64,000 nt of DNA, from NCBI GenBank assembly GCA_947646735.1, contig CANTFK010000107.1, positions 124,001-188,000 of the forward strand, written 5' to 3'. Positions 1 through 64,000 of this stretch are shown here, one piece after another; the stretch's first letter is position 1; each line of letters begins with the position of its first letter. The notes below the pieces were generated by a model. It did no database searches, was not told where the DNA came from, and saw only the letters and a list, made by a program, of their open reading frames with translations. The position numbers and the translations under genes were made by a program. This stretch comes from Peronospora farinosa (lineage: Eukaryota > Oomycota > Peronosporomycetes > Peronosporales > Peronosporaceae).

Positions 1-1
1 G

Positions 2-2725
2 TTATACTCTCCCCTCTCTCGGACGCGATCTTCGGGTGAACTCGTTGTCCGCTGCGAAGCAGAGGTGAAAGGGTTACACACAGGGATGTCTGACGGTGGG
101 CTTGAACGCATCACTCGGTCATTTATGTATATTGGGGTCGAGGGCACCGACACTGAGCATGCCTCGCCTCGCGATGACTCGGCGTACTCCGAGGTGGCTC
201 AGGAGATGTACAATCTTGCATCCACTTCTCGACGCGGTCAAGGCAAAATGCTGGTTGAAGAAGAGCTCATTGAGAGTGTGTATACGTGGGAGGTACCCTA
301 TCAACTTCTTCAGTTGATACTATCGGATTTGCTGTTAAAACTTGATTTATTGAAGCGCGAGATTGCGCTTGAAGACGGTGATGACAGCTGTTCATCAACT
401 CCGTCAAGCCAGCTTTCGACTCCTGGTGTTGGCAACTATGCACTGCCGATAGTGATCTCTTCATCTCCAAGGGCACTTAGTGTAGTGCAAGAAACCGAAA
501 CCGAACACACGACAGAGTTATGGGAGTCTTTCCGATCGGCCGCGTCCGGAATGAGCTCCCCATTTACACTAGAAAATCGATTTAGACCAGCCACCAGCAT
601 CGGAATGCTTTCTGAGATGATCATTCAAATCCAAGATGATGTCATTGAACGGAAAAAGCGCAAGTGGCGTCTGGAGCTTATTAAGACTGTAGAGCAATAC
701 ATCTCGGAGGTTGAGGACTCAATATTGCGCTACGGGGCCACACAACACGCCGGGCTTACTTTCAAGCCAAGCACGATGAAAGCAGACGCAGATCTACGCT
801 TTCTGGCGTTAAATCTTCATCAGCAATTGATGACGGTAGGCAATGCAGCCCCGACATCCGAAATGGACGTTCAATTTGGTGATCAAGCTAGCGCAGCCCG
901 CTATGCTCGTCTTGTGAACACGTTTATTGGGACGCTTATGTTATCGTCACCTTTGCACTTGTCTAGACAGTCGAGCATGCAAGGACCGCAGAGTGACCTC
1001 GATTCTGTGCAATTCATAGACGACAATGCAAGTGACATAAAAGATGCCCCATCCTCCTCGCCGGAAGAACCACCACTTGAACCTGTTGATGCGCTACGTC
1101 GTCGTGTGATTTCGTTTGATTCTGCGGAGACTATTGTCAACAAGGGAGCTTCGGATCAGTGTGTTGCAGTTCCTTCTGAACAGCGGAAGCTGGCTGAAAC
1201 TATTGTAGCGATGGGAATCACCGAAGAGGAAATCCAAAGCATTTACGAGTTAGACGAAAATGTTGGTGTATCAGATGCAATGGATATTGTAGCCGCTATA
1301 ATGTCAGGCTGCTCAGATGATGAAATGAAGCATGCAGTGCCAAGCAGTGGATGTTTCTCGTCATCGCAGGATTCAACGTCTGGTAAGGAGATGCAGAAAG
1401 CGTCTATGAATATTGATACGAGTGCTAGTGGGCATGATCCGTTTGATAAGCACCGAATGTACGGCACCACGACGGTAGGAGCCTTTGCAGCGCATGTCTA
1501 CGGGTTTAAGAGCGGTGGTGTGCGTCAGATGCGTGAAGAGTTAGAAAGACTTCATACGCGTTTGGTGAAAGCAGCGGAGGCGAGTTCCGATCTCACAATG
1601 GATGCGTTGGAGCGCAAGTACAACGAGCTAAAATGGGATGTCGAGCGCCGACTTGAGGTGGCGTTCTGTCAGGCAATGAGCGCGCTAGTCACGTGCTTCC
1701 AGCAAACACTTTACGTGCATACGCACGACAATCGGGATTTTGGTCCCTATCCACTAAAGGCCTGCGGCGTTGACTATCTCGAAATGCTTACGAGGGTTGG
1801 TTTCTTGTTCTCTGTGGAAAGCTTGCTGTCAACATACGGCAATGAATTAGGAATGCTAGGTGATACGGAAGCAGCCGTTAAGGAGCTCGGACGGGTGTGC
1901 ATAAAGTTGCGACCTGTCAAGTCTCCTCGTGCTGCGGCTTTCCGCGTTTCTATCACCTCAGGGCCATCAGGCATCGTGATCGAGCTTCCAATTATCACAC
2001 GTCGTGCGAGTGAGTTTCCCGATGGAAGTATGCACCGAGTTCCAGGACAGGACGCAGTATCTGGGGCCATTTATCTGTCACTATCGACTCCAGAGCAGAG
2101 AATTCGCGCGAAATTTTTATTTCAGAAGCCCATTCGAGTGGTGCCTGTAATTTTTTCGCAGGGACTGAATGAAATGCAGACAGTTGCAAACACTGTCGGC
2201 ATTGACTCGCTACAGAAAGAGATCAATGCGGAGAATGTGGTCGAGTTGGAGGCATACGTTAATAACTTTGCTAATTGGGTCTCTAAGAAACAGCTCCGCG
2301 ATAAAACGTCAACTCCCATCTATGACATTAAAGAACTCGATCTGATCCAGACATCGTTAGCAGCGCTAAAGTCCAACATCCAACTTTCTGGGCGGTCCAA
2401 GCGCATGGCGATTTTGAGTTTGTCGTCATCCATTGCTCGTTCCGTGGGGGGCGGCCGTGTGACGATGTGCAAATCGGCCAAAGATCGGACGTCCATGTCG
2501 ATAACGCTCGAGGAAGCGAACCTGCTGGTACGCTCACATGGTCTTCTCGCTGACGATGTTGAAGCATTCACGAATTTGCTTCGTACTTATGGTGTTCGTC
2601 GTGAGAATGCGCGTAAGAATATCGGCAAAGCGCAGTATTGCTTCAGTGCGCTACAGAACTATATGCTGCCGCAAGACTATCAGTGTCCGCCAGGCACAGG
2701 AGGCGGCAGTCGGGCGTATTCGTAG
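2..2725 (+). CDS. INPP4-like phosphatidylinositol-3,4-bisphosphate 4-phosphatase, 5' end outside window
   Basis: The product resembles type I/II inositol polyphosphate 4-phosphatases, which remove the 4-phosphate from PI(3,4)P2 at endosomal and plasma membranes. The decisive evidence is the CX5R phosphatase loop CKSAKDRTSMS at nt 2468-2500, which matches the INPP4 signature; Cys (2468-2470) and Arg (2486-2488) are intact. The frame is open without a stop back to base 2, so the window probably starts inside the gene. The residues before the first ATG at 86 (ending ELVVRCEAEVKG) look like a beta-strand of an N-terminal C2 domain, so starting at ATG 86 (879 aa) is the alternative. A Ser/Asp-rich linker (about nt 1000-1450) separates an N-terminal helical part from the phosphatase part. 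No intron is needed. The gene ends 122 bp from the convergent RWP-RK gene. Family assignment is firm; substrate is inferred from the family. Confidence 0.85.
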   Translation, partial: LYSPLSRTRSSGELVVRCEAEVKGLHTGMSDGGLERITRSFMYIGVEGTDTEHASPRDDSAYSEVAQEMYNLASTSRRGQGKMLVEEELIESVYTWEVPYQLLQLILSDLLLKLDLLKREIALEDGDDSCSSTPSSQLSTPGVGNYALPIVISSSPRALSVVQETETEHTTELWESFRSAASGMSSPFTLENRFRPATSIGMLSEMIIQIQDDVIERKKRKWRLELIKTVEQYISEVEDSILRYGATQHAGLTFKPSTMKADADLRFLALNLHQQLMTVGNAAPTSEMDVQFGDQASAARYARLVNTFIGTLMLSSPLHLSRQSSMQGPQSDLDSVQFIDDNASDIKDAPSSSPEEPPLEPVDALRRRVISFDSAETIVNKGASDQCVAVPSEQRKLAETIVAMGITEEEIQSIYELDENVGVSDAMDIVAAIMSGCSDDEMKHAVPSSGCFSSSQDSTSGKEMQKASMNIDTSASGHDPFDKHRMYGTTTVGAFAAHVYGFKSGGVRQMREELERLHTRLVKAAEASSDLTMDALERKYNELKWDVERRLEVAFCQAMSALVTCFQQTLYVHTHDNRDFGPYPLKACGVDYLEMLTRVGFLFSVESLLSTYGNELGMLGDTEAAVKELGRVCIKLRPVKSPRAAAFRVSITSGPSGIVIELPIITRRASEFPDGSMHRVPGQDAVSGAIYLSLSTPEQRIRAKFLFQKPIRVVPVIFSQGLNEMQTVANTVGIDSLQKEINAENVVELEAYVNNFANWVSKKQLRDKTSTPIYDIKELDLIQTSLAALKSNIQLSGRSKRMAILSLSSSIARSVGGGRVTMCKSAKDRTSMSITLEEANLLVRSHGLLADDVEAFTNLLRTYGVRRENARKNIGKAQYCFSALQNYMLPQDYQCPPGTGGGSRAYS

Positions 2726-2847
2726 AACGGCGCGTTGATGGCATTGCATTGATATCAAGTCTTGACAAGAGTAATTTGTGTATCAATATTTCCGTTTCAC
2801 TAGACCAGACTACGAACAAGTACGTGGAAGACGCTGACATCGAGTGC

Positions 2848-3804
2848 TCAGTGGCCCAATGCCAGAATATCCTGCATCGACATTGTGCGAGTGCGAGTGT
2901 GCGGCTGTCGTGGCTGCTGGGTGCTGCTCTCGTAAATGGTCCGCATTGATGGCATGTCACTTTGGAAGCTTGTGAGGATGAATGCATCGACGAGTAAGTT
3001 TAAGGACGGCATAGGAGACGGCGCCGGTCTGGAAAGAGTGTCGGCTTGCGCAGGGTTTCTTGGCGCTCTCCAGGGATTGTTCTTCAGACAAGAACTCGCA
3101 GTCGAGAAGGTGACGCCTGCCTCCTTGCTTGGGCTGACACGATGAAGGTCGCCGTGTGTCGTTGCTGATGGTGTCAGCAATGATGCTGCTAGCGAGAACG
3201 GAGGGGGAAAGGGTGTCGTAGCCTGCGGAGTCATCGATGCATTGGTCATGAAACCACTCTCATCTGACTCGGACATGCGTTCATCATCGTCAGAAACATT
3301 GGTGGTGGTGTTGGAAAGTGTTGGGGAGGAGCACCAGGAGTTCGAACGCCCAACGGATTCTTTGGATGGTGCCGTTGCCCACAGTGACGGGAGAACTGAC
3401 GGGGAGGTTTTCACTTGTAGCAAACGTTTGGCGCTGGCGCCACGAAGGCTGGGAGCATTGGAGTGAAGTACAGCCGTGGGCAACGACTCACCTTCCTTTT
3501 CGAGCTTGCGTCTCAGGTTCTCCAGAGCTTCTAGACGGATCCGCTCGACATTCTTCTCGCTTCGGAAGCCTAGGTATGGCCAGCGTCGGATACCTAATGA
3601 ACGACACACACGAATGAGCGTGCGGCTACTGATGCCGAGATCGTCAGCGGCTTTCTTGGCGGTGCACGTGAATAGATCGGCAAGAATGTCAAAGGACAGG
3701 GTCTTGATGCCATGTCTTGTGTGGACACGGACGATATATGAGGCGTGTGATGCTGCCAGAGAGCTGTTATGACGAGACATGTCTGGTAAGGATGAGGACG
3801 TCAT
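2848..3804 (-). CDS. RWP-RK domain putative transcription factor
   Basis: A single-exon 318-aa protein with one RWP-RK DNA-binding domain near the N-terminus. The domain runs from about residue 38 to 90: a helix-turn-helix-like stretch (TAKKAADDLGISSRTLIRVC) is followed by SLGIRRWPYLGFRSEKN, with RWP at residues 74-76. In this family the motif is usually RWPxRK; here it reads RWPYLGF, so the RK pair is not conserved. After a basic, charged helix (residues 90-110) the rest is Ser/Thr/Pro-rich and probably disordered. The frame stays open upstream to 3906 through a GTG, but the first ATG is at 3804 and another at 3780 gives 310 aa; both keep the domain. Oomycetes have expanded families of such proteins, presumed transcriptional regulators; targets cannot be read here. 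It is convergent with the upstream phosphatase gene. Confidence 0.8.
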   Translation of the reverse strand: MTSSSLPDMSRHNSSLAASHASYIVRVHTRHGIKTLSFDILADLFTCTAKKAADDLGISSRTLIRVCRSLGIRRWPYLGFRSEKNVERIRLEALENLRRKLEKEGESLPTAVLHSNAPSLRGASAKRLLQVKTSPSVLPSLWATAPSKESVGRSNSWCSSPTLSNTTTNVSDDDERMSESDESGFMTNASMTPQATTPFPPPFSLAASLLTPSATTHGDLHRVSPSKEAGVTFSTASSCLKNNPWRAPRNPAQADTLSRPAPSPMPSLNLLVDAFILTSFQSDMPSMRTIYESSTQQPRQPHTRTRTMSMQDILALGH

Positions 3805-4071
3805 TAATGGTGCAGCGATGATGTGCACGGAAGGAATGGGCTTATAACGATGTAATGAATACCGGTGTTGGCGGATGTTACTTGTGGTCGAGTGGACAAT
3901 GTGCACGCGTTGACCAGAAGCTGGGGTACTAGAGAGCGTTGGTTGTGGTCTGCCACAGCAAATTCAATGATGACAGGTAACGTGGGACTTTGGCCGGATC
4001 TTGTGGGATAAGAACGATGGCGACGTGCAAGGAAAGACCGGCGGAAAAAAACCTACGCTGAAGAGATCGAC

Positions 4072-4098
4072 GTGGTCGGCGTGGTCGGCGTGGTCGGC
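4072..4098 (+). repeat. 9-bp tandem repeat (GTGGTCGGC x3)
   Basis: Three perfect copies of a 9-bp unit followed by a partial fourth. It lies in DNA without a convincing gene; a Pro/Arg-rich reverse-strand reading frame that covers it is an artefact of the repeat. Confidence 0.9.
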
Positions 4099-5991
4099 GT
4101 GGCGGAACCGCTGGAACTCTACGCCAGTGTTCCGCCCTTTTGCGTCTTTCTAACGTGCTGCCAAGTTGTCGTACGAACTGTGCCGAAAAAAAGACGCACG
4201 CGGCGGTTTTGTCACCATCTCGGATCTTCGACGAAACACGCGCAGCGGCCAAGTCATTACACGGAAAATGGCCGGTTGAGCGCTCGTTAAACTAAAGTGA
4301 TCAAGTTTGCGTTGAGTAAGGGGTTTGGGAGCAGAACTCCGCTTAATATACTCGCGACGCGATGGAGGTACTCTGATGTGGTTTTTACAGCTACTGTTGT
4401 CTGATGCAGTTATTGTCGTACTACGAGGACACTCAAAGACGAGAATTGGGTTCGGATAACCGGAAAGGCCTGTCCTTTCCTCTGAGATCCAGTGTTTGAT
4501 TGTCGCGCGTGGTGAAGTTCCGACTTGTACAGGAAGACACCGTCGTACACTTTGATAGAACTCTGACGTTCTGTTATTAACGTTGCTTCGCTATGTTGAT
4601 GGTTGACCATCGTGCATTTTCAATGAACCCTCTCAAGCTTTTGCAACAGTACGAAGCAAGTCTTTTTATTATTACTACTAGTCGGACAAGTGAAACGGAA
4701 ATTCCAGAGACCGTCGAGAGCCTTGAGATGGGGTCAGTTCGACGAGACCACTGTCAAGCGTTAATCCTGACAGCTATATACATTCAACGCAGTTCATTTC
4801 TCCGCCAAAGGTGGGAAATTGAAAGGATCGTCAAGAGTTTGCTTTATCAAATAGATAGACGTGCTTTGCATTGGATTTGTCTCGAAGAAGAGAAAGTGAT
4901 CTGCAACGTTGAGCGAGAAACTACTAACGGTTGAATCTTGTCCGTCTTTGGCAACTTGCACTGGGCAACGGCAAATGCAACTGCTGTCGTGATCTTTTAA
5001 AGAACAAAAACACCACCGACTCCATGACAGCCCCACTCGTACTGCACGTTATTGCCTCTACGCCAACGTCAAGTACTTTCTACTACCCCTACTAATGTAC
5101 GACATGACAAACATGACGTGACAGGCGCATGATTCGATGGTCAAACGCACTTGACTACTCCATACGTTTGGAAATTAGTGCATTGCATTGTCGTCCCCAC
5201 ACTTTATTTCTCGAGCTCGTTTTCCTCTGCTGCAAGTCGTCTCTAGTTGTACAGTCGATGTTTACTAGGGATAATTAATGACACGTCATGACCCTGCGGT
5301 GCTGCATACATCAGTTCAGCCATGAGTAACTAATTACGCCCAATACAAAACGGACGAGATGATCAATTTTATCTCGTCCGCCATTATTAATTGCCGCTCG
5401 ACTGGAACGTTTACTACCCTTCATATGGGGCCAAAATCTCCTGTTTCACTAAAGATCCTTCCGTTTTTACCGAACAGCACCGACTTTCGTGCTTGTATCG
5501 TTTTTCGAGTCGTTGTTGTGACTGTATTGAACGACCGACCCAAAAAAATAACGCAAGGGTGGGGGGGGAGCAACAAATGAGACGATACAGCAAACGAAAT
5601 TGACCTGTCCCCGTCGCAGACTTCGTTGCATCGAAGTCGAACGAACGTGTTGGGCCAGAACAATACCCTGTCGATAGAGCGGATCTAATCAACGGATCAC
5701 AGAAAAGATTTTGGACTAAAAACAGTCACTAGCTCTTAAACTGGACTCGACCGGTTTCCAAATCTTCCCCTACTGTACCTCTTCTTTTTCTTACATGTCA
5801 TGCTATTATCTTTTTTCCCGCTACAAAGTCCCCAGTCCCAACCCTTCAACGCTACTTGTTGAAATCCCCATGATCTCTGCAGTAGTCGTTTCGTTGTGCA
5901 CCCGACGACTGTCAGTGGTAGATGACGCAATGTTCTGTTTTTTGATCTTGACCGACTTGGAAAGACCCACCACATTCTGTAAAAAACCTCA
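4099..5991. other. Intergenic stretch, no supported gene
   Basis: About 1.9 kb between the RWP-RK gene and the small spliced gene. Reading frames are all short, in conflicting directions, and show no domain or codon pattern. No RNA gene or repeat family member was recognised. Confidence 0.5.
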
Positions 5992-6368
5992 TTATTGACC
6001 TTCCATATTTAATATAACAGATGATGTCTTAGAGTATCTACCACGTACAGAGGTCACACCCATTTTCTTGCAGAGCGCCTCGGCCTCCGCCCATTTGAGT
6101 ACACCGTGTTCAAGACACCATTTCTGGGCCATGTGGCTGTCTGCCCGTTGCTGCAATAGACTCTCGTAAAACACGCGATCAGCAAAACCCTGTTCGTGCG
6201 TGAAAAAACTTGTGAGATTTAATAAAAACGATTTAATCCCCTAAAACCTTGCAGCCAAGAGACGAGGTTGACATGTAGAAACAAACGTACAGGTGACGGT
6301 GTCGGGTGCTTCTGGCCGGGCTTGCGGTTAGCCTCCTGCTCCTTGGACCAGTCTTCCTCCTCGATCAT
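5992..6368 (-). CDS. Small conserved-looking two-exon protein, function unknown (join 6291..6368 and 5992..6189)
   Basis: The 91-aa product is split by a 101-nt intron (6190-6290) with GTACGT at the 5' end and CAG at the 3' end. Exon 1 (6368-6291) encodes 26 residues from an ATG (MIEEEDWSKEQEANRKPGQK and six more). Exon 2 (6189-5992) continues in phase 0 with GFADRVFYESLLQQRADS and a helical, Cys-containing segment with AQKWCLEHGVLKWAEAEAL. The fluent join of two charged pieces is the main support. I do not recognise the family. No signal peptide or membrane segment is visible, so a small soluble helical protein is likely. An extra upstream exon cannot be excluded. Confidence 0.6.
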
Positions 6369-6960
6369 TTTAATACAAAATGCGCAAAAAGAATGAAAAA
6401 ACAGTGTCACTCTCGTGAGGGGATAGTGATGATAGGTCTGCGACGTGTGCAACTTCAATCTCAAAGGTTGATGAAATCTGTCTTCATCTTACAGCGCGTA
6501 CTTGGTGTAAGTATGACGACACACCTTGACTAAGTTGATCGTACGACCTTGTGGCCCCGCGTTTCTCTTCACCGCCACCTTGTAACGCCTTTAATGCAGT
6601 TCATACTTATCGAAGGCATTACGCCACAGCGAACGGCGATGGTAAAGATGAGGCTACCATACAGTAGTAATACGTATGCACAATATTTTCTCTAAATTTG
6701 GTTTCTCTAAATTTAGTTAGAAATTCCATAATCCTCTATTTATTCTCAATTTTTTTTATAAAGTTAATTAAGGCTTACAGTTTTGTATAATTAACTGAAC
6801 TACAGTATGGTTTAATACTTATTTTTCCAGCTCTTTGGGCCACGTACTAATCTTGTACTGATTTAAAAGCTAGCTACGTACTCAAATTATGGGTATATAA
6901 AATTGTGTTTTAGATATGTATACACCGTCTACATACATACCAACAGCTCTTTGACAATCG
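6369..6960. other. AT-rich intergenic region upstream of the 6961 gene
   Basis: About 590 bp, strongly AT-rich between 6680 and 6920, with a TATA-like stretch (GGGTATATAAAATTG, 6890-6904) roughly 60 bp before the ATG at 6961. It could hold the divergent promoters of the two flanking genes. No coding content seen. Confidence 0.4.
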
Positions 6961-8344
6961 ATGGCAGCGCTGTCACGACTGCTTGTCTTTTGTGACTACC
7001 TTGAGAATCGTCTACACACGTCGAGTCTATCGTTACTACGTCGTATACTACTCGACTTTTATGCCGGCAATGAACACACATTGGTGGACTTTATGCGTCT
7101 GGGCGCAAGTGTCGTGTCTGTGATGCCCATAGAGAAGACAGGTTCTCACCATCGGAAAGAGGCGACACAATTGTTAATACAGCAGATAATAGGAGATCAC
7201 AACGTTCGGAAAGAAGACGTACCGTCGAATCAGGTGAATATTCATCAATCGACTCAGAATCAGATGGACACGATAGGATCCCAGCAATTGGAAGCGTGTG
7301 TTTTCCGTTTCTTGTCGGCTCGTGTAGCAACCAAAAACATTTTGTGGCTGCGTGATATGTATTACGAATTTTGCAAAGGTGAGGATGCAATGCTGCATGA
7401 GTTTGTGATGCGTGGCAACGAGCCCATTTGTGTCATCCCCGTGGATATCCAAGCTTTGGGTATGGCTCCACTGCCGCCATCACCGCTAACAGTGGGTACT
7501 ATAAGGAAGATGAAGACGGACACCTCAGCTTCGACGTCGTCACGGGCAACAACACCATCACAAACATTATCCCCCCAGAGAAAGAGGAGGAGGGAAAAAA
7601 AGAGAGCAGCAAGGTACAAGTGGAGGGATGGACATGACTGGGAATGCTTCTGACAGTCACAAGAGAAAGAAGAGTCGCAGAACTTTAGTGGCTGCACAGA
7701 GAAAAATTGATATTGCTGCTACAATAAAGGCGACACCGGAATCTTTGGCGTCTCCTTCAGCAGATGAGGTACGACAGAGCATTGTGACTGCGGTGAAGCG
7801 GATAGAGGAGAAAGAGCCGTGGAAGTGCACGTTCAAGATCGAAACTCTAGTGATGCCATTTTCACGAATCAGACATCCAAAGTTGGCGGAGGCGCTGCAA
7901 ACATTTTGGGAGACTCATGCTCGAGCGGTTTGGGAGCGTAAGTTTTGGTCACCTCTCCCTTGTCCCCGCACGCACCAACTTCATAATGAACGACGATGTC
8001 GTCAGAGCAAAGCGCTAGTCTTTTTCGAAAAGCGTGTGCTGATTCCTGTGGATAAAGATCTCGGAGCATCTTTCTTCGTCGATATGGATCGGCGTAGAAC
8101 ACCTTACAGTGGATGGTTCTACCTTGACGAAGCTGTGGACTTGTTCACGCTGGCACAGCGCTACAGTTTGTCCGTTTGCCTACAGTATATAGAGCTGGAG
8201 GCATGGAAGCGGTTTCCCATTGCCCCCGGTGTAGGCCGGAGATTTTCTTCGGAAAGCATGTGGTCGTCGTCCACACAACTAAGACCAGTACTGAGCCAGA
8301 TCATGGCTGCCAAGGCCAAGACGGATGTCAAACAGCCTTCATAA
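6961..8344 (+). CDS. Unknown protein with duplicated N-terminal module; probable two-exon gene (join 6961..7613 and 7657..8344)
   Basis: Two long open frames overlap here. Removing a 43-nt GT-AG segment (7614-7656, GTACAAG to CTGACAG) joins them in frame into one 446-aa product, and the total length stays divisible by three. The N-terminal half has two related modules of about 50 aa: LLRRILLDFYAGNEHTLVDF then ASVVSVMPIE (about residues 23-60), and WLRDMYYEFCKGEDAMLHEF then EPICVIPVD (about residues 128-165). Both have the form helix, acidic turn, LxxFxxxG, VxxVxPI. A basic Ser/Thr linker (RKRRREKK and HKRKKSRR flank the intron) precedes a C-terminal region rich in aromatic and basic residues. 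I do not recognise the family. The intron is short; the alternative is two separate genes, the second starting at ATG 7628. No signal peptide. Confidence 0.55.
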
Positions 8345-9182
8345 CAAAGAATACGTCTAGCACGAAAGGTTGTAAGCGATTGCCACAAACGCCTTATATT
8401 GTACAAGCATTTCATCGCAAGCTTTAAGCGAATCACCCCCGATTTATCAAATCTGTTTGGTCAGAATCATTAGCACCTTAGGGTGATAGCGCCTCTTAGA
8501 TTTTAGACATCCTGTACTCAAAAGTTCTTCGTCTTCAAGATCGATCCACGAAAGTATTTACGATTGACTTAATTGTCAATCAGTACATGCATGATACGCG
8601 TACATGAACGTTGTCAATTCCTTTGTCGAAGCACATAATCAGGAAGGTGATTTACTTTTTTCTTTTGCCACTTCCTAACGGCACGCATTCATATCGTCAA
8701 GATAGGAACCGTTTGGGAATAGTCTTGTTCACAACTTAACGTTCTCCAGGAATCAACACTCTATGTTACGTCTTTACTACTCCTACACAATTCGCGGCAT
8801 GTCAGTTTGCTATATCTACGCATTGATAAGGGGTTTGCTAGCACATATATTTTTAATTTATATATGTTTTGTTGCTGGGGTCCTTCGAAGCAGAGAGTGA
8901 TTACAACCTTCAGTATGCACCAGAAAAAGCCGATTATGGTGACAAGACATTTCCATTTGAAACACAAAACTCACCTTGATTGCAAAAACGTAAATGTTCT
9001 TTAGAGTCAATAGAGTTTTTTTCTTAGCTTATGTTGACTACGTCCTTTGAATCCTTCCATCATTTCCTGAGAAAGTAGTCACAAAAGGCAATACCGTTGC
9101 ATAACTTTGGTAAGATCAGGCTTTCAAACGCTAGTCTGTTGTCGTAGGAGCAGGTTCAAATTGATTCCGGCAAAAGCCTCGT
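8345..9182. other. Intergenic stretch, no supported gene
   Basis: About 840 bp separating the unknown two-exon gene from the effector locus. AT-rich, with only short unsupported reading frames and no recognised repeat. Confidence 0.5.
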
Positions 9183-10787
9183 TCAATGCCACTCATCCGG
9201 TAGCTTGTTCAGGTCTATTATCGGCCGTTCCGCCACTGGTGCTGGGTCTGGGGCTGGTGCTGGGCCAGATGCTAATGCTGGTGCTGGGTCTGGGTCTGGT
9301 ACTAGGTCTGATGCTGGTTTTGATGTTGATGCTGATCCTGGTGGACGCTTAGAATTCTGCCGTTTCGCCGGTGGATGCTCTTCCAAGTCAGAATTCTTTC
9401 GTTTTTTTCTCCTCAACAGAAGCTTTCCGTCCTGTTGTCTTTTTTTCAAGGCTATTTGCAGTTCTTCAGCGATAGGTTTCACTCTCTCGATCTGTGTTCC
9501 CTCAATTAAAACTTTGTCCAGATTATCGTCGGAAACACGTTGAAGAATGGGGAGAATCGTTTCTAGATTATCCTTGTAATCAAGTCCAATGACGGAAAAC
9601 GTCGTCTCAAATGCTTCCATTTTATTCGAGAATTTTGACCAGACGAAGTCGACCCACGCGGCAAAGGCCGGCCTTCTGAAAAGATTGCTGTCTGTCTGTT
9701 GGAGATCTAAAATATCAAAAACCTCCTTCGCGCCTTTGTTTTCCCACTGCTTGAACTAGTAGTTTAGTATCTTTCGAATAGCTGATACCTTAAAAGCTTT
9801 TTTTAATGTTGCACGATCTTCCTCCTCTAGAGCACCCACTAGAGCATTCTTACTCTTGTAAAAAGATGATAGTTTGTCGAGAATCATCTTATCCGGTTCA
9901 TCATCAGGGTATCGCTGCCAGATAAAGTTGGCCCACTTGTGAAAGATCGGGCTTTTTAGAGGTTTACCATCCGTCTTGTCGAGTTGCAACAGCTTGAACA
10001 CATCTTCCTCATTTCGCTTGTCACTTTTCCACTTATCCACCTGGAGGTCTAGCAACTTTCTAGCGCGGTTTTTCGATTTACCAAAACCCGTTTTTGTTCC
10101 CTCAACCAGAACTTTAGCTAGTTCATCGCCCTTAAACTGTTTGGCCAAGACTTTATACGTCTTGCGTTTTGGAGTCGTGTATATTTCACTTACAAACTTA
10201 ATCCACTTAAGAAACACTGGGCTTTCGAAAGGATTGCTTTTCGGCTGGTCAAGCTCCAAAAGCTTATACACCTCTTCCTCATTTCGCCCGTCGCTTACCC
10301 ACTTATGGACCTGGAGGTCTAGCAGTTCGAGAGCAATGTCCCTCGTTGTGTCAATCTTTGTACCCGCAACGAGAAAACAGCTGAGAGCATCACCCTGAAA
10401 ATGACCTGCTAATGTTTTGAACATCACCTCATTTACAGCTTCTTTCTGGAGCTTTGGGTCTTGTGACTTAACAGACTTTTTCCAGTCACGAAGAAAATTC
10501 TCGCCGTTTTGGGTTACACGAGCAAATTCCTCACTCATGGTTTCAATCGTAGCAGACGGCTGCGTGGGTGCGTGGAAATTCTTTAGTATAGTTACGATAT
10601 CCGCCGGTGGACCACCTCTCTCCTCGGAGCTGTAGTAATTCGAATCCATGCTCACGCTGGAGCCCGAGATGAGAGTGTTCGTCACATTCCATGTAGTGGA
10701 CTTGTGTGCACTGCGGATGGCATGCACAGGCATCACGGATGCCGCGCATGCAGCTGACCATACGATCAGCGCGGTAATAATCAGCAT
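9183..10787 (-). pseudogene. Secreted WY-domain effector candidate (EER-type, no RXLR) interrupted by one in-frame amber codon
   Basis: ATG at 10787 opens with a hydrophobic signal peptide (about residues 1-23, ending MPVHA). No RXLR follows, but an EER motif sits at residues 55-57, as in RXLR-less downy-mildew effectors. Residues about 85-343 contain at least two WY-type repeats (ESPVFLKWIKFVSEIY and KSPIFHKWANFIWQRY), each preceded by an EExVxKLLxLD helix. Translation stops at TAG 9756-9758. The same frame then stays open for 190 more codons and continues the repeat pattern with a third W-box (RPAFAAWVDFVWSKF), a basic run RRKKRK (9396-9413), a Pro/Ala/Asp-rich repeat (about 9210-9330) and a DLNKLP tail (9198-9215). 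So one nonsense codon cuts the reading frame; true loss, readthrough or a base error are all possible. A truncated relative lies at 50140. The role, host-cell manipulation after secretion, is inferred from the class. Confidence 0.8.
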
Positions 10788-11951
10788 CGTCGTGGGTTGG
10801 CGCTTGATGTACGTTACAGGCAAAATGTAAAGTGGGGAGGCTGTTTGTGACCTTGACTGGCTGTCGGACACTTGCATGTTGGAAGGGCAGACACTCAATA
10901 CCGTCAAACTCGCCTGGCTCTTGAAGAGTAACCTTTCTAGCTGTATCGCGGAAGTATCCCAAAGGGCCGAGCACATCGCGAACCGTATCATTATCGCCAA
11001 TACGTAGGACAAAAACAGCGTTTATATTCTTTATGGATAGTGAATGTCGACAGGTTGGTTTCAAGGAGATTAAGCTGGTGTTGGGTGTCATACTGTGGCG
11101 TATTTGCTAGCGCAATTGTTGGCAAAGCGCACAAGGATTTGACTGATGTCGAATATTCTTATCAACTTACCAAGTTATTGTGAGCTGCACATTCGAGTTA
11201 ATCCACTCATATTAACTTGACGTTTCGATGTTCAAGCTGATGAGAGCCAATTAGGTCAGATGGACAGGAGGTTGGTAGTATCTCGTCTACGTAGTACAGG
11301 CGCAAATAGAAAGCCACAGCCACTGTGGAATGCTATGTGCATGACAAATTTTCATATTTCGTAGTGGTGCTACTATCTTCGGTTCAATTACCTTCAGTTT
11401 AACTACCTTCGGTTCTAAAAGGATTGTTTGTTTTACACTAGACGTATCAAAAGCCAGAAGACTCAAGTTGGGCGGATTTACAGAACGTAGGTTCGTGATT
11501 TACTCAAGCTACCTCCGAAAGTGCGGGCGGCTATCACGCACGTGTTTCCAGACACGCTGACATCGATAGCCGGGCCTGAAAATAATATGGCAGATAGCTT
11601 GCTCCGGTCTGCGTAAACACGCTCCGGATTCAGCGGAACCGACGTATCCATTAGCACGAACGTGCGTTCACGGAGCAAGAGGTAGCAGAAATCAAACACG
11701 TCCTTCTTCGCCAACTCCGAATGGTCACTATCGAGGAACCACAAAGAGATAGGGATGTGAGCAACGGTGTTTACCTCCCTCTAGCAACGGAATTTGTGAG
11801 GAGACCATCGCCAACCGGCACTGCACAGCTCTCATAAGCATCTCCTGGGTACTAGAATGGCTGCGGACTTTCAAATATCTTGTAAACCATAACGGCAAAT
11901 AGACAGTCTGTTCTTACACATGGTAAAACTCCAAATCACAAGAGCTACAGG
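10624..11951 (-). repeat. 1.3-kb duplicated unit, copy 1 (inverted relative to 48966-50303)
   Basis: The effector's first 50 or so codons and about 1.2 kb upstream recur at 48966-50303 in opposite orientation. Agreement is high along the length with scattered substitutions and small indels. Copy 1 ends three bases before the 5' LTR of the gypsy element at 11955. Conserved reading frames inside it include 10840-11091 (starting TPNTSLISLKPT) and 11478-11744. Confidence 0.85.
11478..11744 (-). pseudogene. Conserved reading frame in the duplicated unit, unknown, copy 1
   Basis: An 88-aa frame (MWFLDSDHSELAKKDVFDFC at its start) whose first 45 or so residues are nearly identical to the frame at 49177-49461 in the other copy; the two then diverge through frameshifting indels. 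The conservation is shared by the DNA as a whole, so it may be only duplicated sequence. It looks like the remnant of a spliced or decayed gene. No family recognised. Confidence 0.35.
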
Positions 11952-11954
11952 AGG

Positions 11955-13043
11955 TGTACCAGGGTTTCTAGTTACACGTAAACATTAAGTAATATACTTA
12001 ACTAGGATGTTCACCAGTCGTTCCGACGGTGCGAAGTAGTATGTATAGGCATCTTTAAACGCAGCTATTTGTTTGGGTGTTTACCCGTCGTTCCGACGGC
12101 GCGTAGTTTTTATAAATAGGTATTTCTAACGCAGCGATTGCCATGTGTTAGTGTAATAATAAAGTACTGAACCCATGTTTTTTGACAAGAATCTTAAGTA
12201 TGTGTCTTATCTAAATATTTCAAACGTGCTCGATACAACAATAAGTATGAAGGTTGATGTGGACCCATCGTTTCCAGAATGTATTGTATAAAAAAGCACG
12301 GAACATGGACACTCCGGGTGGACTATATATTCGGTTATGGAAATCAGCTCATAGTATTATCTATGCAAAAGGCAAAATCAGCCAATGCAAAATTAGCCAA
12401 TAATGTAAAAATAGCCAATCCGAATACCGGAAAAGGAGCACTACGAACGGATGGACACAATTATTTTATTATAGAGAAGAAGATATACCTATGTAAAGTC
12501 TATAAGTATCCACAATTTCTTTTGACCTGTCACTTGGGTGTGATACACAAACGTGATCCACCCTCGTGAATGTGATATCCATTGATGGATTCACATGGGA
12601 AGGGATGACGCTAATTGAAGCTAGGCATCGCGACGTCTCAGTAGGACGTCATTCGCAAACTTAAATCTATATGTAAGTTCATGCGTCAGAATACGCTTCT
12701 AAAGAGTCGCGTATCCGATCTTTATATAACTAGCCAATCAGTAGTTTAGTTTTATATTTAATTATATTTTATTAAATATATTTCAGTCTTGAATTTCTTA
12801 AACGCAAAGCACCGTGCACGAGAAGCTGAATAAGCTTTTGCGTGACGTCGGTGACTTCTTGTTCAGAAGGTCGTTGCGCTCTGGCTTAAGCGAGAGGCAA
12901 CTGGTGGTACGACTGCTTAAGCAGTCGACCAACCACACATCCACCATCTCATTCGAAGGTAAGACGGTCTAAACGCTTCCTCGCTTTTGCTGAAGGTGTG
13001 CGCTAAGAAGTACGAGGCAACTTCGTATAAGTGCCCGGCTACA
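11955..13043 (+). repeat. 5' LTR of the 11955-21674 gypsy element (with 490-nt extra segment)
   Basis: Starts TGTACC and ends GGCTACA. It aligns with the 3' LTR (21076-21674) except that 12001-12490 is absent from the 3' copy. The extra segment contains two diverged copies of a unit of about 60 nt (around 12007 and 12079, both containing GTCGTTCCGACGG). Directly after the LTR, the sequence TTGATAGCACTCG resembles the primer-binding site of the 50-57 kb element (TGGTAGCACTTCG), so it is the likely, decayed PBS. Confidence 0.8.
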
Positions 13044-13159
13044 CTTGATAGCACTCGTAGTATTTCCCACGACCCGTCTCTCTGAGCGTGCGTGTGGTTG
13101 AGATGGTCCTTACTATGGGCCGTAATGATTTTCCTCACCTCTCCTAACATCATAGGGAG

Positions 13160-14179
13160 GTGGCAGAGCACTTGGTGCAGGGGCTTGGTGAACAATCCCT
13201 GGCCAATTTCTTGCATTGTCCTCCTGTGCAACATATTGCTCAGTTGGAGCAATTTGAGGCGTTTCTGCTCGGACAGCGCAGAAACGCGTCCGAGGCAAAC
13301 AGCCAAGCCACGGATGAGTCCATCAATAAGACTCAAGATGAGCTTAAGCTTGAGCAGGCACGGAATGAGGCGCTCAACAGAACTTTTGAGACGCTCTCTG
13401 CCCGGCCTAATCAACCGAGGCCCATTCGGATGGACCCTCCGAAGTTCGATGGAACTAGCCCTCACACGATTGTTCACTGGCTATTAGCAGTTGAGCAATG
13501 TGGAGTGGTGCAGCTCATAGAAGACGACACCAGAATGGTGTTGTATGCTCATGTCCAACTTGCGTGGCAAAGCGTCAGAGTGGGCAGACTCTGCGCTGAT
13601 GGAAAACGCTGATGCGTTTCCATCATGGACAATCTATAAAACAAAGATTCGCGCCATGCATCAGTCGCCTAACAACGAAGTGTTGCTTATGGCGCGCTTC
13701 TTTGGAGCACGAGAGGCGAAACGATCTCTGCAAGAATTTGTGCAGGAGATGCGTTCACTGTCGGCGTCCATTAATGCTGGTCCGTACTGAAACGTATCAA
13801 GGTGGCCACGTTCATGAATGGACTTAGGCACTGCCCACAGCGTCAGGCCTTTTTTAGATAGGGGCCAGCGACGATGGAAGAGTCAATTGACATTGCCTTA
13901 GTTGAGGAGCAATCCTACAACAGCGCCTCGGCGACAGCTTAGTATAAGCCGTCGGCTGAGAAGTCGGATGCCACTCCAATGGAGTTAGGCAATGCAGATG
14001 TGATCTGCTACAAGTGCGGCAAGCGAGGCCATATGATGGCTCGCTGCTATGACAAACTTTCTGCTGGTGCTAAGGCAGCCAGCAAGAAGGCTTTCAACTC
14101 GATGGGTGGTTCGAAGAATCGTGCACGTCGCACGGGCTCAGATTCGACCCCCGGTAAGTCGGGAAATGCGGGAGCGTAG
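13160..14179 (+). pseudogene. gag: gag remnant with CCHC zinc knuckle
   Basis: Frames at 13160-13612, 13545-13790 and 13979-14179 together form a capsid-like region (ARFFGAREAKRSLQEFVQEM) and a nucleocapsid knuckle CYKCGKRGHMMARC (14008-14049). At least one frameshift (about 13550-13610), a TGA near 13788 and a TAG near 13939 break it. Confidence 0.75.
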
Positions 14180-14326
14180 TAGGGCGGGATGCCCTACTGT
14201 CGCGGACTCTGAAGCTATCCCTAAGTTCAGAGTGATTGAACAAATGGGTAGCATAGTCCCTGAGGTTCCAAAAGGTCGGACCTCAACCCTTTTGGTCTAT
14301 AGCGCTCGAGTAAGAGACTATGACCA

Positions 14327-14689
14327 ATGATGACCCTTCTCGTTGATTTGGGTGCATCGCATAATTTTGTGAAATTCGTGGCTCTGGAAAAGATTCCGGC
14401 GAGTTATGAGTCGCTGTGCCAGGATGTCAAGCGAGAAGAGGCGACCGTTCGTTTAGCGAACGGCGCGCTCGTAAAATCAGAGGGAGTTCAAGTTGAACTC
14501 ACATCCAGCTTTAGTGAATTCTCTTGTAAAGAGAAGTTCACAGTGTTAGGTAGGGAGAGTCCGTATAACCTCATCCTGGCGTGCCTTGGTTGGCTAAACA
14601 CCTACCATGGATTGACTGGCGTACACGCACTGTCGCTAGCTCTACGCAAGACACTGGAAAGGATGTGCTCCTGCGAGAGGCTTATTTGA
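14327..14689 (+). pseudogene. Retropepsin remnant
   Basis: The frame contains LLVDLGASHNFV, the aspartic-protease loop of gypsy elements, followed by a beta-rich region with LANGALVKSEGVQVEL. The usual Ser/Thr of D(S/T)GA is Leu here. The later motif LGLPWL reads ACLGWL, with a frameshift nearby. Non-functional. Confidence 0.65.
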
Positions 14690-15090
14690 CTGATGCTGTG
14701 TTCAACACAGTCGAGGGTGCGATGACGGTATGTCAATCGACACCAGGAACTACCCAGCTCGAAAGGAGTGGTGTAGTTGGAAGTGCCCTGGCAGAAATCC
14801 AGGTGACACATATTCCTACCCAGGTAGAAAAGACTGGTGTAGTGAATGGGGCGATGACAGACAGTCATGCGTCCAATAGTCCTGCACAGAGCCGAGAGCC
14901 TGCGGCAGTTGATGGTGGGCTGACAGGAAGTCAAGCGCCACAAGAACCGCCACAGAGCCAAGAGTCTGGTGCGGTTGGAAGGAGTGCGTTAGCTGAGATA
15001 ACAACGACACCTTCTTCCAGGTCAAAGGTCCTGGTGACTCAATGAACGAGCACCAGACGTATTAAGACGATCAAGGGCACGTCGAAACGA

Positions 15091-15819
15091 GTGACCCTTG
15101 GATCAGTATCGGTCCAAGAGGACGGACCTACGAACGAGTTGTTCGTGGTCGTCGAAGACAAAATGCCGGAGGCATTCTCAGTTGAGGTGCTCCAACTTGT
15201 CTTGGCATCTGCCGAGGAGATGGTAAATATCTTGGAGATGACGTGGGATCTGTTTATGCCCGAACTAAAGGAAGGAAAGATCCACGAGATAGTCGCACCA
15301 GTTCCAGAAGAGAACGTGGTGGAATGTTGCTCTTCATCCACAATGGATGAGAGTGTCTTGGAGACCGACAAGAAGAAACGGTTCGCTGCTCAAGGCTGGG
15401 AAGTCTTGAAGGACAGCCCGTTCTATGATGTTCTGTGGAAACACCGTGATGTGTTTCCAGCAGAAGTGCCGAGCCGCCTACCGACCGATAGGGGCATCAG
15501 GCACGAGATTGACCTGGAGCCTGGCGCCAAGTATTGTGTGACCAGGCAATGGCCGTTGCCGAAGGAACAAGTCGATTACATCGATGAGTTCTTCGAAAAG
15601 TGAGCTAAGGCGGGACATGTACGTGAGAGCAAGTCGCCTCACTGCAGCCCGACCTTCTGTGTGCGTAAAGCAACAGGTGGATGGCGCGTGGTTCACGCTT
15701 ATAATAAGCTGAACACGGCCACCATTCCAGCTCAAACGCCGATCCCGCGGAAAGATGTTTTGTTGAATTCCATGGGAAAGTCAACTATCTTTTCCGCATT
15801 GGATCTGAAGGATGACTAT
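15091..15819 (+). pseudogene. RT N-terminal part, broken
   Basis: Carries the conserved region leading into the fingers of gypsy RT: RHEIDLEPGAKYCVTRQWPL (15499-15558), an in-frame TGA at 15601, then PTFCVRKATGGWRVVHAYNK and SKSTIFSALDLKDDY. The coding match stops at 15819, where a 1.5-kb insertion begins. Confidence 0.75.
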
Positions 15820-17310
15820 GTGGTGAAGTCGATCAAGAAAATGTGATCGACAATATCGAAAGTGATTATAATGTGGACCACTTACACGGCGGAAGTCATA
15901 TCCTATGGATTATACTTGGCTATTGTATGGGAGCGATCAAGATCTATTGATGAATGATCGCATAATCTATACTTGGCTATTGTATTGGAATGATAGCTTA
16001 TCTGGATCGATCATGTGATGGCCACGGTTGGCCGAGGAGTACGCGGCGGTAATGACGATCAGGGTGGGAGATCTCTCGATCGCAATCGTCGGCTGTGATC
16101 AGCAAGGGTGATCGTCGATCGTGACCTCGATCCAGAAAGCCGATCGCGAGATGTAACTGGTACAGATCGATCGTAACCTCGATCGACGATCGTGATCGAC
16201 AAGTGTGATCGACGATCGTGATCAACAAGTGTGATCGGCGATCATACCCTCGATCCAAAAAGCCGATCGCGAGATGTAACTGGTTACAGATCGATCGTAA
16301 CCTCGATCGACGATCGTGATCGACAAGTGTGATCGACGATCGTGACAAGTGTGATCGACGATCGTAACCTCGATCCAGAAAGCCGATCGCGAGATGTAAC
16401 TGGTTACAGATCGATCGTAACCTCGATCGACGATCGTGATCGACAAGTGTGATCGACGATCGTGACAAGTGTGATCGACGATCGCGACAAGTGTGATCGA
16501 CGATCGTGACAAGTGTGATCGACGATCGCGACAAGTGTGATCGACGATCGTAACCTCGATCCAGAAAGCCGATCGCGAGATGTAACCGATTACAGATCGA
16601 TCGTAACCTCGATCGACGGATCAAGATCGCGATGGTATCCGAAGTGGACCACATAACGAGATCTGATTTTTCTGAAAGAGACGACACGCGGCAGTAGGTA
16701 CTGTCATACAGATAGGCATAATCGTAGGATTTGGTATTGGATTGGTTAACATTAAATAGAGTTTCTTTTACTTCTAAGCACGCATGCAGACTTCTTTTCC
16801 GGGCGGATAACTTTGGCCCCCGACGATCAAGAGCTTCTGCTACGCTACGACAAGTGATATCCCTGGATTGTTTGGACAGGGATTACAAGAACTCTCAACC
16901 CACGCAAAACCCCCCTGCGATCGGACGCAGTATACAACGTAAAGGACAAGGCACAAGATCGAGACGGCTCAAGTGGTCAGAAGATCATGTGAAATCAAGT
17001 GGATCAAGTATCTACATTTGGATAAGGCGGTCTCAAGGCAGACCAGGGTGACTCATAGAGCACCCCCCATACAACTTTCGATCGCGTGAGGATTTTCCAC
17101 GTGATCGACCCCCCGACCAATCCCCAACCCTGGTCAAGTTCAGCATCGACTCAAGTCCACCGAGAAGAGTGCAGCCCGCCCTACCGACAGGTACACAAGG
17201 TGAGGAAGGAAAGTTACACGGATACGGGGTACCCCTCCTTTAGTCGGTCGTCTGGGTGCCAGTGGAGAGTCGGGATCACATCAGAAATTTTGTGATCGCC
17301 ACTCCACCAC
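15820..17310. mobile_element. 1.49-kb insertion inside RT, TIR-like ends, non-autonomous DNA transposon candidate
   Basis: RT homology breaks at 15819 (LKDDY) and resumes at about 17313 (YYQALMRD). The insert starts GTGGTGAAGTCGATCA and ends TGATCGCCACTCCACCAC, whose reverse complement is GTGGTGGAGTGGCGATCA; these are imperfect terminal inverted repeats. The host flanks ATGACTAT and AACTACTAT are similar but not identical, so the target duplication is uncertain (8-9 bp would suit a hAT or MULE-type element). No transposase frame is inside. The centre is the CGATCG-rich array at 16084-16625. Confidence 0.55.
16084..16625. repeat. CGATCG-rich nested tandem array
   Basis: A higher-order unit of roughly 120-170 nt (starting near CCTCGATCCAGAAAGCCGAT, with GATGTAACTGGTTACAGATC) occurs about four times. 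Inside it a 20-nt subunit, AAGTGTGATCGACGATCGTG, repeats in varying number. The density of GATC and of the palindrome CGATCG is extreme. Confidence 0.9.
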
Positions 17311-18061
17311 AACTACTATCAAGCTCTCATGAGAGATAATGATGTACCCAAAACGACAGTAAGCACTCCAAGCGGTATGCTGTAGGAGTGGCTTGTGATG
17401 CCACAAGGGTTGAAAAATGCTCCGGCAACATTCAACCGAGTAGTGGCTCACGTGGTGCGTCAGCACCGTGCCTGCGCGCCCCATTACTTTGACGATGTAT
17501 TCGTGCATAGTAGGGCGGAGGACGGTCTGAGCGCGATAGAGTCGCACAAGCGTCATTTAGACGCTGTGTTGCAGACTCTGGGTGAAGCCAAATTATACGT
17601 GAACTTGCAAAAGTGCGTAATAGGGGTCCCCGAGATACCTGTACTGGGCTGCATCGTAGGTGCACACGGTGTACGAGCAGACCCAGAAAAGGTAAAGGCT
17701 GTAAAGGAATGGCCAGTCCCACGTCATGTGAAGGATCTGCTCCAATTGCTTGGGATCGCTAGTTACTTGCATAAGTACAGCAAGAATTATGCGGAGCAGA
17801 ATAAGCCATTTTCTAAGCCTTTTGAAAAAGATTACATAATGGACTTGGTCAAAGGGGCAAGTTGATGCGTTCACATCAGTGAAACAATATTTTGTAGAGG
17901 CGCCGTTCTTGGCATTTCTAGACGCAGATAAGCCTTTTAGCGTCGTCTGCGTTGCAAGAAAGTATGCATTTGGCAGCGCGCTCATGCAGAAGGACGACCG
18001 CGGCATTGGTCGTGTCCTATCGTATCAGTCTCGTCTTTTGAAAGCCGCAGAGCTGAATTAA
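17311..18061 (+). pseudogene. RT C-terminal part and RNase H remnant
   Basis: Resumes gypsy RT with YYQALMRDNDVPKTTVSTPS, a TAG at about 17380, then LVMPQGLKNAPATFNR and the catalytic box YFDD (17485-17496). Connection motifs VLGCIVGAHGVRADPEKVKA and LLGIASYLHKYSKNYAEQNK follow. A frameshift or stop near 17863 precedes the RNase H start (FLDADKPFSVVCVARKYAFG), where the catalytic Asp equivalent (usually CDAS) reads CVAR. It ends at TAA 18059. Confidence 0.8.
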
Positions 18062-18289
18062 CCTGTGCATGACAAGTAGCTACTTTCAAATAAGTATGGC
18101 CTTGTCAAATTACTCAGGACTAACATTGTCGCCTGCTGTCGGATCATTTTAGTGGGCGGAAGGTTTCCCTTCCGTCGCACTTGAAAGCGAAGTTAAAGCG
18201 CTTAGTTACAGTGATGGCCTATTATGGCATCAGCTGTTACCTTGTGATCCATTAAGAATCTATGTCCCTCATGACACATATCTCAAGCT

Positions 18290-18929
18290 GATGATACTTC
18301 ACGAGTGCCATGATGCGCCATCTAGTGGGCATCTGGGCCGTTAAATGACATTCTTACGAGTTTCAGAGGAATTTTGGTGGCCCCAATGGGTGCCCAACTA
18401 TATTCTCTCTTGCGAAGAGTGTCAGCGCATAAAGCCTGCACCTTTTAGCAGTGCGCCACTGAAGCCACCGCCGATTCCACCGGGTTGTTGGAAGTCGGTC
18501 AGTTTGGACTTCATGTTTGGCTTACCGCCTGACCATAAAGGTAGGACGGGGCTCGTCGTCTTTGTCAACATACTGAGCAAGATGATGCATTTGGCACTAT
18601 GTAGAGCAAAGATCTCAGGAAAAGAAGCTGCCCTCTTGTTTCTGGACCACGTGTATCGACTACACGGGATGCCCGAGTCCATAGTATCGGATCGGGATCC
18701 GCGTTTTACGTTAAGCTTTTGGTGTTATGTATTTTTGAGTTTCTGGGACGCAAGCTCCACATGTCAACAGCTGATCAACCCCATACCGATGTCTAAACGA
18801 GCCAATCGAGTCGTGGCGGATGTATTGAGTACTGTAGCGACTCCTAAGGAATGGAGCAAGAAATTGCCATTCGTGGAGTTTACTATTGATAATAGTGTTC
18901 ACGCCAGTACGGGTGAAACACCGTTTTAA
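18290..18929 (+). pseudogene. Integrase remnant
   Basis: The HHCC zinc-binding part (LHECHDAPSSGHLGR, a TAA at 18343, then EEFWWPQW and CEECQRIKP) is followed by the catalytic core with SLDFMFGLPPD and IVSDRDPRF, giving the two catalytic Asp. The third acidic residue, normally in TDGQTERVNR, falls in PIPMSKRANRVV and is missing. Dead. Confidence 0.75.
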
Positions 18930-19405
18930 ATCAACGGACTGCGCCATCCTTGGACACCAGTCACGTTTGTGCGCAGCCCGAGTCTTAGTGTGAAAGGGCC
19001 ACTCACTTACTTCGCTCGGTGCGAATGCCAAAAAGGGCCAAGGTTGCCCTAGTGTCACTAATACTTTAGCAGTGGTCACGGTGTCAAAAAGGAGGCACGG
19101 CAAGAAATGCCAGAGCTCCTTGACGATAACACTGCAGCGTTACCAGCATCGACCATGAAAGACCTCTTGGAGGCATCATATGAGAGCTGGATGCTAAAGC
19201 GGAAGAGAAGCTCAGCGCTTTGTAAATGAGCGACTAGCCATCCCACGTAAAGTCCGTGACGCGATGGCAAGCGCACAGGACAAACAAAAACAATATGCAG
19301 ACCAGCATGGTCGAAAAAACAATGAACACTTTAGTGTGGGGGACAAAGTGCTATTAAGTAACTAAACATGCAATTTCTGTACTACCTGGTGGTACTACTA
19401 AGCTA

Positions 19406-20104
19406 TTGCCCCGGTTCATTGGGCCCTTTCCAGTGGTTGAAGAAGTTGGAGATCTAGATTATAGACTCACTCTCCCACCATGTATGAAGACGCACCCCGT
19501 ATTTTACGTGGGTCGTCTGAAACGATATGTTGATTCAGAAGAGATCACATATCCACATCGGTCTAACGAGACCGATGGTGACGTCGACAGTGAGTCGAGC
19601 ATCGATCAGGCGACGAGGAAGCCGATAGGCTCTCCGTATACGAACGAGGAGGAATCTGCGCTTGACGCGGGTCTCTCGTCACCTGTCGATCTAATAGATC
19701 CAAACGAAGCTTCAGGCGGTCATATCCCTGACGGTCCCTCTCCCTCACATTGCGCAGATCCGAGGTCAGTCGCGAGACTTGGAGATCTGCTACTTACTTC
19801 TTCAGTGCAGCGGACTCAGCCTGCGACTGAACAGCAGCAGGGTAGGCAGCCGCGAGTAGGTGGGCGTAATCGCCACTCCTATCGGGCGCCACCTGTGTTG
19901 GTGGACGCGGAAGGGAACATGCGCTTCCTTGTTAGAAGGCTGTTGGCCCACCGGTTTGTGAAGCGAAAGCTCCAAATACTGGTCCAATGGAAGGGTTACC
20001 CAACGAGCTTTGACTCATGGGAGACTCTTGACTCCTTGCGCGTCGACTTGCCTGAGCTGTTGGATGCTTATGTGAAGCAGCACCAGCTGACGTCTTTCTG
20101 CTAG
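19406..20104 (+). pseudogene. Integrase C-terminal GPF/Y region and chromodomain
   Basis: Starts in the GPF/Y module (PRFIGPFPVVEEVGDLDYRL, then HPVFYVGRLKRY) and, after an acidic/Ser linker, ends in a chromodomain (about 19919-20040, with LVQWKGYPTSFDSWE). Chromodomains of this class steer integration to particular chromatin. This 232-aa block is the longest intact piece of this element's pol. Confidence 0.75.
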
Positions 20105-20338
20105 GTCCGGATGGACTAGCAGAAGAAGCGTGGCGAGAATTAATTGGGGGTCGCTTACCGCCCATAATTTCATGCGCACGCTTCATGGCGAAGCTGATTC
20201 GCTGCGACCGCTTTTAGTTGCATCTTCATGCAAGGTAACACGGCGCCGAAGTTCAGCTTCATATTTGTCGGCTGTTTCGTTAGAAAGCAGCACGACTAGA
20301 ATTGGGAAATCACGACCAAGTGCTTTGCCCTGCTTTTT

Positions 20339-20971
20339 TCACAAAGGAAAGACGCTATAAAATTTATGAGCGTCAAGAGTGGCACGCTGCAAAAGCGCAG
20401 CACTATATCCCTTCGAGCTTATCCACTCGGATGGAGGTGAAATTGGTAGTAAGTCACCACTCACGTAACCGCCCTCGCGACGGCGGGCTAGTGAGGCCGA
20501 ACGTGTACTCGGTGGAGCTTTAATCTCACACTCACCTGAGTCTGACTCTTCGTTATGAATTGTCAAGACATCAGCCTGAGGAGTCACATCAGATTGAGTC
20601 GCGACTGCTTCTTTTGAAGTAGCGCGCTTAATCTTAGGTGCTGCGCTCGTAGGGGCAGGCGACGAGGACTTACCTTCATTTGTAGGAAGCATATAATCTT
20701 CCTAAAGGACGGGTGCCTTAATTGATGGGTACATATGTCCCATCAACGCGCTTTTCTCATCTCCACTTTGGGGTGATGGCAATGGTGATCTCTCATTGTT
20801 ATCTACAATCATAGATAGATCTTCATCCACATTATAGTGAGATGGAAGATTTGTTTCAAAGCCTGAAGCACTTTGCGACGGCTGCGAATTAACGCGGCGC
20901 GTGCGCTTGGTGCTGGACTGCATGGGCGCCTTTGCAGGCGACCCATCAGCCTTACCACGTTTCGGTGGCAT
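20339..20971 (-). pseudogene. Antisense reading frame between pol and 3' LTR (element at 11955)
   Basis: On the strand opposite to pol, ATG 20971 opens a Ser/Pro/Lys-rich protein (MPPKRGKADGSPAKAPMQSS at its start). It stops at 20702-20704 and continues in the same frame from 20701 to 20339. Apart from that one stop it spans about 210 codons. The composition suggests a disordered, basic-acidic protein. No family recognised. Position and orientation match frames in the other two gypsy assemblages (22952-24208 and 50938-51753). Confidence 0.45.
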
Positions 20972-21061
20972 GAGAATTGAGCAGACTAAAGCGGCGCGTT
21001 TATAACGGCTCGCAAGTCTCTGTCTCCTAGGCGATGTCTAACAAAATGTAAAAATCGTTCT

Positions 21062-21075
21062 AAAAGGGGGGATGG
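21062..21075 (+). other. Polypurine tract
   Basis: A purine run (AAAAGGGGGGATGG) immediately before the TGTA of the 3' LTR, the usual plus-strand primer site of LTR retrotransposons. Confidence 0.8.
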
Positions 21076-21674
21076 TGTAACAAAGCATCTAGTTTCACGT
21101 AAACATTAAGTAATATACTTAATGTAAGGTCTAAAAGCATCCATGATTACTTTTGATCTGTCACTTGGGTGTGATACACAAACGTGATCCACCCTCGTGA
21201 ATGTGATATCCATCAATGTATTCACATAGGAAGGTATGACGCTAGTTGAAGCTAGGCATCGCGACGTCTCAGTAGGACGTCATTCGCAAACTTAAATCTA
21301 TATGTAAGTTCATGCGTTAGAATACGCTTCTAAAGATTCGCGTATCCGATCTTTATATAACTAGCCAATCAGTAGTTTAGTTTTATATTTAATTATATTT
21401 CATTAAATATATTTCAGTCTTGAATTTCCTAAACGCAAAGCACCGTGCACGAGAAGCTGAATAAGCTTCTGCGTGACGTCGGTGACTTCTTGTTCAGAAG
21501 GTCGTTGCGCTCTGGCTTAAGCGAGAGGCAACTGGTGGTACGACTGCTTAAGCAGTCGACCAACCACACATCCACCATCTCACGCGAAGGTAAGACGGTC
21601 TAACCGCTTCCTCGTTTGTGCTGAAGGTGTGCGCTAAGTAGTACGAGGCAACTTCGTATAAGTGCCCGTCTACA
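21076..21674 (+). repeat. 3' LTR of the 11955-21674 gypsy element
   Basis: 599 nt, TGTAACAAAG to CGTCTACA. Matches 11955-13043 except for the extra 490 nt there. Contains the perfect palindrome CGACTGCTTAAGCAGTCG (21542-21559). Reverse-oriented relatives lie at 26314-26890 and 57126-57623. Confidence 0.85.
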
Positions 21675-22186
21675 CAGTATTTGGTTCCCAAAACCAAGTC
21701 AATTTCATGACTTACACCGCTATCATGAGGCAGAACAGACGGTGGGTCATTACACACACTTCCTAAATTCCTTTTTACGAAAGGATAGTAGGGATCCGAA
21801 AGATTCTTTTAGATAGATGATCCACTACGTGCACTAAGTGCCGCCTTTGTATTTTCAAGGACTGTGTTATCGACAAGCGAGGATGAGTTCAACTCGAGGT
21901 TAGGCCGAATGGCCACCATATTGGATAGATCACCTGCCTTCAAGGCTTGATTAAATTCATCCACATACATTTTGTCTATCTCTAAGAGATCATTCAATGA
22001 TGGAAAGACCTCAAGGTCAACCTACCCGTCTACATCACCTTTCACTCCGTTATACAGGGTGTACAGATGTTCATTGACATCATCACGTGATAGGACAAAC
22101 GCCTTACGTCTCGCAGCCACCATTTGGCGACGCTTCCGTCTCAATAACGAGCCTGTACCTATAAAAATCTCGGAATAAACCATCCT
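21675..22186 (-). pseudogene. Fragment of another gypsy pol (protease-RT linker and RT start)
   Basis: Reading down the minus strand gives a linker with [20 protein letters not shown], a stop, SDPYYPFVKRNLGS, then the RT entry motif SVLPHDSGVSHEIDLVLGTK, ending exactly at the 3' LTR of the neighbouring element. It appears cut on one side by that LTR and on the other by the LTR at 22187. Two or more in-frame stops. Confidence 0.6.
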
Positions 22187-22829
22187 TGTAGCGGAGCTGC
22201 ACAGCTCTTTAGCCAGAGGAAGACTTTAAACTGGAAGCCTTTTAGTTCTAGAGAACTAAATAGAGTTAAGGCTAAAAGCCACTTAGTTCTAAGGAACTAA
22301 TTAAACGACTTAATGTCACCCTCTTGTAAGGAAGTAGGAAAGAGACTTTTAGTCAGTCAAGCAATAAGCTTAAGGTTCAGAGAACCAACGCACAGAGTGC
22401 AAGAACAAGCTAGAAGCTTAAAGGTTCAGAGAACCAACGCACGAAGTGCACAAGAGAACAAGTCAGCGAGACTTGCGATCTTAAACTCAAAAGGAGAACT
22501 GATTATATTTATGCATTAAGATTTTATGAATAGTCCTACTCTAAGTACACTACACTAAAATAATTACTATAATAGTAATTATTATATGCAGACTTTGCTA
22601 TTGGACGACGTATCGTCCAAACATCCGTGTATGATGTACTTAATACAGCGTTAGTGATTTATCGAATCCCAATCGATAAGATACGGTATTACCGAATACC
22701 GTATCTTAACGATCATACTTAATACCTCTCTAAGGAGAAATATATATAATACATTTCATGCAATACAAAAGGGGATTTTAACCGTAAACTCTCGGAAAGA
22801 CGCTACAACCGTCGTGTAACCCCGTTACA
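22187..22829 (-). repeat. LTR (minus orientation), 3' LTR of the 23-26 kb gypsy body
   Basis: Candidate ends TGTAGCGG at 22187 and CCGTTACA at 22829. A pyrimidine tract CCCTCCCCCACC (22830-22841) abuts it; on the minus strand this is a polypurine tract before an LTR. The sequence is unlike the 21076 LTR family. It holds several perfect hairpins, such as AAGATACGGTATT/AATACCGTATCTT around 22677-22706. Confidence 0.6.
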
Positions 22830-22951
22830 CCCTCCCCCACCAGACTGACGTTCCCATAGAGTGTCACTCGTCATTTATCCTCGTAGAGGTATTGCTTTAG
22901 CGAACGCTTAAAACCTCACGGTTTGTTCACGGCACATAGCATGACGCCTAG

Positions 22952-24208
22952 TCACAGACTCTTCGGGACCTCATTGAAGACAACCTTGACGAAGCGGTTG
23001 ATTACGAAAGTGACACCGTCTTTGTGGGACCCGATGGGCCCCCTTTAGCCACCCTCACGGATGAAGATGACACTAGCCATTCACCGAATCCGTTCCCTGA
23101 ACGTGGTGCTGCAGATGCGCTAACAGCGTTACGTGACCCGCCTGACGTGTCATCAACGGTAACGGTTATCAACCCACTCGAGGAGCAGCAACAGCAGACT
23201 ATCGACGAAGGTGCCAAGCGCCAGACGAAGAATATGACAAGACTGCAGGACCACCGACAGTACAGGTTCAAGCCACCTACGGTGGAAGAGCGCCTAAAGG
23301 AAGCATCTGGGCATTCCCTTTCTGGCTGGACCATTGGGCCTGAGGCCATTTCGTCTAAGGATGTTGCCACGCGCACGGCACTTCTACAACAATACCTGGA
23401 ACCCCACATTACTACACAAAGTCAATACTTGGCACGCCTTAACAGGCAAGTGCGCGGTGCGCCAGTTCCTCCCATGCGGGGTGTTCCCATCCTTCTGTTC
23501 GCGAGGGAAACCGAGGACGAAGAAGACACGGATTTCAGCCGCTGGGCGCATTATGCGCGACGTTTAAGCAGCATGTGGGCCCTACGGGCAAGTGCCGATG
23601 TGGCAGATGTTCGACTCGAGCGGAAGATGCGTTACGATTACGCTAAATTGAAGACCCGGGGAAAATTGAAATCCCAACAAACGCATTATGCGTCTGCTAC
23701 CCAGCATCCCAATGTTTCGGCTACCCCTGTAGCCGCGAGTCCACGACAGGCCAAGGCCGTCAACTCGCCCACGCCCACCATTACTGGTGAGAAGCGGCAG
23801 CGCCAACAGGCTGACCCTGCGCACGACGCTCAAAAACGTCCACGGCGTATGGGCAGTCCTGCCGAAGGGGAATCTCAAACTCCCAGGAGTTCCACGACTC
23901 GGGATAACCCCGCCACTTTAGCAGATACTGGTTTTTACCATGGCGGCGACGCTTCTGCAGTAGACGCTCCACATGGAACTGAAGGTTCCCCTGCGCATCG
24001 AGCAAAGCCGGAGGCGGTCGGTGTATCGGCACAAGCTCATGCCGAGCTTGTTCAAGAGGTGCGGTCCCTACGTGAGGAGAGGCAGACGATGAACTTCCGG
24101 CCTGAGTCCCTGGAAGATAGTCGGACCCGAATGCAGCGTCAGCTTGACCTGTTGGTGCAGATGCTTCGTCCCGCGACAATGCCAATGGGCTCGGCGCGAG
24201 CGCCTTAA
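22952..24208 (+). CDS. Antisense reading frame overlapping the chromodomain end of a gypsy pol
   Basis: A frame open from 22952 to 24208 (about 418 codons), antisense to the surrounding pol and just inside its 3' LTR. It has no early in-frame ATG. An ATG at 22941 (MTPSHRLFG) is one frame off, so a start-proximal indel is likely. The protein has an acidic N-terminal part, a charged middle (TVEERLKEASGHSLSG; RRLSSMWALRASADVADVRL), a basic Ser/Thr/Pro-rich part and a C-terminal coiled-coil-like helix (VQEVRSLREERQTMNF). Its last 428 bp run opposite the still-open chromodomain frame. No family recognised. It may be a genuine accessory gene of this element group or a long chance frame. Confidence 0.45.
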   Translation, partial: SQTLRDLIEDNLDEAVDYESDTVFVGPDGPPLATLTDEDDTSHSPNPFPERGAADALTALRDPPDVSSTVTVINPLEEQQQQTIDEGAKRQTKNMTRLQDHRQYRFKPPTVEERLKEASGHSLSGWTIGPEAISSKDVATRTALLQQYLEPHITTQSQYLARLNRQVRGAPVPPMRGVPILLFARETEDEEDTDFSRWAHYARRLSSMWALRASADVADVRLERKMRYDYAKLKTRGKLKSQQTHYASATQHPNVSATPVAASPRQAKAVNSPTPTITGEKRQRQQADPAHDAQKRPRRMGSPAEGESQTPRSSTTRDNPATLADTGFYHGGDASAVDAPHGTEGSPAHRAKPEAVGVSAQAHAELVQEVRSLREERQTMNFRPESLEDSRTRMQRQLDLLVQMLRPATMPMGSARAP

Positions 24209-26263
24209 TGTTTATTTGGGACGGATCCCGATATGGTTTTAGCATGCCAACATAGAACACAGGATGTGTACGCAATTTGAGCGGCAATTGAGCGTATACG
24301 CTGTGCCTTTCTTGGCAATGACCTCAAAGGGTCCGATAAAGCGCGGGCGCAACTTCGTCTTAAAGACAGCGGATACTACATTGGTAGGTAAATTTTTAGC
24401 ATTCAATAATACTTGGTCTCCGACCTCATAATCATTAATACAGCCTCTGCCTTTCGCATCTGCATATTCTTTTTGTTTATCTTGACTATCAGCCATTGCA
24501 TCTTGCACATGTCGTAAGACATTTAGTCGCGTTGCGAGAAACGCATTTACCTGTTTCTTAACAGTATTAGGGCTGACATCAGCAAGCCGATCGGCAACCT
24601 CTCCCCCACCAAGCCCTGAACCACTCGGTGGTAGCATTAACGGAACGCGTGGGTGTGTGAGACCATTCACATAGAACGGAGTGTAGCCGGTAGAGGCGTG
24701 CACGGAGTTATTGAGTGCAAACTCAACTACAGGAAGCATAGAGCCCCAACGCTTAGGTGTTTCAGCACAAACACTGCGGAGGATATCTCCAACAACGCGA
24801 TTTACGCGTTCGGTTTGACCATCGGTCTGCGGATGATCCGCTGTGGACATGTCCAAACGGATGCTGGGCACCTGGAAGACGGATTTCCAAAATTTACTCG
24901 TAAAACGAGGATCACGATCAGAAACAATTGCCACTGGCAAGCCATGTTGGCGAAACACACGATCGATAAACAGCTCCGCTGTACCCACACCATCGATCGA
25001 GTCTGGCACAGCCGCTAAGTGAGCCATTTTTATCAAGCGGTCAACAAAGACCACAATACCTGTATTGCCCTGCGAATCTTTTGGTAGGCCAAATACAAAG
25101 TCCATACTAATGGACTCCCAGCACCCAGTGGGAATAGGCAAGCTAGCCAGTGGCGCTGCCGAATGGGGCAAGGGTTTCACCCGTTGACACGTTTCACACG
25201 TGCGCACATATGTACTCACCCATTTGTATAAGTTGGGCCACCAATAACGTTGGCATACTACCCCATAGGTCTTTTCGCGACCCAAATGACCACCGATGGC
25301 GGTGTCATGTACCTCATAGAGGATACGATACTTCAGGTCCTAGTCATGAGGAACCACAATACGCGGAGGATCCGCCACATCTGTACGATAGTACAACAGC
25401 CCCTCATCGATAGAATATCGATGGAGGCTCGCACGTAATCGTGCCGACAATTCAATGTCCGAGTCTTTAAACTCATCACTGCCAAGAGCATGTAGCAAAG
25501 CTATACAGTGATCATCTTTAGCATACGCCGATCGAATGAGATCACTGATAGAAGACGACAACGTCGTCACATGAGCAAGCTCATAGTCAGGTCGGCGTGA
25601 CAACGCATCAGCCAAAGCATTTTGCTTGCCCGGCTTCTATTTTACCTCGAAATTATATTCGGCAAAGAATGACAGCCATCTGGCCATTCTCTGCGAGAGA
25701 TGTGGCGACTGAGTCGCAGTGCGCAACGACGTATGATCGGTATAGATCATAAAAGGCTTTGAGCCCAGCATATGAACTCTAAATTTGACCAGGGCATACT
25801 TCATCGCAAGTAGCTCTTTGTCATGAACTGTATAGTTCTTCTCTGCAGCTTTCAGCTGGCGAGATTCAAAAGCGATCACACGCTCACGGCCTTCATCATC
25901 TGTTTGTAACAGAGCACTGCCAATGGCAAAATCCGACGCGTCACAGACGACGCTAAACGGTCGATCAGCGTCTGGCAAAGCCAAAATAGGAGCATGAAGA
26001 AGGCTATCCTTCACCGCTTGATAAGCATCCTCATGTTCGGCATGCCAACACCATTCTACATTCTTTTTAAGGAGATTGGATAATGGACGAGCCATATGAG
26101 CGTAATTCTCGCTGTACTTGTGTAAGTAATTGGCAAGGCCAAGCCATTTACGCAAGTCCTTCTGGGACTGTGGAACAGGCCAATCGACTATGGCTTTGAC
26201 CTTGGCGGGATCCGCTCTTAGGGAAATTGAGCCCATTCTATATTGAGGCTCATCCTCACTCAC
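23781..26263 (-). pseudogene. Gypsy pol body: RT C-terminus, RNase H, integrase, chromodomain
   Basis: One minus-strand frame with few lesions. RT connection (ADPAKVKAIVDWPVPQSQKD) and RNase H (PDADRPFSVVCDASDFAIGS; SRQLKAAEKNYTVHDKELLA) run to a stop at 25637-25639. The frame continues (NALADALSRRPDY) to a stop at 25340-25342, then the integrase: HHCC (HDTAIGGHLGR ... CETCQRVKP) and a complete D,D,E core (SMDFVFGLPKD; IVSDRDPRF; TDGQTERVNR). A frameshift near 24250-24290 precedes the GPF/Y end (PLKLRTHPVFYVGMLK) and a chromodomain (about 23860-23960, LLKWRGYPESWNSWE). The 5' part (gag, protease, RT fingers) is missing: the frame joins other retroelement sequence near 26240. Confidence 0.8.
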
Positions 26264-26313
26264 ACGTACGCTCCGAAAGACGGGTCATGGGAAGGACTAA
26301 TAGTGCTACTAAG

Positions 26314-26890
26314 TGTAGGCGGGTGCTGTATAAGCTGCCAATGTTTGAAGGTGTTCACACCTCCAAGCACAAGCGAGGAAGCGGTAAAACCTTCTTACCT
26401 TCGCGTGCGGTGGCCTAGGTGGTCGGCGCCAAAGTGTCCGCACACAACTGTTGTTGGTTGCCTAAGCGAACCGCGCAAATAAGTTTGGAGCACACCTACC
26501 TGCATTGCGGAAGCTGTTTCCAGTCTTTCTGCGCGCAGTAAGTATTACGTGTAAATATAAGACTGATTTATATTTGATAGAATCGAACTAAATATAGATT
26601 TAACTACTGATTGGACTATTACATGCTATGCTTGGATGCGCGTCTCTTTCAATGCAAATCCCTACGTGCGAGCTTAAGTATACATTGAAGCTCGCTGATG
26701 ACGTCCGTCTGTGACGTCATCATGACGCCAAGTCCCAACTGGGCGTCGCTCCGTCGAATGTGAATCTATCCATAGATATTACATTCACAAGGATGGGTGA
26801 CATTGATGTGCCTCAGGTCAAAAATATTCACTTACCCTTTTAAACCTCCCGTTACATATTGCATACATAACGGGTACGTGTATTCAGCCC
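26314..26890 (-). repeat. LTR (minus orientation) with leader fragment, related to the 21076 family
   Basis: Sequence from TGTAGGCGGG (26314) to about CAGCCCGTTAC (26890) matches, in reverse, the LTR at 21076-21674. The adjoining 26268-26313 matches the reverse of the internal leader after the 5' LTR at 13043 (ACGGGTCATGGGAA against TTCCCACGACCCGT). The outer end is uncertain. The pol that follows on the minus strand is of a different subfamily, so this is a chimeric junction. Confidence 0.65.
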
Positions 26891-27420
26891 GTTACCACAA
26901 TCTTGAACATAGACACCAAATTAAGCTTTGATATCACCTTCTTTCTTAATGTCGATCCTTCTTGTGCGCTTAATTGCAACGACATAATTTTCTTGCTGTG
27001 CATGGGCTAAATTGCGGCTCTTGCTTGCTTCAGGGATGCATATGCAAGCTGCGTGGTGATGAAAAGCTTTTCATTGTGGTTTTAATGGATTCTTATTCTA
27101 ATCGACGTCCTATCTTTCCTTGCAAAAAGGGGATGCAACACATTGTGACGAGTTAAAGAAGGTGGGCTAATTAAAATGAAAGTGAGGGATTTGTAACGCT
27201 GTATCTTATCTTAGAGCATAAATATGCTCCTAGGGTAGGGTACTTAGATAAAATCTGATATGTCATAAGTACCCTACATTAGAACTAATTACCTACAATT
27301 TAAATATCTGCTAGAACCATAAACGAATACGGTACGGTATTACCGATATCATATAGTATCTCTTATACTAAATATGTCGTAAGGAGGAAATACACTTGTG
27401 CAATTTGATCGGTTATCCAA
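26891..27420. other. Non-coding repeat-like stretch left of the LINE
   Basis: About 530 bp, AT-rich, without a gene. It contains hairpins typical of the local LTR DNA, for example TAGGGTACTT/AAGTACCCTA near 27233-27276. Probably a remnant of the element into which the LINE inserted. Confidence 0.4.
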
Positions 27421-27435
27421 CCGTTGTGTAAGTTG
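27421..27435 (+). repeat. Target-site duplication, left copy
   Basis: CCGTTGTGTAAGTTG, a perfect 15-bp copy of 36853-36867, bracketing the LINE. Confidence 0.75.
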
Positions 27436-27469
27436 GGGTTGTTCAGATCGTCTATTTACATGGTGTTAA

Positions 27470-30400
27470 CTATGTGCAAGATCTCTGGAAAGTCCTGAGC
27501 CAGGATGTCAACGCCGGTTGGCCCGACTGTAAATCATGGCTGGTCACCGTTGAAAGCGGTGGCCCTCTAGGTTCGCGCTCGAGCAACTCGATGCATGCAT
27601 ATAGCAAAGCACCCGTTGTGGCGGACGCAACTTTTTGATGCTCTCTCTTCGCGATCGCTCGGAGCTGACAAAGGCACGAAGCCCAAAAACTGGCTATGCT
27701 GCTGGGAAGGTGGAGCGGGACTGCCTTGTAGACAGCGGCACTTCTGTCGACCCATAGCCGTGTGTGACATATCGTTGCCAAGACGTGCCAAATTCGCGTC
27801 CAGACACGTTCGGCTGCATCCGTGTCATCCTGAAATCGGTCCGCTAGACTTTGCATACGGTGCTCGGGTATGCTGTGAACCCTTCGGCTTGCACAGGCCA
27901 CCACAAAGTGTTTGGTCGCTTGGCGGGTAGCTTGTTGCCCAGTCCAGTGACCAATAAGTTTGCCCCATAGCGCTGCAGCGCAGGCACAGTCCCAAAACAG
28001 ATGACCAATGGTCTCCTCACTGCCGCTGCAGGCCGGTGCCTTTCTGCAACTATTATTTTCGTACCTCGTAGCGTGATACAGATTTAATTGTCTGGTCGCC
28101 ACCCTGTACCCTGTCCAGACTTGATACGGTGTGAGTCCATTACTATGATCCCACACTTGCCTCGGCGTTTGCCGGAGCGCTGCGCATTGCCATTCATCCG
28201 TCGTTGCAGATTTGGACAGTCGATCAATGAGAACGGAAAGTTGGCGAGCGAGAACCTTTTTATGGAACCGGAAAGCTTGCTTGCCTAAGGCCTTTGTAAC
28301 GAAGTGATTAGACGTTGTGGTCGGCACAGACCAAGGAAACCGATGCAGCTGCGGGTGCGCTTCGAATACCAGACCCCAAGTTCTAATCTCACGACAGACC
28401 GCCTGGCGTTCCGATGGCGAACCGACAGTGAGCTCCGGCAGGAAGCCGTGACAAAACCAGTGTAACCCATCATCAGCTTGGTGCAGAGTGACAGGCCGAG
28501 TTTGGCCGTGCTTGATATCCGTCGAGTGACCTTCGATAAGGCCTGCTCCGAGAAGCTTCCAGCGAAAACTGCGGAGACATGGTGGTGCCTGTCGTAGGCG
28601 TAGTGGCGGTGCCGCGTGCAACTCTGACCCGATAGGTAAGTCCGGGGATGAAAGCAAGATGGCTGTTGCCCACCGACGGAGTTTTGCGTTGGAATGAGGG
28701 CCGGGTTGGTCCTGAGGGATTGGTATTCGTAAAACGAATTCCGCTGGCCCCGTACGCCGGATGTGTAGTTGTTCGAGGGTGCAGTCCTCGATCCTGTTAT
28801 AAGTAGTCCTGGCCAGCATGTTGCCTCCCTGGTCCCGAATCCATGGGTTCGCACTCCAGTTAAAAGTGGCCCAGAATCGCTGAATTTCCTCCGGCATATC
28901 ATCATACCCCAGCAGCCGTATGGGGAAAGGGTCAATGAACGACAGTACCAATTCGTCCCCCTCCCACCAGCTAATGGCTCGGTCAAGTAAGGCCGAGGAG
29001 TGGGCGTGCCTCCACGCGGTCACCTGGTCCTGTTGATCTGTTGTTGGGGAGAGCCGTTCTCCCAGCTCCTGCCTCAGCTCATGGCCTGGCGAACCTGCCC
29101 GGTTAAACGATGCCCGTAGTTTAGCCTGAGCCGGAGTCACTATTGTCGCGGCCGGTCCTTGATTGTTCCGGAAAGTCCACATTCGCCATGCAGTATAGTA
29201 TTTATCCGGCTTCTGAGTAAGCCAAGCAAACGCGTGCTTTGTGCGTTGAGTTTTAACCGCTACCGAAACAGCCGCTAGTCCGATGCCTCCCGCTTGTTTT
29301 GGCGTCACAAGTAGTCCAGGATTAACCTTGTGGCGACTGCTTTCTGTCGTCGTCGCGTGCGCCCACAGGAATTGCTTGTATAGATTGTGCAGTTCTTTTT
29401 CCGCCCACCGAGGTAATTCAAAAACTATCGCGGTAAATAATAATGAGGGAAGCACGATGGAGTTGAGGATTAACACACGATTCTCCACGCTCGTTGCTAC
29501 TCGTGTCGCTGTGAGAAGCCTCCTTTGAATTTTCCGGATCCGCTGGGCCCAGTTCTTGTTCACTAACTCCCCCGTTCCAACCTCATAGCCCAAGTATCGA
29601 GTTGTTGCGCCCGCGGGGACGACCGTCATTCCCTCGTACCTCTCCAGCATGACAGATCTATTCAGAAATATCAGCTGACTCTTTGCAGGTTGAACCTGTA
29701 GGCCAGCAAGAGCGCCAAATGCTCGCACAACATGTAACGCGTGGGGTATTTGCTCCGCTGTCTCGAGAAATAAGGTGGTGTCATCCACAAATGCTGAGTA
29801 AAGGTGGGTCTGCCCGGGCTGGCCGGGCACTTGTAGCCCTTTAAGGTTGGGGTCTTGCAGAAGTGCTAGGCCGAGAACCTCAACTGCTAGCAAAAATAGA
29901 AGAGGTGCTAACGGGCATCCTTGCCGAATCCCTGACCGAACCTGTAGAGGTGTGGAATAACAACCATTTACGACGAAGCTGGCTGTCGTGCCGGTGTGAA
30001 TACGTCGAATGAGGTCGATGAATCGCTCGTCAAAGCTGAACTGACGTAGAGTCGCGTACAGAAAGTCCCGGTCCACGGTATCATAAGCCTTCTTGAAATC
30101 CAGCAGCAAAATACACCGACTGAGTGCTGTCGGCACCTCCTCTTGCTCCATTGCAGTCGACAGTTGAGCCATCATCATCATAACTGGTTTGGACATTTTG
30201 CGCCCGCGCACAAAGCCTTGTTGGGAGTCGCTGATGGCCCGGGGTAACGATAGCTGTAATCTCGTTGCCAGTACCTTGGCAAACACCTTGTAGCTGGTTT
30301 GCAGTAAGGAGATCGGACGATAATCCATCGCGTCGTCCGAGTCTCCTTTTTTTCGCAGCGGGATTATTAGCGCCTCGAGAAACGAGGGAGGTAAATCCGC

Positions 30401-32080
30401 CCCATTGAGGATTTCATTGCTGATGCTGACTAGAGCTGGTACCAGCAGCGCTGACGTATCTTTATAGAAATCGTTGTTTAAACCATCCTGGCCGGCCGCT
30501 TTGTGCCGACTCAATCCTCGAATGGCTGAAAGCACCTCAGTCTCTGTAATCGGCTGTAATAATCGTTCATTGTCGTGATCCGTTAATTGCTGCTCCTTCG
30601 GGATCGTCACCAAATTCTTTAGAGCTGCAGGTAGTTCTTCAAGAGCTGTGTTACGGTGGCTGGAGCTGAGCACTGGTGCCCATTCAGAGGCAAACTTATC
30701 CGCAATGGACATGTGTCGCCCAAAAGCCTCCCCATGTCGCGCTCGCACCGATGTTACCAGTTGGTTGCGTTCCCAATTGGCGACACGCTTGTAAGACCAT
30801 TTCAACCGCTCCGCCGAACGCTCCAAATTTTCGCCCATTCGGAGGAGATTCTCCTCTCGCATTTCTTCCATGTTAGCAGAAATCCACTGACGACGCATCA
30901 GAAATTGTCGTCTGTTGCGCCGCCGAATTTTGCTAATAAATCGCTTACGCCTCTGCTGTTCTCGTCGAGTAACAGCCCGTATGTAATTAATGCACTCATT
31001 AATATCCGCATCCCATGACTGCACTGACGGCGTGCGTCCAACCGCCGCACTATCCATTTCGCGCAACAAATCCGCCAGAACGCGGTCTGGTTGATGAGCT
31101 TTTATGGGATACGCAGGTTGACGTCGCCTAGGAGGTTTCAAAGCGGACTGCGCGTTCCGTAAATGTAATTCCACTTGCTGATGGTCCGAGTATAGGGGAG
31201 GTGGTGTTGAGGATACCCAGATGACCTGTGGCGCCCAGTCATGGGGCACGTAAATCCGGTCGATTCTGCTGGCCTTTTCGTTGTTCCAATAAGTAAAATG
31301 ATCCGTCGTATTCTCAGACTCATCGTCCTCTGCATGATCTCTTAAAAGCCGGGCATCACTGAGCCCCGTCGCCTGCAGCAGTCCTTCTAATGCTGGACTT
31401 TCCGGTCTGCTGGCCGAGCGTTGCCCCAGTCGATCTAATTGGGGACTTTGCACGCTATTAAAATCTCCTAGTAGAACAGTGGTGCCCACAGGAATATTCC
31501 ATTCCAGTAAGCCCGTAAAGAAATCTTCGCGCTCAGCCCGAATGTTAGGCGAGTATACATTGAGGATGGTCATGTCCTGTATTTTTACTCCGATGGCTCG
31601 CGGATTCCAGCGATGTTCATTCCACGCAGTGGCATCAGAAGCAGCCTGGGGCGTGAGTAAAATAGCGACACCCGCAGCCTTGGATGCGCCTATGCTCCAG
31701 AACGACATTGGGGCCTGAGTGACGTCCACATGTTTTCCCCATAGACGTTTCCACTCCATTTGTAAGTCAGAAACTTCCGCCGCGGTCGTGACGTGGGTTT
31801 CTTGAATGCACCACGCGATAGGACGTCGGTGGATCGGAGTTTTCCTCCAAGCCTCCATCCAGAGTTTTCGTGTGTCTTGTTTAAACCCGAGAACATTTTG
31901 GGTTATAAGCCGACGATCCGCTATTGGATGAGATGGGTGTTCTGAGAAGCTTGCATCGTTAAGTATTGCGTGGCGTCCATAGGCATCCGCTTTAGCGATC
32001 GCAGATTTGAAGTAGGTAGTCTTCAGCGGTATCCGTAGAGAGCCCTTAGTACTCAATAAGACTAGCTTCCTCCGTATGGG
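27470..32080 (-). CDS. LINE ORF3: EEP endonuclease, reverse transcriptase, zinc-binding domain
   Basis: About 1,530 aa. The EEP endonuclease lies at about 31906-31150 (LITQNVLGFKQ; CIQETHV; ILNVYSPN; LLGDFNSVQ; RIDRIYV; SDHQQV). The RT lies at about 30500-29650 (DYRPISLLQTSYKVFAKVLA; QQGFVRGRKMSK; LLLDFKKAYDTVD; GIRQGCPLAPLLF; catalytic FVDDT near 29790, where LINEs usually have FADD). A C-terminal CX4CX7HX4C-like box (ACSGSEETIGHLFWDC) resembles the RT zinc-binding domain of plant L1s. The frame opens at 32080 and has no ATG until residue 67 of the frame that starts at 32056, inside the EEP domain. It overlaps the end of ORF2 by 35 nt in the +1 frame, so translation must be coupled to ORF2. 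Confidence 0.9.
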   Translation of the reverse strand, partial: PIRRKLVLLSTKGSLRIPLKTTYFKSAIAKADAYGRHAILNDASFSEHPSHPIADRRLITQNVLGFKQDTRKLWMEAWRKTPIHRRPIAWCIQETHVTTAAEVSDLQMEWKRLWGKHVDVTQAPMSFWSIGASKAAGVAILLTPQAASDATAWNEHRWNPRAIGVKIQDMTILNVYSPNIRAEREDFFTGLLEWNIPVGTTVLLGDFNSVQSPQLDRLGQRSASRPESPALEGLLQATGLSDARLLRDHAEDDESENTTDHFTYWNNEKASRIDRIYVPHDWAPQVIWVSSTPPPLYSDHQQVELHLRNAQSALKPPRRRQPAYPIKAHQPDRVLADLLREMDSAAVGRTPSVQSWDADINECINYIRAVTRREQQRRKRFISKIRRRNRRQFLMRRQWISANMEEMREENLLRMGENLERSAERLKWSYKRVANWERNQLVTSVRARHGEAFGRHMSIADKFASEWAPVLSSSHRNTALEELPAALKNLVTIPKEQQLTDHDNERLLQPITETEVLSAIRGLSRHKAAGQDGLNNDFYKDTSALLVPALVSISNEILNGADLPPSFLEALIIPLRKKGDSDDAMDYRPISLLQTSYKVFAKVLATRLQLSLPRAISDSQQGFVRGRKMSKPVMMMMAQLSTAMEQEEVPTALSRCILLLDFKKAYDTVDRDFLYATLRQFSFDERFIDLIRRIHTGTTASFVVNGCYSTPLQVRSGIRQGCPLAPLLFLLAVEVLGLALLQDPNLKGLQVPGQPGQTHLYSAFVDDTTLFLETAEQIPHALHVVRAFGALAGLQVQPAKSQLIFLNRSVMLERYEGMTVVPAGATTRYLGYEVGTGELVNKNWAQRIRKIQRRLLTATRVATSVENRVLILNSIVLPSLLFTAIVFELPRWAEKELHNLYKQFLWAHATTTESSRHKVNPGLLVTPKQAGGIGLAAVSVAVKTQRTKHAFAWLTQKPDKYYTAWRMWTFRNNQGPAATIVTPAQAKLRASFNRAGSPGHELRQELGERLSPTTDQQDQVTAWRHAHSSALLDRAISWWEGDELVLSFIDPFPIRLLGYDDMPEEIQRFWATFNWSANPWIRDQGGNMLARTTYNRIEDCTLEQLHIRRTGPAEFVLRIPIPQDQPGPHSNAKLRRWATAILLSSPDLPIGSELHAAPPLRLRQAPPCLRSFRWKLLGAGLIEGHSTDIKHGQTRPVTLHQADDGLHWFCHGFLPELTVGSPSERQAVCREIRTWGLVFEAHPQLHRFPWSVPTTTSNHFVTKALGKQAFRFHKKVLARQLSVLIDRLSKSATTDEWQCAALRQTPRQVWDHSNGLTPYQVWTGYRVATRQLNLYHATRYENNSCRKAPACSGSEETIGHLFWDCACAAALWGKLIGHWTGQQATRQATKHFVVACASRRVHSIPEHRMQSLADRFQDDTDAAERVWTRIWHVLATICHTRLWVDRSAAVYKAVPLHLPSSIASFWASCLCQLRAIAKREHQKVASATTGALLYACIELLEREPRGPPLSTVTSHDLQSGQPALTSWLRTFQRSCT

Positions 32081-33776
32081 TCAGTCCCGAGCAGAAAAAT
32101 CGCTCGATTGCAACCCAATTAGCCGATTTCGTCGGGCTGTAATACGCTTCCTTATATCGTCCGTTCGTGATGATTAGTTGAATATGGGATCGAAGTTTGT
32201 CAGACACTCGTTTAGCCGTCGGTGCGCCTTTGACGAGCGCCGCTATTTCGGTGTCGTACAGTAGCGCGCACAACAAGTGATGACTGAGCCGGGTTTTACG
32301 CTGGGGATCGCATAATTTGAGTACATCGTCCCCCGCGTAGTTATGTGCACGGAGTAATTTCCAATCATCAGCGTTGTCAACTAGCGGCGCCAGCTTGGTA
32401 TGATGACTGCGGTGCTGCGTATTAGCGATCCATTGATCAATCCATGCTTGTGTAGGCTGGTCCTTTAATTGTTTCCGATACGTCTTAAGCCCATCCGTTA
32501 AACATGAAAGTCGACTGTCTGTCATCCAGTGCTCAAAAACGGACACGTCCAACATCTGCAAGAGCTCCCCTGGAAAGACGAAACGCTTGACATGCCACAG
32601 TAAAAGGTCCGATGCATGCCGGGCTACCCTCTGCCACTCTATCGTAGAGCTTTGAGCTGTCGGGAAAGGGATGTGGGCGGGATGTGACCACCCCTGAGCT
32701 AGTGTCTCCCACGTAGCTGCCCAATCATCTCTATCTATGCGCTCAGAGGCGTCCACATTTGTGATCTGCGACGTAATTGTGTCGTGTCGTCCTTTTTTTA
32801 AAATAGCATCATTGTGCTGGTGTCGCACCACAGTTCCAGTTACTATCCGTTCGTCTGGGGAGGCTAAATGGCCTCTTTTTCGAGCACCATCTGAAGTGTC
32901 TCGTACCCCCGCCGGAGGCGTGGTGGGGAGTGCTGGTAAAACCTCGTGCACGCCCAGTGAACTGAAATCTTGACCCACTGTAGGTTGGTGCTGTACCAGA
33001 GCTTGACACTCCCCTACTGAGGTGCGGCTTGTGTTCGACATATCATGAGGACCGTTGCCATTTGTCAGTAAACCTGCGATTTCCCTGGCCGGAGGAAAAC
33101 AGCGACGGTCGAGGTTAAGAGCCATGTGGCCCGCCGCTTGAAGCTGGCATAGCCAAAACCTCAACCTTTCTTTCGTAATCTGCATGCGCTGAGTTAGAGC
33201 GAGTTCGGCCTCCTCGCCTTCCGCCCCCCTTAATACCGCTGCAAACTGTTGCTGAGCCGGCAGTGCCATTGTCATCGCTGCCGTTACTACCCCTTTAATG
33301 AGGTCCCGAGACCGCGTTGGCTCGTCAATTCTAAAGAGCACGTGGAGATCGTGGTGTAAATCGGGGTGCACCGAGCATCCCTGTAACGCGGCCCAAGCCG
33401 CGTCTGGTGTACCATTACAAGAATCTGGGTCCCATGGATCTTCCATCGGAGCATCCACCGGTGCCGTCCTCAGCGCTAGGTGTGGCTTACTCGAGTTTGC
33501 GTGCGTTACCGCAGGAAGGTCCTCAGTCGAAACCGGAGTCTTACATTCCACTTCCTCCGCAAAGTCTGGGAGCTGTCTGGTGCGACCAGTATGGAGAAGC
33601 GCCGAGTAATGTCGTCCACAGAAATGCAGCAGCAGGGGTGGTTGTCCGGGATTCTCGATCTTGGCTGCCACGACTTCGTCTATTAAATCCATCAGTGACA
33701 GTGTATATTCCGCAGCTGTCTCTAAAACTCGTCGATTGCGTGTGATCGTGGTTGGTATAAATTTTTGCACTGCCAC
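32046..33776 (-). CDS. LINE ORF2: C-terminal half of OTU domain plus unknown region
   Basis: 576 aa in the -1 frame relative to ORF1. It opens with AVQKFIPT and, about 50 residues on, carries LLLHFCGRHYSALL, the His-containing end of an OTU cysteine protease (His codon 33609-33611). No ATG precedes this segment in frame; the first is 28 residues in. So the protease half can only be made as an extension of ORF1. The remaining 500 or so residues contain a helical region (LIKGVVTAAMTMALPAQQQF), a disordered linker and a C-terminal Trp-rich helical part. No family recognised. It ends ...LIEY then TAA at 32046, overlapping ORF3. Confidence 0.75.
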   Translation of the reverse strand: MAVQKFIPTTITRNRRVLETAAEYTLSLMDLIDEVVAAKIENPGQPPLLLHFCGRHYSALLHTGRTRQLPDFAEEVECKTPVSTEDLPAVTHANSSKPHLALRTAPVDAPMEDPWDPDSCNGTPDAAWAALQGCSVHPDLHHDLHVLFRIDEPTRSRDLIKGVVTAAMTMALPAQQQFAAVLRGAEGEEAELALTQRMQITKERLRFWLCQLQAAGHMALNLDRRCFPPAREIAGLLTNGNGPHDMSNTSRTSVGECQALVQHQPTVGQDFSSLGVHEVLPALPTTPPAGVRDTSDGARKRGHLASPDERIVTGTVVRHQHNDAILKKGRHDTITSQITNVDASERIDRDDWAATWETLAQGWSHPAHIPFPTAQSSTIEWQRVARHASDLLLWHVKRFVFPGELLQMLDVSVFEHWMTDSRLSCLTDGLKTYRKQLKDQPTQAWIDQWIANTQHRSHHTKLAPLVDNADDWKLLRAHNYAGDDVLKLCDPQRKTRLSHHLLCALLYDTEIAALVKGAPTAKRVSDKLRSHIQLIITNGRYKEAYYSPTKSANWVAIERFFCSGLTHTEEASLIEY

Positions 33777-36700
33777 CCCTGTTTCGGGCCATCTGATTGC
33801 TGCAGTATATAAATTTTCCGTTGCAAAAAATTAGCTGCCATGCCGACCGTGTCACTTCCCCCCCAAGTGTCGTCACTTACTTCCACTGCTCTGTTGGAAG
33901 AGCTGTTAGCAAAATCCTCGAGGAACCATCGCATTTGTGTGGCCGACTCTTGTCTCGTCATGGAGGTCCATCCTCGCTTAACATTAGCAAGCGCCTGCAC
34001 TCGATGGTCATGGGCGAGTTGACCTTCTAGATCTAACAGCCCTGAAAATTTGATGCCTCGTTTAAGGCTGGCAGTTAGCAGCTCCAGTGTGTTTCCTGGT
34101 CCGTCCAAAGTTGCGTCTGCTGCCGCCTGTACTATTGCCATAGCCATGCAATTTCCAGTCGCCGGCGTGACGACCGAACGGACTCCCGACTGAACTTCTA
34201 CCTCTGCCAATGTTGCTGGTGAAGTTGTCGATCTTGCGCCCATCGGCAGCGATGGAAATTTCGTGACCGTCTCCCCGGTGACTAGCTTTTGAAAAGTCTT
34301 TCTCTCTTTCTTCTTGTGCGTTAGTATAACGGGTCCCGTTGCAGCCGGTGCTGGGCCGCGCATTGTCGCTGCCGATTTTCGGTGCTTGTCGTCGGATGAA
34401 AGACGAGACCTTTCGGTGTGGCCATGTCCTTTATTAGATTCCGTCGTCAAATCGACCACAGGTGACTTCAAAGGTTTCGCCACGCTATTGCGCTTAGTGT
34501 CAACTTTTCCTTCCGATTCGTCGTCGTCCTCCATGAGCACCTGATATACTCCGGACGTTGATGCTGAGGCAGCAGTTGCAACCATTTTCTTTACCCACTG
34601 TGATTGTGATCGCCCCCCTTTGTCTGCCTTCGTGAGCCACGGTTGCTGCGCGGGGGGGGATGGTTCCGGTTGCAGGTGGACATACTTAGCTCCTTGTTCT
34701 GCCTGAGGAGCGCTGCTCGTCCCATGAACCACTGGTAGAGTGTGCCCTGGAGAAGTCTCAGTGACGTCGACGGCCCGAGTCGGTGTTACAGCTGCTTGGG
34801 CCGCCCCATCCGCTTCCTTTTGGAGCTTCAGCCGTTGAACCGCCATAGCCTTAATTTCTGCGATACTCGAAAACGGTTTGGCTAAGTCGGCGAGATCAAG
34901 AACATCCGCTTCGGTCACCACAATACCACCAGGTCCCTGCAACTGATCGTCGGTGAACCGACATCGCGCTAGGGTGTGCCCCAGGTTTCCGCACTGCAGG
35001 CATTGTATGCGGTGGCCAACGTTTGGGTGTTTAACGATGATGGTTGTGCCAAACCAAAGTACCCGAACCACCCCATTTAAAAATGTCGGGCATCCTGCCA
35101 GTTTGAAGGTGACTCTCCAAATTGTAGACGTCCGAGAATCCGGGGTATGCGTATCCATATCTTCCATGTCAAACTCCGTTGGAATCTTTGCCTTTAAATA
35201 GGCCGCAATTCGCCCAATATCATTAAATCGGGTAAGGTTGTGCAACTGCACCGTGTATTCCACCCGTCGCCCGGTAGGTGTCCCATTAAGACCTTTCTGC
35301 CGAAGCCAAACCGACCCCTTCTCTGGCCTGTGGGCATTGACGAGCTGGTACACGCCACCGTAATACGGTACTCGCACCTCTTTGTGGTGTTCTGCCGTCT
35401 CCTTAGTAAAGAAATAAAAGTGAATCGATTTCGTGACTTGGTCGTAGCTTATCGTCTTCGTTTGACTTAACATGCGATGTAGCGCATGAAGATTGATCCG
35501 TGCAAGTTCCGCCGACTCCAATATTGCCTCCGTAATTGCTTTTGTAGTCTGCCTGTTCGCTTTAACCGCTCGGGATTTATCCAACCGTAAAACTAGTTCA
35601 CCTTCCACTTGAGCCTGGATCGTGCTGTACAGACGTAGCCGTTCCTCACTCTTAAGAACTTGTTTGATAAAGGCAGGCATACGACGACATGCCACCGTGC
35701 CTTCAACCAACCCGACGATTATCGCCCATTCATCATCAGTACCTGCCCGTACTTGATGATGTCCTGACGGGGCTGCGGGCGCTGCACACATCGCTTTGAA
35801 TCGTTCAATTTCTGCGCATGTGAACTTCTCGGGATTAAACATGAAATCATCAAAGGTCTGAGAACTGGCGCGCTCCGGTTGCCGACGTGGTAATGACTCT
35901 CCATGTTGGACTACCTGAGTCCACTGGTTCAGAACGGGGGCATGAGCCCATTTATGCTTGCTGGCTAGACGGCGGATAATCTCCTTAAACGCCCACTTTG
36001 TAGTCAATAATTCATGCGTGATGGCCTTTGCCATGATTTTCCACTCCGCAAAGCTCCCCTTGCCCTTAACAAAGACTTGCTCAAACAGGCCCAGCAGACT
36101 TGCCGTCTCCGCTACGCTCAGGGTAGGAAAGCGTTTCCTTTCAGTAGGCAGTGCTTCCGCTTTACACGGGACTGTCTTGTATATGTCCGCAAACAACTGT
36201 CGCACTGTCGTGCACCATGCGTCGACCTGTCCCACATTGGGCGAGTCGATCATGTCTTCCACTAGAGCCGTAAACATTTCCGCCGACGTTGCGTGTAGCG
36301 GAATTGGCGCCTGCGCTCCTGGTGATTTGCCGGTTTGTGCTGTCTGGGTTGCGGCAACAGATCCTCCAGCTCTGTCATTTGGATCCTCTGCCCCCCTTAT
36401 TGTCGATGAAGCCTCCCTTGTATCGGGTGGACCCTTCACTGTCACTGCCTGTTTCTGTTGCGCATGTCTGCTGCTCGGCTCTACCGGATGATGAGGCGTG
36501 GTAGATTCACTGTCACCATGGCCCGTAACCTCCGATGCCGGAGATACAGCCTGGCCGGAGAAGATGGATCCACCAGGTTCCACGGCACCCTTGGCGCCGT
36601 TGTCATTCCGAATAGCCACTGCCGCCAGAACTGCGCCTCGGTTTGAGCTGTCGTCCAGTATGTCGTCGACGACGCCCTGTCCGTTGGCTGGGCCGTTCCC

Positions 36701-36780
36701 TGTCGTCGTTGTCGACTCGGCCTTTTCATCCCCCCTCCCGGAGGAGGTAGGTAGGGCGGCCTCATTACGCTCTCTCTTTT
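33722..36780 (-). CDS. LINE ORF1: gag-like protein with CCHC knuckle and N-terminal half of OTU domain
   Basis: Open from 36780 to 33722 (about 1,018 codons). The region has an acidic/Ser start, a helical part, an RNA-binding-like segment (TRFNDIGRIAAYLKAKI), a zinc knuckle CLQCGNLGHTLARC (about 35000) and a basic linker. It ends in an OTU-type protease start: VTPATGNCMAMAI (Cys codon 34148-34150), then WGGSDTVGMAANFLQRKIYI. The catalytic His is not in this frame but in ORF2. No ATG lies in frame for the first 160 or so codons; ATGs at 36786 and 36765 are in another frame. The start codon is therefore unresolved (non-ATG start, frameshift or base error). Confidence 0.75.
33758..33764 (-). promoter_or_regulatory. 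Canonical -1 ribosomal frameshift heptamer A AAT TTA
   Basis: In the ORF1 frame the codons are TGC AAA AAT TTA (33769-33758), so the heptamer is phased exactly as X XXY YYZ. This is the heptamer used by Rous sarcoma virus gag-pol. Slippage moves ribosomes into ORF2 (next codons ATA CCA ACC), joining the two OTU halves. Six nt downstream, CCACGA (33751-33746) could pair with TCGTGG (33673-33668), a weak candidate for the stimulatory structure. Confidence 0.75.
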
Positions 36781-36852
36781 AAGCATGAAGACCGTTCCTT
36801 TTATACTCCAACGTGACCAGATTTGATCACTGCGCCGCAAATTGGGGAGTGA

Positions 36853-36970
36853 CCGTTGTGTAAGTTGAATAATTGTATTATCCGTAAGTTGAATAATTGT
36901 ATTATCCGTAAGTTGAATAATTGTATTATCCGTAAGTTGGATAATTGTATTATCCAACTTACACAACGAC
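36853..36970 (+). repeat. 24-bp tandem array bounded by inverted 14-mers; includes the right TSD copy
   Basis: Starts with CCGTTGTGTAAGTTG (36853-36867, the LINE's right direct repeat). Units of AATAATTGTATTAT plus CCGTAAGTTG (24 bp) follow, about 3.7 copies. It ends CAACTTACACAACG (36955-36968), the inverse of the opening segment. The 8-residue peptide repeat read from it on the minus strand is incidental. Confidence 0.85.
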
Positions 36971-37902
36971 TAGATATAATACAATTATTCAATTTACTGT
37001 AATTGACAATACTGGCTGGATGACACTTACAGTATGTGCAGCATTTGCTTGACAGCTCAAAATCACGGCCGCAAACTCTTGCCCGTAATGTTATAGTAGA
37101 ATGAAGCGTATAGATTTTGCTGCTCGAAGAGCTATAGCCTTGACGCCAAAATCATCAAGAGCTAATCAGATTTGATGCAACAGTGTCAAATCCAGAGCAC
37201 ATCGCCACTACATTGTGTCCGCACAGCAAATGACTGAGTGACTCAAACACCATGCAGTAGCTGTAAAAGTGGCGCTACCGAGAGTTTACGAGGCAAAGGA
37301 GAGTTTCGGTGGACTTTAACTAGTCTAAATACTCTGCGATCATTCAGTCTTGCCTGGAGTAAAGTGAGTTTCCAGAAGCATGATCGATGACGCTTAAACA
37401 ATCTGCGCGACAATGTAGAATGATCCTTGTACCTTTGGCAGACAAAAGAACCCAAGGTTAAGCTGCATTCTATGAACAAGCAAGCGCGAATTTCAAGGCC
37501 TTATTAGATTCTTAACGTGTGTAAGGCCAATCTGTAGGGGATGTCGATGAAATATAGTGAGCCAGCTCAAGGCAGATAGCAACGACGGCAACGATACAAG
37601 CGGCTTGTCTATTCGATCAAGCAGCACAACCACGGCCGCAGCAACCCTTTAACTCCATCTCGTGCTCGCTCGTGACCACATGCAAGCAACACCCTGTAAA
37701 TTGGTCCAGATGCAGGTCCAATATGCAGGGTGTTGCTTGCGTCGCGTACTTGAGCGATGGACACGCTGTCTATAAATGCACGAAGCTGCACACTGAGCCA
37801 ACAGCCAATGAATGGTTGGGCAGTTCTTTACGGCATCAATCAGGCACTTTAACGTCAGCGCGTAAAGACGCACGTGAATAAGTGTGGACATTGTGTGCGT
37901 AC
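36971..37902. other. Intergenic region upstream of the DUF726 gene, with one long hairpin
   Basis: About 930 bp without a supported gene. The notable structure is the hairpin at 37682-37740. Short frames here are unsupported. Confidence 0.5.
37682..37740. repeat. 59-nt inverted repeat (hairpin)
   Basis: Perfect 15-bp arms GCAAGCAACACCCTG (37682-37696) and CAGGGTGTTGCTTGC (37726-37740). Inner pairing continues with a few mismatches (ATTGGTCC against GGTCCAAT), leaving a loop of about 7 nt. Lies 163 bp before the ATG of the hydrolase gene. Confidence 0.9.
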
Positions 37903-39114
37903 ATGCCGATCGACATGACGGAGATCGACCTCTTGCTTGCCGATTGCCGTGAACTCCAACACCGTGGACTACTGACGCCCGATCAGCTTAAGGAGTATGA
38001 GACGTCTCTTGCCTCCGCCTCCACGTTACCTGAAACCATCCGCGAGCGTGTATCGTCGCTATTGGTGCAAGACGCAGACGTGACCATCGAGCGTGTGCGA
38101 CTGCGATGCAACAAGCAGGAACTGGAGTCGATGGGCAACTCGGAGCTGACTGCGGTGGCTGTAGGCGGCGCTTTAGGTGCGTTAAATGCCTGGCTCCGCC
38201 CAGCGCCCGCTTTGACATTGACCACGAAGCCGACGACGCTGTGGGCCAGCGCATTTGACGGCGCCGTGGTCACTTTGAACACGGCCAAGCGAAAACGGCG
38301 TGTGCAGAAGCTGCAACTGCAACTGATAAGCGGAGATGTGGCCACTTGTCGCCACGTAGTCCTCTGTATCAATGGCTTTATGACGCAGAGCGACGATCCG
38401 ACGCGCAACTGGCGCGTGTGGACACAAGACAATCAACAGGATGCTGCTGTCTTCGCCGTGCAGTGGGAGGCCGGCGATTCTGCCGCCTGGAACGAGTTTT
38501 GCTCGCACGTGAATGACAATCTCGCTAGCTCGTCGGTCTCATCCATGGTCGCGCAATTCGCAGACAACCCGTGGCACAGTGCTCAAGGCAAAGCAGAGCA
38601 GGTGGGCGTGTTGCTCGCGCATGTACTGGCCGAGCGTCCTGCAATACTGCGAGGCCGCAAAATCTCATTGTTCGGCCACTCATTGGGAGGTGCCGTGATC
38701 TATAGCACCTTTCAGGAGATGGCTAAGCTACGAGCGCAGAAGAAAGGGGACGGTCTGCCACTGATCACCAACGCCGTGAGTTTTGCCGGTGCGTTCATTC
38801 CTGACGCTAAGAAAGGCCTTGACAACATCTCTAGTGCCCTTGATCCAAACGGAGGCAAGTTCGTCAACGTCTTCTCATCTCGGGACGGAGTGCTGTCGAG
38901 ACTCTTTTGGGCACTGCAACTGCCAGGACCAAGCGGCCTTGCTGCTGCTGGTTGCGAGTCGATCGCCTTTGCTGCTTCATCTGCTGCCAACTGCGTGAAC
39001 GTCGAGGTGTCAGACTTGGTGATCCCGTGTGTGGAAAATCACTTTGGCCACAGCTACTCGCACTTCATGGACGTCATCAAGTCACGCGTGCTGCCACATC
39101 TCTTTCAGTCATAA
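37903..39114 (+). CDS. DUF726/TMCO4-like alpha/beta-hydrolase
   Basis: 403 aa from ATG 37903; the open frame reaches 37882 only through a GTG. The C-terminal half has the alpha/beta-hydrolase layout of the DUF726 (TMCO4) family: VVLCINGFMTQ, AVFAVQWEAGD, the nucleophile elbow SLFGHSLGGAV (Ser260, codon 38680-38682), then ITNAVSFAGAF and a late His-rich segment (ENHFGHSYSHF) that may supply the catalytic His. The N-terminal 90 residues are helical and resemble no domain I know. A hydrophobic patch (TAVAVGGALGALNAWL, about residues 76-92) could be a membrane anchor. Substrate unknown; esterase or lipase-like activity is inferred from the fold. One exon. Its stop is 90 bp from the convergent TPR gene. 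Confidence 0.8.
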   Translation: MPIDMTEIDLLLADCRELQHRGLLTPDQLKEYETSLASASTLPETIRERVSSLLVQDADVTIERVRLRCNKQELESMGNSELTAVAVGGALGALNAWLRPAPALTLTTKPTTLWASAFDGAVVTLNTAKRKRRVQKLQLQLISGDVATCRHVVLCINGFMTQSDDPTRNWRVWTQDNQQDAAVFAVQWEAGDSAAWNEFCSHVNDNLASSSVSSMVAQFADNPWHSAQGKAEQVGVLLAHVLAERPAILRGRKISLFGHSLGGAVIYSTFQEMAKLRAQKKGDGLPLITNAVSFAGAFIPDAKKGLDNISSALDPNGGKFVNVFSSRDGVLSRLFWALQLPGPSGLAAAGCESIAFAASSAANCVNVEVSDLVIPCVENHFGHSYSHFMDVIKSRVLPHLFQS

Positions 39115-39204
39115 AAAATCTAACTAGCACTTGAATCCAACCAAAGAGATCTGCATTAACTTCCCTCTTTCTTTTTCTTCTTTTCTTCATTACCAATACT
39201 TTCT

Positions 39205-39798
39205 CTACTTGAACATATTGCCAAATGCAGTCTTCTCCTTGGCCTTGGCTTCGGCGTCGTACGCGCGTTTCTTGGCCTGCAGCACACGAATTTCACTGCG
39301 TACTGCCGCATCCTTGGGCTCCTCGTCCAGCAGCTCACTCAGCAGCTGATAAGCACGCTCGTATTGCATAAGTTGCACCATTGCTTGTGCCTTTCGAAAG
39401 CGTGCTTTACTGTGCTGTGGCTCGACATCCAACACCTTGTCACAACAGCTCAACGCCTTGTCCGGCTGCGTCCCGAGCTTGATGTGGCACAGCGCCATGT
39501 TAGCCCACACAGCCACCTTTATAGCTTGAATCTGTATATTTTCTTCCTTTGTAGCTGTTATGCCGGCTGTTCCTTGTGCGTATTGAGACATGGCATCGCC
39601 GGCCACGGATAACCCGTTCACGTATGCAAACACCTTGGCATATGATGTCAAGGCACGCTTAAACTCATTTTGTTTAACTAATAGGTTACCATGACGCTTG
39701 AGTAATTCTGCCTGCTGTACCTTTTCAGCTACGGACAGTAGACCGAGACGTGGCTTCCATCCAACAAGCAATTCTTCGTCGCTTACGTCGATCGTCAT
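39205..39798 (-). CDS. TPR-domain protein, immunophilin-like helical repeat
   Basis: 197 aa, intronless. Residues about 24-165 form three TPR-like helical pairs: AELLKRHGNLLVKQNEFKRA, then VAVWANMALCHIKLGTQPDK with ALSCCDKVLDVEPQHSKARF, then RKAQAMVQLMQYERAYQLLS. The closing extended helix (VLQAKKRAYDAEAKAKEK) and a terminal FGNMFK resemble the TPR tails of FKBP-type immunophilins, but no peptidyl-prolyl isomerase domain is present. A role as an Hsp90/Hsp70 co-chaperone or adaptor is an inference from the family. It is divergent from the mitochondrial carrier gene; the two ATGs are 175 bp apart, so they probably share a promoter region containing ATTGG/CCAAT-type boxes. Confidence 0.8.
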   Translation of the reverse strand: MTIDVSDEELLVGWKPRLGLLSVAEKVQQAELLKRHGNLLVKQNEFKRALTSYAKVFAYVNGLSVAGDAMSQYAQGTAGITATKEENIQIQAIKVAVWANMALCHIKLGTQPDKALSCCDKVLDVEPQHSKARFRKAQAMVQLMQYERAYQLLSELLDEEPKDAAVRSEIRVLQAKKRAYDAEAKAKEKTAFGNMFK

Positions 39799-39973
39799 CG
39801 AAGTGGGCGAAAGTATCCAGCGTAACCTGGTTACAATATCTTTTGGTGCAGAATTAACTTAATCAAATACATTTTATAATTTTTTTGTATCTTTTCATTG
39901 GTTAAAGTCATGACAAATACATTGTTTGGATTGGATGTAATTTGCCAATTACTTAACGCGTCGGGGTGACACC

Positions 39974-41177
39974 ATGGACAGCGTAGTTACGACGTCGGAA
40001 GACGAATATACCGTAGATGACATTTCATGGGATGAAATTGACAAGCTCAAGTATTATATTGTCGGTCCTACTATTTTTCTCGGTGTACGTGCTGCCGTGT
40101 ACCCGAGTAATTTGGTCAAGACGCGATTACAAGTCCAATCGAAGCACAAACCACTTTATTCAGGCACATTTAATGCATTTGCGACGATAATTCGACAAGA
40201 AGGAACTCGTGGACTATACAAAGGATTTGGAGCTAGTACAGCTAATGTAATTACAGGCAATCTCTATATTTCTGTCTATGAGAAATCACGTAAAGTTTTT
40301 AAGGATCATACGACGGTAGGGACTTCAGCAATTACTATTGACTTGCTATAATATTAATGTGGTTATTGCTATTACTATTTTATGTGTGCTGCATTCATGT
40401 TTTGTTGTATTAGACGGGCGAAAAAGGAGCTAACTTTGTTGGAGGAGCTATTGCGTCCCTCGTCTCGCAGACAGTCGTGGTGCCGCTGGACATCGTGTCG
40501 CAGCGCATGATGCTTAGTGGCCAGGGACAAGATGTACGCAAGACACGGGAGTCTACCAAAGGTTTTTTCACGGTGGCCAAGCAGGTGTTCCATACTGAAG
40601 GCATCCGAGGGTTCTATAGAGGATACGTGCCGTCCATCGCGACGTACGCGCCGTCTTCCTCGATTTGGTGGGGATCATATGGACTTCTTGTGCCTGTGTA
40701 CTATAAATTGATGAAGGAGTGGGCCACAGATCCGTTTTGGAAACAAGGTACGATGATGTGGTGTGCTACCGATATCTGAGACGGTTGACGGACGTGGTTG
40801 ATGTGTTTTCTTTTGCCGTTGGTTGGTGGCAGTGTTGGCGCAGGGAATGAGCGGTGCAAGTGCAGGCATCATCACAGGAATTTTGACAAACCCTATGGAC
40901 ATTGTGAGAACAAAAGCACAGACCTATACACAGTATGGTGCTAGGGATACTGTCAAGTATATTTTAAAGACCGACGGACCAATGGGCCTCATGACTGGTC
41001 TCTCTGCGGTACGTTGCAATGCTAGCTTGATGAAAGCGTTTACAAGGCTAACTTATATTACTTGTTTGTCTACAGCGATTATTGGCAATGGGTCCGTCGG
41101 GCATTCTCATGGTCACGTCATACGAGTTTATCAAGCGCGTGTGCCGGAAACCGCAAGCGCCCGATACAGCCGCATAA
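39974..41177 (+). CDS. SLC25A44-like mitochondrial carrier (join 39974..40315, 40414..40747, 40833..41008, 41076..41177)
   Basis: Four exons joined at GT/AG sites in consistent phase give 317 aa, the usual carrier size (three repeats of about 100 aa, six membrane helices). The repeat signatures are YPSNLVKTRLQVQ (repeat 1; the acidic residue of PxD/ExxK/R is Asn), VPLDIVSQRM (repeat 2) and NPMDIVRTKAQ (repeat 3). Each is followed by a GLYKG/GFYRG/GLMTG turn. YPSNLVKTR and VPLDIVSQR are characteristic of the SLC25A44 subfamily, which carries branched-chain amino acids into mitochondria in mammals; this substrate is inferred. Introns are 98, 85 and 67 nt. An acidic N-terminal tail (residues 1-25) precedes helix 1. 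The last exon restores GPSGILMVTSYEFIKR. UPF2 starts 243 bp downstream on the same strand. Confidence 0.9.
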
Positions 41178-41322
41178 CTCGTTGACTAAACAGTACTATC
41201 CATCTTGTTTTGTGACACAAGTCAATAGACAACAACACCTTGAAACTGTCCTCATTAATAAAATATATTATTTTTGTGGTGATACAATCATGTAGTAGTA
41301 CTGCATCAACGAGTACTACTTC

Positions 41323-41356
41323 GTAGTAGTAGTAGTAGTAGTAGTAGCAGTAGTAG
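41323..41356. repeat. (GTA)n microsatellite
   Basis: About eleven GTA triplets with one GCA interruption, roughly 65 bp before the ATG of UPF2, in its presumed 5' UTR or promoter. Confidence 0.9.
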
Positions 41357-41420
41357 TTGTAAGGCAAAACGATAAAATAATGTTTGATTGGTTAAAATAA
41401 AAGCATCTACGATTATTATA

Positions 41421-44400
41421 ATGTGTCCCATCAAAGAACAAGCGATGACCCAAGACGCCGACGCGCAGGTTCAAGCGCTGGCGCAACTCCACGATCTCCA
41501 GCGACATTACACTGCGCGTCAGTCTCTACGTACTGCCAATAGTGCTGTCAACGTCGCGTCTGTGCGTGCCCAGCTCTCCAGTCTAAAGCTCAAATCGGAT
41601 ATAAAACGGTCATCCGCATTTGTAAAAAAGTTGCGCGTGTTGTCCGAATGTAACGCGGACTCGTTGTTGCGCGAGGCAGCCGAGCTGAACCTTACACGCT
41701 ATGTGAGTGAATGTGTTGCAGCGTTAGCTGATGCACCACTTAAACTTGTGGATCTAGGAGCTGCTGTTAAAGTGGCATCATTGTTACATCAACGTTACGA
41801 TGAATTTGCACCTGGAATCGTCCGTGCATTAGTCAGCAGCTTTGAAGCCTCTTACACTTCAGATGATAGGAACAAGATGCTTAAACGTCGTCTTACTCTT
41901 CGCTTATTAAGCGAACTCTATCTAGTTGGTGTCTTTGATGATGTCCAGGCTATTGCACAGATTATCCAGAGAGTGGCACGCCGAGAACAGCCAGCGATGA
42001 AGAAAAACAAAAGTACTATGTCTTCAAGTAGTACTATCTCAGGAACCTCTTCTTCTTCTTCGTCACAGCAATTGGAAGTGCCATTGCTCGTGAGCTTTGC
42101 CAAATCAGTTGGTGTTGACTTTCTCGGTGTTCAGCCCAAGAAATACAAAGAAATGGAGAAATTACTGGAAAATAATCAAGAGTTTGTCAAATTTGTGAAC
42201 AATCAGACGTCAGTAGTACCCAAAACTGTACAGATTGAGTGTCTCAATTGCTATCTTGAAGCATACGAAAAGATCTGCAAGTTTTACTTGGCACAACATA
42301 CAACGTTTCTGAAACTTGATGCAAGGAATGAAAAAGAAGAAGCCAATCGGGGAGAAGTGACGGACGAACATGTGCAAGAGCTTAAGAATGCCAAGCTCTT
42401 GTTTGAGAAGTTGCAGACGAGCGTCAATTCACTGGCGGATGCGCTAGATCGAGAAGTACCACCACTGCCAGAGGAGGAGAAGGATGATGGGTCTGGTAGT
42501 GGAAATATTCTCATCTGGGAAGGTGGAGATGGCGGAGGACGTGAAGTGAGTCGTGACGGACCATTTGATGATGAAGCCACACGCTCATTTTATCAAGATT
42601 TGCCGGATCTATTGGATTTAGTGCCTGCGGTAGTGTTAGGACTCACCGAGGCCGATGTTGCCGAATTGAAGAAGAAGAAAGAGGCTTGTGCAGACGAAGA
42701 GGCAGAAACAGAACATGAGTCGGAAGAAGAAATCGAGGCCAATGCAGATGACGACGAGAAAGAAGGTGGGGATGTTGATGATGCACTGGACAGTCAAGAG
42801 GCTGTTGCGCTTAAGGATCCCGTAGTTAGTAATGCAGACGAGGAGGAAAGCAAGGTGAGGGAAGGAACGGATAATGCGAGTACAAATGTCACTACTGCTT
42901 CTTCGAGTGGAGCAACCAACAGCTATCACCATCAACTGGACGCATTTTTCGCTTCCCTTGAAGATTTGGTGAATCGAGATCGTTGCGATAAGGCGGCGGT
43001 CGAATTTTGCTACCGCAACTCAAAGGCAACAAGAAACCGACTCGTGAAGGCCCTGTATGCTGTGCCGCGGACCCATCTAGAGCTCTTGGCTCACTATTCG
43101 CGCCTCGTAGCCACACTGCAGAGCGTACTAAAGGAAGATATTGGGGGAGAGCTTGTGAACATGCTCGTGGGCGAATTTCATGGTCTGATTAAACGGCGCA
43201 ACCAGTTTCGTCTTGAATCAAAGATCAAAAACATCCGTTTTTTGGCAGAACTGGTGAAATTTCGGATCTGCCCACCGAATACAGGCTTTCGCTGTTTGCA
43301 AAAATGCTTCCAGGATTTCCAGGGGCATAACGTTCACGTCGCCACTACCTTTCTCGAGAACTGTGGCCGATTCTTGTACTGCTCAAAACACACGCATGTG
43401 CGCACGGTGAACTGCCTAAATGTCATGATGAGGCTCAAGGCAGCTAAGCATTTGGATCCACAGCTGGAGACTCTTGTGGAGAACGCGTACTACATGTGTA
43501 GGCCTCCTGAGCGTGTGGAGCGTCAAGTGAAACAGTACGACCCAATGTACTTGTTCCTAATTAAGGTGCTGTATGAAGATCTTAACGGCTCAAACGTCAA
43601 CAAGGTTGTGAAAACCCTTCGCCGGCTGCCATGGCAAGACAACAACACCTGTGCAATGGTCTTGAAAGCTTTGCTGAAGGTTACAAAAGGCAAGGTGATG
43701 CAGATGAAATGGATATGCGAGGTGGTGAAGGGTCTCTCCCGATATCATGATGAAGTGTTGGTGCTGCTTGTGGACGACGTGTTGGAGCATATTCGGTACG
43801 GATTGGAAATAAACGATTATCGCGATCACCAGCGTAGCCTGGGATATGTTAAGCTCTTAGGAGAGATTTACAACTGTGGTCTTGTGAGCATGAATGTGGT
43901 AGTGGAAACCCTGTATCTACTGATCAATCACTCGCACGATTTGCTGACATTGACACAGTACAGCAGCGACAAAATCGCATCAGCTCAGTTATTGGAGATG
44001 AAGAAGCGTTTTCTGCTTGTCCCTGACATGCGGTACGACCCTCGTGTACCAAGCGAAGTTGACGGCCCGAGTGAAGTGTTTCGCGTCCGTCTGGTCAGCG
44101 CCTTAATTGAGACCTGTAACGGCAGTGGAGCTTCAAGCGTGCCGATTAACAATGGTACTTTAAGCGAAAGAGGTATCTCTCGACCTCGCCTCGGGCGTTT
44201 CATGATCTTCTTTCAACGATATCTGTTCTCCAAGACAGATGTGCCGATGGAAACCGATTTTGTCGTGTTCGATCTGTTCGACATGCTAGCTAGCAGTCTG
44301 AAAGACCATTTTAAAAGGTTTGATACGTGGGAGGCGGTTGATGAGGCCGTCCGAGAGATTCTTTGCGGCGATTTGGAAGAAGCTGAGCGTCGGCTGTCGA

Positions 44401-45251
44401 AGAAGAATGCGGCATTGCTGATGGCCACCAATGGCCTCGAGAGCGTAGCAGAGGAGGGACCAATGTCACAGCCAGCAGATGATGACGAAGAGTTTTTCGA
44501 AGATGAAGAGGACGATTCGGACGACGACGACGACGATGATGATGAACATGAAGATGACTATCACGCTGAATGTGATGATGGTGATGAGGATGATGAAGAC
44601 GATGACGATGACGATGACGACGAGGAGGAGGAGGAGGAAGAAGACGAAGACGAAGACGAAGAGGAGCACTTTATAATCCACGACCGCATTCAGAAAGGTG
44701 AGGACGATGACGAGTTTGAGAAGGCGTTCAAGTCGATGATGCATGGGACCTCTGACACACGCAAGGCCTCGGCGAGAGTAAACGTAGACAAGATGGCTAT
44801 CCCCACCGTAGTGAAGAGCTCGGCTGCTTTTACGCCCGCAGGCTCTCGTGGAGTAATGTCTCTTGACTCAAACGGGTCCTCCGATGGAGTGGTGTTCCGC
44901 ATGCTCCGTCGCGGTAACAAAGGCAAAGTGGAGGCGCGCGCTTTAGTAGTGCCAGAAGAATCGTCTTTGGCTCAGCATAGCTACCGTCAGGAAAATGCTG
45001 GAAAGAAGGAACAGACCGAATTGAAGCGTCTTGTGCTGCAAAACATGGAGCGTGATGATTTTATGAGTGATGGACCTTCCAGTGAGGGCATTCCCAGTTT
45101 TGGTCCCGTTCCTCGCGCTAACGTGAACTACGGTAGTCAAGGAACAGGGCAGCAGGTCAGTGATGCTCGCATAGGATTTGGAGGTGGCAGTGAGTGGAAC
45201 AACGCAGAGTTTGGACTTCGTCGGGGCAAAGGATATCGTGGTGTGAAGTAG
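41421..45251 (+). CDS. UPF2: UPF2-like nonsense-mediated mRNA decay factor
   Basis: One exon, 1,276 aa from ATG 41421 (a second ATG at 41445). UPF2 bridges UPF1 and UPF3 on exon-junction complexes in the cytoplasm. Three MIF4G-type helical domains are recognisable: about residues 50-340 (SSAFVKKLRVL; LNLTRYVSECVAALADAPLK), about 503-700 (LDAFFASLEDLVNRDRCDKA; RFLAELVKFRICP) and about 705-990 (YDPMYLFLIKVLYEDLNGSN; LLGEIYNCGLVSMNVV; YFLFSKTDVPMETDF-like region). A long Asp/Glu tract (about residues 1020-1083, nt 44480-44670) follows, then the UPF1-binding segment (EFEKAFKSMMHGTSDTRKAS). A second acidic linker (about residues 410-490) separates MIF4G-1 and MIF4G-2. Length fits the family. Confidence 0.9.
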   Translation: MCPIKEQAMTQDADAQVQALAQLHDLQRHYTARQSLRTANSAVNVASVRAQLSSLKLKSDIKRSSAFVKKLRVLSECNADSLLREAAELNLTRYVSECVAALADAPLKLVDLGAAVKVASLLHQRYDEFAPGIVRALVSSFEASYTSDDRNKMLKRRLTLRLLSELYLVGVFDDVQAIAQIIQRVARREQPAMKKNKSTMSSSSTISGTSSSSSSQQLEVPLLVSFAKSVGVDFLGVQPKKYKEMEKLLENNQEFVKFVNNQTSVVPKTVQIECLNCYLEAYEKICKFYLAQHTTFLKLDARNEKEEANRGEVTDEHVQELKNAKLLFEKLQTSVNSLADALDREVPPLPEEEKDDGSGSGNILIWEGGDGGGREVSRDGPFDDEATRSFYQDLPDLLDLVPAVVLGLTEADVAELKKKKEACADEEAETEHESEEEIEANADDDEKEGGDVDDALDSQEAVALKDPVVSNADEEESKVREGTDNASTNVTTASSSGATNSYHHQLDAFFASLEDLVNRDRCDKAAVEFCYRNSKATRNRLVKALYAVPRTHLELLAHYSRLVATLQSVLKEDIGGELVNMLVGEFHGLIKRRNQFRLESKIKNIRFLAELVKFRICPPNTGFRCLQKCFQDFQGHNVHVATTFLENCGRFLYCSKHTHVRTVNCLNVMMRLKAAKHLDPQLETLVENAYYMCRPPERVERQVKQYDPMYLFLIKVLYEDLNGSNVNKVVKTLRRLPWQDNNTCAMVLKALLKVTKGKVMQMKWICEVVKGLSRYHDEVLVLLVDDVLEHIRYGLEINDYRDHQRSLGYVKLLGEIYNCGLVSMNVVVETLYLLINHSHDLLTLTQYSSDKIASAQLLEMKKRFLLVPDMRYDPRVPSEVDGPSEVFRVRLVSALIETCNGSGASSVPINNGTLSERGISRPRLGRFMIFFQRYLFSKTDVPMETDFVVFDLFDMLASSLKDHFKRFDTWEAVDEAVREILCGDLEEAERRLSKKNAALLMATNGLESVAEEGPMSQPADDDEEFFEDEEDDSDDDDDDDDEHEDDYHAECDDGDEDDEDDDDDDDDEEEEEEEDEDEDEEEHFIIHDRIQKGEDDDEFEKAFKSMMHGTSDTRKASARVNVDKMAIPTVVKSSAAFTPAGSRGVMSLDSNGSSDGVVFRMLRRGNKGKVEARALVVPEESSLAQHSYRQENAGKKEQTELKRLVLQNMERDDFMSDGPSSEGIPSFGPVPRANVNYGSQGTGQQVSDARIGFGGGSEWNNAEFGLRRGKGYRGVK

Positions 45252-45863
45252 GGACTATTTTTTGTCTGCAGCAGATGGACTGGAATTGGTGGATGCATAA
45301 GCGACCTTTTGGGTCTTACCAATAACGAGCGATACGAGTTTGAAACAAGCACCTCACGCGTGGAAACTAGGAGTTACGACTTCGGCGAAATGGCGGAATT
45401 TCTGGAGTAAGAAAGTCAAAAAACCGGCGAAAGCTAGCACTTATGACTTACCATTCGAGGTTTCTACCATCTTATACGGACATGAGTAGTAGCAAGAAGA
45501 GCATAAGAACGAGCGTTGTGAATAACCTGTTCGATGAGCGAGGAGGTATTCTTATTAGTATATAACTTTGGAAGGCAAAGGGACATAAGGATATTTGAAA
45601 TGATGATTTGTTTTGCACGTGGAAGTCTCTTGATGTGGCAGTTATATAAGAATGATGGAAGAAGCGAGTCGTGTATATAAACTTAACATGTTTACAACAA
45701 GCTGCTTGAGAAATTCAAATGGTGTGCTTCATTAGTAAGCAGTTAACATCTATAGTGTAGCACAAGTGTCTCTTATCAACGATGGTAGATGGAAGCAAAT
45801 CAACTGCTAGACGCCGCGAGTTACAAACAGTTCTTAGCACGCAGGAAGAGGCTTGCCACGCGT
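45252..45863. other. Intergenic stretch between UPF2 and the elicitin gene
   Basis: About 610 bp between two convergent genes, with no supported gene or repeat. Confidence 0.5.
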
Positions 45864-46268
45864 TTACCCCTCATAAGCATGCACACCAAAATGATCGTTC
45901 GTCTTGCATTTTGAATCAAAAGTGGAAGTCATTTCGAGGATGTTGACCTTCAAATTGGACGTAGGAATTAGCACCTTGCAGTCAACCGGGCCTAGTGCCT
46001 TGATTTTGTCAATGAGCATTACGCATTCCTTCGCAGCACACATTTCCTTGGTCTTTTTTTCCGATGGCAAACTCGTTGACGACATAAAGTTGTAATTCGT
46101 TTTCTTGGAGCACGTATCAAGGTTAACATCCGAGAGCATAGGCGACAGGATTAAATAGGATTTTTGAGTTTCTTCTGGCATGCAATCCATCTGACTGTAG
46201 GTCTTCTCGGCGTACACTGAAGAGATGATGGAAAGAGCGGCGACAGCAAACGTGAAGTACGTGTTCAT
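45864..46268 (-). CDS. Elicitin-like secreted protein
   Basis: 134 aa. A clear signal peptide (residues 1-20, MNTYFTFAVAALSIISSVYA) precedes a domain of about 100 aa with six cysteines in elicitin-like spacing (DC, TC, MC, EC, DC, KC). The sequence is highly diverged from canonical elicitins and belongs with elicitin-like proteins, whose canonical members bind sterols that these sterol-auxotrophic organisms take from outside. The tail after the sixth Cys is only a dozen residues, with no GPI-anchor signal, so free secretion is expected. The ATG at 46268 is chosen because it starts the signal peptide and lies 45 bp below a perfect oomycete core promoter. Alternative: another small Cys-rich secreted protein. 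Confidence 0.8.
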   Translation of the reverse strand: MNTYFTFAVAALSIISSVYAEKTYSQMDCMPEETQKSYLILSPMLSDVNLDTCSKKTNYNFMSSTSLPSEKKTKEMCAAKECVMLIDKIKALGPVDCKVLIPTSNLKVNILEMTSTFDSKCKTNDHFGVHAYEG

Positions 46269-46312
46269 CTTGTGGGGTGAAGGAGAGTTTCTGAAGGAAG
46301 GAACTTGAGGAA

Positions 46313-46331
46313 GGCAAATTGCAGAATGAGC
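46313..46331 (-). promoter_or_regulatory. Oomycete Inr + FPR core promoter of the elicitin-like gene
   Basis: GCTCATTCTGCAATTTGCC on the minus strand fits the oomycete consensus GCTCATTYYNCAWTTT. It contains the initiator (TCATTCT) followed directly by the flanking promoter region (GCAATTTGCC). It predicts a 5' UTR of about 50-60 nt. Confidence 0.85.
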
Positions 46332-48965
46332 ATTGTTCGAGACGAAGCTGGCAGACTCGAGGTACAAAAAGCGAAACTTTTAAAAAGCACGATGCTGCTG
46401 CAGCACTGGCCACGAGAAGGGAAAGAAAAATGAAGCAGTTGCACGTTCACGTCTGCAAGCATATCATCAACGGACAAAAGCGGGGGGAAAAGATCCCTAG
46501 TTTCGTTGTCTAAGCACTGGAAAACACCATTGGCACAGTCTTTTCGTTCGGTTTCTGCCCTCTTTCAGTGCTGCAGACCGCCGTGCAGTGGAAACTGACC
46601 CCCACTCATCGCGAGTTTCATGCAGAAACGAGTGAGTGTATCCCTGAAACCAGATTTAGGATCAGAAGTCTGCAAGGAAGTAACGAGGTTCGTAAAAATA
46701 CCGTGACACCTCGCTTCCAAGTCATTAGCAAATCTTAGAAGAGCAATAATGGCTGGCTCAGAACCGACACTAGTAAGACATGTTTTTCGAAAGCACTTGC
46801 ATAGACAAACAGTGACTTAAAAATAATAATCAGATCTTTAGAAATGTAAAGGGCACAGTCTCAGGGATCGCTTCGTTGTAAGGAAAACCATCTCGCTCTT
46901 TTCACTATATTTGCCCGTGTCAAAATGTTAGAAACTTTTCCCGGTAACCGCTACACTAACTTCAAGCTTTCGATTGGTTAATCACTTCAAGTTTAAAAAA
47001 CTGGAGGGATCCAGATCAGGTGTGTAATCTAGTGTAGTACCGGTATTATCTGATTCGAAGTCCCGCTGCATCCGACGAAATGAACGAAGTTTAGGACTCC
47101 AAACAACTAAAAGAGGACCAAATTGAGCCTTTAAAAGTAGTGTTTTCCCTTTAGTAACAGTTACAACAACACCCAATGTATTCTTATTCCTATCTTCGGC
47201 ACAAAGTGCTGCGATTTTCGCTTGCAAGTACGCGATCAGCTGTAAGATGATCTCTATTTGGAATTCGAACGGGATGGAGAATGATTGCTGAGATCATTGC
47301 ATAATGAAGAACAAAATGATGGTCTTACTAAACATGGCTACAATTGCACAAATTATCGAAAAATTTCATGATATTCTCAAGTTCATGATTGTTGTCTTAT
47401 AGTACCATGATCGTACTGACGTAAATAGAGATAATACCAATTCCATATAAGTAGGGCAGAGTATCACGTAGATATCCGACAGATGGAACAAAGTCAAGTA
47501 AGACAAGTTTTGGCCACGTCGGTTCTGGAATTAACCTTCGAGATGCGTAAATAGGAGGGCATGCGCAAGGCGCGGAGAGCTGAATTTACAGTGTTACGAG
47601 TTACCATTAAAATACGAGATGTCGATAAAACATTGCAGCTGTGTTCTTTACATTCGCACTTGCATTAAATTACACATCTGGTCTGTGACTTGTCTGTCGC
47701 AAGCACATTTATGTATGAATATATTTATGCATCACCACCGGCCAGTATCTTTTCCTGGTCTGCTGTCCGCATTATCGGTGGCCGCGCGAGATATATGCCC
47801 AAGACATGACCCCATCCTGGTCGGGTGGGGTAAAGCCCTCCCGGAAGGCTTAAGTTAGCTTGAGCTAGCTCGGTGCTAGCTCAGGCCTTTGACGGATGCT
47901 TTCGCGGCATCCGTTAGTTTTTGACGGTCCTCTTTCTCGACACACCTCTCTCTTGCTCCTCTCACCCCTAGCCGCCAGTCAAGCCGCCACGATGTACGCC
48001 GCCACGCTCGAAGTCCCGAAGTCTTGGCATCTCCGCTTAATTACGCTGGCGTAATCCTTTGTTCTCGGTGCAAGCAACAAGAGACCCTCCCAGGGTTAGA
48101 CCTGTTGACAAGATAGACATCCAAGGGATTCAAGGAAGGAACCTACCGCTGGACATCGCCGTTGACTGGCCCCAGACTGTATTTCGTTCGTCTGTGTACA
48201 CAGGATCGTGCAGCTTGGAAGGTCTTTAGCGCGGCGCTTATAGCGCGCGCTGCTTACTGGACCCTGGCGAGAGTAGAGACAGATGGAGAGAGTGAGAAAT
48301 AATCCGACGCATGTAGAAGTTGAGCCACTTTGGTGGCAAGACGGCTCGGTAACGCGTTTACATACATACATTTACACATTACTATACACATTTTGTACTT
48401 ATAATCATATTCAGCCCTTAACTATCTCCACATGGCGACAATAGTGAGCCTTAAGAAGCAGTTGCCGTTCCTCGTACGTGCCGCAGCGCGGGTTTAGCGA
48501 CTCGGTTGCGTACATACAGTTGACGTAACGTTGCCCACTTATTTGGCGCTGAGACATAGCTCAAACATCGCTTCGCGCAATAAGAACCCTGTTCGGATAT
48601 ATTAATACTTTCCCGCCAGCATACCAGCGGCAGCTACAATGCATTTGAATAGCGAATAAACAAGTCCAAGACTTAAGCAATGTTAGCCGCTGTGTCTGCA
48701 GCACCATCAAGCATTTGCTTTATTGTTCCAGTGCTGAACATCTAACATGTTGCTGGGCTGAGCCAAGGACAAGATGTTCTAGAGCATGTGCCAGCTTTGA
48801 GCTCTTGCAATTTCTGGTATAATTGATACGCGCTGAGGCAGCTAGAGAAACGACGACAGGTGCTAAAAGCGCCGCGTTTCTGTGTGCGGACGGTGGCGCA
48901 CCTGTAAACGAGTGTTGTACCCGTTGTAGGCGCTGGACGGAACGCTGGCTGCAAGACAGGCTTCC
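46332..48965. other. Gene-poor stretch with a possible LTR remnant (about 47.75-48.43 kb)
   Basis: No convincing gene in 2.6 kb. The segment ending CTATCTCCACA (about 48434) followed by TGGCGACAATAGTGAG looks like an LTR end followed by a primer-binding site, so part of 47.75-48.43 kb may be a solo or partial LTR; no second copy is in the window. An 81-aa minus frame at 46982-47227 is unsupported. Confidence 0.35.
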
Positions 48966-50303
48966 CCTGTAGCTCTTGTGATTTGATGTTTTACCAATAT
49001 GTGTGGGAACAGACTGTCTATTTGCCGTTATGGCTTACAAGATATTTGAAAGTCCGCAGCCATTCTAGTACCCAGGAGATGCTTACGAGGGCTGTGCAGT
49101 GCCGGTTGACGATGGTCTCCTCACAAATTTCCGTTGCTAGGGGAGGTAGAAGCCCATTACTCACATCCCTATCTCTTTGTGGTTCCTCGATAGTGACCAT
49201 TCGGAGTTGGCGAAGAAGGACGTGTTTGATTTCTGCTACCTCTTGCTACGTCAACGCACGTTCGTGCTAATGGATACGTCGGTTCCGCTGAATCCGGAGC
49301 GTGTTTACGCAGACGGAGCAAGCTATTTGCCATATTATTTCCAGGCCCGGCCATCGATGTCAGCGTTGTCGGGAAACACGTGCGTGATAGCCGCCCGCAC
49401 TCTCGGAGGTAGCTCCGGTGCCGAACGCGATAATGCTGCCTGTTTGTACAAAACCATTTGAGCAAATGACGAACCTACGTTTTGTAAAGCCGTCCAACTT
49501 GAACCTTCTGGCTTTTGATACGTACAATGTAGAACAAACGATGTCTTTAACACCGAAAGTAAATGAAGTAGCACCACAACCAAACATGAAATTTGTCATG
49601 CACATAACATTCCACAGTGGCTGTGGCTTTCTTTTTGCGCATGTACTATCCAGATCATACATAGACGGGAAATCACTACCGTCCTGTCCATCTGACCTCA
49701 TCAGCTCAAACGTCAAGTTAATATGAGTGGATTTACTCGGACATGCTGCTCACAATAACTTGATAGGTTGATAAGATCATTCAACATCAGTCAAATTCCT
49801 ACTATGCGCTTTGTTTAACAAATGCGCTAGCAAATGCACCACAGTATGACACCCAACACCAGCTTAATTTCCTTGAAACCAACCTGTCGACATTCATTAT
49901 CCATAAAGAATGTAAACACTGTTTTTGTCCCACGTATTGGCGATAATGATACGGTTCGCGATGTGCTCGGTCCCTTGGGATACTTCCGCGATACAGCTAG
50001 AAAGGTTACTATCCAAGAGCCAGGCGAGTTTGACGGTATTGATGTCTGCCCTTCCAACATGCAAGAGTCCGACAGCCAGTCAAGGTCACAAACAGCCTCC
50101 CCACTTTACATTTTGCCTGTAACGCACACGACCACGACAATGCTGATTATTACCGCGCTGATCGTATGGTCAGCTGCAAGCGCGGCATCCGTGATGCCTG
50201 TGCATGCCATCCGCAGCGCACACAAGTCCACTACATGGAATGTGACGAACACTCCCATCTCGGGCTCCAGCGTGAGCATGGATTCGAATTACTACAGCTC
50301 CGA
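48966..50303 (+). repeat. 1.3-kb duplicated unit, copy 2 (inverted relative to 10624-11951)
   Basis: Matches copy 1 in reverse with scattered substitutions and small indels. It ends inside the effector's coding start, at CTCCGA, where a short palindromic repeat and the LTR of the 50385 element take over. Confidence 0.85.
49177..49461 (+). pseudogene. Conserved reading frame in the duplicated unit, unknown, copy 2
   Basis: A 94-aa frame whose first 45 or so residues match 11478-11744, diverging afterwards through indels. The following frame 49418-49726 and the piece starting TPNTSLISLKPT near 49849 are also kept in both copies. Together they may be exons of a decayed gene upstream of the effector. 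No family recognised. Confidence 0.35.
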
Positions 50304-50340
50304 TCCGATACTTATTATTAGTACCGCGATCCGATACTAA
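50140..50340 (+). pseudogene. Truncated N-terminus of the WY effector (second copy)
   Basis: Starts MLIITALIVWSAASAASV, the same signal peptide and following 30 residues as the 10787 gene with a few substitutions. The match is lost just before the EER position. The frame then runs 12 codons through junction repeat sequence to a stop. No WY domain remains. Confidence 0.85.
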
Positions 50341-50384
50341 TTATTTAGTACCGCGATCCAATACTAATTATTAGTACCACGATT
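50301..50384. repeat. Three copies of a 27-nt palindromic unit at the effector/LTR junction
   Basis: Units resembling CGATCCGATACTAATTATTA followed by GTACCG occur three times with small changes. The core TACTAATTATTAGTA is almost palindromic. It lies exactly between the truncated effector and the LTR start at 50385. Confidence 0.8.
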
Positions 50385-50839
50385 TTAATGGGGCACCCTC
50401 CGACTATACTGATAAGAGTATAGTCTACTTTCACTTATTACAGTGAAAGCAGGTGCCTAAATTGCCTCACGTACACGTGAGCAGAGGAAGGGAATCAATT
50501 AAACAAACGCTTAGAAGTAGGGAAAAAGAGAACTGTATTTAATATAGTTAACTATCTAATACAACTAATCTGTTATAACCTATGTTAACTATATTAAACT
50601 ACAACTATGTATGTTGATAACTTGCCCTCCACTCATTGGGCGCGTTCATCGGTCATTGGTCAGCGCGTTGGTTGATATGATGGCCCATCTCAATCAATGA
50701 TAGGGCATCTCCAACTTCAAGGAGATATAGGACAATATTATAAGAAAAGAAAATATTGTCAAATATTATTAGTTATAATAATATTTTATTGACACTTCAT
50801 ATAAGTGTCAATATTATGTAACGGGCTCACCCCGTTACA
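50385..50839 (-). repeat. 3' LTR of the 50385-57125 element
   Basis: 455 nt; ends CCCGTTACA at 50839, followed by the pyrimidine run CACCCCCCCT (the polypurine tract of the minus strand). Contains perfect hairpins, for example TTGACACTT/AAGTGTCAA (50789-50811). Confidence 0.9.
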
Positions 50840-50937
50840 TCACCCCCCCTCAACCAACAGTCACATTAGTGACTGTTTAGTGACTATGGGAAAGGAGCAC
50901 TTGTTGGGTTTTCTATTATTCCAACAATTTTCACGCT

Positions 50938-51753
50938 ATGACTAAGTCAATGCGCGTCGCTGCTAAGGCAGCTATGAGCTCGGCTGCACGCCTGTGTGCA
51001 GCCGCTACTGAGGCTTCACAGCCTCAGCCAGCAGACACATTAGTGTCTGCTGGAAGTCAACATCAGCCTGCAACGCCTGTTGCAGGTTCACGTAGCGCTT
51101 CGCCACGTGAAGATGTTAACCCAGAGTTAGTCGTTGACTACTCTGGTGAGTCGGATGACGCATCCGACTCAAAGCCACCTGTGTCACTCCCGGGCTCTCC
51201 CCGGGGTGATACCTCGTCGTCGAATGTTACGAAGAGGGATCGTGGTACATTGAGTGAATCAATGTACCGTGAAATGTTCGGGTCGTCTGATGTATCAGAC
51301 GAATCGCCAAACGAGTCGAAGGATATTGACTCGAATGGGGACCGTAAGGGTGATGTCAGTGCTTCTACTGACATCAATGCTCATAGTGTCGGTACTTCTG
51401 TTGACACTAATGCTCGTGGTGTCAGTACTTCTGTTGACACCACGCAGGAGGCTTTAGACCGCAACGTATTGCGTCTTCCTCCTGATCGCAAGCCATGGAT
51501 GCTACCTAAGCATCTGCTTGATCGTTGGTCTGGAAAGACCAACGAACGGTTTCCCATACCGTTGTTTGATGCGTCAAAGCTTCATGGCCTTGACGCCAGT
51601 GCGAAGAACTTTTGCACTGAGAACGACTATTACATCGATGTGTTTCTTGAACATCGATGGTATGGCCCACACAAGAAGCGTGAGGCTGACGCGTTCCTCC
51701 AATATTGTAACGCGTTTATCACCAACGTTTTAAACGTTGGGAAAGAGGCTTGA
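50938..51753 (+). CDS. Antisense reading frame inside the gypsy element (271 aa)
   Basis: ATG 50938, intact to 51753, on the strand opposite gag-pol and just inside the 3' LTR. It encodes an Ala-rich start, a long Ser/Asp/Glu-rich low-complexity middle with a TSVDTNA-type repeat, and a more ordered C-terminal 75 residues (WMLPKHLLDRWSGKTNERFP; NDYYIDVFLEHRWYGPHKKR). No domain recognised. It is the cleanest of the three antisense frames and retains an ATG, which favours a real product. Its sequence is full of short perfect hairpins. Confidence 0.5.
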   Translation: MTKSMRVAAKAAMSSAARLCAAATEASQPQPADTLVSAGSQHQPATPVAGSRSASPREDVNPELVVDYSGESDDASDSKPPVSLPGSPRGDTSSSNVTKRDRGTLSESMYREMFGSSDVSDESPNESKDIDSNGDRKGDVSASTDINAHSVGTSVDTNARGVSTSVDTTQEALDRNVLRLPPDRKPWMLPKHLLDRWSGKTNERFPIPLFDASKLHGLDASAKNFCTENDYYIDVFLEHRWYGPHKKREADAFLQYCNAFITNVLNVGKEA

Positions 51754-52288
51754 TTTCAAAGACTTTATGCTAGCCGCAATAAGTTTGAGAAACGAAGTAC
51801 GTCCGGTGCATGCTATCGTTTGCACCGGTTATCTAGAGAGGCAGGCCTGTTATACCTCTCTTGGGGTGACCCATGCCCGGGGTGCCTGAGCACCTCGTCA
51901 AGAGCGCCTAAGGAGGCGTACCTCCTTACTGAGCCCTGATGGAGGGCTCGCATCTCTTCTGAAATGCGTGAAGGGATTGCTACTTTGCAATCCCTTTACG
52001 AGCGCGCTGGGCGTAAGTAGGGATTGCAAAGTAGCAACCCTTCACGAGCGCGCTGGGCGCTCGTTTTCCGATGGTCCTTCTTCACCATCGGGTGTCCCTT
52101 GTCGTACTGTTCGACAAGGCCCGAAACGTCGGCCATGAGTTGGGCCCGAGGTTACCAGCAAGCCGCCGAAGGCGGATAGCCACTCCACCGGACGAGATAA
52201 CTCGTCCGACGTCCCTTCACCTCGCGGTGATTTAGCAAGCGTTACACGAGGAAGCGCTTCCCACCATGAGAGTCCACCAGCGGGTGCG

Positions 52289-52753
52289 GTGGTGGAGGGA
52301 AAACCCTGTCCGATTCTTTCATCGGACTTGTCTGCTGAGTTAGACGGGTTTGCCCGTGTAACTCGTGAGCTACGTTGTGATGTTGATCACGAACGGGATA
52401 AGCTTCGCCGCTTAGAGGACATTGTGCGACATCTTGGGTTTGACCATGGTAAGTCTCGGGCAAACAATGTTGTCGCACTATTGGAGAATGAATGGCGACT
52501 TCATTCTCTAAGCAAGGAGCTGGCGACAGCTCGTCAGGAGATCGTCCAATATCATGGGAAGATCTCATCTCTTCACGACCAGGTATCGAATCTGGTTCGT
52601 GACAACAAGAATCTGAAGGGGATTCTTGAGAGTAATGGCTATCTCGTCGTTCGAAGAAGCCGCGTACTGAACGTACGGACGAAGACGTCCCACGTAAAAC
52701 GTAGGATGCGTACGCATCCTGCGTGGCAACTCGATCGTGTATGCGTTTCCTAG
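52289..52753 (+). CDS. Second antisense reading frame, coiled-coil (154 aa)
   Basis: Follows the 50938 frame on the same strand. Residues about 15-115 form a coiled-coil-like helix (HERDKLRRLEDIVRHLGFDH; LSKELATARQEIVQYHGKIS). Its last 190 bp overlap, in antisense, the integrase C-terminal frame (52565-53278). The antisense frame at 22952-24208 also ends in a coiled-coil-like helix, so the two antisense frames here may be parts of one protein broken by stops between 51754 and 52288. Confidence 0.4.
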   Translation: MVEGKPCPILSSDLSAELDGFARVTRELRCDVDHERDKLRRLEDIVRHLGFDHGKSRANNVVALLENEWRLHSLSKELATARQEIVQYHGKISSLHDQVSNLVRDNKNLKGILESNGYLVVRRSRVLNVRTKTSHVKRRMRTHPAWQLDRVCVS

Positions 52754-53278
52754 GCGGCGCAATACACGAAACGGGCCGATGTACTTGGGCAACAATTTAT
52801 TGCTGCCCTCGTTGGTCACTACATGTTTAGGTAGGTTTACTGTTGACAGTAAAACTAATTCACCTTCAATAAATGTCTGAGCATTTGTCCTTCCATTATT
52901 GTCTGCGTTTCTTTTTTGCTTATCCACCGCTTCTGTGATGGAGTCTTGCACGAAACGGACTACCGCTTCACGAGTCAGCAGGAAATCCTCAGCTGACTCG
53001 TTGCTTTTGGCTGCAGTGCATTTTGAATGCACTGCAGAGATATCGATCACTGATTCAGCGAGAACATTACTGTTCTTACTTGTGATACCTCGAACGATGC
53101 TGATATCTTCAGCATCGTTATCAGTAAGAGCGTCATCGCTCTTACTTTCCTCCTCTTCACCGAAGTCGAATGGTACGACTTCGGTTACTTTCGCGTCGTC
53201 CCTAACGTGGTCGCGTGATGAGCAAGAGCCAGATTGGTTCTCGCTCGAGCGAGTCTCTCCCCCTTTAGTTAGAGTCAC
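52565..53278 (-). pseudogene. Integrase C-terminal GPF/Y region with acidic extension
   Basis: 237 aa. An acidic Ser-rich part is followed by EGELVLLSTVNLPKHVV, KLLPKYIGPFRVLRRLGNAY and RTHPTFYVGRLRPY, the GPF/Y module of gypsy integrases. No chromodomain follows. It is separated from the catalytic core by stops or shifts around 53280-53470. Confidence 0.75.
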
Positions 53279-53321
53279 TCTCTACTAAGGTCGGGACACG
53301 TGGATGGCAAAGGCCATTTAC

Positions 53322-54153
53322 TTAGAACGGTGTATGCTTCGTGGACGCATGCACTGAGTTGTTGATGGCGAATTCGATCATCGACAAAAACTCACTCCAA
53401 CTCGTGAACGAGTAGACGTACCCTCGAAGAGATACTTCGAGGACGCGATTGGCGCGTTCAGTCTGACCATCAATCTGGTTGGTCAGAAGTAGACATTGTG
53501 AGCCGTGTTCCAAGTGTTTGGAACACGGAACGCCAAAACTCAGCCGTGAACCGGGGGTCCCTATCGGACACAAGTTTACGGAGTAACCCGTGCAATCGAA
53601 AGATTGTATCGATAAACACTCGAGCACAGCCCTCTGCTGTGATCGACTCAGGTAAAGCAACAAGATGTACCATCTTGCTGAACCTGTCTGCAAACACGAG
53701 AATACCATTATTCCCGTGAGCGTCTTTAGAGAACCCAAAGACGAAGTCCATTGATACGGACTCCCAGCACTCTGCCGGAACAATGTCCCGTTCACGCTTT
53801 AGGATCGGATAGAAACCATCTATCAGATCCATGGACGAAAAGATGGTACTCTTAGACATACCATTTATGATTACGTCCTTTCTCGGTATCGGCGTTTGCG
53901 CCGGTATCGTTGCAGGGTTCAGCTTATTGAACGCGTGTACTATCCGCCACCCTCCTGTGGCCTTGCGCACACAGAAAGTCGGAGAGCTGTGAGGTGAAGT
54001 TGACTCCCTCACATGGCCCGCTGCTAGGCGATCGGCAAAGAACTTGTCGATCGCCTCGACCTGTTCCCGAGGCAGTGGCCACTGCTTCATGACACAATAT
54101 TTTGTGCCAGGAACAAGATCGATCTCGTGTCGAGTACCTTTATGCTTAGGCAA
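53322..54153 (-). pseudogene. RT N-terminus fused by deletion to integrase core
   Basis: From 54153: RHEIDLVPGTKYCVMKQWPL, PTFCVRKATGGWRIVHAFNK and SKSTIFSSMDLIDGFYPILK (RT fingers). At about 53770-53800 it passes directly, in frame, into integrase: CWESVSMDFVFGFSKDAHGN and LVSDRDPRFTAEFW, then after a frameshift DGQTERANRVLE. The RT catalytic YxDD, RNase H and the HHCC finger are deleted. Confidence 0.8.
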
Positions 54154-54650
54154 CTCGCACGGTACGGTTCAATAAAAACATCCTTGAATTTGACCAAATC
54201 CTTATACAAAGGATTTGACTTCAGAGACTCCCAGGATTGCGATGTATATCGCTCAGTCCGAGTCTTCTTATCAAGGACACTTTCGTCCATTGATGAGCTG
54301 CTGAGAACCCGTTCGTTCTGGGCAAAAACTATTGCTGACCGAATGTCAGTCATGTACTCGTCCTCTGCGACGAGAACACAGATCTGCTTGACTTTGCCAC
54401 TACGCAGATCACGCAAGAACCTTTTAGGTTCTAGCGTAGGCAACTGAGTTATCTCCAAAGTTAACTTCGAAGGCGCGATCAGATCAAGTGTATAAGCGCC
54501 TACGTTTGATCCGTCATTAACCAAGACGTTCAACGTCTCGGTTACTTCTTGGGGACTTATTCCCTCAGTAATTATTTCCTGGGGACTTATTCCCGCAGGC
54601 TCGATGGAACTTGTTCCATCGACTTCCTCTAGCTGTGGTGGCGCAACCAC
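54087..54650 (-). pseudogene. Protease-RT linker region of the gypsy element
   Basis: 187-aa frame with acidic linker sequence and SWESLKSNPLYKDLVKFKDV, the conserved lead-in to RT, overlapping the RT frame by a frameshift at about 54090-54150. Confidence 0.6.
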
Positions 54651-54671
54651 AGCGAGATCCTCTATGATAAA

Positions 54672-55328
54672 CTATCTAGTTGATCTAGGATTACCGTGTT
54701 GCCGCTTTTGGGCAACCGGTTTAATTTTCGGTGAATGCTGCCCTCTAGGCGAGCATTCATGTTCCGGTCCACTCGACTTATTCGAGTGGTGGACCTTCGG
54801 CGCTGCCTGTGCTTGTGCACAGCCACCGGCAGCTTGCTGTACAGCGTGACTGATTGTCACGCTGAGTTCTTGTGCAGTCGTACTAACGACCGAACCACAA
54901 TTGAGGCCATCACACTCACTCGTAGTACATTCACACGCTTTTAACCGCTCCAAGACGTTCATCAGATGGCCATCTGATGAACAAGCGGCAGGCATCTTCA
55001 CGGTTCGATGCTGCCAGCTGACCCATGGCTCGTACCTATTGAGCCATGGTAATCCTAGGATGACATCAAATTTGTCATCCAGATCAAGTACGATGAAATC
55101 ATCATCGTACTTTTTGCCTTCAAGCGTGTAGTGAATTCCCACTACACGTTTCTTTGCTGTTACGGATGTGCCAGTTGCAAGGCGCACCGTCATCCTCGTT
55201 GGAGGGGTCTCGCGCTCAACATATTTGAGCCTACGATTATCTAGCGATTGGCGTCGAACAAAGTTGTTCGAAGCCCCACAATCAACTAGGGCGCGAAGTG
55301 ACATGTTCTTTGTCACTTCAATCTTCAA
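54672..55328 (-). CDS. gypsy retropepsin domain
   Basis: 218 aa with the aspartic-protease loop LRALVDCGASNNFVRR, FIVLDLDDKFDVILGLPWLN (flap and ILGLPWL) and the WxxRTV strand. The catalytic Asp is present; the usual Ser/Thr after it is Cys. Intact as a frame, normally cleaved from a Gag-Pol polyprotein. Confidence 0.75.
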   Translation of the reverse strand: MKIEVTKNMSLRALVDCGASNNFVRRQSLDNRRLKYVERETPPTRMTVRLATGTSVTAKKRVVGIHYTLEGKKYDDDFIVLDLDDKFDVILGLPWLNRYEPWVSWQHRTVKMPAACSSDGHLMNVLERLKACECTTSECDGLNCGSVVSTTAQELSVTISHAVQQAAGGCAQAQAAPKVHHSNKSSGPEHECSPRGQHSPKIKPVAQKRQHGNPRSTR

Positions 55329-55471
55329 GGTGATGAGGGATACCTCATCACTGGGAGCGGCATCACACAGTGACTGTGTGTTGGGAGTAACCCTCGTTAA
55401 GAGTCCCGCGAACTCTCTTGACGTTGCTGGATCAGTAGGGCGCTCCGCCCCTACTGACCCCGACCGTTTTT

Positions 55472-55873
55472 TTATGGTCCACCACGTTGTTGCGATTTCG
55501 CAGCAACGTGGGACCCACGTCTCTGGCTCTTCTTGGCAGACGGACGATCGTCACTCCCAGTGTTACGAGACACTGGGCGTAGGGCACTACACTCATAAGC
55601 GTAGTGGCCCAACTTCTGACATCGATTGCACTTTTGCAATCGCTTGTACCCTGGAGAGCGAGGTCGCTCGCTCTCTACATAGGAGAGGTCCATTGGTTCT
55701 GGACCTCCGCCCTCCTGTCGTCTCGGTGGACGATAGGATCCCGAGTGGACGTGAGCCTGTTGTAGTCTAAAGTCCTCCTGTTTCGCTGCAGAGATCGCTT
55801 GATCCAGCGATTCTAGTTCCAAGCGGAACAGGTGGGTCTTAACAGGACCATCTGTCAGACCCTTGATGAACAC
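55472..55873 (-). pseudogene. gag: gag C-terminal part with CCHC knuckle
   Basis: Capsid end (FIKGLTDGPVKTHLFRLELE; QEDFRLQQAHVHSG) and nucleocapsid knuckle CNRCQKLGHYAYEC (about 55600-55640), followed by a basic tail. The region 55874-56300 upstream keeps capsid-like sequence but with stops. Confidence 0.75.
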
Positions 55874-56300
55874 AGTAGCCTGCGTTTGTTCATCGATTGG
55901 GTTCAGTACGATACAGCTAACGAGGTATCGTACGTGTTGGGCATAAGCGTGTATATCACGCTTACCCCGTTTTAAATCCAGGAGCTCAGCCTGAGCCCTG
56001 AATTCGGCGCGAGGCGGTTCAAATGTGTGTTTGAGCCGCGCCTTGAAGACGTCATACGTTGGGAAAACGTATGAGTCGTGCAGTTTGAGCCCTAAGGCCC
56101 AAGCTTTGGCACGTCCAAGTTCGACATGGCGAACTTGACCTTCATCGCATCTTCATCGATGCGACGAGCCTCAATGGCATCGTCGAGCTCGACGAACCAT
56201 CTTAACAAGAAATCGCTTTCGACTGCCTTACATCAATCTTCAAGGACTCGGGTAGACGTGTATACGTCGACCCGGCAGCAACAGCACTAGCCTGCTGTTG

Positions 56301-56653
56301 TCAAAACAGTTCAGACTGCTGAGCACCCTGCTGCATCAACAAGTCAGCTTGTTGAGCGCCTTGTTCTCTTAACAGGTCAACCTGTTGAGAACCTTGCTCC
56401 TGTAGCAAGGTGAGTTTCTTCACAACTTCGTCAAGTTCATGCTGTTTGAACTTGGCGATGGTTGCATGTTGGTCGTCTCCGCTAAGAGAGAGCAACATGG
56501 CACCAACGGCAGGGTTGCCGATGGTTTAGCCATACGCTGAACCGCATTCCATTCGAGGTCACTCAAATGGCGGAAATCATCACGCGTTGCGTGATGACGT
56601 TCATCACCCGCTGATTCCATAGTGGATGGTGCGGTGGTCGCTGAACGGAACAC
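56301..56653 (-). pseudogene. gag: gag N-terminal part with QEQG-type heptad repeats
   Basis: Two overlapping frames (56653-56420 and 56498-56301). The second carries tandem copies of LLREQGAQQADLL-like units, a short coiled-coil repeat, and a stop or shift separates it from the capsid. Confidence 0.55.
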
Positions 56654-56667
56654 GAAGTGCTACCAGG
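56651..56667 (-). other. Primer-binding site
   Basis: Immediately inside the 5' LTR the minus strand reads CCTGGTAGCACTTCGTG. TGGTAGCACTTCGTG would pair with a tRNA 3' end of the form ...GTGCTACCA. Confidence 0.7.
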
Positions 56668-57125
56668 TGTAATGGGGCACCCTCCGACTATACTGATTAC
56701 AGTATAGTCTACTTTCACTTATTACAGTGAAAGCAGGTGCCTAAATTGCCTCACGTACACGTGAGCAGAGGAAGGGAATCAATTAAACAAACGCTTAGAA
56801 GTAGGGAAAAAGAGAACTGTATTTAGTATAGTTAACTATCTAATACAACTAATCTGTTATAACCTATGTTAACTATATTAAACTACAACTATGTATGTTG
56901 ATAACTTGCCCTCCACTCATTGGGCGCGTTCATCGGTCATTGGTCAACGCGCTGGTTGATATGATGGCCCATCTCAACCAATGATAGGGCATCTCCAACT
57001 TCAAGGAGATTTAGGAACAATATTATAAGAAAAGAAAATATTGTCAAATATTATTAGTTATAATAATATTTTTATTGACACTTCATATAAGTGTCAATAT
57101 TATGTAACGGGCTCACCCCGTTACA
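56668..57125 (-). repeat. 5' LTR of the 50385-57125 element
   Basis: 458 nt, TGTAATGGGG to CCCGTTACA (plus-strand reading). Contains the perfect hairpin GACTATACTG/CAGTATAGTC (about 56686-56709). Confidence 0.9.
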
Positions 57126-57623
57126 GTCTTAACTCCGCGTGCGGTGGTGGTGGTGTTGGTCGGCGCTTGAAGCGCAGTACCACCGTTGTCGGTCGCTTGA
57201 AGCGATCCGCACAACGAACTTCTAAGAACAAAAGCTTTACTTGCTACTCGCAGAAGCTTATTCAGCTTCTCATGTGCAGTGAGCAGTAATTAGGAAATTT
57301 AAGACTGACTTATATTTAATAGAGAATTTTTTTATAAAATGTAAACTACTGATTGGTCAAATGTAAATACGTAGAAACGTATCACTACGTGCGAGCTTTA
57401 ATGTATATTAAGCTCGCTGATGACGTTCGTCTGTAACGTCATCATGACGCTTGGGCGTCACTCCCGTTGAATGTGAATCCATCCATGGATATCACATCCA
57501 CGAGGGTGGGTCATATTGATGTGCCTCACCCAAGTGGGAGATCTAAGGTACCAAGTACCCTTTTAGACCTCCCCTTTAAGTATCAGATATTTAACAGATT
57601 CGTGTAACTATTAGCCCGTTATA
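57126..57623 (-). repeat. LTR remnant, reverse orientation, family of the 21076 LTR
   Basis: Matches the reverse of 21076-21674 and parallels 26314-26890 (for example AAGCTCGCTGATGACGT and ATGTGAATCCATCCATGGAT). It abuts the 5' LTR of the preceding element, which therefore seems to have inserted into or recombined with it. Confidence 0.65.
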
Positions 57624-57881
57624 GATGCAGTCTATTGCTGCACGAGATATGCGCCATCAATCCACGAACAGGTGCAGAATAACGAAGGCGTAAAATAAAA
57701 TCCACAACGATCTCAGTTAAATTCATGAGCATTCTGAATGTCCGGTATTGAATTTTGGCGCACCAATGCTCATTACATGATGGACCTAAAGCGGTAAAGT
57801 TGTTGACATTCCTTCCTTTGATTAATATCCACAAAATTTAAGATGTACTGGTGCCAAATTGAGTCAACCATGTATTCTTTT

Positions 57882-59252
57882 TCATTCGTGTAAGTCACCA
57901 TTTTCATCGTCTTGTCGGAATACTGGGGTCCAATCCACGGCGCGTTCAATGTCAGCAGCAGGCTGCCACCACTCGAGGAAACTCACAATCAGATACAGCA
58001 CCGCAGCCATAACAGAGGCCAACAATCCCGCCACTGGACCAATTCCGTGGTAAAGCTGCAGTCGGTTAACCAGGGAGGTGTCTGGGAGTGCACAAACCTT
58101 CTCGTATATTTTTTCTGTTTGCACAGCAACAGCGTCCCAGTTATACATCTTCGCCACACGGTCATGGAACTTCAGCCTATCGACATCCGCTAGCCGCGGC
58201 ACTGCAGCCAAAACCGCCTCCGCCAGCGCCTCTGGCGTAATATCTGTAGCAAACTGCACCATATCAGGTGGTAGCACTTCGGGCACTCCACCAACCCGCG
58301 TGCTCACAACAAAGAGGCCACAAGCCGCAGCTTCCAGAATAGCGATGCAGAAACTTTCAGTCAACGAGCTGTTAAGAAATATGTGCCCTTGACATAGCAC
58401 ATCCCGCACCTGGGCGTGTGGCACCGCCCCATACAGCGTCACTCGATCGTGCAGTCTATACTTCTCTCTCATTTCTTCCAGTAGAAGCCGTTTTGATCCG
58501 TCTCCTCCGATCAGGAACTCTACTCTTGAGTCTTGCGCACACACTAATGGAATCGCTCTCGCCACAAGGTCAATTCCTTTACGATAGACCAGTCTTGAGA
58601 TAATCACGACCGTAATTGGATCATTTGATTTACGTATTGCAGCAATTGGTGGAATAAACTTGGTTGCATCCACAGCATTAGGAATTGTCGATACTTTATC
58701 CGGACAAAGCGAAGCTCGAAGTACTAAATTCTCTCGACACGTGTGGGATACGCCAATGGCAGCATCGACAGTAGACATGGAGAACTTCATGACTTTATTC
58801 AAATGGACACTTGCAGCGTCTGCAAAGCCAAAGAGTGAGTGATCTGTGTACACTGTTTTAATATCCAAATCTAAAGCTTTAGCCTGAAGAAGACACTCAT
58901 GCATAAAGGTGGACGTAGCTTGATGACCATGAATAATCTGTACATTCTCCCGGACACAAATGGCTCGGAATAAAGCCAAATGATTAACAAACGTCGGATA
59001 TGTTACGTTATCTACCATGGGTATTACTGGTAGATAATAGACTTTAAGACCGTTTGTCATGTAGCGTACTCCAGAGCGTCGCGTAACGGGTTCGGAGCTA
59101 TTTTTACGAGATCCTGGAACGGCATGGGTAAGTATAATAACCTTGTGATCACGACGTAGTAAACACTGAGAAAGAGACCACATGTGCATCTCAACGCCAC
59201 CTAATCGAGGAAAGAAAAAGTCGCAGCACATGGCAATACACCGTCGTCCCAT
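57882..59252 (-). CDS. PIGA: PIG-A, catalytic subunit of GPI N-acetylglucosaminyltransferase
   Basis: 456 aa, one exon, ATG 59252. It catalyses the first step of GPI-anchor synthesis, transfer of GlcNAc from UDP-GlcNAc to phosphatidylinositol on the cytoplasmic face of the ER. It is a GT4-type glycosyltransferase: CCDFFFPRLGGVEMHMWSLS (residues 9-28), IIHGHQATSTFMHE, VYTDHSLFGFAD, GVSHTCRENLVLRA, IPNAVDATKF, VVIISRLVYRKGID, FLIGGDGSKR, and the donor-site motif NSSLTESFCIAILEAAACGL with the EX7E pattern. A single C-terminal membrane helix (about residues 402-424, VAGLLASVMAAVLYLIVSFL) anchors it, as in known PIG-A. Length and order match the family. Divergent from the OTC gene about 1 kb away. 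Confidence 0.95.
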   Translation of the reverse strand: MGRRCIAMCCDFFFPRLGGVEMHMWSLSQCLLRRDHKVIILTHAVPGSRKNSSEPVTRRSGVRYMTNGLKVYYLPVIPMVDNVTYPTFVNHLALFRAICVRENVQIIHGHQATSTFMHECLLQAKALDLDIKTVYTDHSLFGFADAASVHLNKVMKFSMSTVDAAIGVSHTCRENLVLRASLCPDKVSTIPNAVDATKFIPPIAAIRKSNDPITVVIISRLVYRKGIDLVARAIPLVCAQDSRVEFLIGGDGSKRLLLEEMREKYRLHDRVTLYGAVPHAQVRDVLCQGHIFLNSSLTESFCIAILEAAACGLFVVSTRVGGVPEVLPPDMVQFATDITPEALAEAVLAAVPRLADVDRLKFHDRVAKMYNWDAVAVQTEKIYEKVCALPDTSLVNRLQLYHGIGPVAGLLASVMAAVLYLIVSFLEWWQPAADIERAVDWTPVFRQDDENGDLHE

Positions 59253-60270
59253 GTTTTAAACTTGTCAAACGTTTGGAATTCGTTCCTTTTGGCTGATTTG
59301 TACTATCTTTTCAGTACATTCACTATAAGTTTTATTAGTGAGCGTTCGTGAAAGATTGCTCATCGATCTGAAAAAACTACTACATTTGACAACATTTGTC
59401 TTTCTGATGGCTGAGAACACCATTTAAACCCTTTATTGGCTGTACTATTAGAGTAGCCAACAACAGGTTCAAAGGTATTCAAATACGCCTTTGATTTTTA
59501 CTCAACTTGCTAGTGTGGCCCCGTATATATCCAAGTGAGCTGATTTCAGTTGATTTACGTAAACTTACGCCACTTGTTAGCCGTCCCGAGATGACAATTA
59601 GTTGCCCCCTAAGACCGTCGTGGCTTTGGCTGAAATCGCCTGTTTTGCCCCCTTCGATAAATGCGCTCGATCCGTGGAGGGCGCCACCACCACCTGCGCC
59701 TTCCCTCCTTTTTCATTTGATGTATGAGTCTGTCTTTTGATCTCCGCCATGCGGATAAATGATCTTCTTTCTAGTCCGGTCACATCTTGCTCGTAGCCAT
59801 TCCTTGAGAGGCAGTACGAAAAAAGCGACTTGCACACGTTTCTTCAAGCGTGGTGTTGTCTCCGTATCAAGACAAATGGTGAATAGTCTGCTACTCTCAT
59901 GTATAACCTGCTCGCTATCAAACCGATCGTGCTAACTTTAAACTCTGACTGTTTGTTTCATGCAATGTCGTCTCAAGACGAGTCTCCATGTCAACATTCC
60001 TCATCGAGTCATGACACGTTAGCAAATATACTTGTCCGACAGATACCGCTTTTCTGCCTGTCATGATTCCGTCGCATGAAATGCATGAAAGCTTAAAGCT
60101 AGTGCAGTCAGTTGTATCAAATGGATTATGATATACTTGCATTTGTTCGTTCGTTCTCAGCAGTTAACATTCCCATTATTAAATAAACAAGATCTCACAA
60201 ACCTCATAAGATTTGTCGTGTGCCCATTTCTGTGCTTCTACTCATCGTTCCAGCAGATCCTCGACCAGTC
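59253..60270. other. Intergenic region between divergent PIG-A and OTC genes
   Basis: About 1 kb that should hold both promoters. GCTCACTAATAAAACTT (minus strand, about 59319-59335) resembles a weak Inr for PIG-A. No gene supported. Confidence 0.4.
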
Positions 60271-61414
60271 ATGTCACTCGCGTCACTCACTAACCGATTC
60301 TTCTTTCCACGTCGTACAACAATCGTCTCGTTTCATAGCATTATGAGTAAACACGAACTCTTTTCGACTTGTACCAATTTGGCATCTCTCAAGGGACAAA
60401 ACTTTATGTCTACAGCGGAGCTGGATACGGAGCAACTTCTAGGACTTTTGACCAAAGCACAAGAGTTTAAAGTCACGTATTCGGATAAAGATACAAAGGC
60501 GTCGGCTTCTAAGCCACTTACGGGTGAAATCTGTTCAATGATTTTTCAAAAACGAAGTACGCGCACGCGCATTTCGAGTGAAGTGGGAATGCATTTGTTG
60601 GGTGGAAAAGGACTCTTTCTCTCATCTGATGATATTCAATTGGGTGTGAATGAAACACTCAAGGACACGGCACTTGTGCTCTCACGCTTTAATAGCCTTA
60701 TCCTAGCACGTGTGTACGACCACAAAGACATTCTAGAGCTTGGTGAATTGGCTACGGTGCCCGTGATAAATGCACTTTCGGACAAGTTCCACCCGTTGCA
60801 GATGTTGGCCGACTATATGACAGTCAAGGAACATTTTGGCAAAATCGAGGGTCTTACGTTTGCCTGGGTGGGTGACGGCAACAATGTACTGCACGACTAC
60901 ATGTTGGCCGCTCCTAAACTCGGTGCCAACATTCAGATTGCCACGCCTCAGGGCTATGAGCCCGACCAGGACGTCGTGGACGAGACCAAGCGCCTCGCCG
61001 CGCTTGCAGGTACCAAGGTTATCATGACCACCGACCCTGTGGAAGCTGTCAAGGGCGCAAACGTCGTGGCCACCGACACGTGGATCAGTATGGGCCAGGA
61101 GGAGGAGGCGCAAAAACGTCTCAAGGACTTTGCAGGCTACCAGATCACTAACAAGATGTTGCAAAATGCGCACGACGACCACGTCTTCCTGCACTGCCTG
61201 CCGCGTCACCAGGACGAGGTCGATGACGAGGTATGAAACATGACGGATTCATATTTGCTAGGTGACTGATATACTAACGAAACATTGCTGTGCTTTTGCT
61301 CTACTTGATTCATTGCAGGTCTTCTACGGACCCCGCTCGCTCGTGTTTGACGAGGCTGAGAATCGGCTGTGGACGGTGATGGCCGTGTACGCGTCGCTGC
61401 TTGGCAAGTTCTAG
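60271..61414 (+). CDS. Ornithine carbamoyltransferase, mitochondrial (join 60271..61230 and 61319..61414)
   Basis: 351 aa in two exons. It makes citrulline from ornithine and carbamoyl phosphate in arginine synthesis or the urea cycle. The carbamoyl-phosphate motif FQKRSTRTR (about 60547-60573), [25 protein letters not shown] and the ornithine-side HCLPRH (61192-61209) are present. The N-terminal 23 residues ([20 protein letters not shown] and on) are basic and hydroxylated without acidic residues, a typical mitochondrial presequence; this favours ATG 60271 over ATG 60343. The 88-nt intron (61231-61318) starts GTATGA, has a perfect branch point TACTAAC (61272-61278) and ends GCAG. Exon 2 completes [20 protein letters not shown]. 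Without splicing the frame would stop one codon after the exon end. Confidence 0.95.
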
Positions 61415-62748
61415 GTCAACACCTCAGACCAGGTCACTTTCTGTAACGCCGAGTCGTGGTGGTAAATGAATAATGACAGCCATGAACAAACCATGGTGCG
61501 CTTACGATTTCGTAGTACTCGCCAGACATTGTTTTCGTGCTGCCTCCTTTGTTTTTATGCTTTGTGTGAATCCGCGGCGGCGTTTGGCCTCGTAGCAGTG
61601 TGGAAAGCCAAGACCAAAGATCCATCGAAAGGTTCCCAATGAATCTTCTTTGCAGCAATGGGAGGTAACGACGGCGAGCAAGTTCCAAGTAAAATGAGGT
61701 GATCGTACATTGAGCAACGGATCCCCTCGGCGCACAACGGAATTTAATAAGTATGTTACGAGAGCACTTACTGATCCCTTTTGTCTGACATGCCGTGTCA
61801 ACATTATTTTCTGAAGCGGCGGAGCTAAATATACGGGCACTATGTGACTTCGACACGCCAAAGATCTCTCACCACGACGCCATTGTCAACAAGCTCTATG
61901 CTGGTGTTGAATTAACTAAGGTTAACGTTGAACTGCGAGGAAGCAGTGGTCATAACCATAACTGAATATACGGCTTATAGCCACCTCTTACAGCCGGTAA
62001 AACTCAAGAAAAAAAGAGAATGGTGCTTCATTCATTCTCGAGATCTGTCGGCTTTAAGGCCATCGATGTGCGTTGCTCGATCGTATTTACGCTGAGAGCA
62101 TCTCGTCGAGTAATGCAATGTAGATGGTCTTTGAGATTGATCGCCATCCCCACAGGTCTTTCTATTGAGCTGGTATCTTGTCCATCGACGAGATCTATAT
62201 GGCGACAAGAAGGGTTTACTTGCATGTATTTACCTGGATTACTGCGGTAAATGCGACCTAACAACGTCAGTGGCAGCGACTGTTCTGTGTACCTTTACGT
62301 ATGTTTAGGCCTAAGCACGACAGCTGAGAACTCTATATAGTCTTCATTTGCCAATATCAACCAACATGTTATCATTCACTGCATTGTAATTGCTTCATCT
62401 GATTTAATATCTATATTTGAAAGGAACATCATGCACTCGATGCACTGAATAAAGCAGGCCGCTTCATTTGTAAACAATCAAGCAAGAAAGCACTCTCTAA
62501 TGAAAAAAGTGACGACGGTGAGTACCAAGATGGACCTGTTAATGAATGAATCGCTTGGGAATGGCACACGTAACTTCAATCAATAGCAAGTCGTCGCCAA
62601 AGCGTGACGCTACGAGGGGCTCGATCAGCCTTGCGACGTTAAATTGGAAATACATCTGATTGGCTCATTTAAATACACTTTTGCTTCACTGAAATATTTA
62701 CAAAACTAGTCCCTTTGCTTTTTGTTGGTCAGACGTTCAGTTATAAAA
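61415..62748. other. Intergenic stretch, no supported gene
   Basis: About 1.3 kb. Minus-strand frames at 61434-61861 and 62028-62264 are short, with no start context, domain or clear splicing partners. Nothing else recognised. Confidence 0.45.
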
Positions 62749-63426
62749 ATGGTGCACGAAGGTCTTCTGTGCGAGGCGACCGAAGACGAAGTGGCCTTGG
62801 TGCGTGAGGAATTGGGTTTTGTGCCTAATAATTTGGTAAGAGTAAGCGCATTTGTGGACAACAAGGGTCAGACATCACGAAGTCGCATCTCGGCTGCCCA
62901 TCGTCCTGCTGTGTTACTGCTCTACCCACTGCGCAATGCCGAGGATGCATACAAGAAGAAGCAGCGTGCTAAGGTGGAACCTTTTCCGACCATTTACTGG
63001 CTGGTTTCAACATATTTAAAGGCCTGTGTATCCACGCTGGAAGATCAACAGTTTGTACTGACGCTGCAGCATCGACTGGATGCCGATGAAATCGCCAAAG
63101 AGGTAGGTCTGTCATGGACAGTGTATTGATAAACCACTGGGATCCCGTCTGACTTGACGCTGCAGAAAATGGCGCAAAGCCATCGCGAATACGCGGAGCA
63201 ACGCTGGAAGATGATGACTCCTCATGACGTAAAGCTCGTCAGTAGCAGGGGCTGGGAGTTTGTCTTGCGTGACGTTGGCATCGCCGGCATCCGTGAGTTT
63301 ACCAATGTCAAGTGTCTCCATACGCACTACGCACATTATCTCGCCACTGGTAATAACCTCATTGGCGAATGGGTACAGCAGCTTCTGGACAGCGCAGCCA
63401 CCGAGCGGACAAAAGAGCTCAAGTGA
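62749..63426 (+). CDS. DUF501 family protein (join 62749..63102 and 63166..63426)
   Basis: 204 aa in two exons; intron 63103-63165 (63 nt), GTAGGT to GCAG. The order of conserved blocks is that of DUF501: RPAVLLLYPLRNAEDAYKKK, PFPTIYWLVSTYLKACVSTL (substrate-like P-T-xYWL), a helix with HREYAEQRWKMM, then GIAGIREFTNVKCLHTHYAH and YLATGNNLIGEWV. The last block, with Cys, three His and Asn, is the most conserved part and could bind a metal. The family is best known from bacteria; its biochemical role is not established to my knowledge. The start ATG 62749 is the first in the frame after an upstream non-ATG extension. Convergent with the Rab gene 139 bp away. Confidence 0.85.
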
Positions 63427-63565
63427 ACACGCAACAACAACAACAATGAAAGCGAACACTTTTACCTCTTCTTGTTGCATCTGCCGTACAGGCATCGGCT
63501 TATAACTGATAGCGAGTGGGATGAGAGACCTAAGTGTCTACTAAAGGGCTTGGTAATGTTTTGCT

Positions 63566-64000
63566 CTACCCACCTCCGCAACACTCAGACTTTGTCTGTG
63601 GTTGGTCCACAGCAACATCTATAGACACTCGACTGGGACCCGGCAACTTGCGGACCTGGTGATTTGAGTAGTCAAAGTTCCGCAGAATCGTCGTAGCTGT
63701 CAGTGCAAAGGCCTGACAGCAGCAGCAACAATAACAAAGTCAGTTTACGCGTCTCCCTCACATCTACTTGCTACGAGCAAGCAACGGACCTGCTCCACGT
63801 TGAGCGCCGTCTTGGCTGAGGCCTCAATGAAATAGAGTCCATGAGCAGCGGCCCAACTGCGTCCGTCCTCCTCCGTGACCTCTCGCTTCTGGTCTTCAAC
63901 ATCACACTTCATACCCACGACCATGATTTCCACTTCGTCATTGTGGCAATTCTGATGACATTCTTGCAGCCAACGGCCCAAGTGGTCGAAACTCTCTTTC
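63566..64000 (-). CDS. Rab-family small GTPase, 5' part beyond the window (join 63790..>64000 and 63566..63712)
   Basis: The C-terminal half of a Rab2/Rab4-like GTPase. The upstream exon begins at the window edge inside ESFDHLGRWLQECHQN (after switch II), then VEIMVVGMKCDVE (G4 region), FIEASAKTALNVEQ (G5, SAK). A 77-nt intron (63789-63713, GTCCGT to GTCAG) leads in phase 0 into AFALTATTILRNFDYSNHQV, a variable tail and a terminal ECCGGG before TAG. The CC pair is the expected site of double geranylgeranylation for membrane attachment. The G4 motif is unusual: MKCD instead of NKxD. Vesicle-transport role inferred from the family. Confidence 0.85.

Follow-up and report, generated by a model that had tools for sequence, protein, structure and literature searches.

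A Ty3/gypsy retrotransposon family of a Peronospora downy mildew rich in short perfect hairpins, and template switching as their possible source

The window, a 64,000-nucleotide stretch of Peronospora farinosa DNA, contains a Ty3/gypsy retrotransposon that belongs to a multi-copy family of this downy mildew and has the minus strand as its coding strand (Table 1). LTRs of most siblings have the ends TGTAA...TTACA, and thus the usual TG/CA termini; the terminal CA, present in siblings, is absent from the outer end of the window copy's 3' LTR. The gag region retains a CCHC zinc knuckle at 55472-55873 (zf-CCHC, E 0.00039, at the curated cut-off). The sibling gag frame is 405 residues long, and PF03732 occurs in most homologues among the matches listed. 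CCHC, RVP_2, and rve follow each other in the window copy in the order expected for gag and a PR-RT-IN pol. One frame of sibling L015 carries both an FDD motif, putatively that of the RT, and an integrase motif. Relative to the fullest siblings, the window copy has lost ~1.45 kb of the RT-IN region, with the deletion junction at 53782/53783. A 5-bp target-site duplication flanks four of the eight copies inspected (L009, L010, L012, and L016) and was not seen in the other four (L011, L014, L015, and the window copy). LTRs, a gag with CCHC, the PR-RT-IN order, and the 5-bp duplication are shared with Ty3/gypsy elements, including yeast Ty3, the RNA genome of which has reportedly been structure-mapped. 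To our knowledge, no other Ty3/gypsy element is saturated with perfect hairpins. The antisense region forms a single 615-residue frame in L015; a Pfam scan of the window's antisense frames returned no family below E 0.0088. The repeat adjoining the 5' LTR is probably an LTR of a related gypsy family, judging by its resemblance to the ends of the window's 13-20 kb gypsy element. It is also hairpin-rich (three with arms of at least 7 bp vs 0.3 expected). The stretch delimited in the initial annotation, 50385..57125, is indeed dense, but the density continues past 57125 into 57126-57570.

Table 1. Features of the focal element and its immediate surroundings in the window.
Feature	Position	Strand	Remarks
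3' LTR	50386..50839	-	98% identity with the other LTR
LTR hairpin TTGACACTT/AAGTGTCAA	50789..50811	.	recurs in the other LTR, at 57075
Antisense open frames (50938-51753 and 52289-52753)	50938..52753	+	
Hairpin AAGGGATTGC/GCAATCCCTT, loop 6	51971..51996	.	exact arms
pol C-terminus, Tf2-1-like SH3 domain	52565..53278	-	PF24626, E 1.5e-15
Hairpin, arms 12 bp, loop 3	53011..53037	.	loop varies among siblings
Hairpin, arms 11 bp, loop 5	53093..53119	.	exact arms
Hairpin, arms 10 bp, loop 4	53123..53146	.	exact arms
RT start fused by deletion to integrase core	53322..54153	-	rve, E 5.3e-8
Hairpin CCTCGAAG/CTTCGAGG	53422..53442	.	loop inverted relative to siblings, except for one base
Aspartic protease part of pol	54672..55328	-	RVP_2, E 6.6e-10
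Hairpin CATCAGATGGCCATCTGATG	54960..54979	.	exact arms
gag region, split into several frames in the window copy	55472..56653	-	
5' LTR	56670..57125	-	98% identity with the 3' LTR
Adjoining repeat	57126..57570	.	67-69% identity with the ends of the 13-20 kb gypsy element

Perfect hairpins with loops of 3-12 nt number 86, 69, and 40 in the 6.7 kb element at arms of at least 7, 8, and 9 bp, vs means of 3.45, 0.83, and 0.27 in 60 dinucleotide shuffles. With loops of 0-20 nt, 78, 44, and 22 are found at arms of at least 8, 9, and 10 bp, vs 1.8, 0.45, and 0.05 in 20 such shuffles. All 13 hairpins quoted in the initial annotation have arms that are exact reverse complements, and its claim of more than a dozen beyond chance proves an understatement (69 vs 0.8 at arms of at least 8 bp, loops 3-12). 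The window copy is not the sibling richest in hairpins: L015 harbors 109 (arms of at least 8 bp, loops 3-12) vs 1.0 in dinucleotide shuffles. The pol frame of L015 holds 51, while synonymous codon shuffles reach a mean of 3.2 and a maximum of 8 (100 shuffles), in agreement with the earlier statement that coding need cannot explain them. Hairpins fill the LTRs, the coding regions, and the antisense-coding regions; most have arms of 8-10 bp, and loops of 4-5 nt are the commonest. Their density ranges from 10.0/kb in pol, the lowest value, to 17.5-19.7/kb in the LTRs, the highest.

The stems are almost strictly Watson-Crick and end abruptly, as expected of template switching. Past the first, by definition unpaired, position outside the 109 L015 stems, pairing falls to 0.26, 0.31, and 0.25. 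Exceptions are one-mismatch stems, which are in excess in L015 (43 vs ~3) and in the 22-27 kb element of the window (5 vs 1.5); we interpret this excess as decay. L030 (3 vs 2.5) and L038 (1 vs 1.0) display no such excess, though their perfect stems exceed expectation. On the coding strand of L015, G-U is not favored in one-mismatch stems (8 vs 16 A-C, p 0.15), and such cases are very few in sister families. Private changes of decaying copies lean slightly the opposite way (98 G-U vs 72 A-C, p 0.055), which measures mutation more than tolerance. RNA folding of ten 300-nt L015 windows yields mean z values of -8.2 and -8.4 on the two strands, vs 0.2 for six LINE windows and 0.6 for five gene windows.

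The survey of other elements covered five gypsy families, the focal one included, together with one LINE, two copia pieces, and other window sequence. L030, L032, and L037 were grouped as one family, and L029, L031, L039, and the 22-27 kb element as another. All five sampled gypsy families are enriched, the four others more weakly, about 3-12x, while the LINE, the copia pieces, and other window sequence remain at 0.6-2x (LINE, 4 vs 4.6; copia, 3 vs 1.8 and 1 vs 1.6). The LINE control is the single LINE of the window; a zf-RVT search for further members was blank, in its controls too. Taken alone, the L039 piece is not clearly enriched, its hairpin count being reached by 3 of 60 shuffles. In the 13-20 kb gypsy element, counted as 12491-15990 and 16700-21420 with its satellite left out, densities at arms of at least 8 bp are 2.3 and 1.1/kb, vs 10.2/kb in the focal element. 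The focal density thus stands above both yardsticks proposed in the initial annotation, shuffled sequence and this element, which is nonetheless itself above its own shuffles. Relatives were also sought in viral contigs, where none was confirmed.

Hairpin sites are mostly not shared between families. Sites of L015 in common with three other families amount to 0/49, 3/46, and 4/33 (shifted controls ~1), and the two closest sister families share 5/22 (control 0.4); the same-site conservation between relatives expected of a one-strand functional RNA is not seen. Two conserved pol sites show compensatory pairs between families. Taken as a whole, amino-acid identity is much the same in stems as outside them, and is higher in stems between L038 and L030 (0.78 vs 0.74). 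At residues where outgroup families agree, stem positions deviate more often than others, in 18/102 vs 40/380 cases in L015 (p 0.059) and in 24/69 vs 110/537 in L030 (p 0.013). An asymmetry between arms in protein conservation, sought as a sign of copy direction, was not found.

Among 11 sibling copies, 92 of 134 hairpin sites are perfect in at least five, so that pairing does persist in siblings, and 28 are perfect in one copy only. Of 1144 private substitutions, 319 fall in 24462 stem positions and 825 in 59793 positions elsewhere, i.e., at equal rates. They made 307 stem pairs non-Watson-Crick and restored two, which shows that inserted copies lose hairpins through ordinary decay. Stems show no significant deficit of variants shared by siblings (55/2362 vs 137/4879, p 0.24). 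Covariation within the family amounts to six double-change pairs, all belonging to a single LTR hairpin that was scored in each of the two LTRs; slid controls gave 0-2. An LTR hairpin with two states is found among siblings.

Gap-free clusters of at least three substitutions were scanned for template-switch footprints in the 11 copies relative to copy L011. Seven of 116 clusters, at four sites, one of which recurs in four copies, equal a reverse complement of nearby sequence over 9-20 nt. When the letters at these positions are randomized, the mean is 0.62 and the maximum 3 (60 runs); counted by sites, the comparison is 4 vs about 0.6. Multi-base changes identical to a local reverse complement, as template switching leaves, hence occur above chance. 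Reverse, complement, and far-region controls gave 0/116 each, but are unfair, since palindromic arms match a reverse complement for nothing. In L018, an inverted loop goes with a G-C arm pair where ten other copies have an A-C mismatch, within a 20-nt match. Inspection by eye adds an inversion of the loop ATAC/GTAT in two siblings and, in L022, an inverted copy with a deletion. Read along the coding strand, the loop of the window copy at 53422..53442 is TATCT, one base away from the reverse complement of AGATT, the loop of its siblings. A survey of minority loops at 181 sites, overlapping definitions included, gave 13 rows at least three bases off the commonest loop. The row TTGAC/GTCAA was set aside, because there a near-palindromic arm matches itself on the opposite strand. 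Among the other 12, five (four sites) are reverse complements within one base, none is a reverse, and two are complements (symmetric loops). Matches of 3-nt loops are weak evidence, and the loop ATTA/TAAT, recurring across subfamilies, may reflect recombination and not repeated inversion. Some siblings differ by reverse-complement copying of a hairpin's own sequence. In a study of RNA genes, "compensatory mutation + loop inversion" and "loop inversion only" are each explainable by one template switch, the latter being enriched (PMC8794818).

Our tentative preference, at a little under an even chance, is that template switching while the element replicates both creates the hairpins and perfects them. 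The polymerase would be the element's own reverse transcriptase, as suggested by the restriction to gypsy families among the elements sampled. The nascent strand would fold back on a few paired bases, use the opposite arm as template for ~5 bases or copy across the loop, and then return. Over many replication rounds, chance quasi-palindromes would become perfect hairpins, broken arms would be mended, and loops sometimes flipped; protein constraint would merely thin the hairpins in pol. A toy model with a 3-bp seed, five copied bases, and 0.40 switches per point mutation produces 78, 39, 24, 48, 35, 16, 10, and 3 hairpins at arms of 5 to 12 bp, vs 93, 45, 26, 36, 34, 23, 10, and 6 in L015; this fit is one of 15 settings, was judged by eye, and includes no coding selection. 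An earlier version with exponential copy length fitted poorly. Template switching is also favored by the absence of surplus one-mismatch stems in L030 and L038, by the low density in pol, and by the stronger deviation of stem residues. Footprints among siblings (seven clusters at four sites beside the 1144 private substitutions) fall far short of the rate required by the toy model, even in L013, the LTRs of which are 99.8% identical, but most siblings are copies in decay and may not reflect the rate in the lineage that replicates. Further points against it are the 307 pairs lost for two restored, the lack of a significant deficit of shared variants in stems, the missing arm asymmetry in protein conservation, the similar amino-acid identity in and outside stems, and the surplus of one-mismatch stems in L015 and the 22-27 kb element. 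The loop inversions, the direction of which is unpolarized by an outgroup, may result from existing hairpins rather than show how hairpins originate.

The main rival is selection for local folding on both strands, perhaps fed by variants that template switching may supply. Sense and antisense RNA, or single-stranded cDNA, would be kept folded, for instance to prevent antisense transcripts or small RNAs from pairing with them or to serve packaging. G-U pairs would be forbidden, because their counterpart on the other strand is A-C. We hold this somewhat unlikely. The strong folding of both L015 strands relative to LINE and gene windows agrees with it, as do the 615-residue antisense frame, the two-state LTR hairpin, the compensatory pairs at the two pol sites, and arm lengths that have their mode at 8-9 bp and stop at 12 bp, as a stability threshold would give. 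It accords poorly with sites that mostly differ between families, with stems lacking significant protection among siblings, and with 25 of 126 gaps between hairpins exceeding 75 nt; moreover, L013 (LTRs 99.8% identical) transposed despite ~20% fewer hairpins per kb than L015.

Selection acting on the structure of the sense RNA alone, for packaging or translation control, is improbable. The strong folding would suit it, as would the prevalence of 4-nt loops, yet G-U shows no excess over A-C on the coding strand, both strands fold alike, and sites turn over. Of the three causes suggested in the initial annotation, among them putative small-RNA precursors, packaging structure in its simple one-strand form is accordingly not supported, and template switching is retained on the strength of the footprints, the Watson-Crick stems, and their abrupt ends, with reverse transcription as the presumed stage. 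A host DNA process, such as cruciform repair or chromosomal arm-to-arm conversion, that keeps inverted repeats perfect would produce nearly strict Watson-Crick pairing and loop inversions, but it would be expected neither to let stems change as fast as other positions, with two restorations for 307 lost pairs, nor to spare the LINE, the copia pieces, and the remaining window sequence; we consider it slightly less probable still. An artefact of biased composition, coding constraint, or assembly, for which no point was found, is scarcely credible, as neither dinucleotide nor synonymous shuffles reproduce the hairpins and the same ones are found again in copies from many contigs.

Maize transposable elements reportedly contain small regions with folds resembling those of miRNAs, which are discussed with small RNAs; hairpins in transposable elements are common to both cases, those described here being mostly 17-30 nt long and placed end to end. 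Retrotransposons and inverted repeats of Phytophthora give rise to small RNAs of 25/26 nt and 21 nt, while the available text of that account describes no hairpin-built retrotransposon (PMC3804510). Another likeness is with Nematomorpha mitochondrial genes and their coding palindromes, perfect inverted repeats within protein-coding genes gained and lost in position between species, with template switching proposed as a mechanism (PMC6649704). In contrast to those mitochondrial repeats, with arms of up to 284 bp, the present ones lie in a nuclear LTR retrotransposon, with arms of 7-12 bp and ~16 hairpins per kb, and populate LTRs and antisense frames too. The template switches studied in RNA genes and attributed to DNA replication (PMC8794818) leave similar footprints, namely inverted loops, compensation over several bases, and corrected arms, whereas here a whole retroelement and, we infer, reverse transcription are concerned.

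Template switching as a maker of perfect stems has so far been proposed mostly from scattered events. With ~130 hairpin sites, LTR-datable copies, and sister families of graded density, the question becomes countable. It is possible, though we would put it below the template-switching explanation itself, that a gypsy clade of a downy mildew has a replication machinery which, through fold-back copying, keeps turning its own genome into perfect hairpins. Over a third of an 8 kb coding element would then owe its form to a mutational process and not to a function, with some cost to its proteins. If the reverse transcriptase is the cause, the family would be a natural test bed for fold-back copying; if selection is, it would carry an unusually complete two-strand folding code over overlapping frames. 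Under either cause, compensatory changes in such sequences need not imply a functional RNA.

All 13 hairpins quoted in the initial annotation for the Ty3/gypsy element of the window are exact. With arms of ≥8 bp and loops of 3-12 nt, and with 60 dinucleotide shuffles per sequence as the expectation, this copy displays 69 hairpins against 0.83 expected, and its sibling L015 109 against 0.95. Thirteen copies or part-copies hold 38-117 hairpins each, against shuffle means of 0.85-2.65 (arms ≥8, loops 0-20), and 127 non-overlapping hairpins cover 37% of L015 (arms ≥7). The pol frame of L015 possesses 51, compared with a mean of 3.2 and a maximum of 8 in 100 synonymous codon shuffles. Loops are most frequently of 4 nt. 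Among L015 hairpins with loops of 3-12 nt, arm lengths are over-represented starting at 4 or 5 bp and ending at 12 bp; 36 arms measure 8 bp and 34 measure 9 bp, and lengths of 13 and 14 bp are absent. Searches of an open-access literature collection turned up no description of a retrotransposon saturated with perfect hairpins.

The element is read on the minus strand between LTRs of ~455 bp each, 98% identical to each other. It harbors a CCHC gag, an RVP_2 protease, an integrase core, and a Tf2-1-like SH3 domain, and lacks ~1.45 kb present between RT and IN in the fullest siblings. Its antisense strand carries open frames, one of them reaching 615 aa in a sibling; a long frame antisense to gag-pol is also found in another gypsy family. 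The LTR has at least 44 matches in the 46.85 Mb genome (274 contigs), a lower bound because only 40 of 634 candidates were scored. Gag has 202 relatives and, among the 120 listed, all those with a given organism belong to Peronospora matthiolae; a search of viral contigs confirmed no relatives at the DNA level. The repeat adjoining the element has matches on contig C238 at 252607/255485 and 261258/264136/267014, spaced by exactly 2878 bases, as in a tandem array. An ornithine carbamoyltransferase stretch of the window shows 100% identity to a protein assigned to Peronospora farinosa; the host is this downy mildew or a very close relative.

Features of the window and hairpin enrichment of gypsy families and other sequences (observed/shuffle ratio, arms ≥7)
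Feature	Window coordinates (strand)	Ratio	Remark
Hairpin-rich gypsy copy	50386-57125 (-)		
Loop in this copy	53422-53442		inverted except one base
Adjoining repeat	57126-57570		74-81% identical to other full-length places among matches listed (40 of 1188 candidates scored); 67-69% to ends of the 13-20 kb gypsy element
Gypsy family L030/L032/L037		9-12x	
Gypsy element L038		11x	
Gypsy element	13-20 kb	5-9x	
Direct repeats within it	16101-16650		four of 120 bases, partly head to tail
Gypsy element, with L029/L031	22-27 kb	3-6x	
Antisense open frame	23024-24208 (+)		also in L031
L039, same family		2.8x	not clear alone
LINE		0.9x	
Two copia pieces		1.7x, 0.6x	
Gene	65-2725	0.8x	
Longer mixed stretches		1.6-2.0x	
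Mixed stretch	1-12400		one of these longer stretches; count exceeds all 60 shuffles
Open frame	9756-11012 (-)		presumably resembles an oomycete WY-type secreted effector
Inverted repeats	stretches of the 9756-11012 region and 48999-50303		93-98% alike, ~37-39 kb apart

According to PMC8794818, template switching leaves footprints that include loop inversion and arm correction; PMC6649704 proposes the same process as the origin of coding palindromes in Nematomorpha. Some siblings with near-intact arms show inverted loops. Scored against one reference copy, the 116 gap-free clusters of ≥3 substitutions include 7, at 4 sites, that correspond to 9-20 nt of neighboring sequence in reverse complement; in the sibling L018, one such change accompanies G-C where 10 other copies have an A-C mismatch. 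Reverse, complement, and far-region controls each give 0/116, not a fair comparison since palindromic arms can be of no help to them. When the substituted positions are filled with random letters, which is the fair control, 0.62 clusters match on average and never more than 3 in 60 runs. We infer fold-back copying by the element's replicating strand, which would fold back on a short seed, copy ~5 bases, and then return. A selection-free toy model, in which a seed of 3 bp is followed by the copying of 5 bases at 0.40 switches for each point mutation, yields 16.6 hairpins/kb against 16.5 in L015 (arms ≥7) with a similar distribution of arm lengths. Among the 15 settings run, most others fit less well by eye. 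Under template switching, coding constraint would account for pol holding fewer hairpins (10.0/kb) than the LTRs (17.5-19.7/kb). Stem residues deviate somewhat more at positions on which outgroup families agree (18/102 vs. 40/380, p 0.059; 24/69 vs. 110/537, p 0.013), although identity as a whole is about the same inside and outside stems. The main weakness of this reading is that the siblings show far fewer events than the toy model requires; they are largely decaying copies, and the replicating lineage may therefore be unsampled.

RNA folding gives a z of ~-8 on either strand. Around the 109 stems of L015, the first outside position is unpaired by definition and subsequent pairing is at chance (0.26, 0.31, 0.25, etc.). 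One-mismatch stems number 43 in L015 against ~3 expected (on the coding strand, A-C 16, G-U 8, others 19) and 5 against 1.5 in the 22-27 kb element; no excess of them was found in L030 and L038. This pattern does not fit selection for one folded RNA. Selection for the folding of both strands, supplied by the same template switching, is the main alternative, if a less likely one, with which the folding of either strand would agree, as would a hairpin kept with compensating bases in L015, L030, and L038 at the integrase HPETDGQ motif and, downstream of the RT core, at a WPxP motif, at one of these sites via a K/R exchange. Against it, private substitutions in 11 copies are alike in stems and at other sites (0.0130 vs. 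0.0138 per site), and turned 307 stem pairs non-Watson-Crick while restoring 2. Variants common to several copies show no significant depletion in stems (55/2362 vs. 137/4879), and are more frequent in loops (40/846). One LTR hairpin occurs in two compensated states; the window copy and one LTR of the sibling L014 show mixtures of the two, which recombination between subfamilies can explain. In the LTR alignment, L014 and window LTRs look like chimaeras of two subfamilies, which suggests recombination between templates.

Hairpin centers in pol are mostly not common to the four gypsy families compared: L015 shares 0/49 with L029, 3/46 with L030, and 4/33 with L038 (shifted controls ~1 on average), and L030 shares 5/22 with L038 (control 0.4). 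Set against a small control of non-gypsy elements, one LINE and two copia pieces, the sampled enrichment is limited to gypsy families, which points to reverse transcription as the stage at which template switching would take place.
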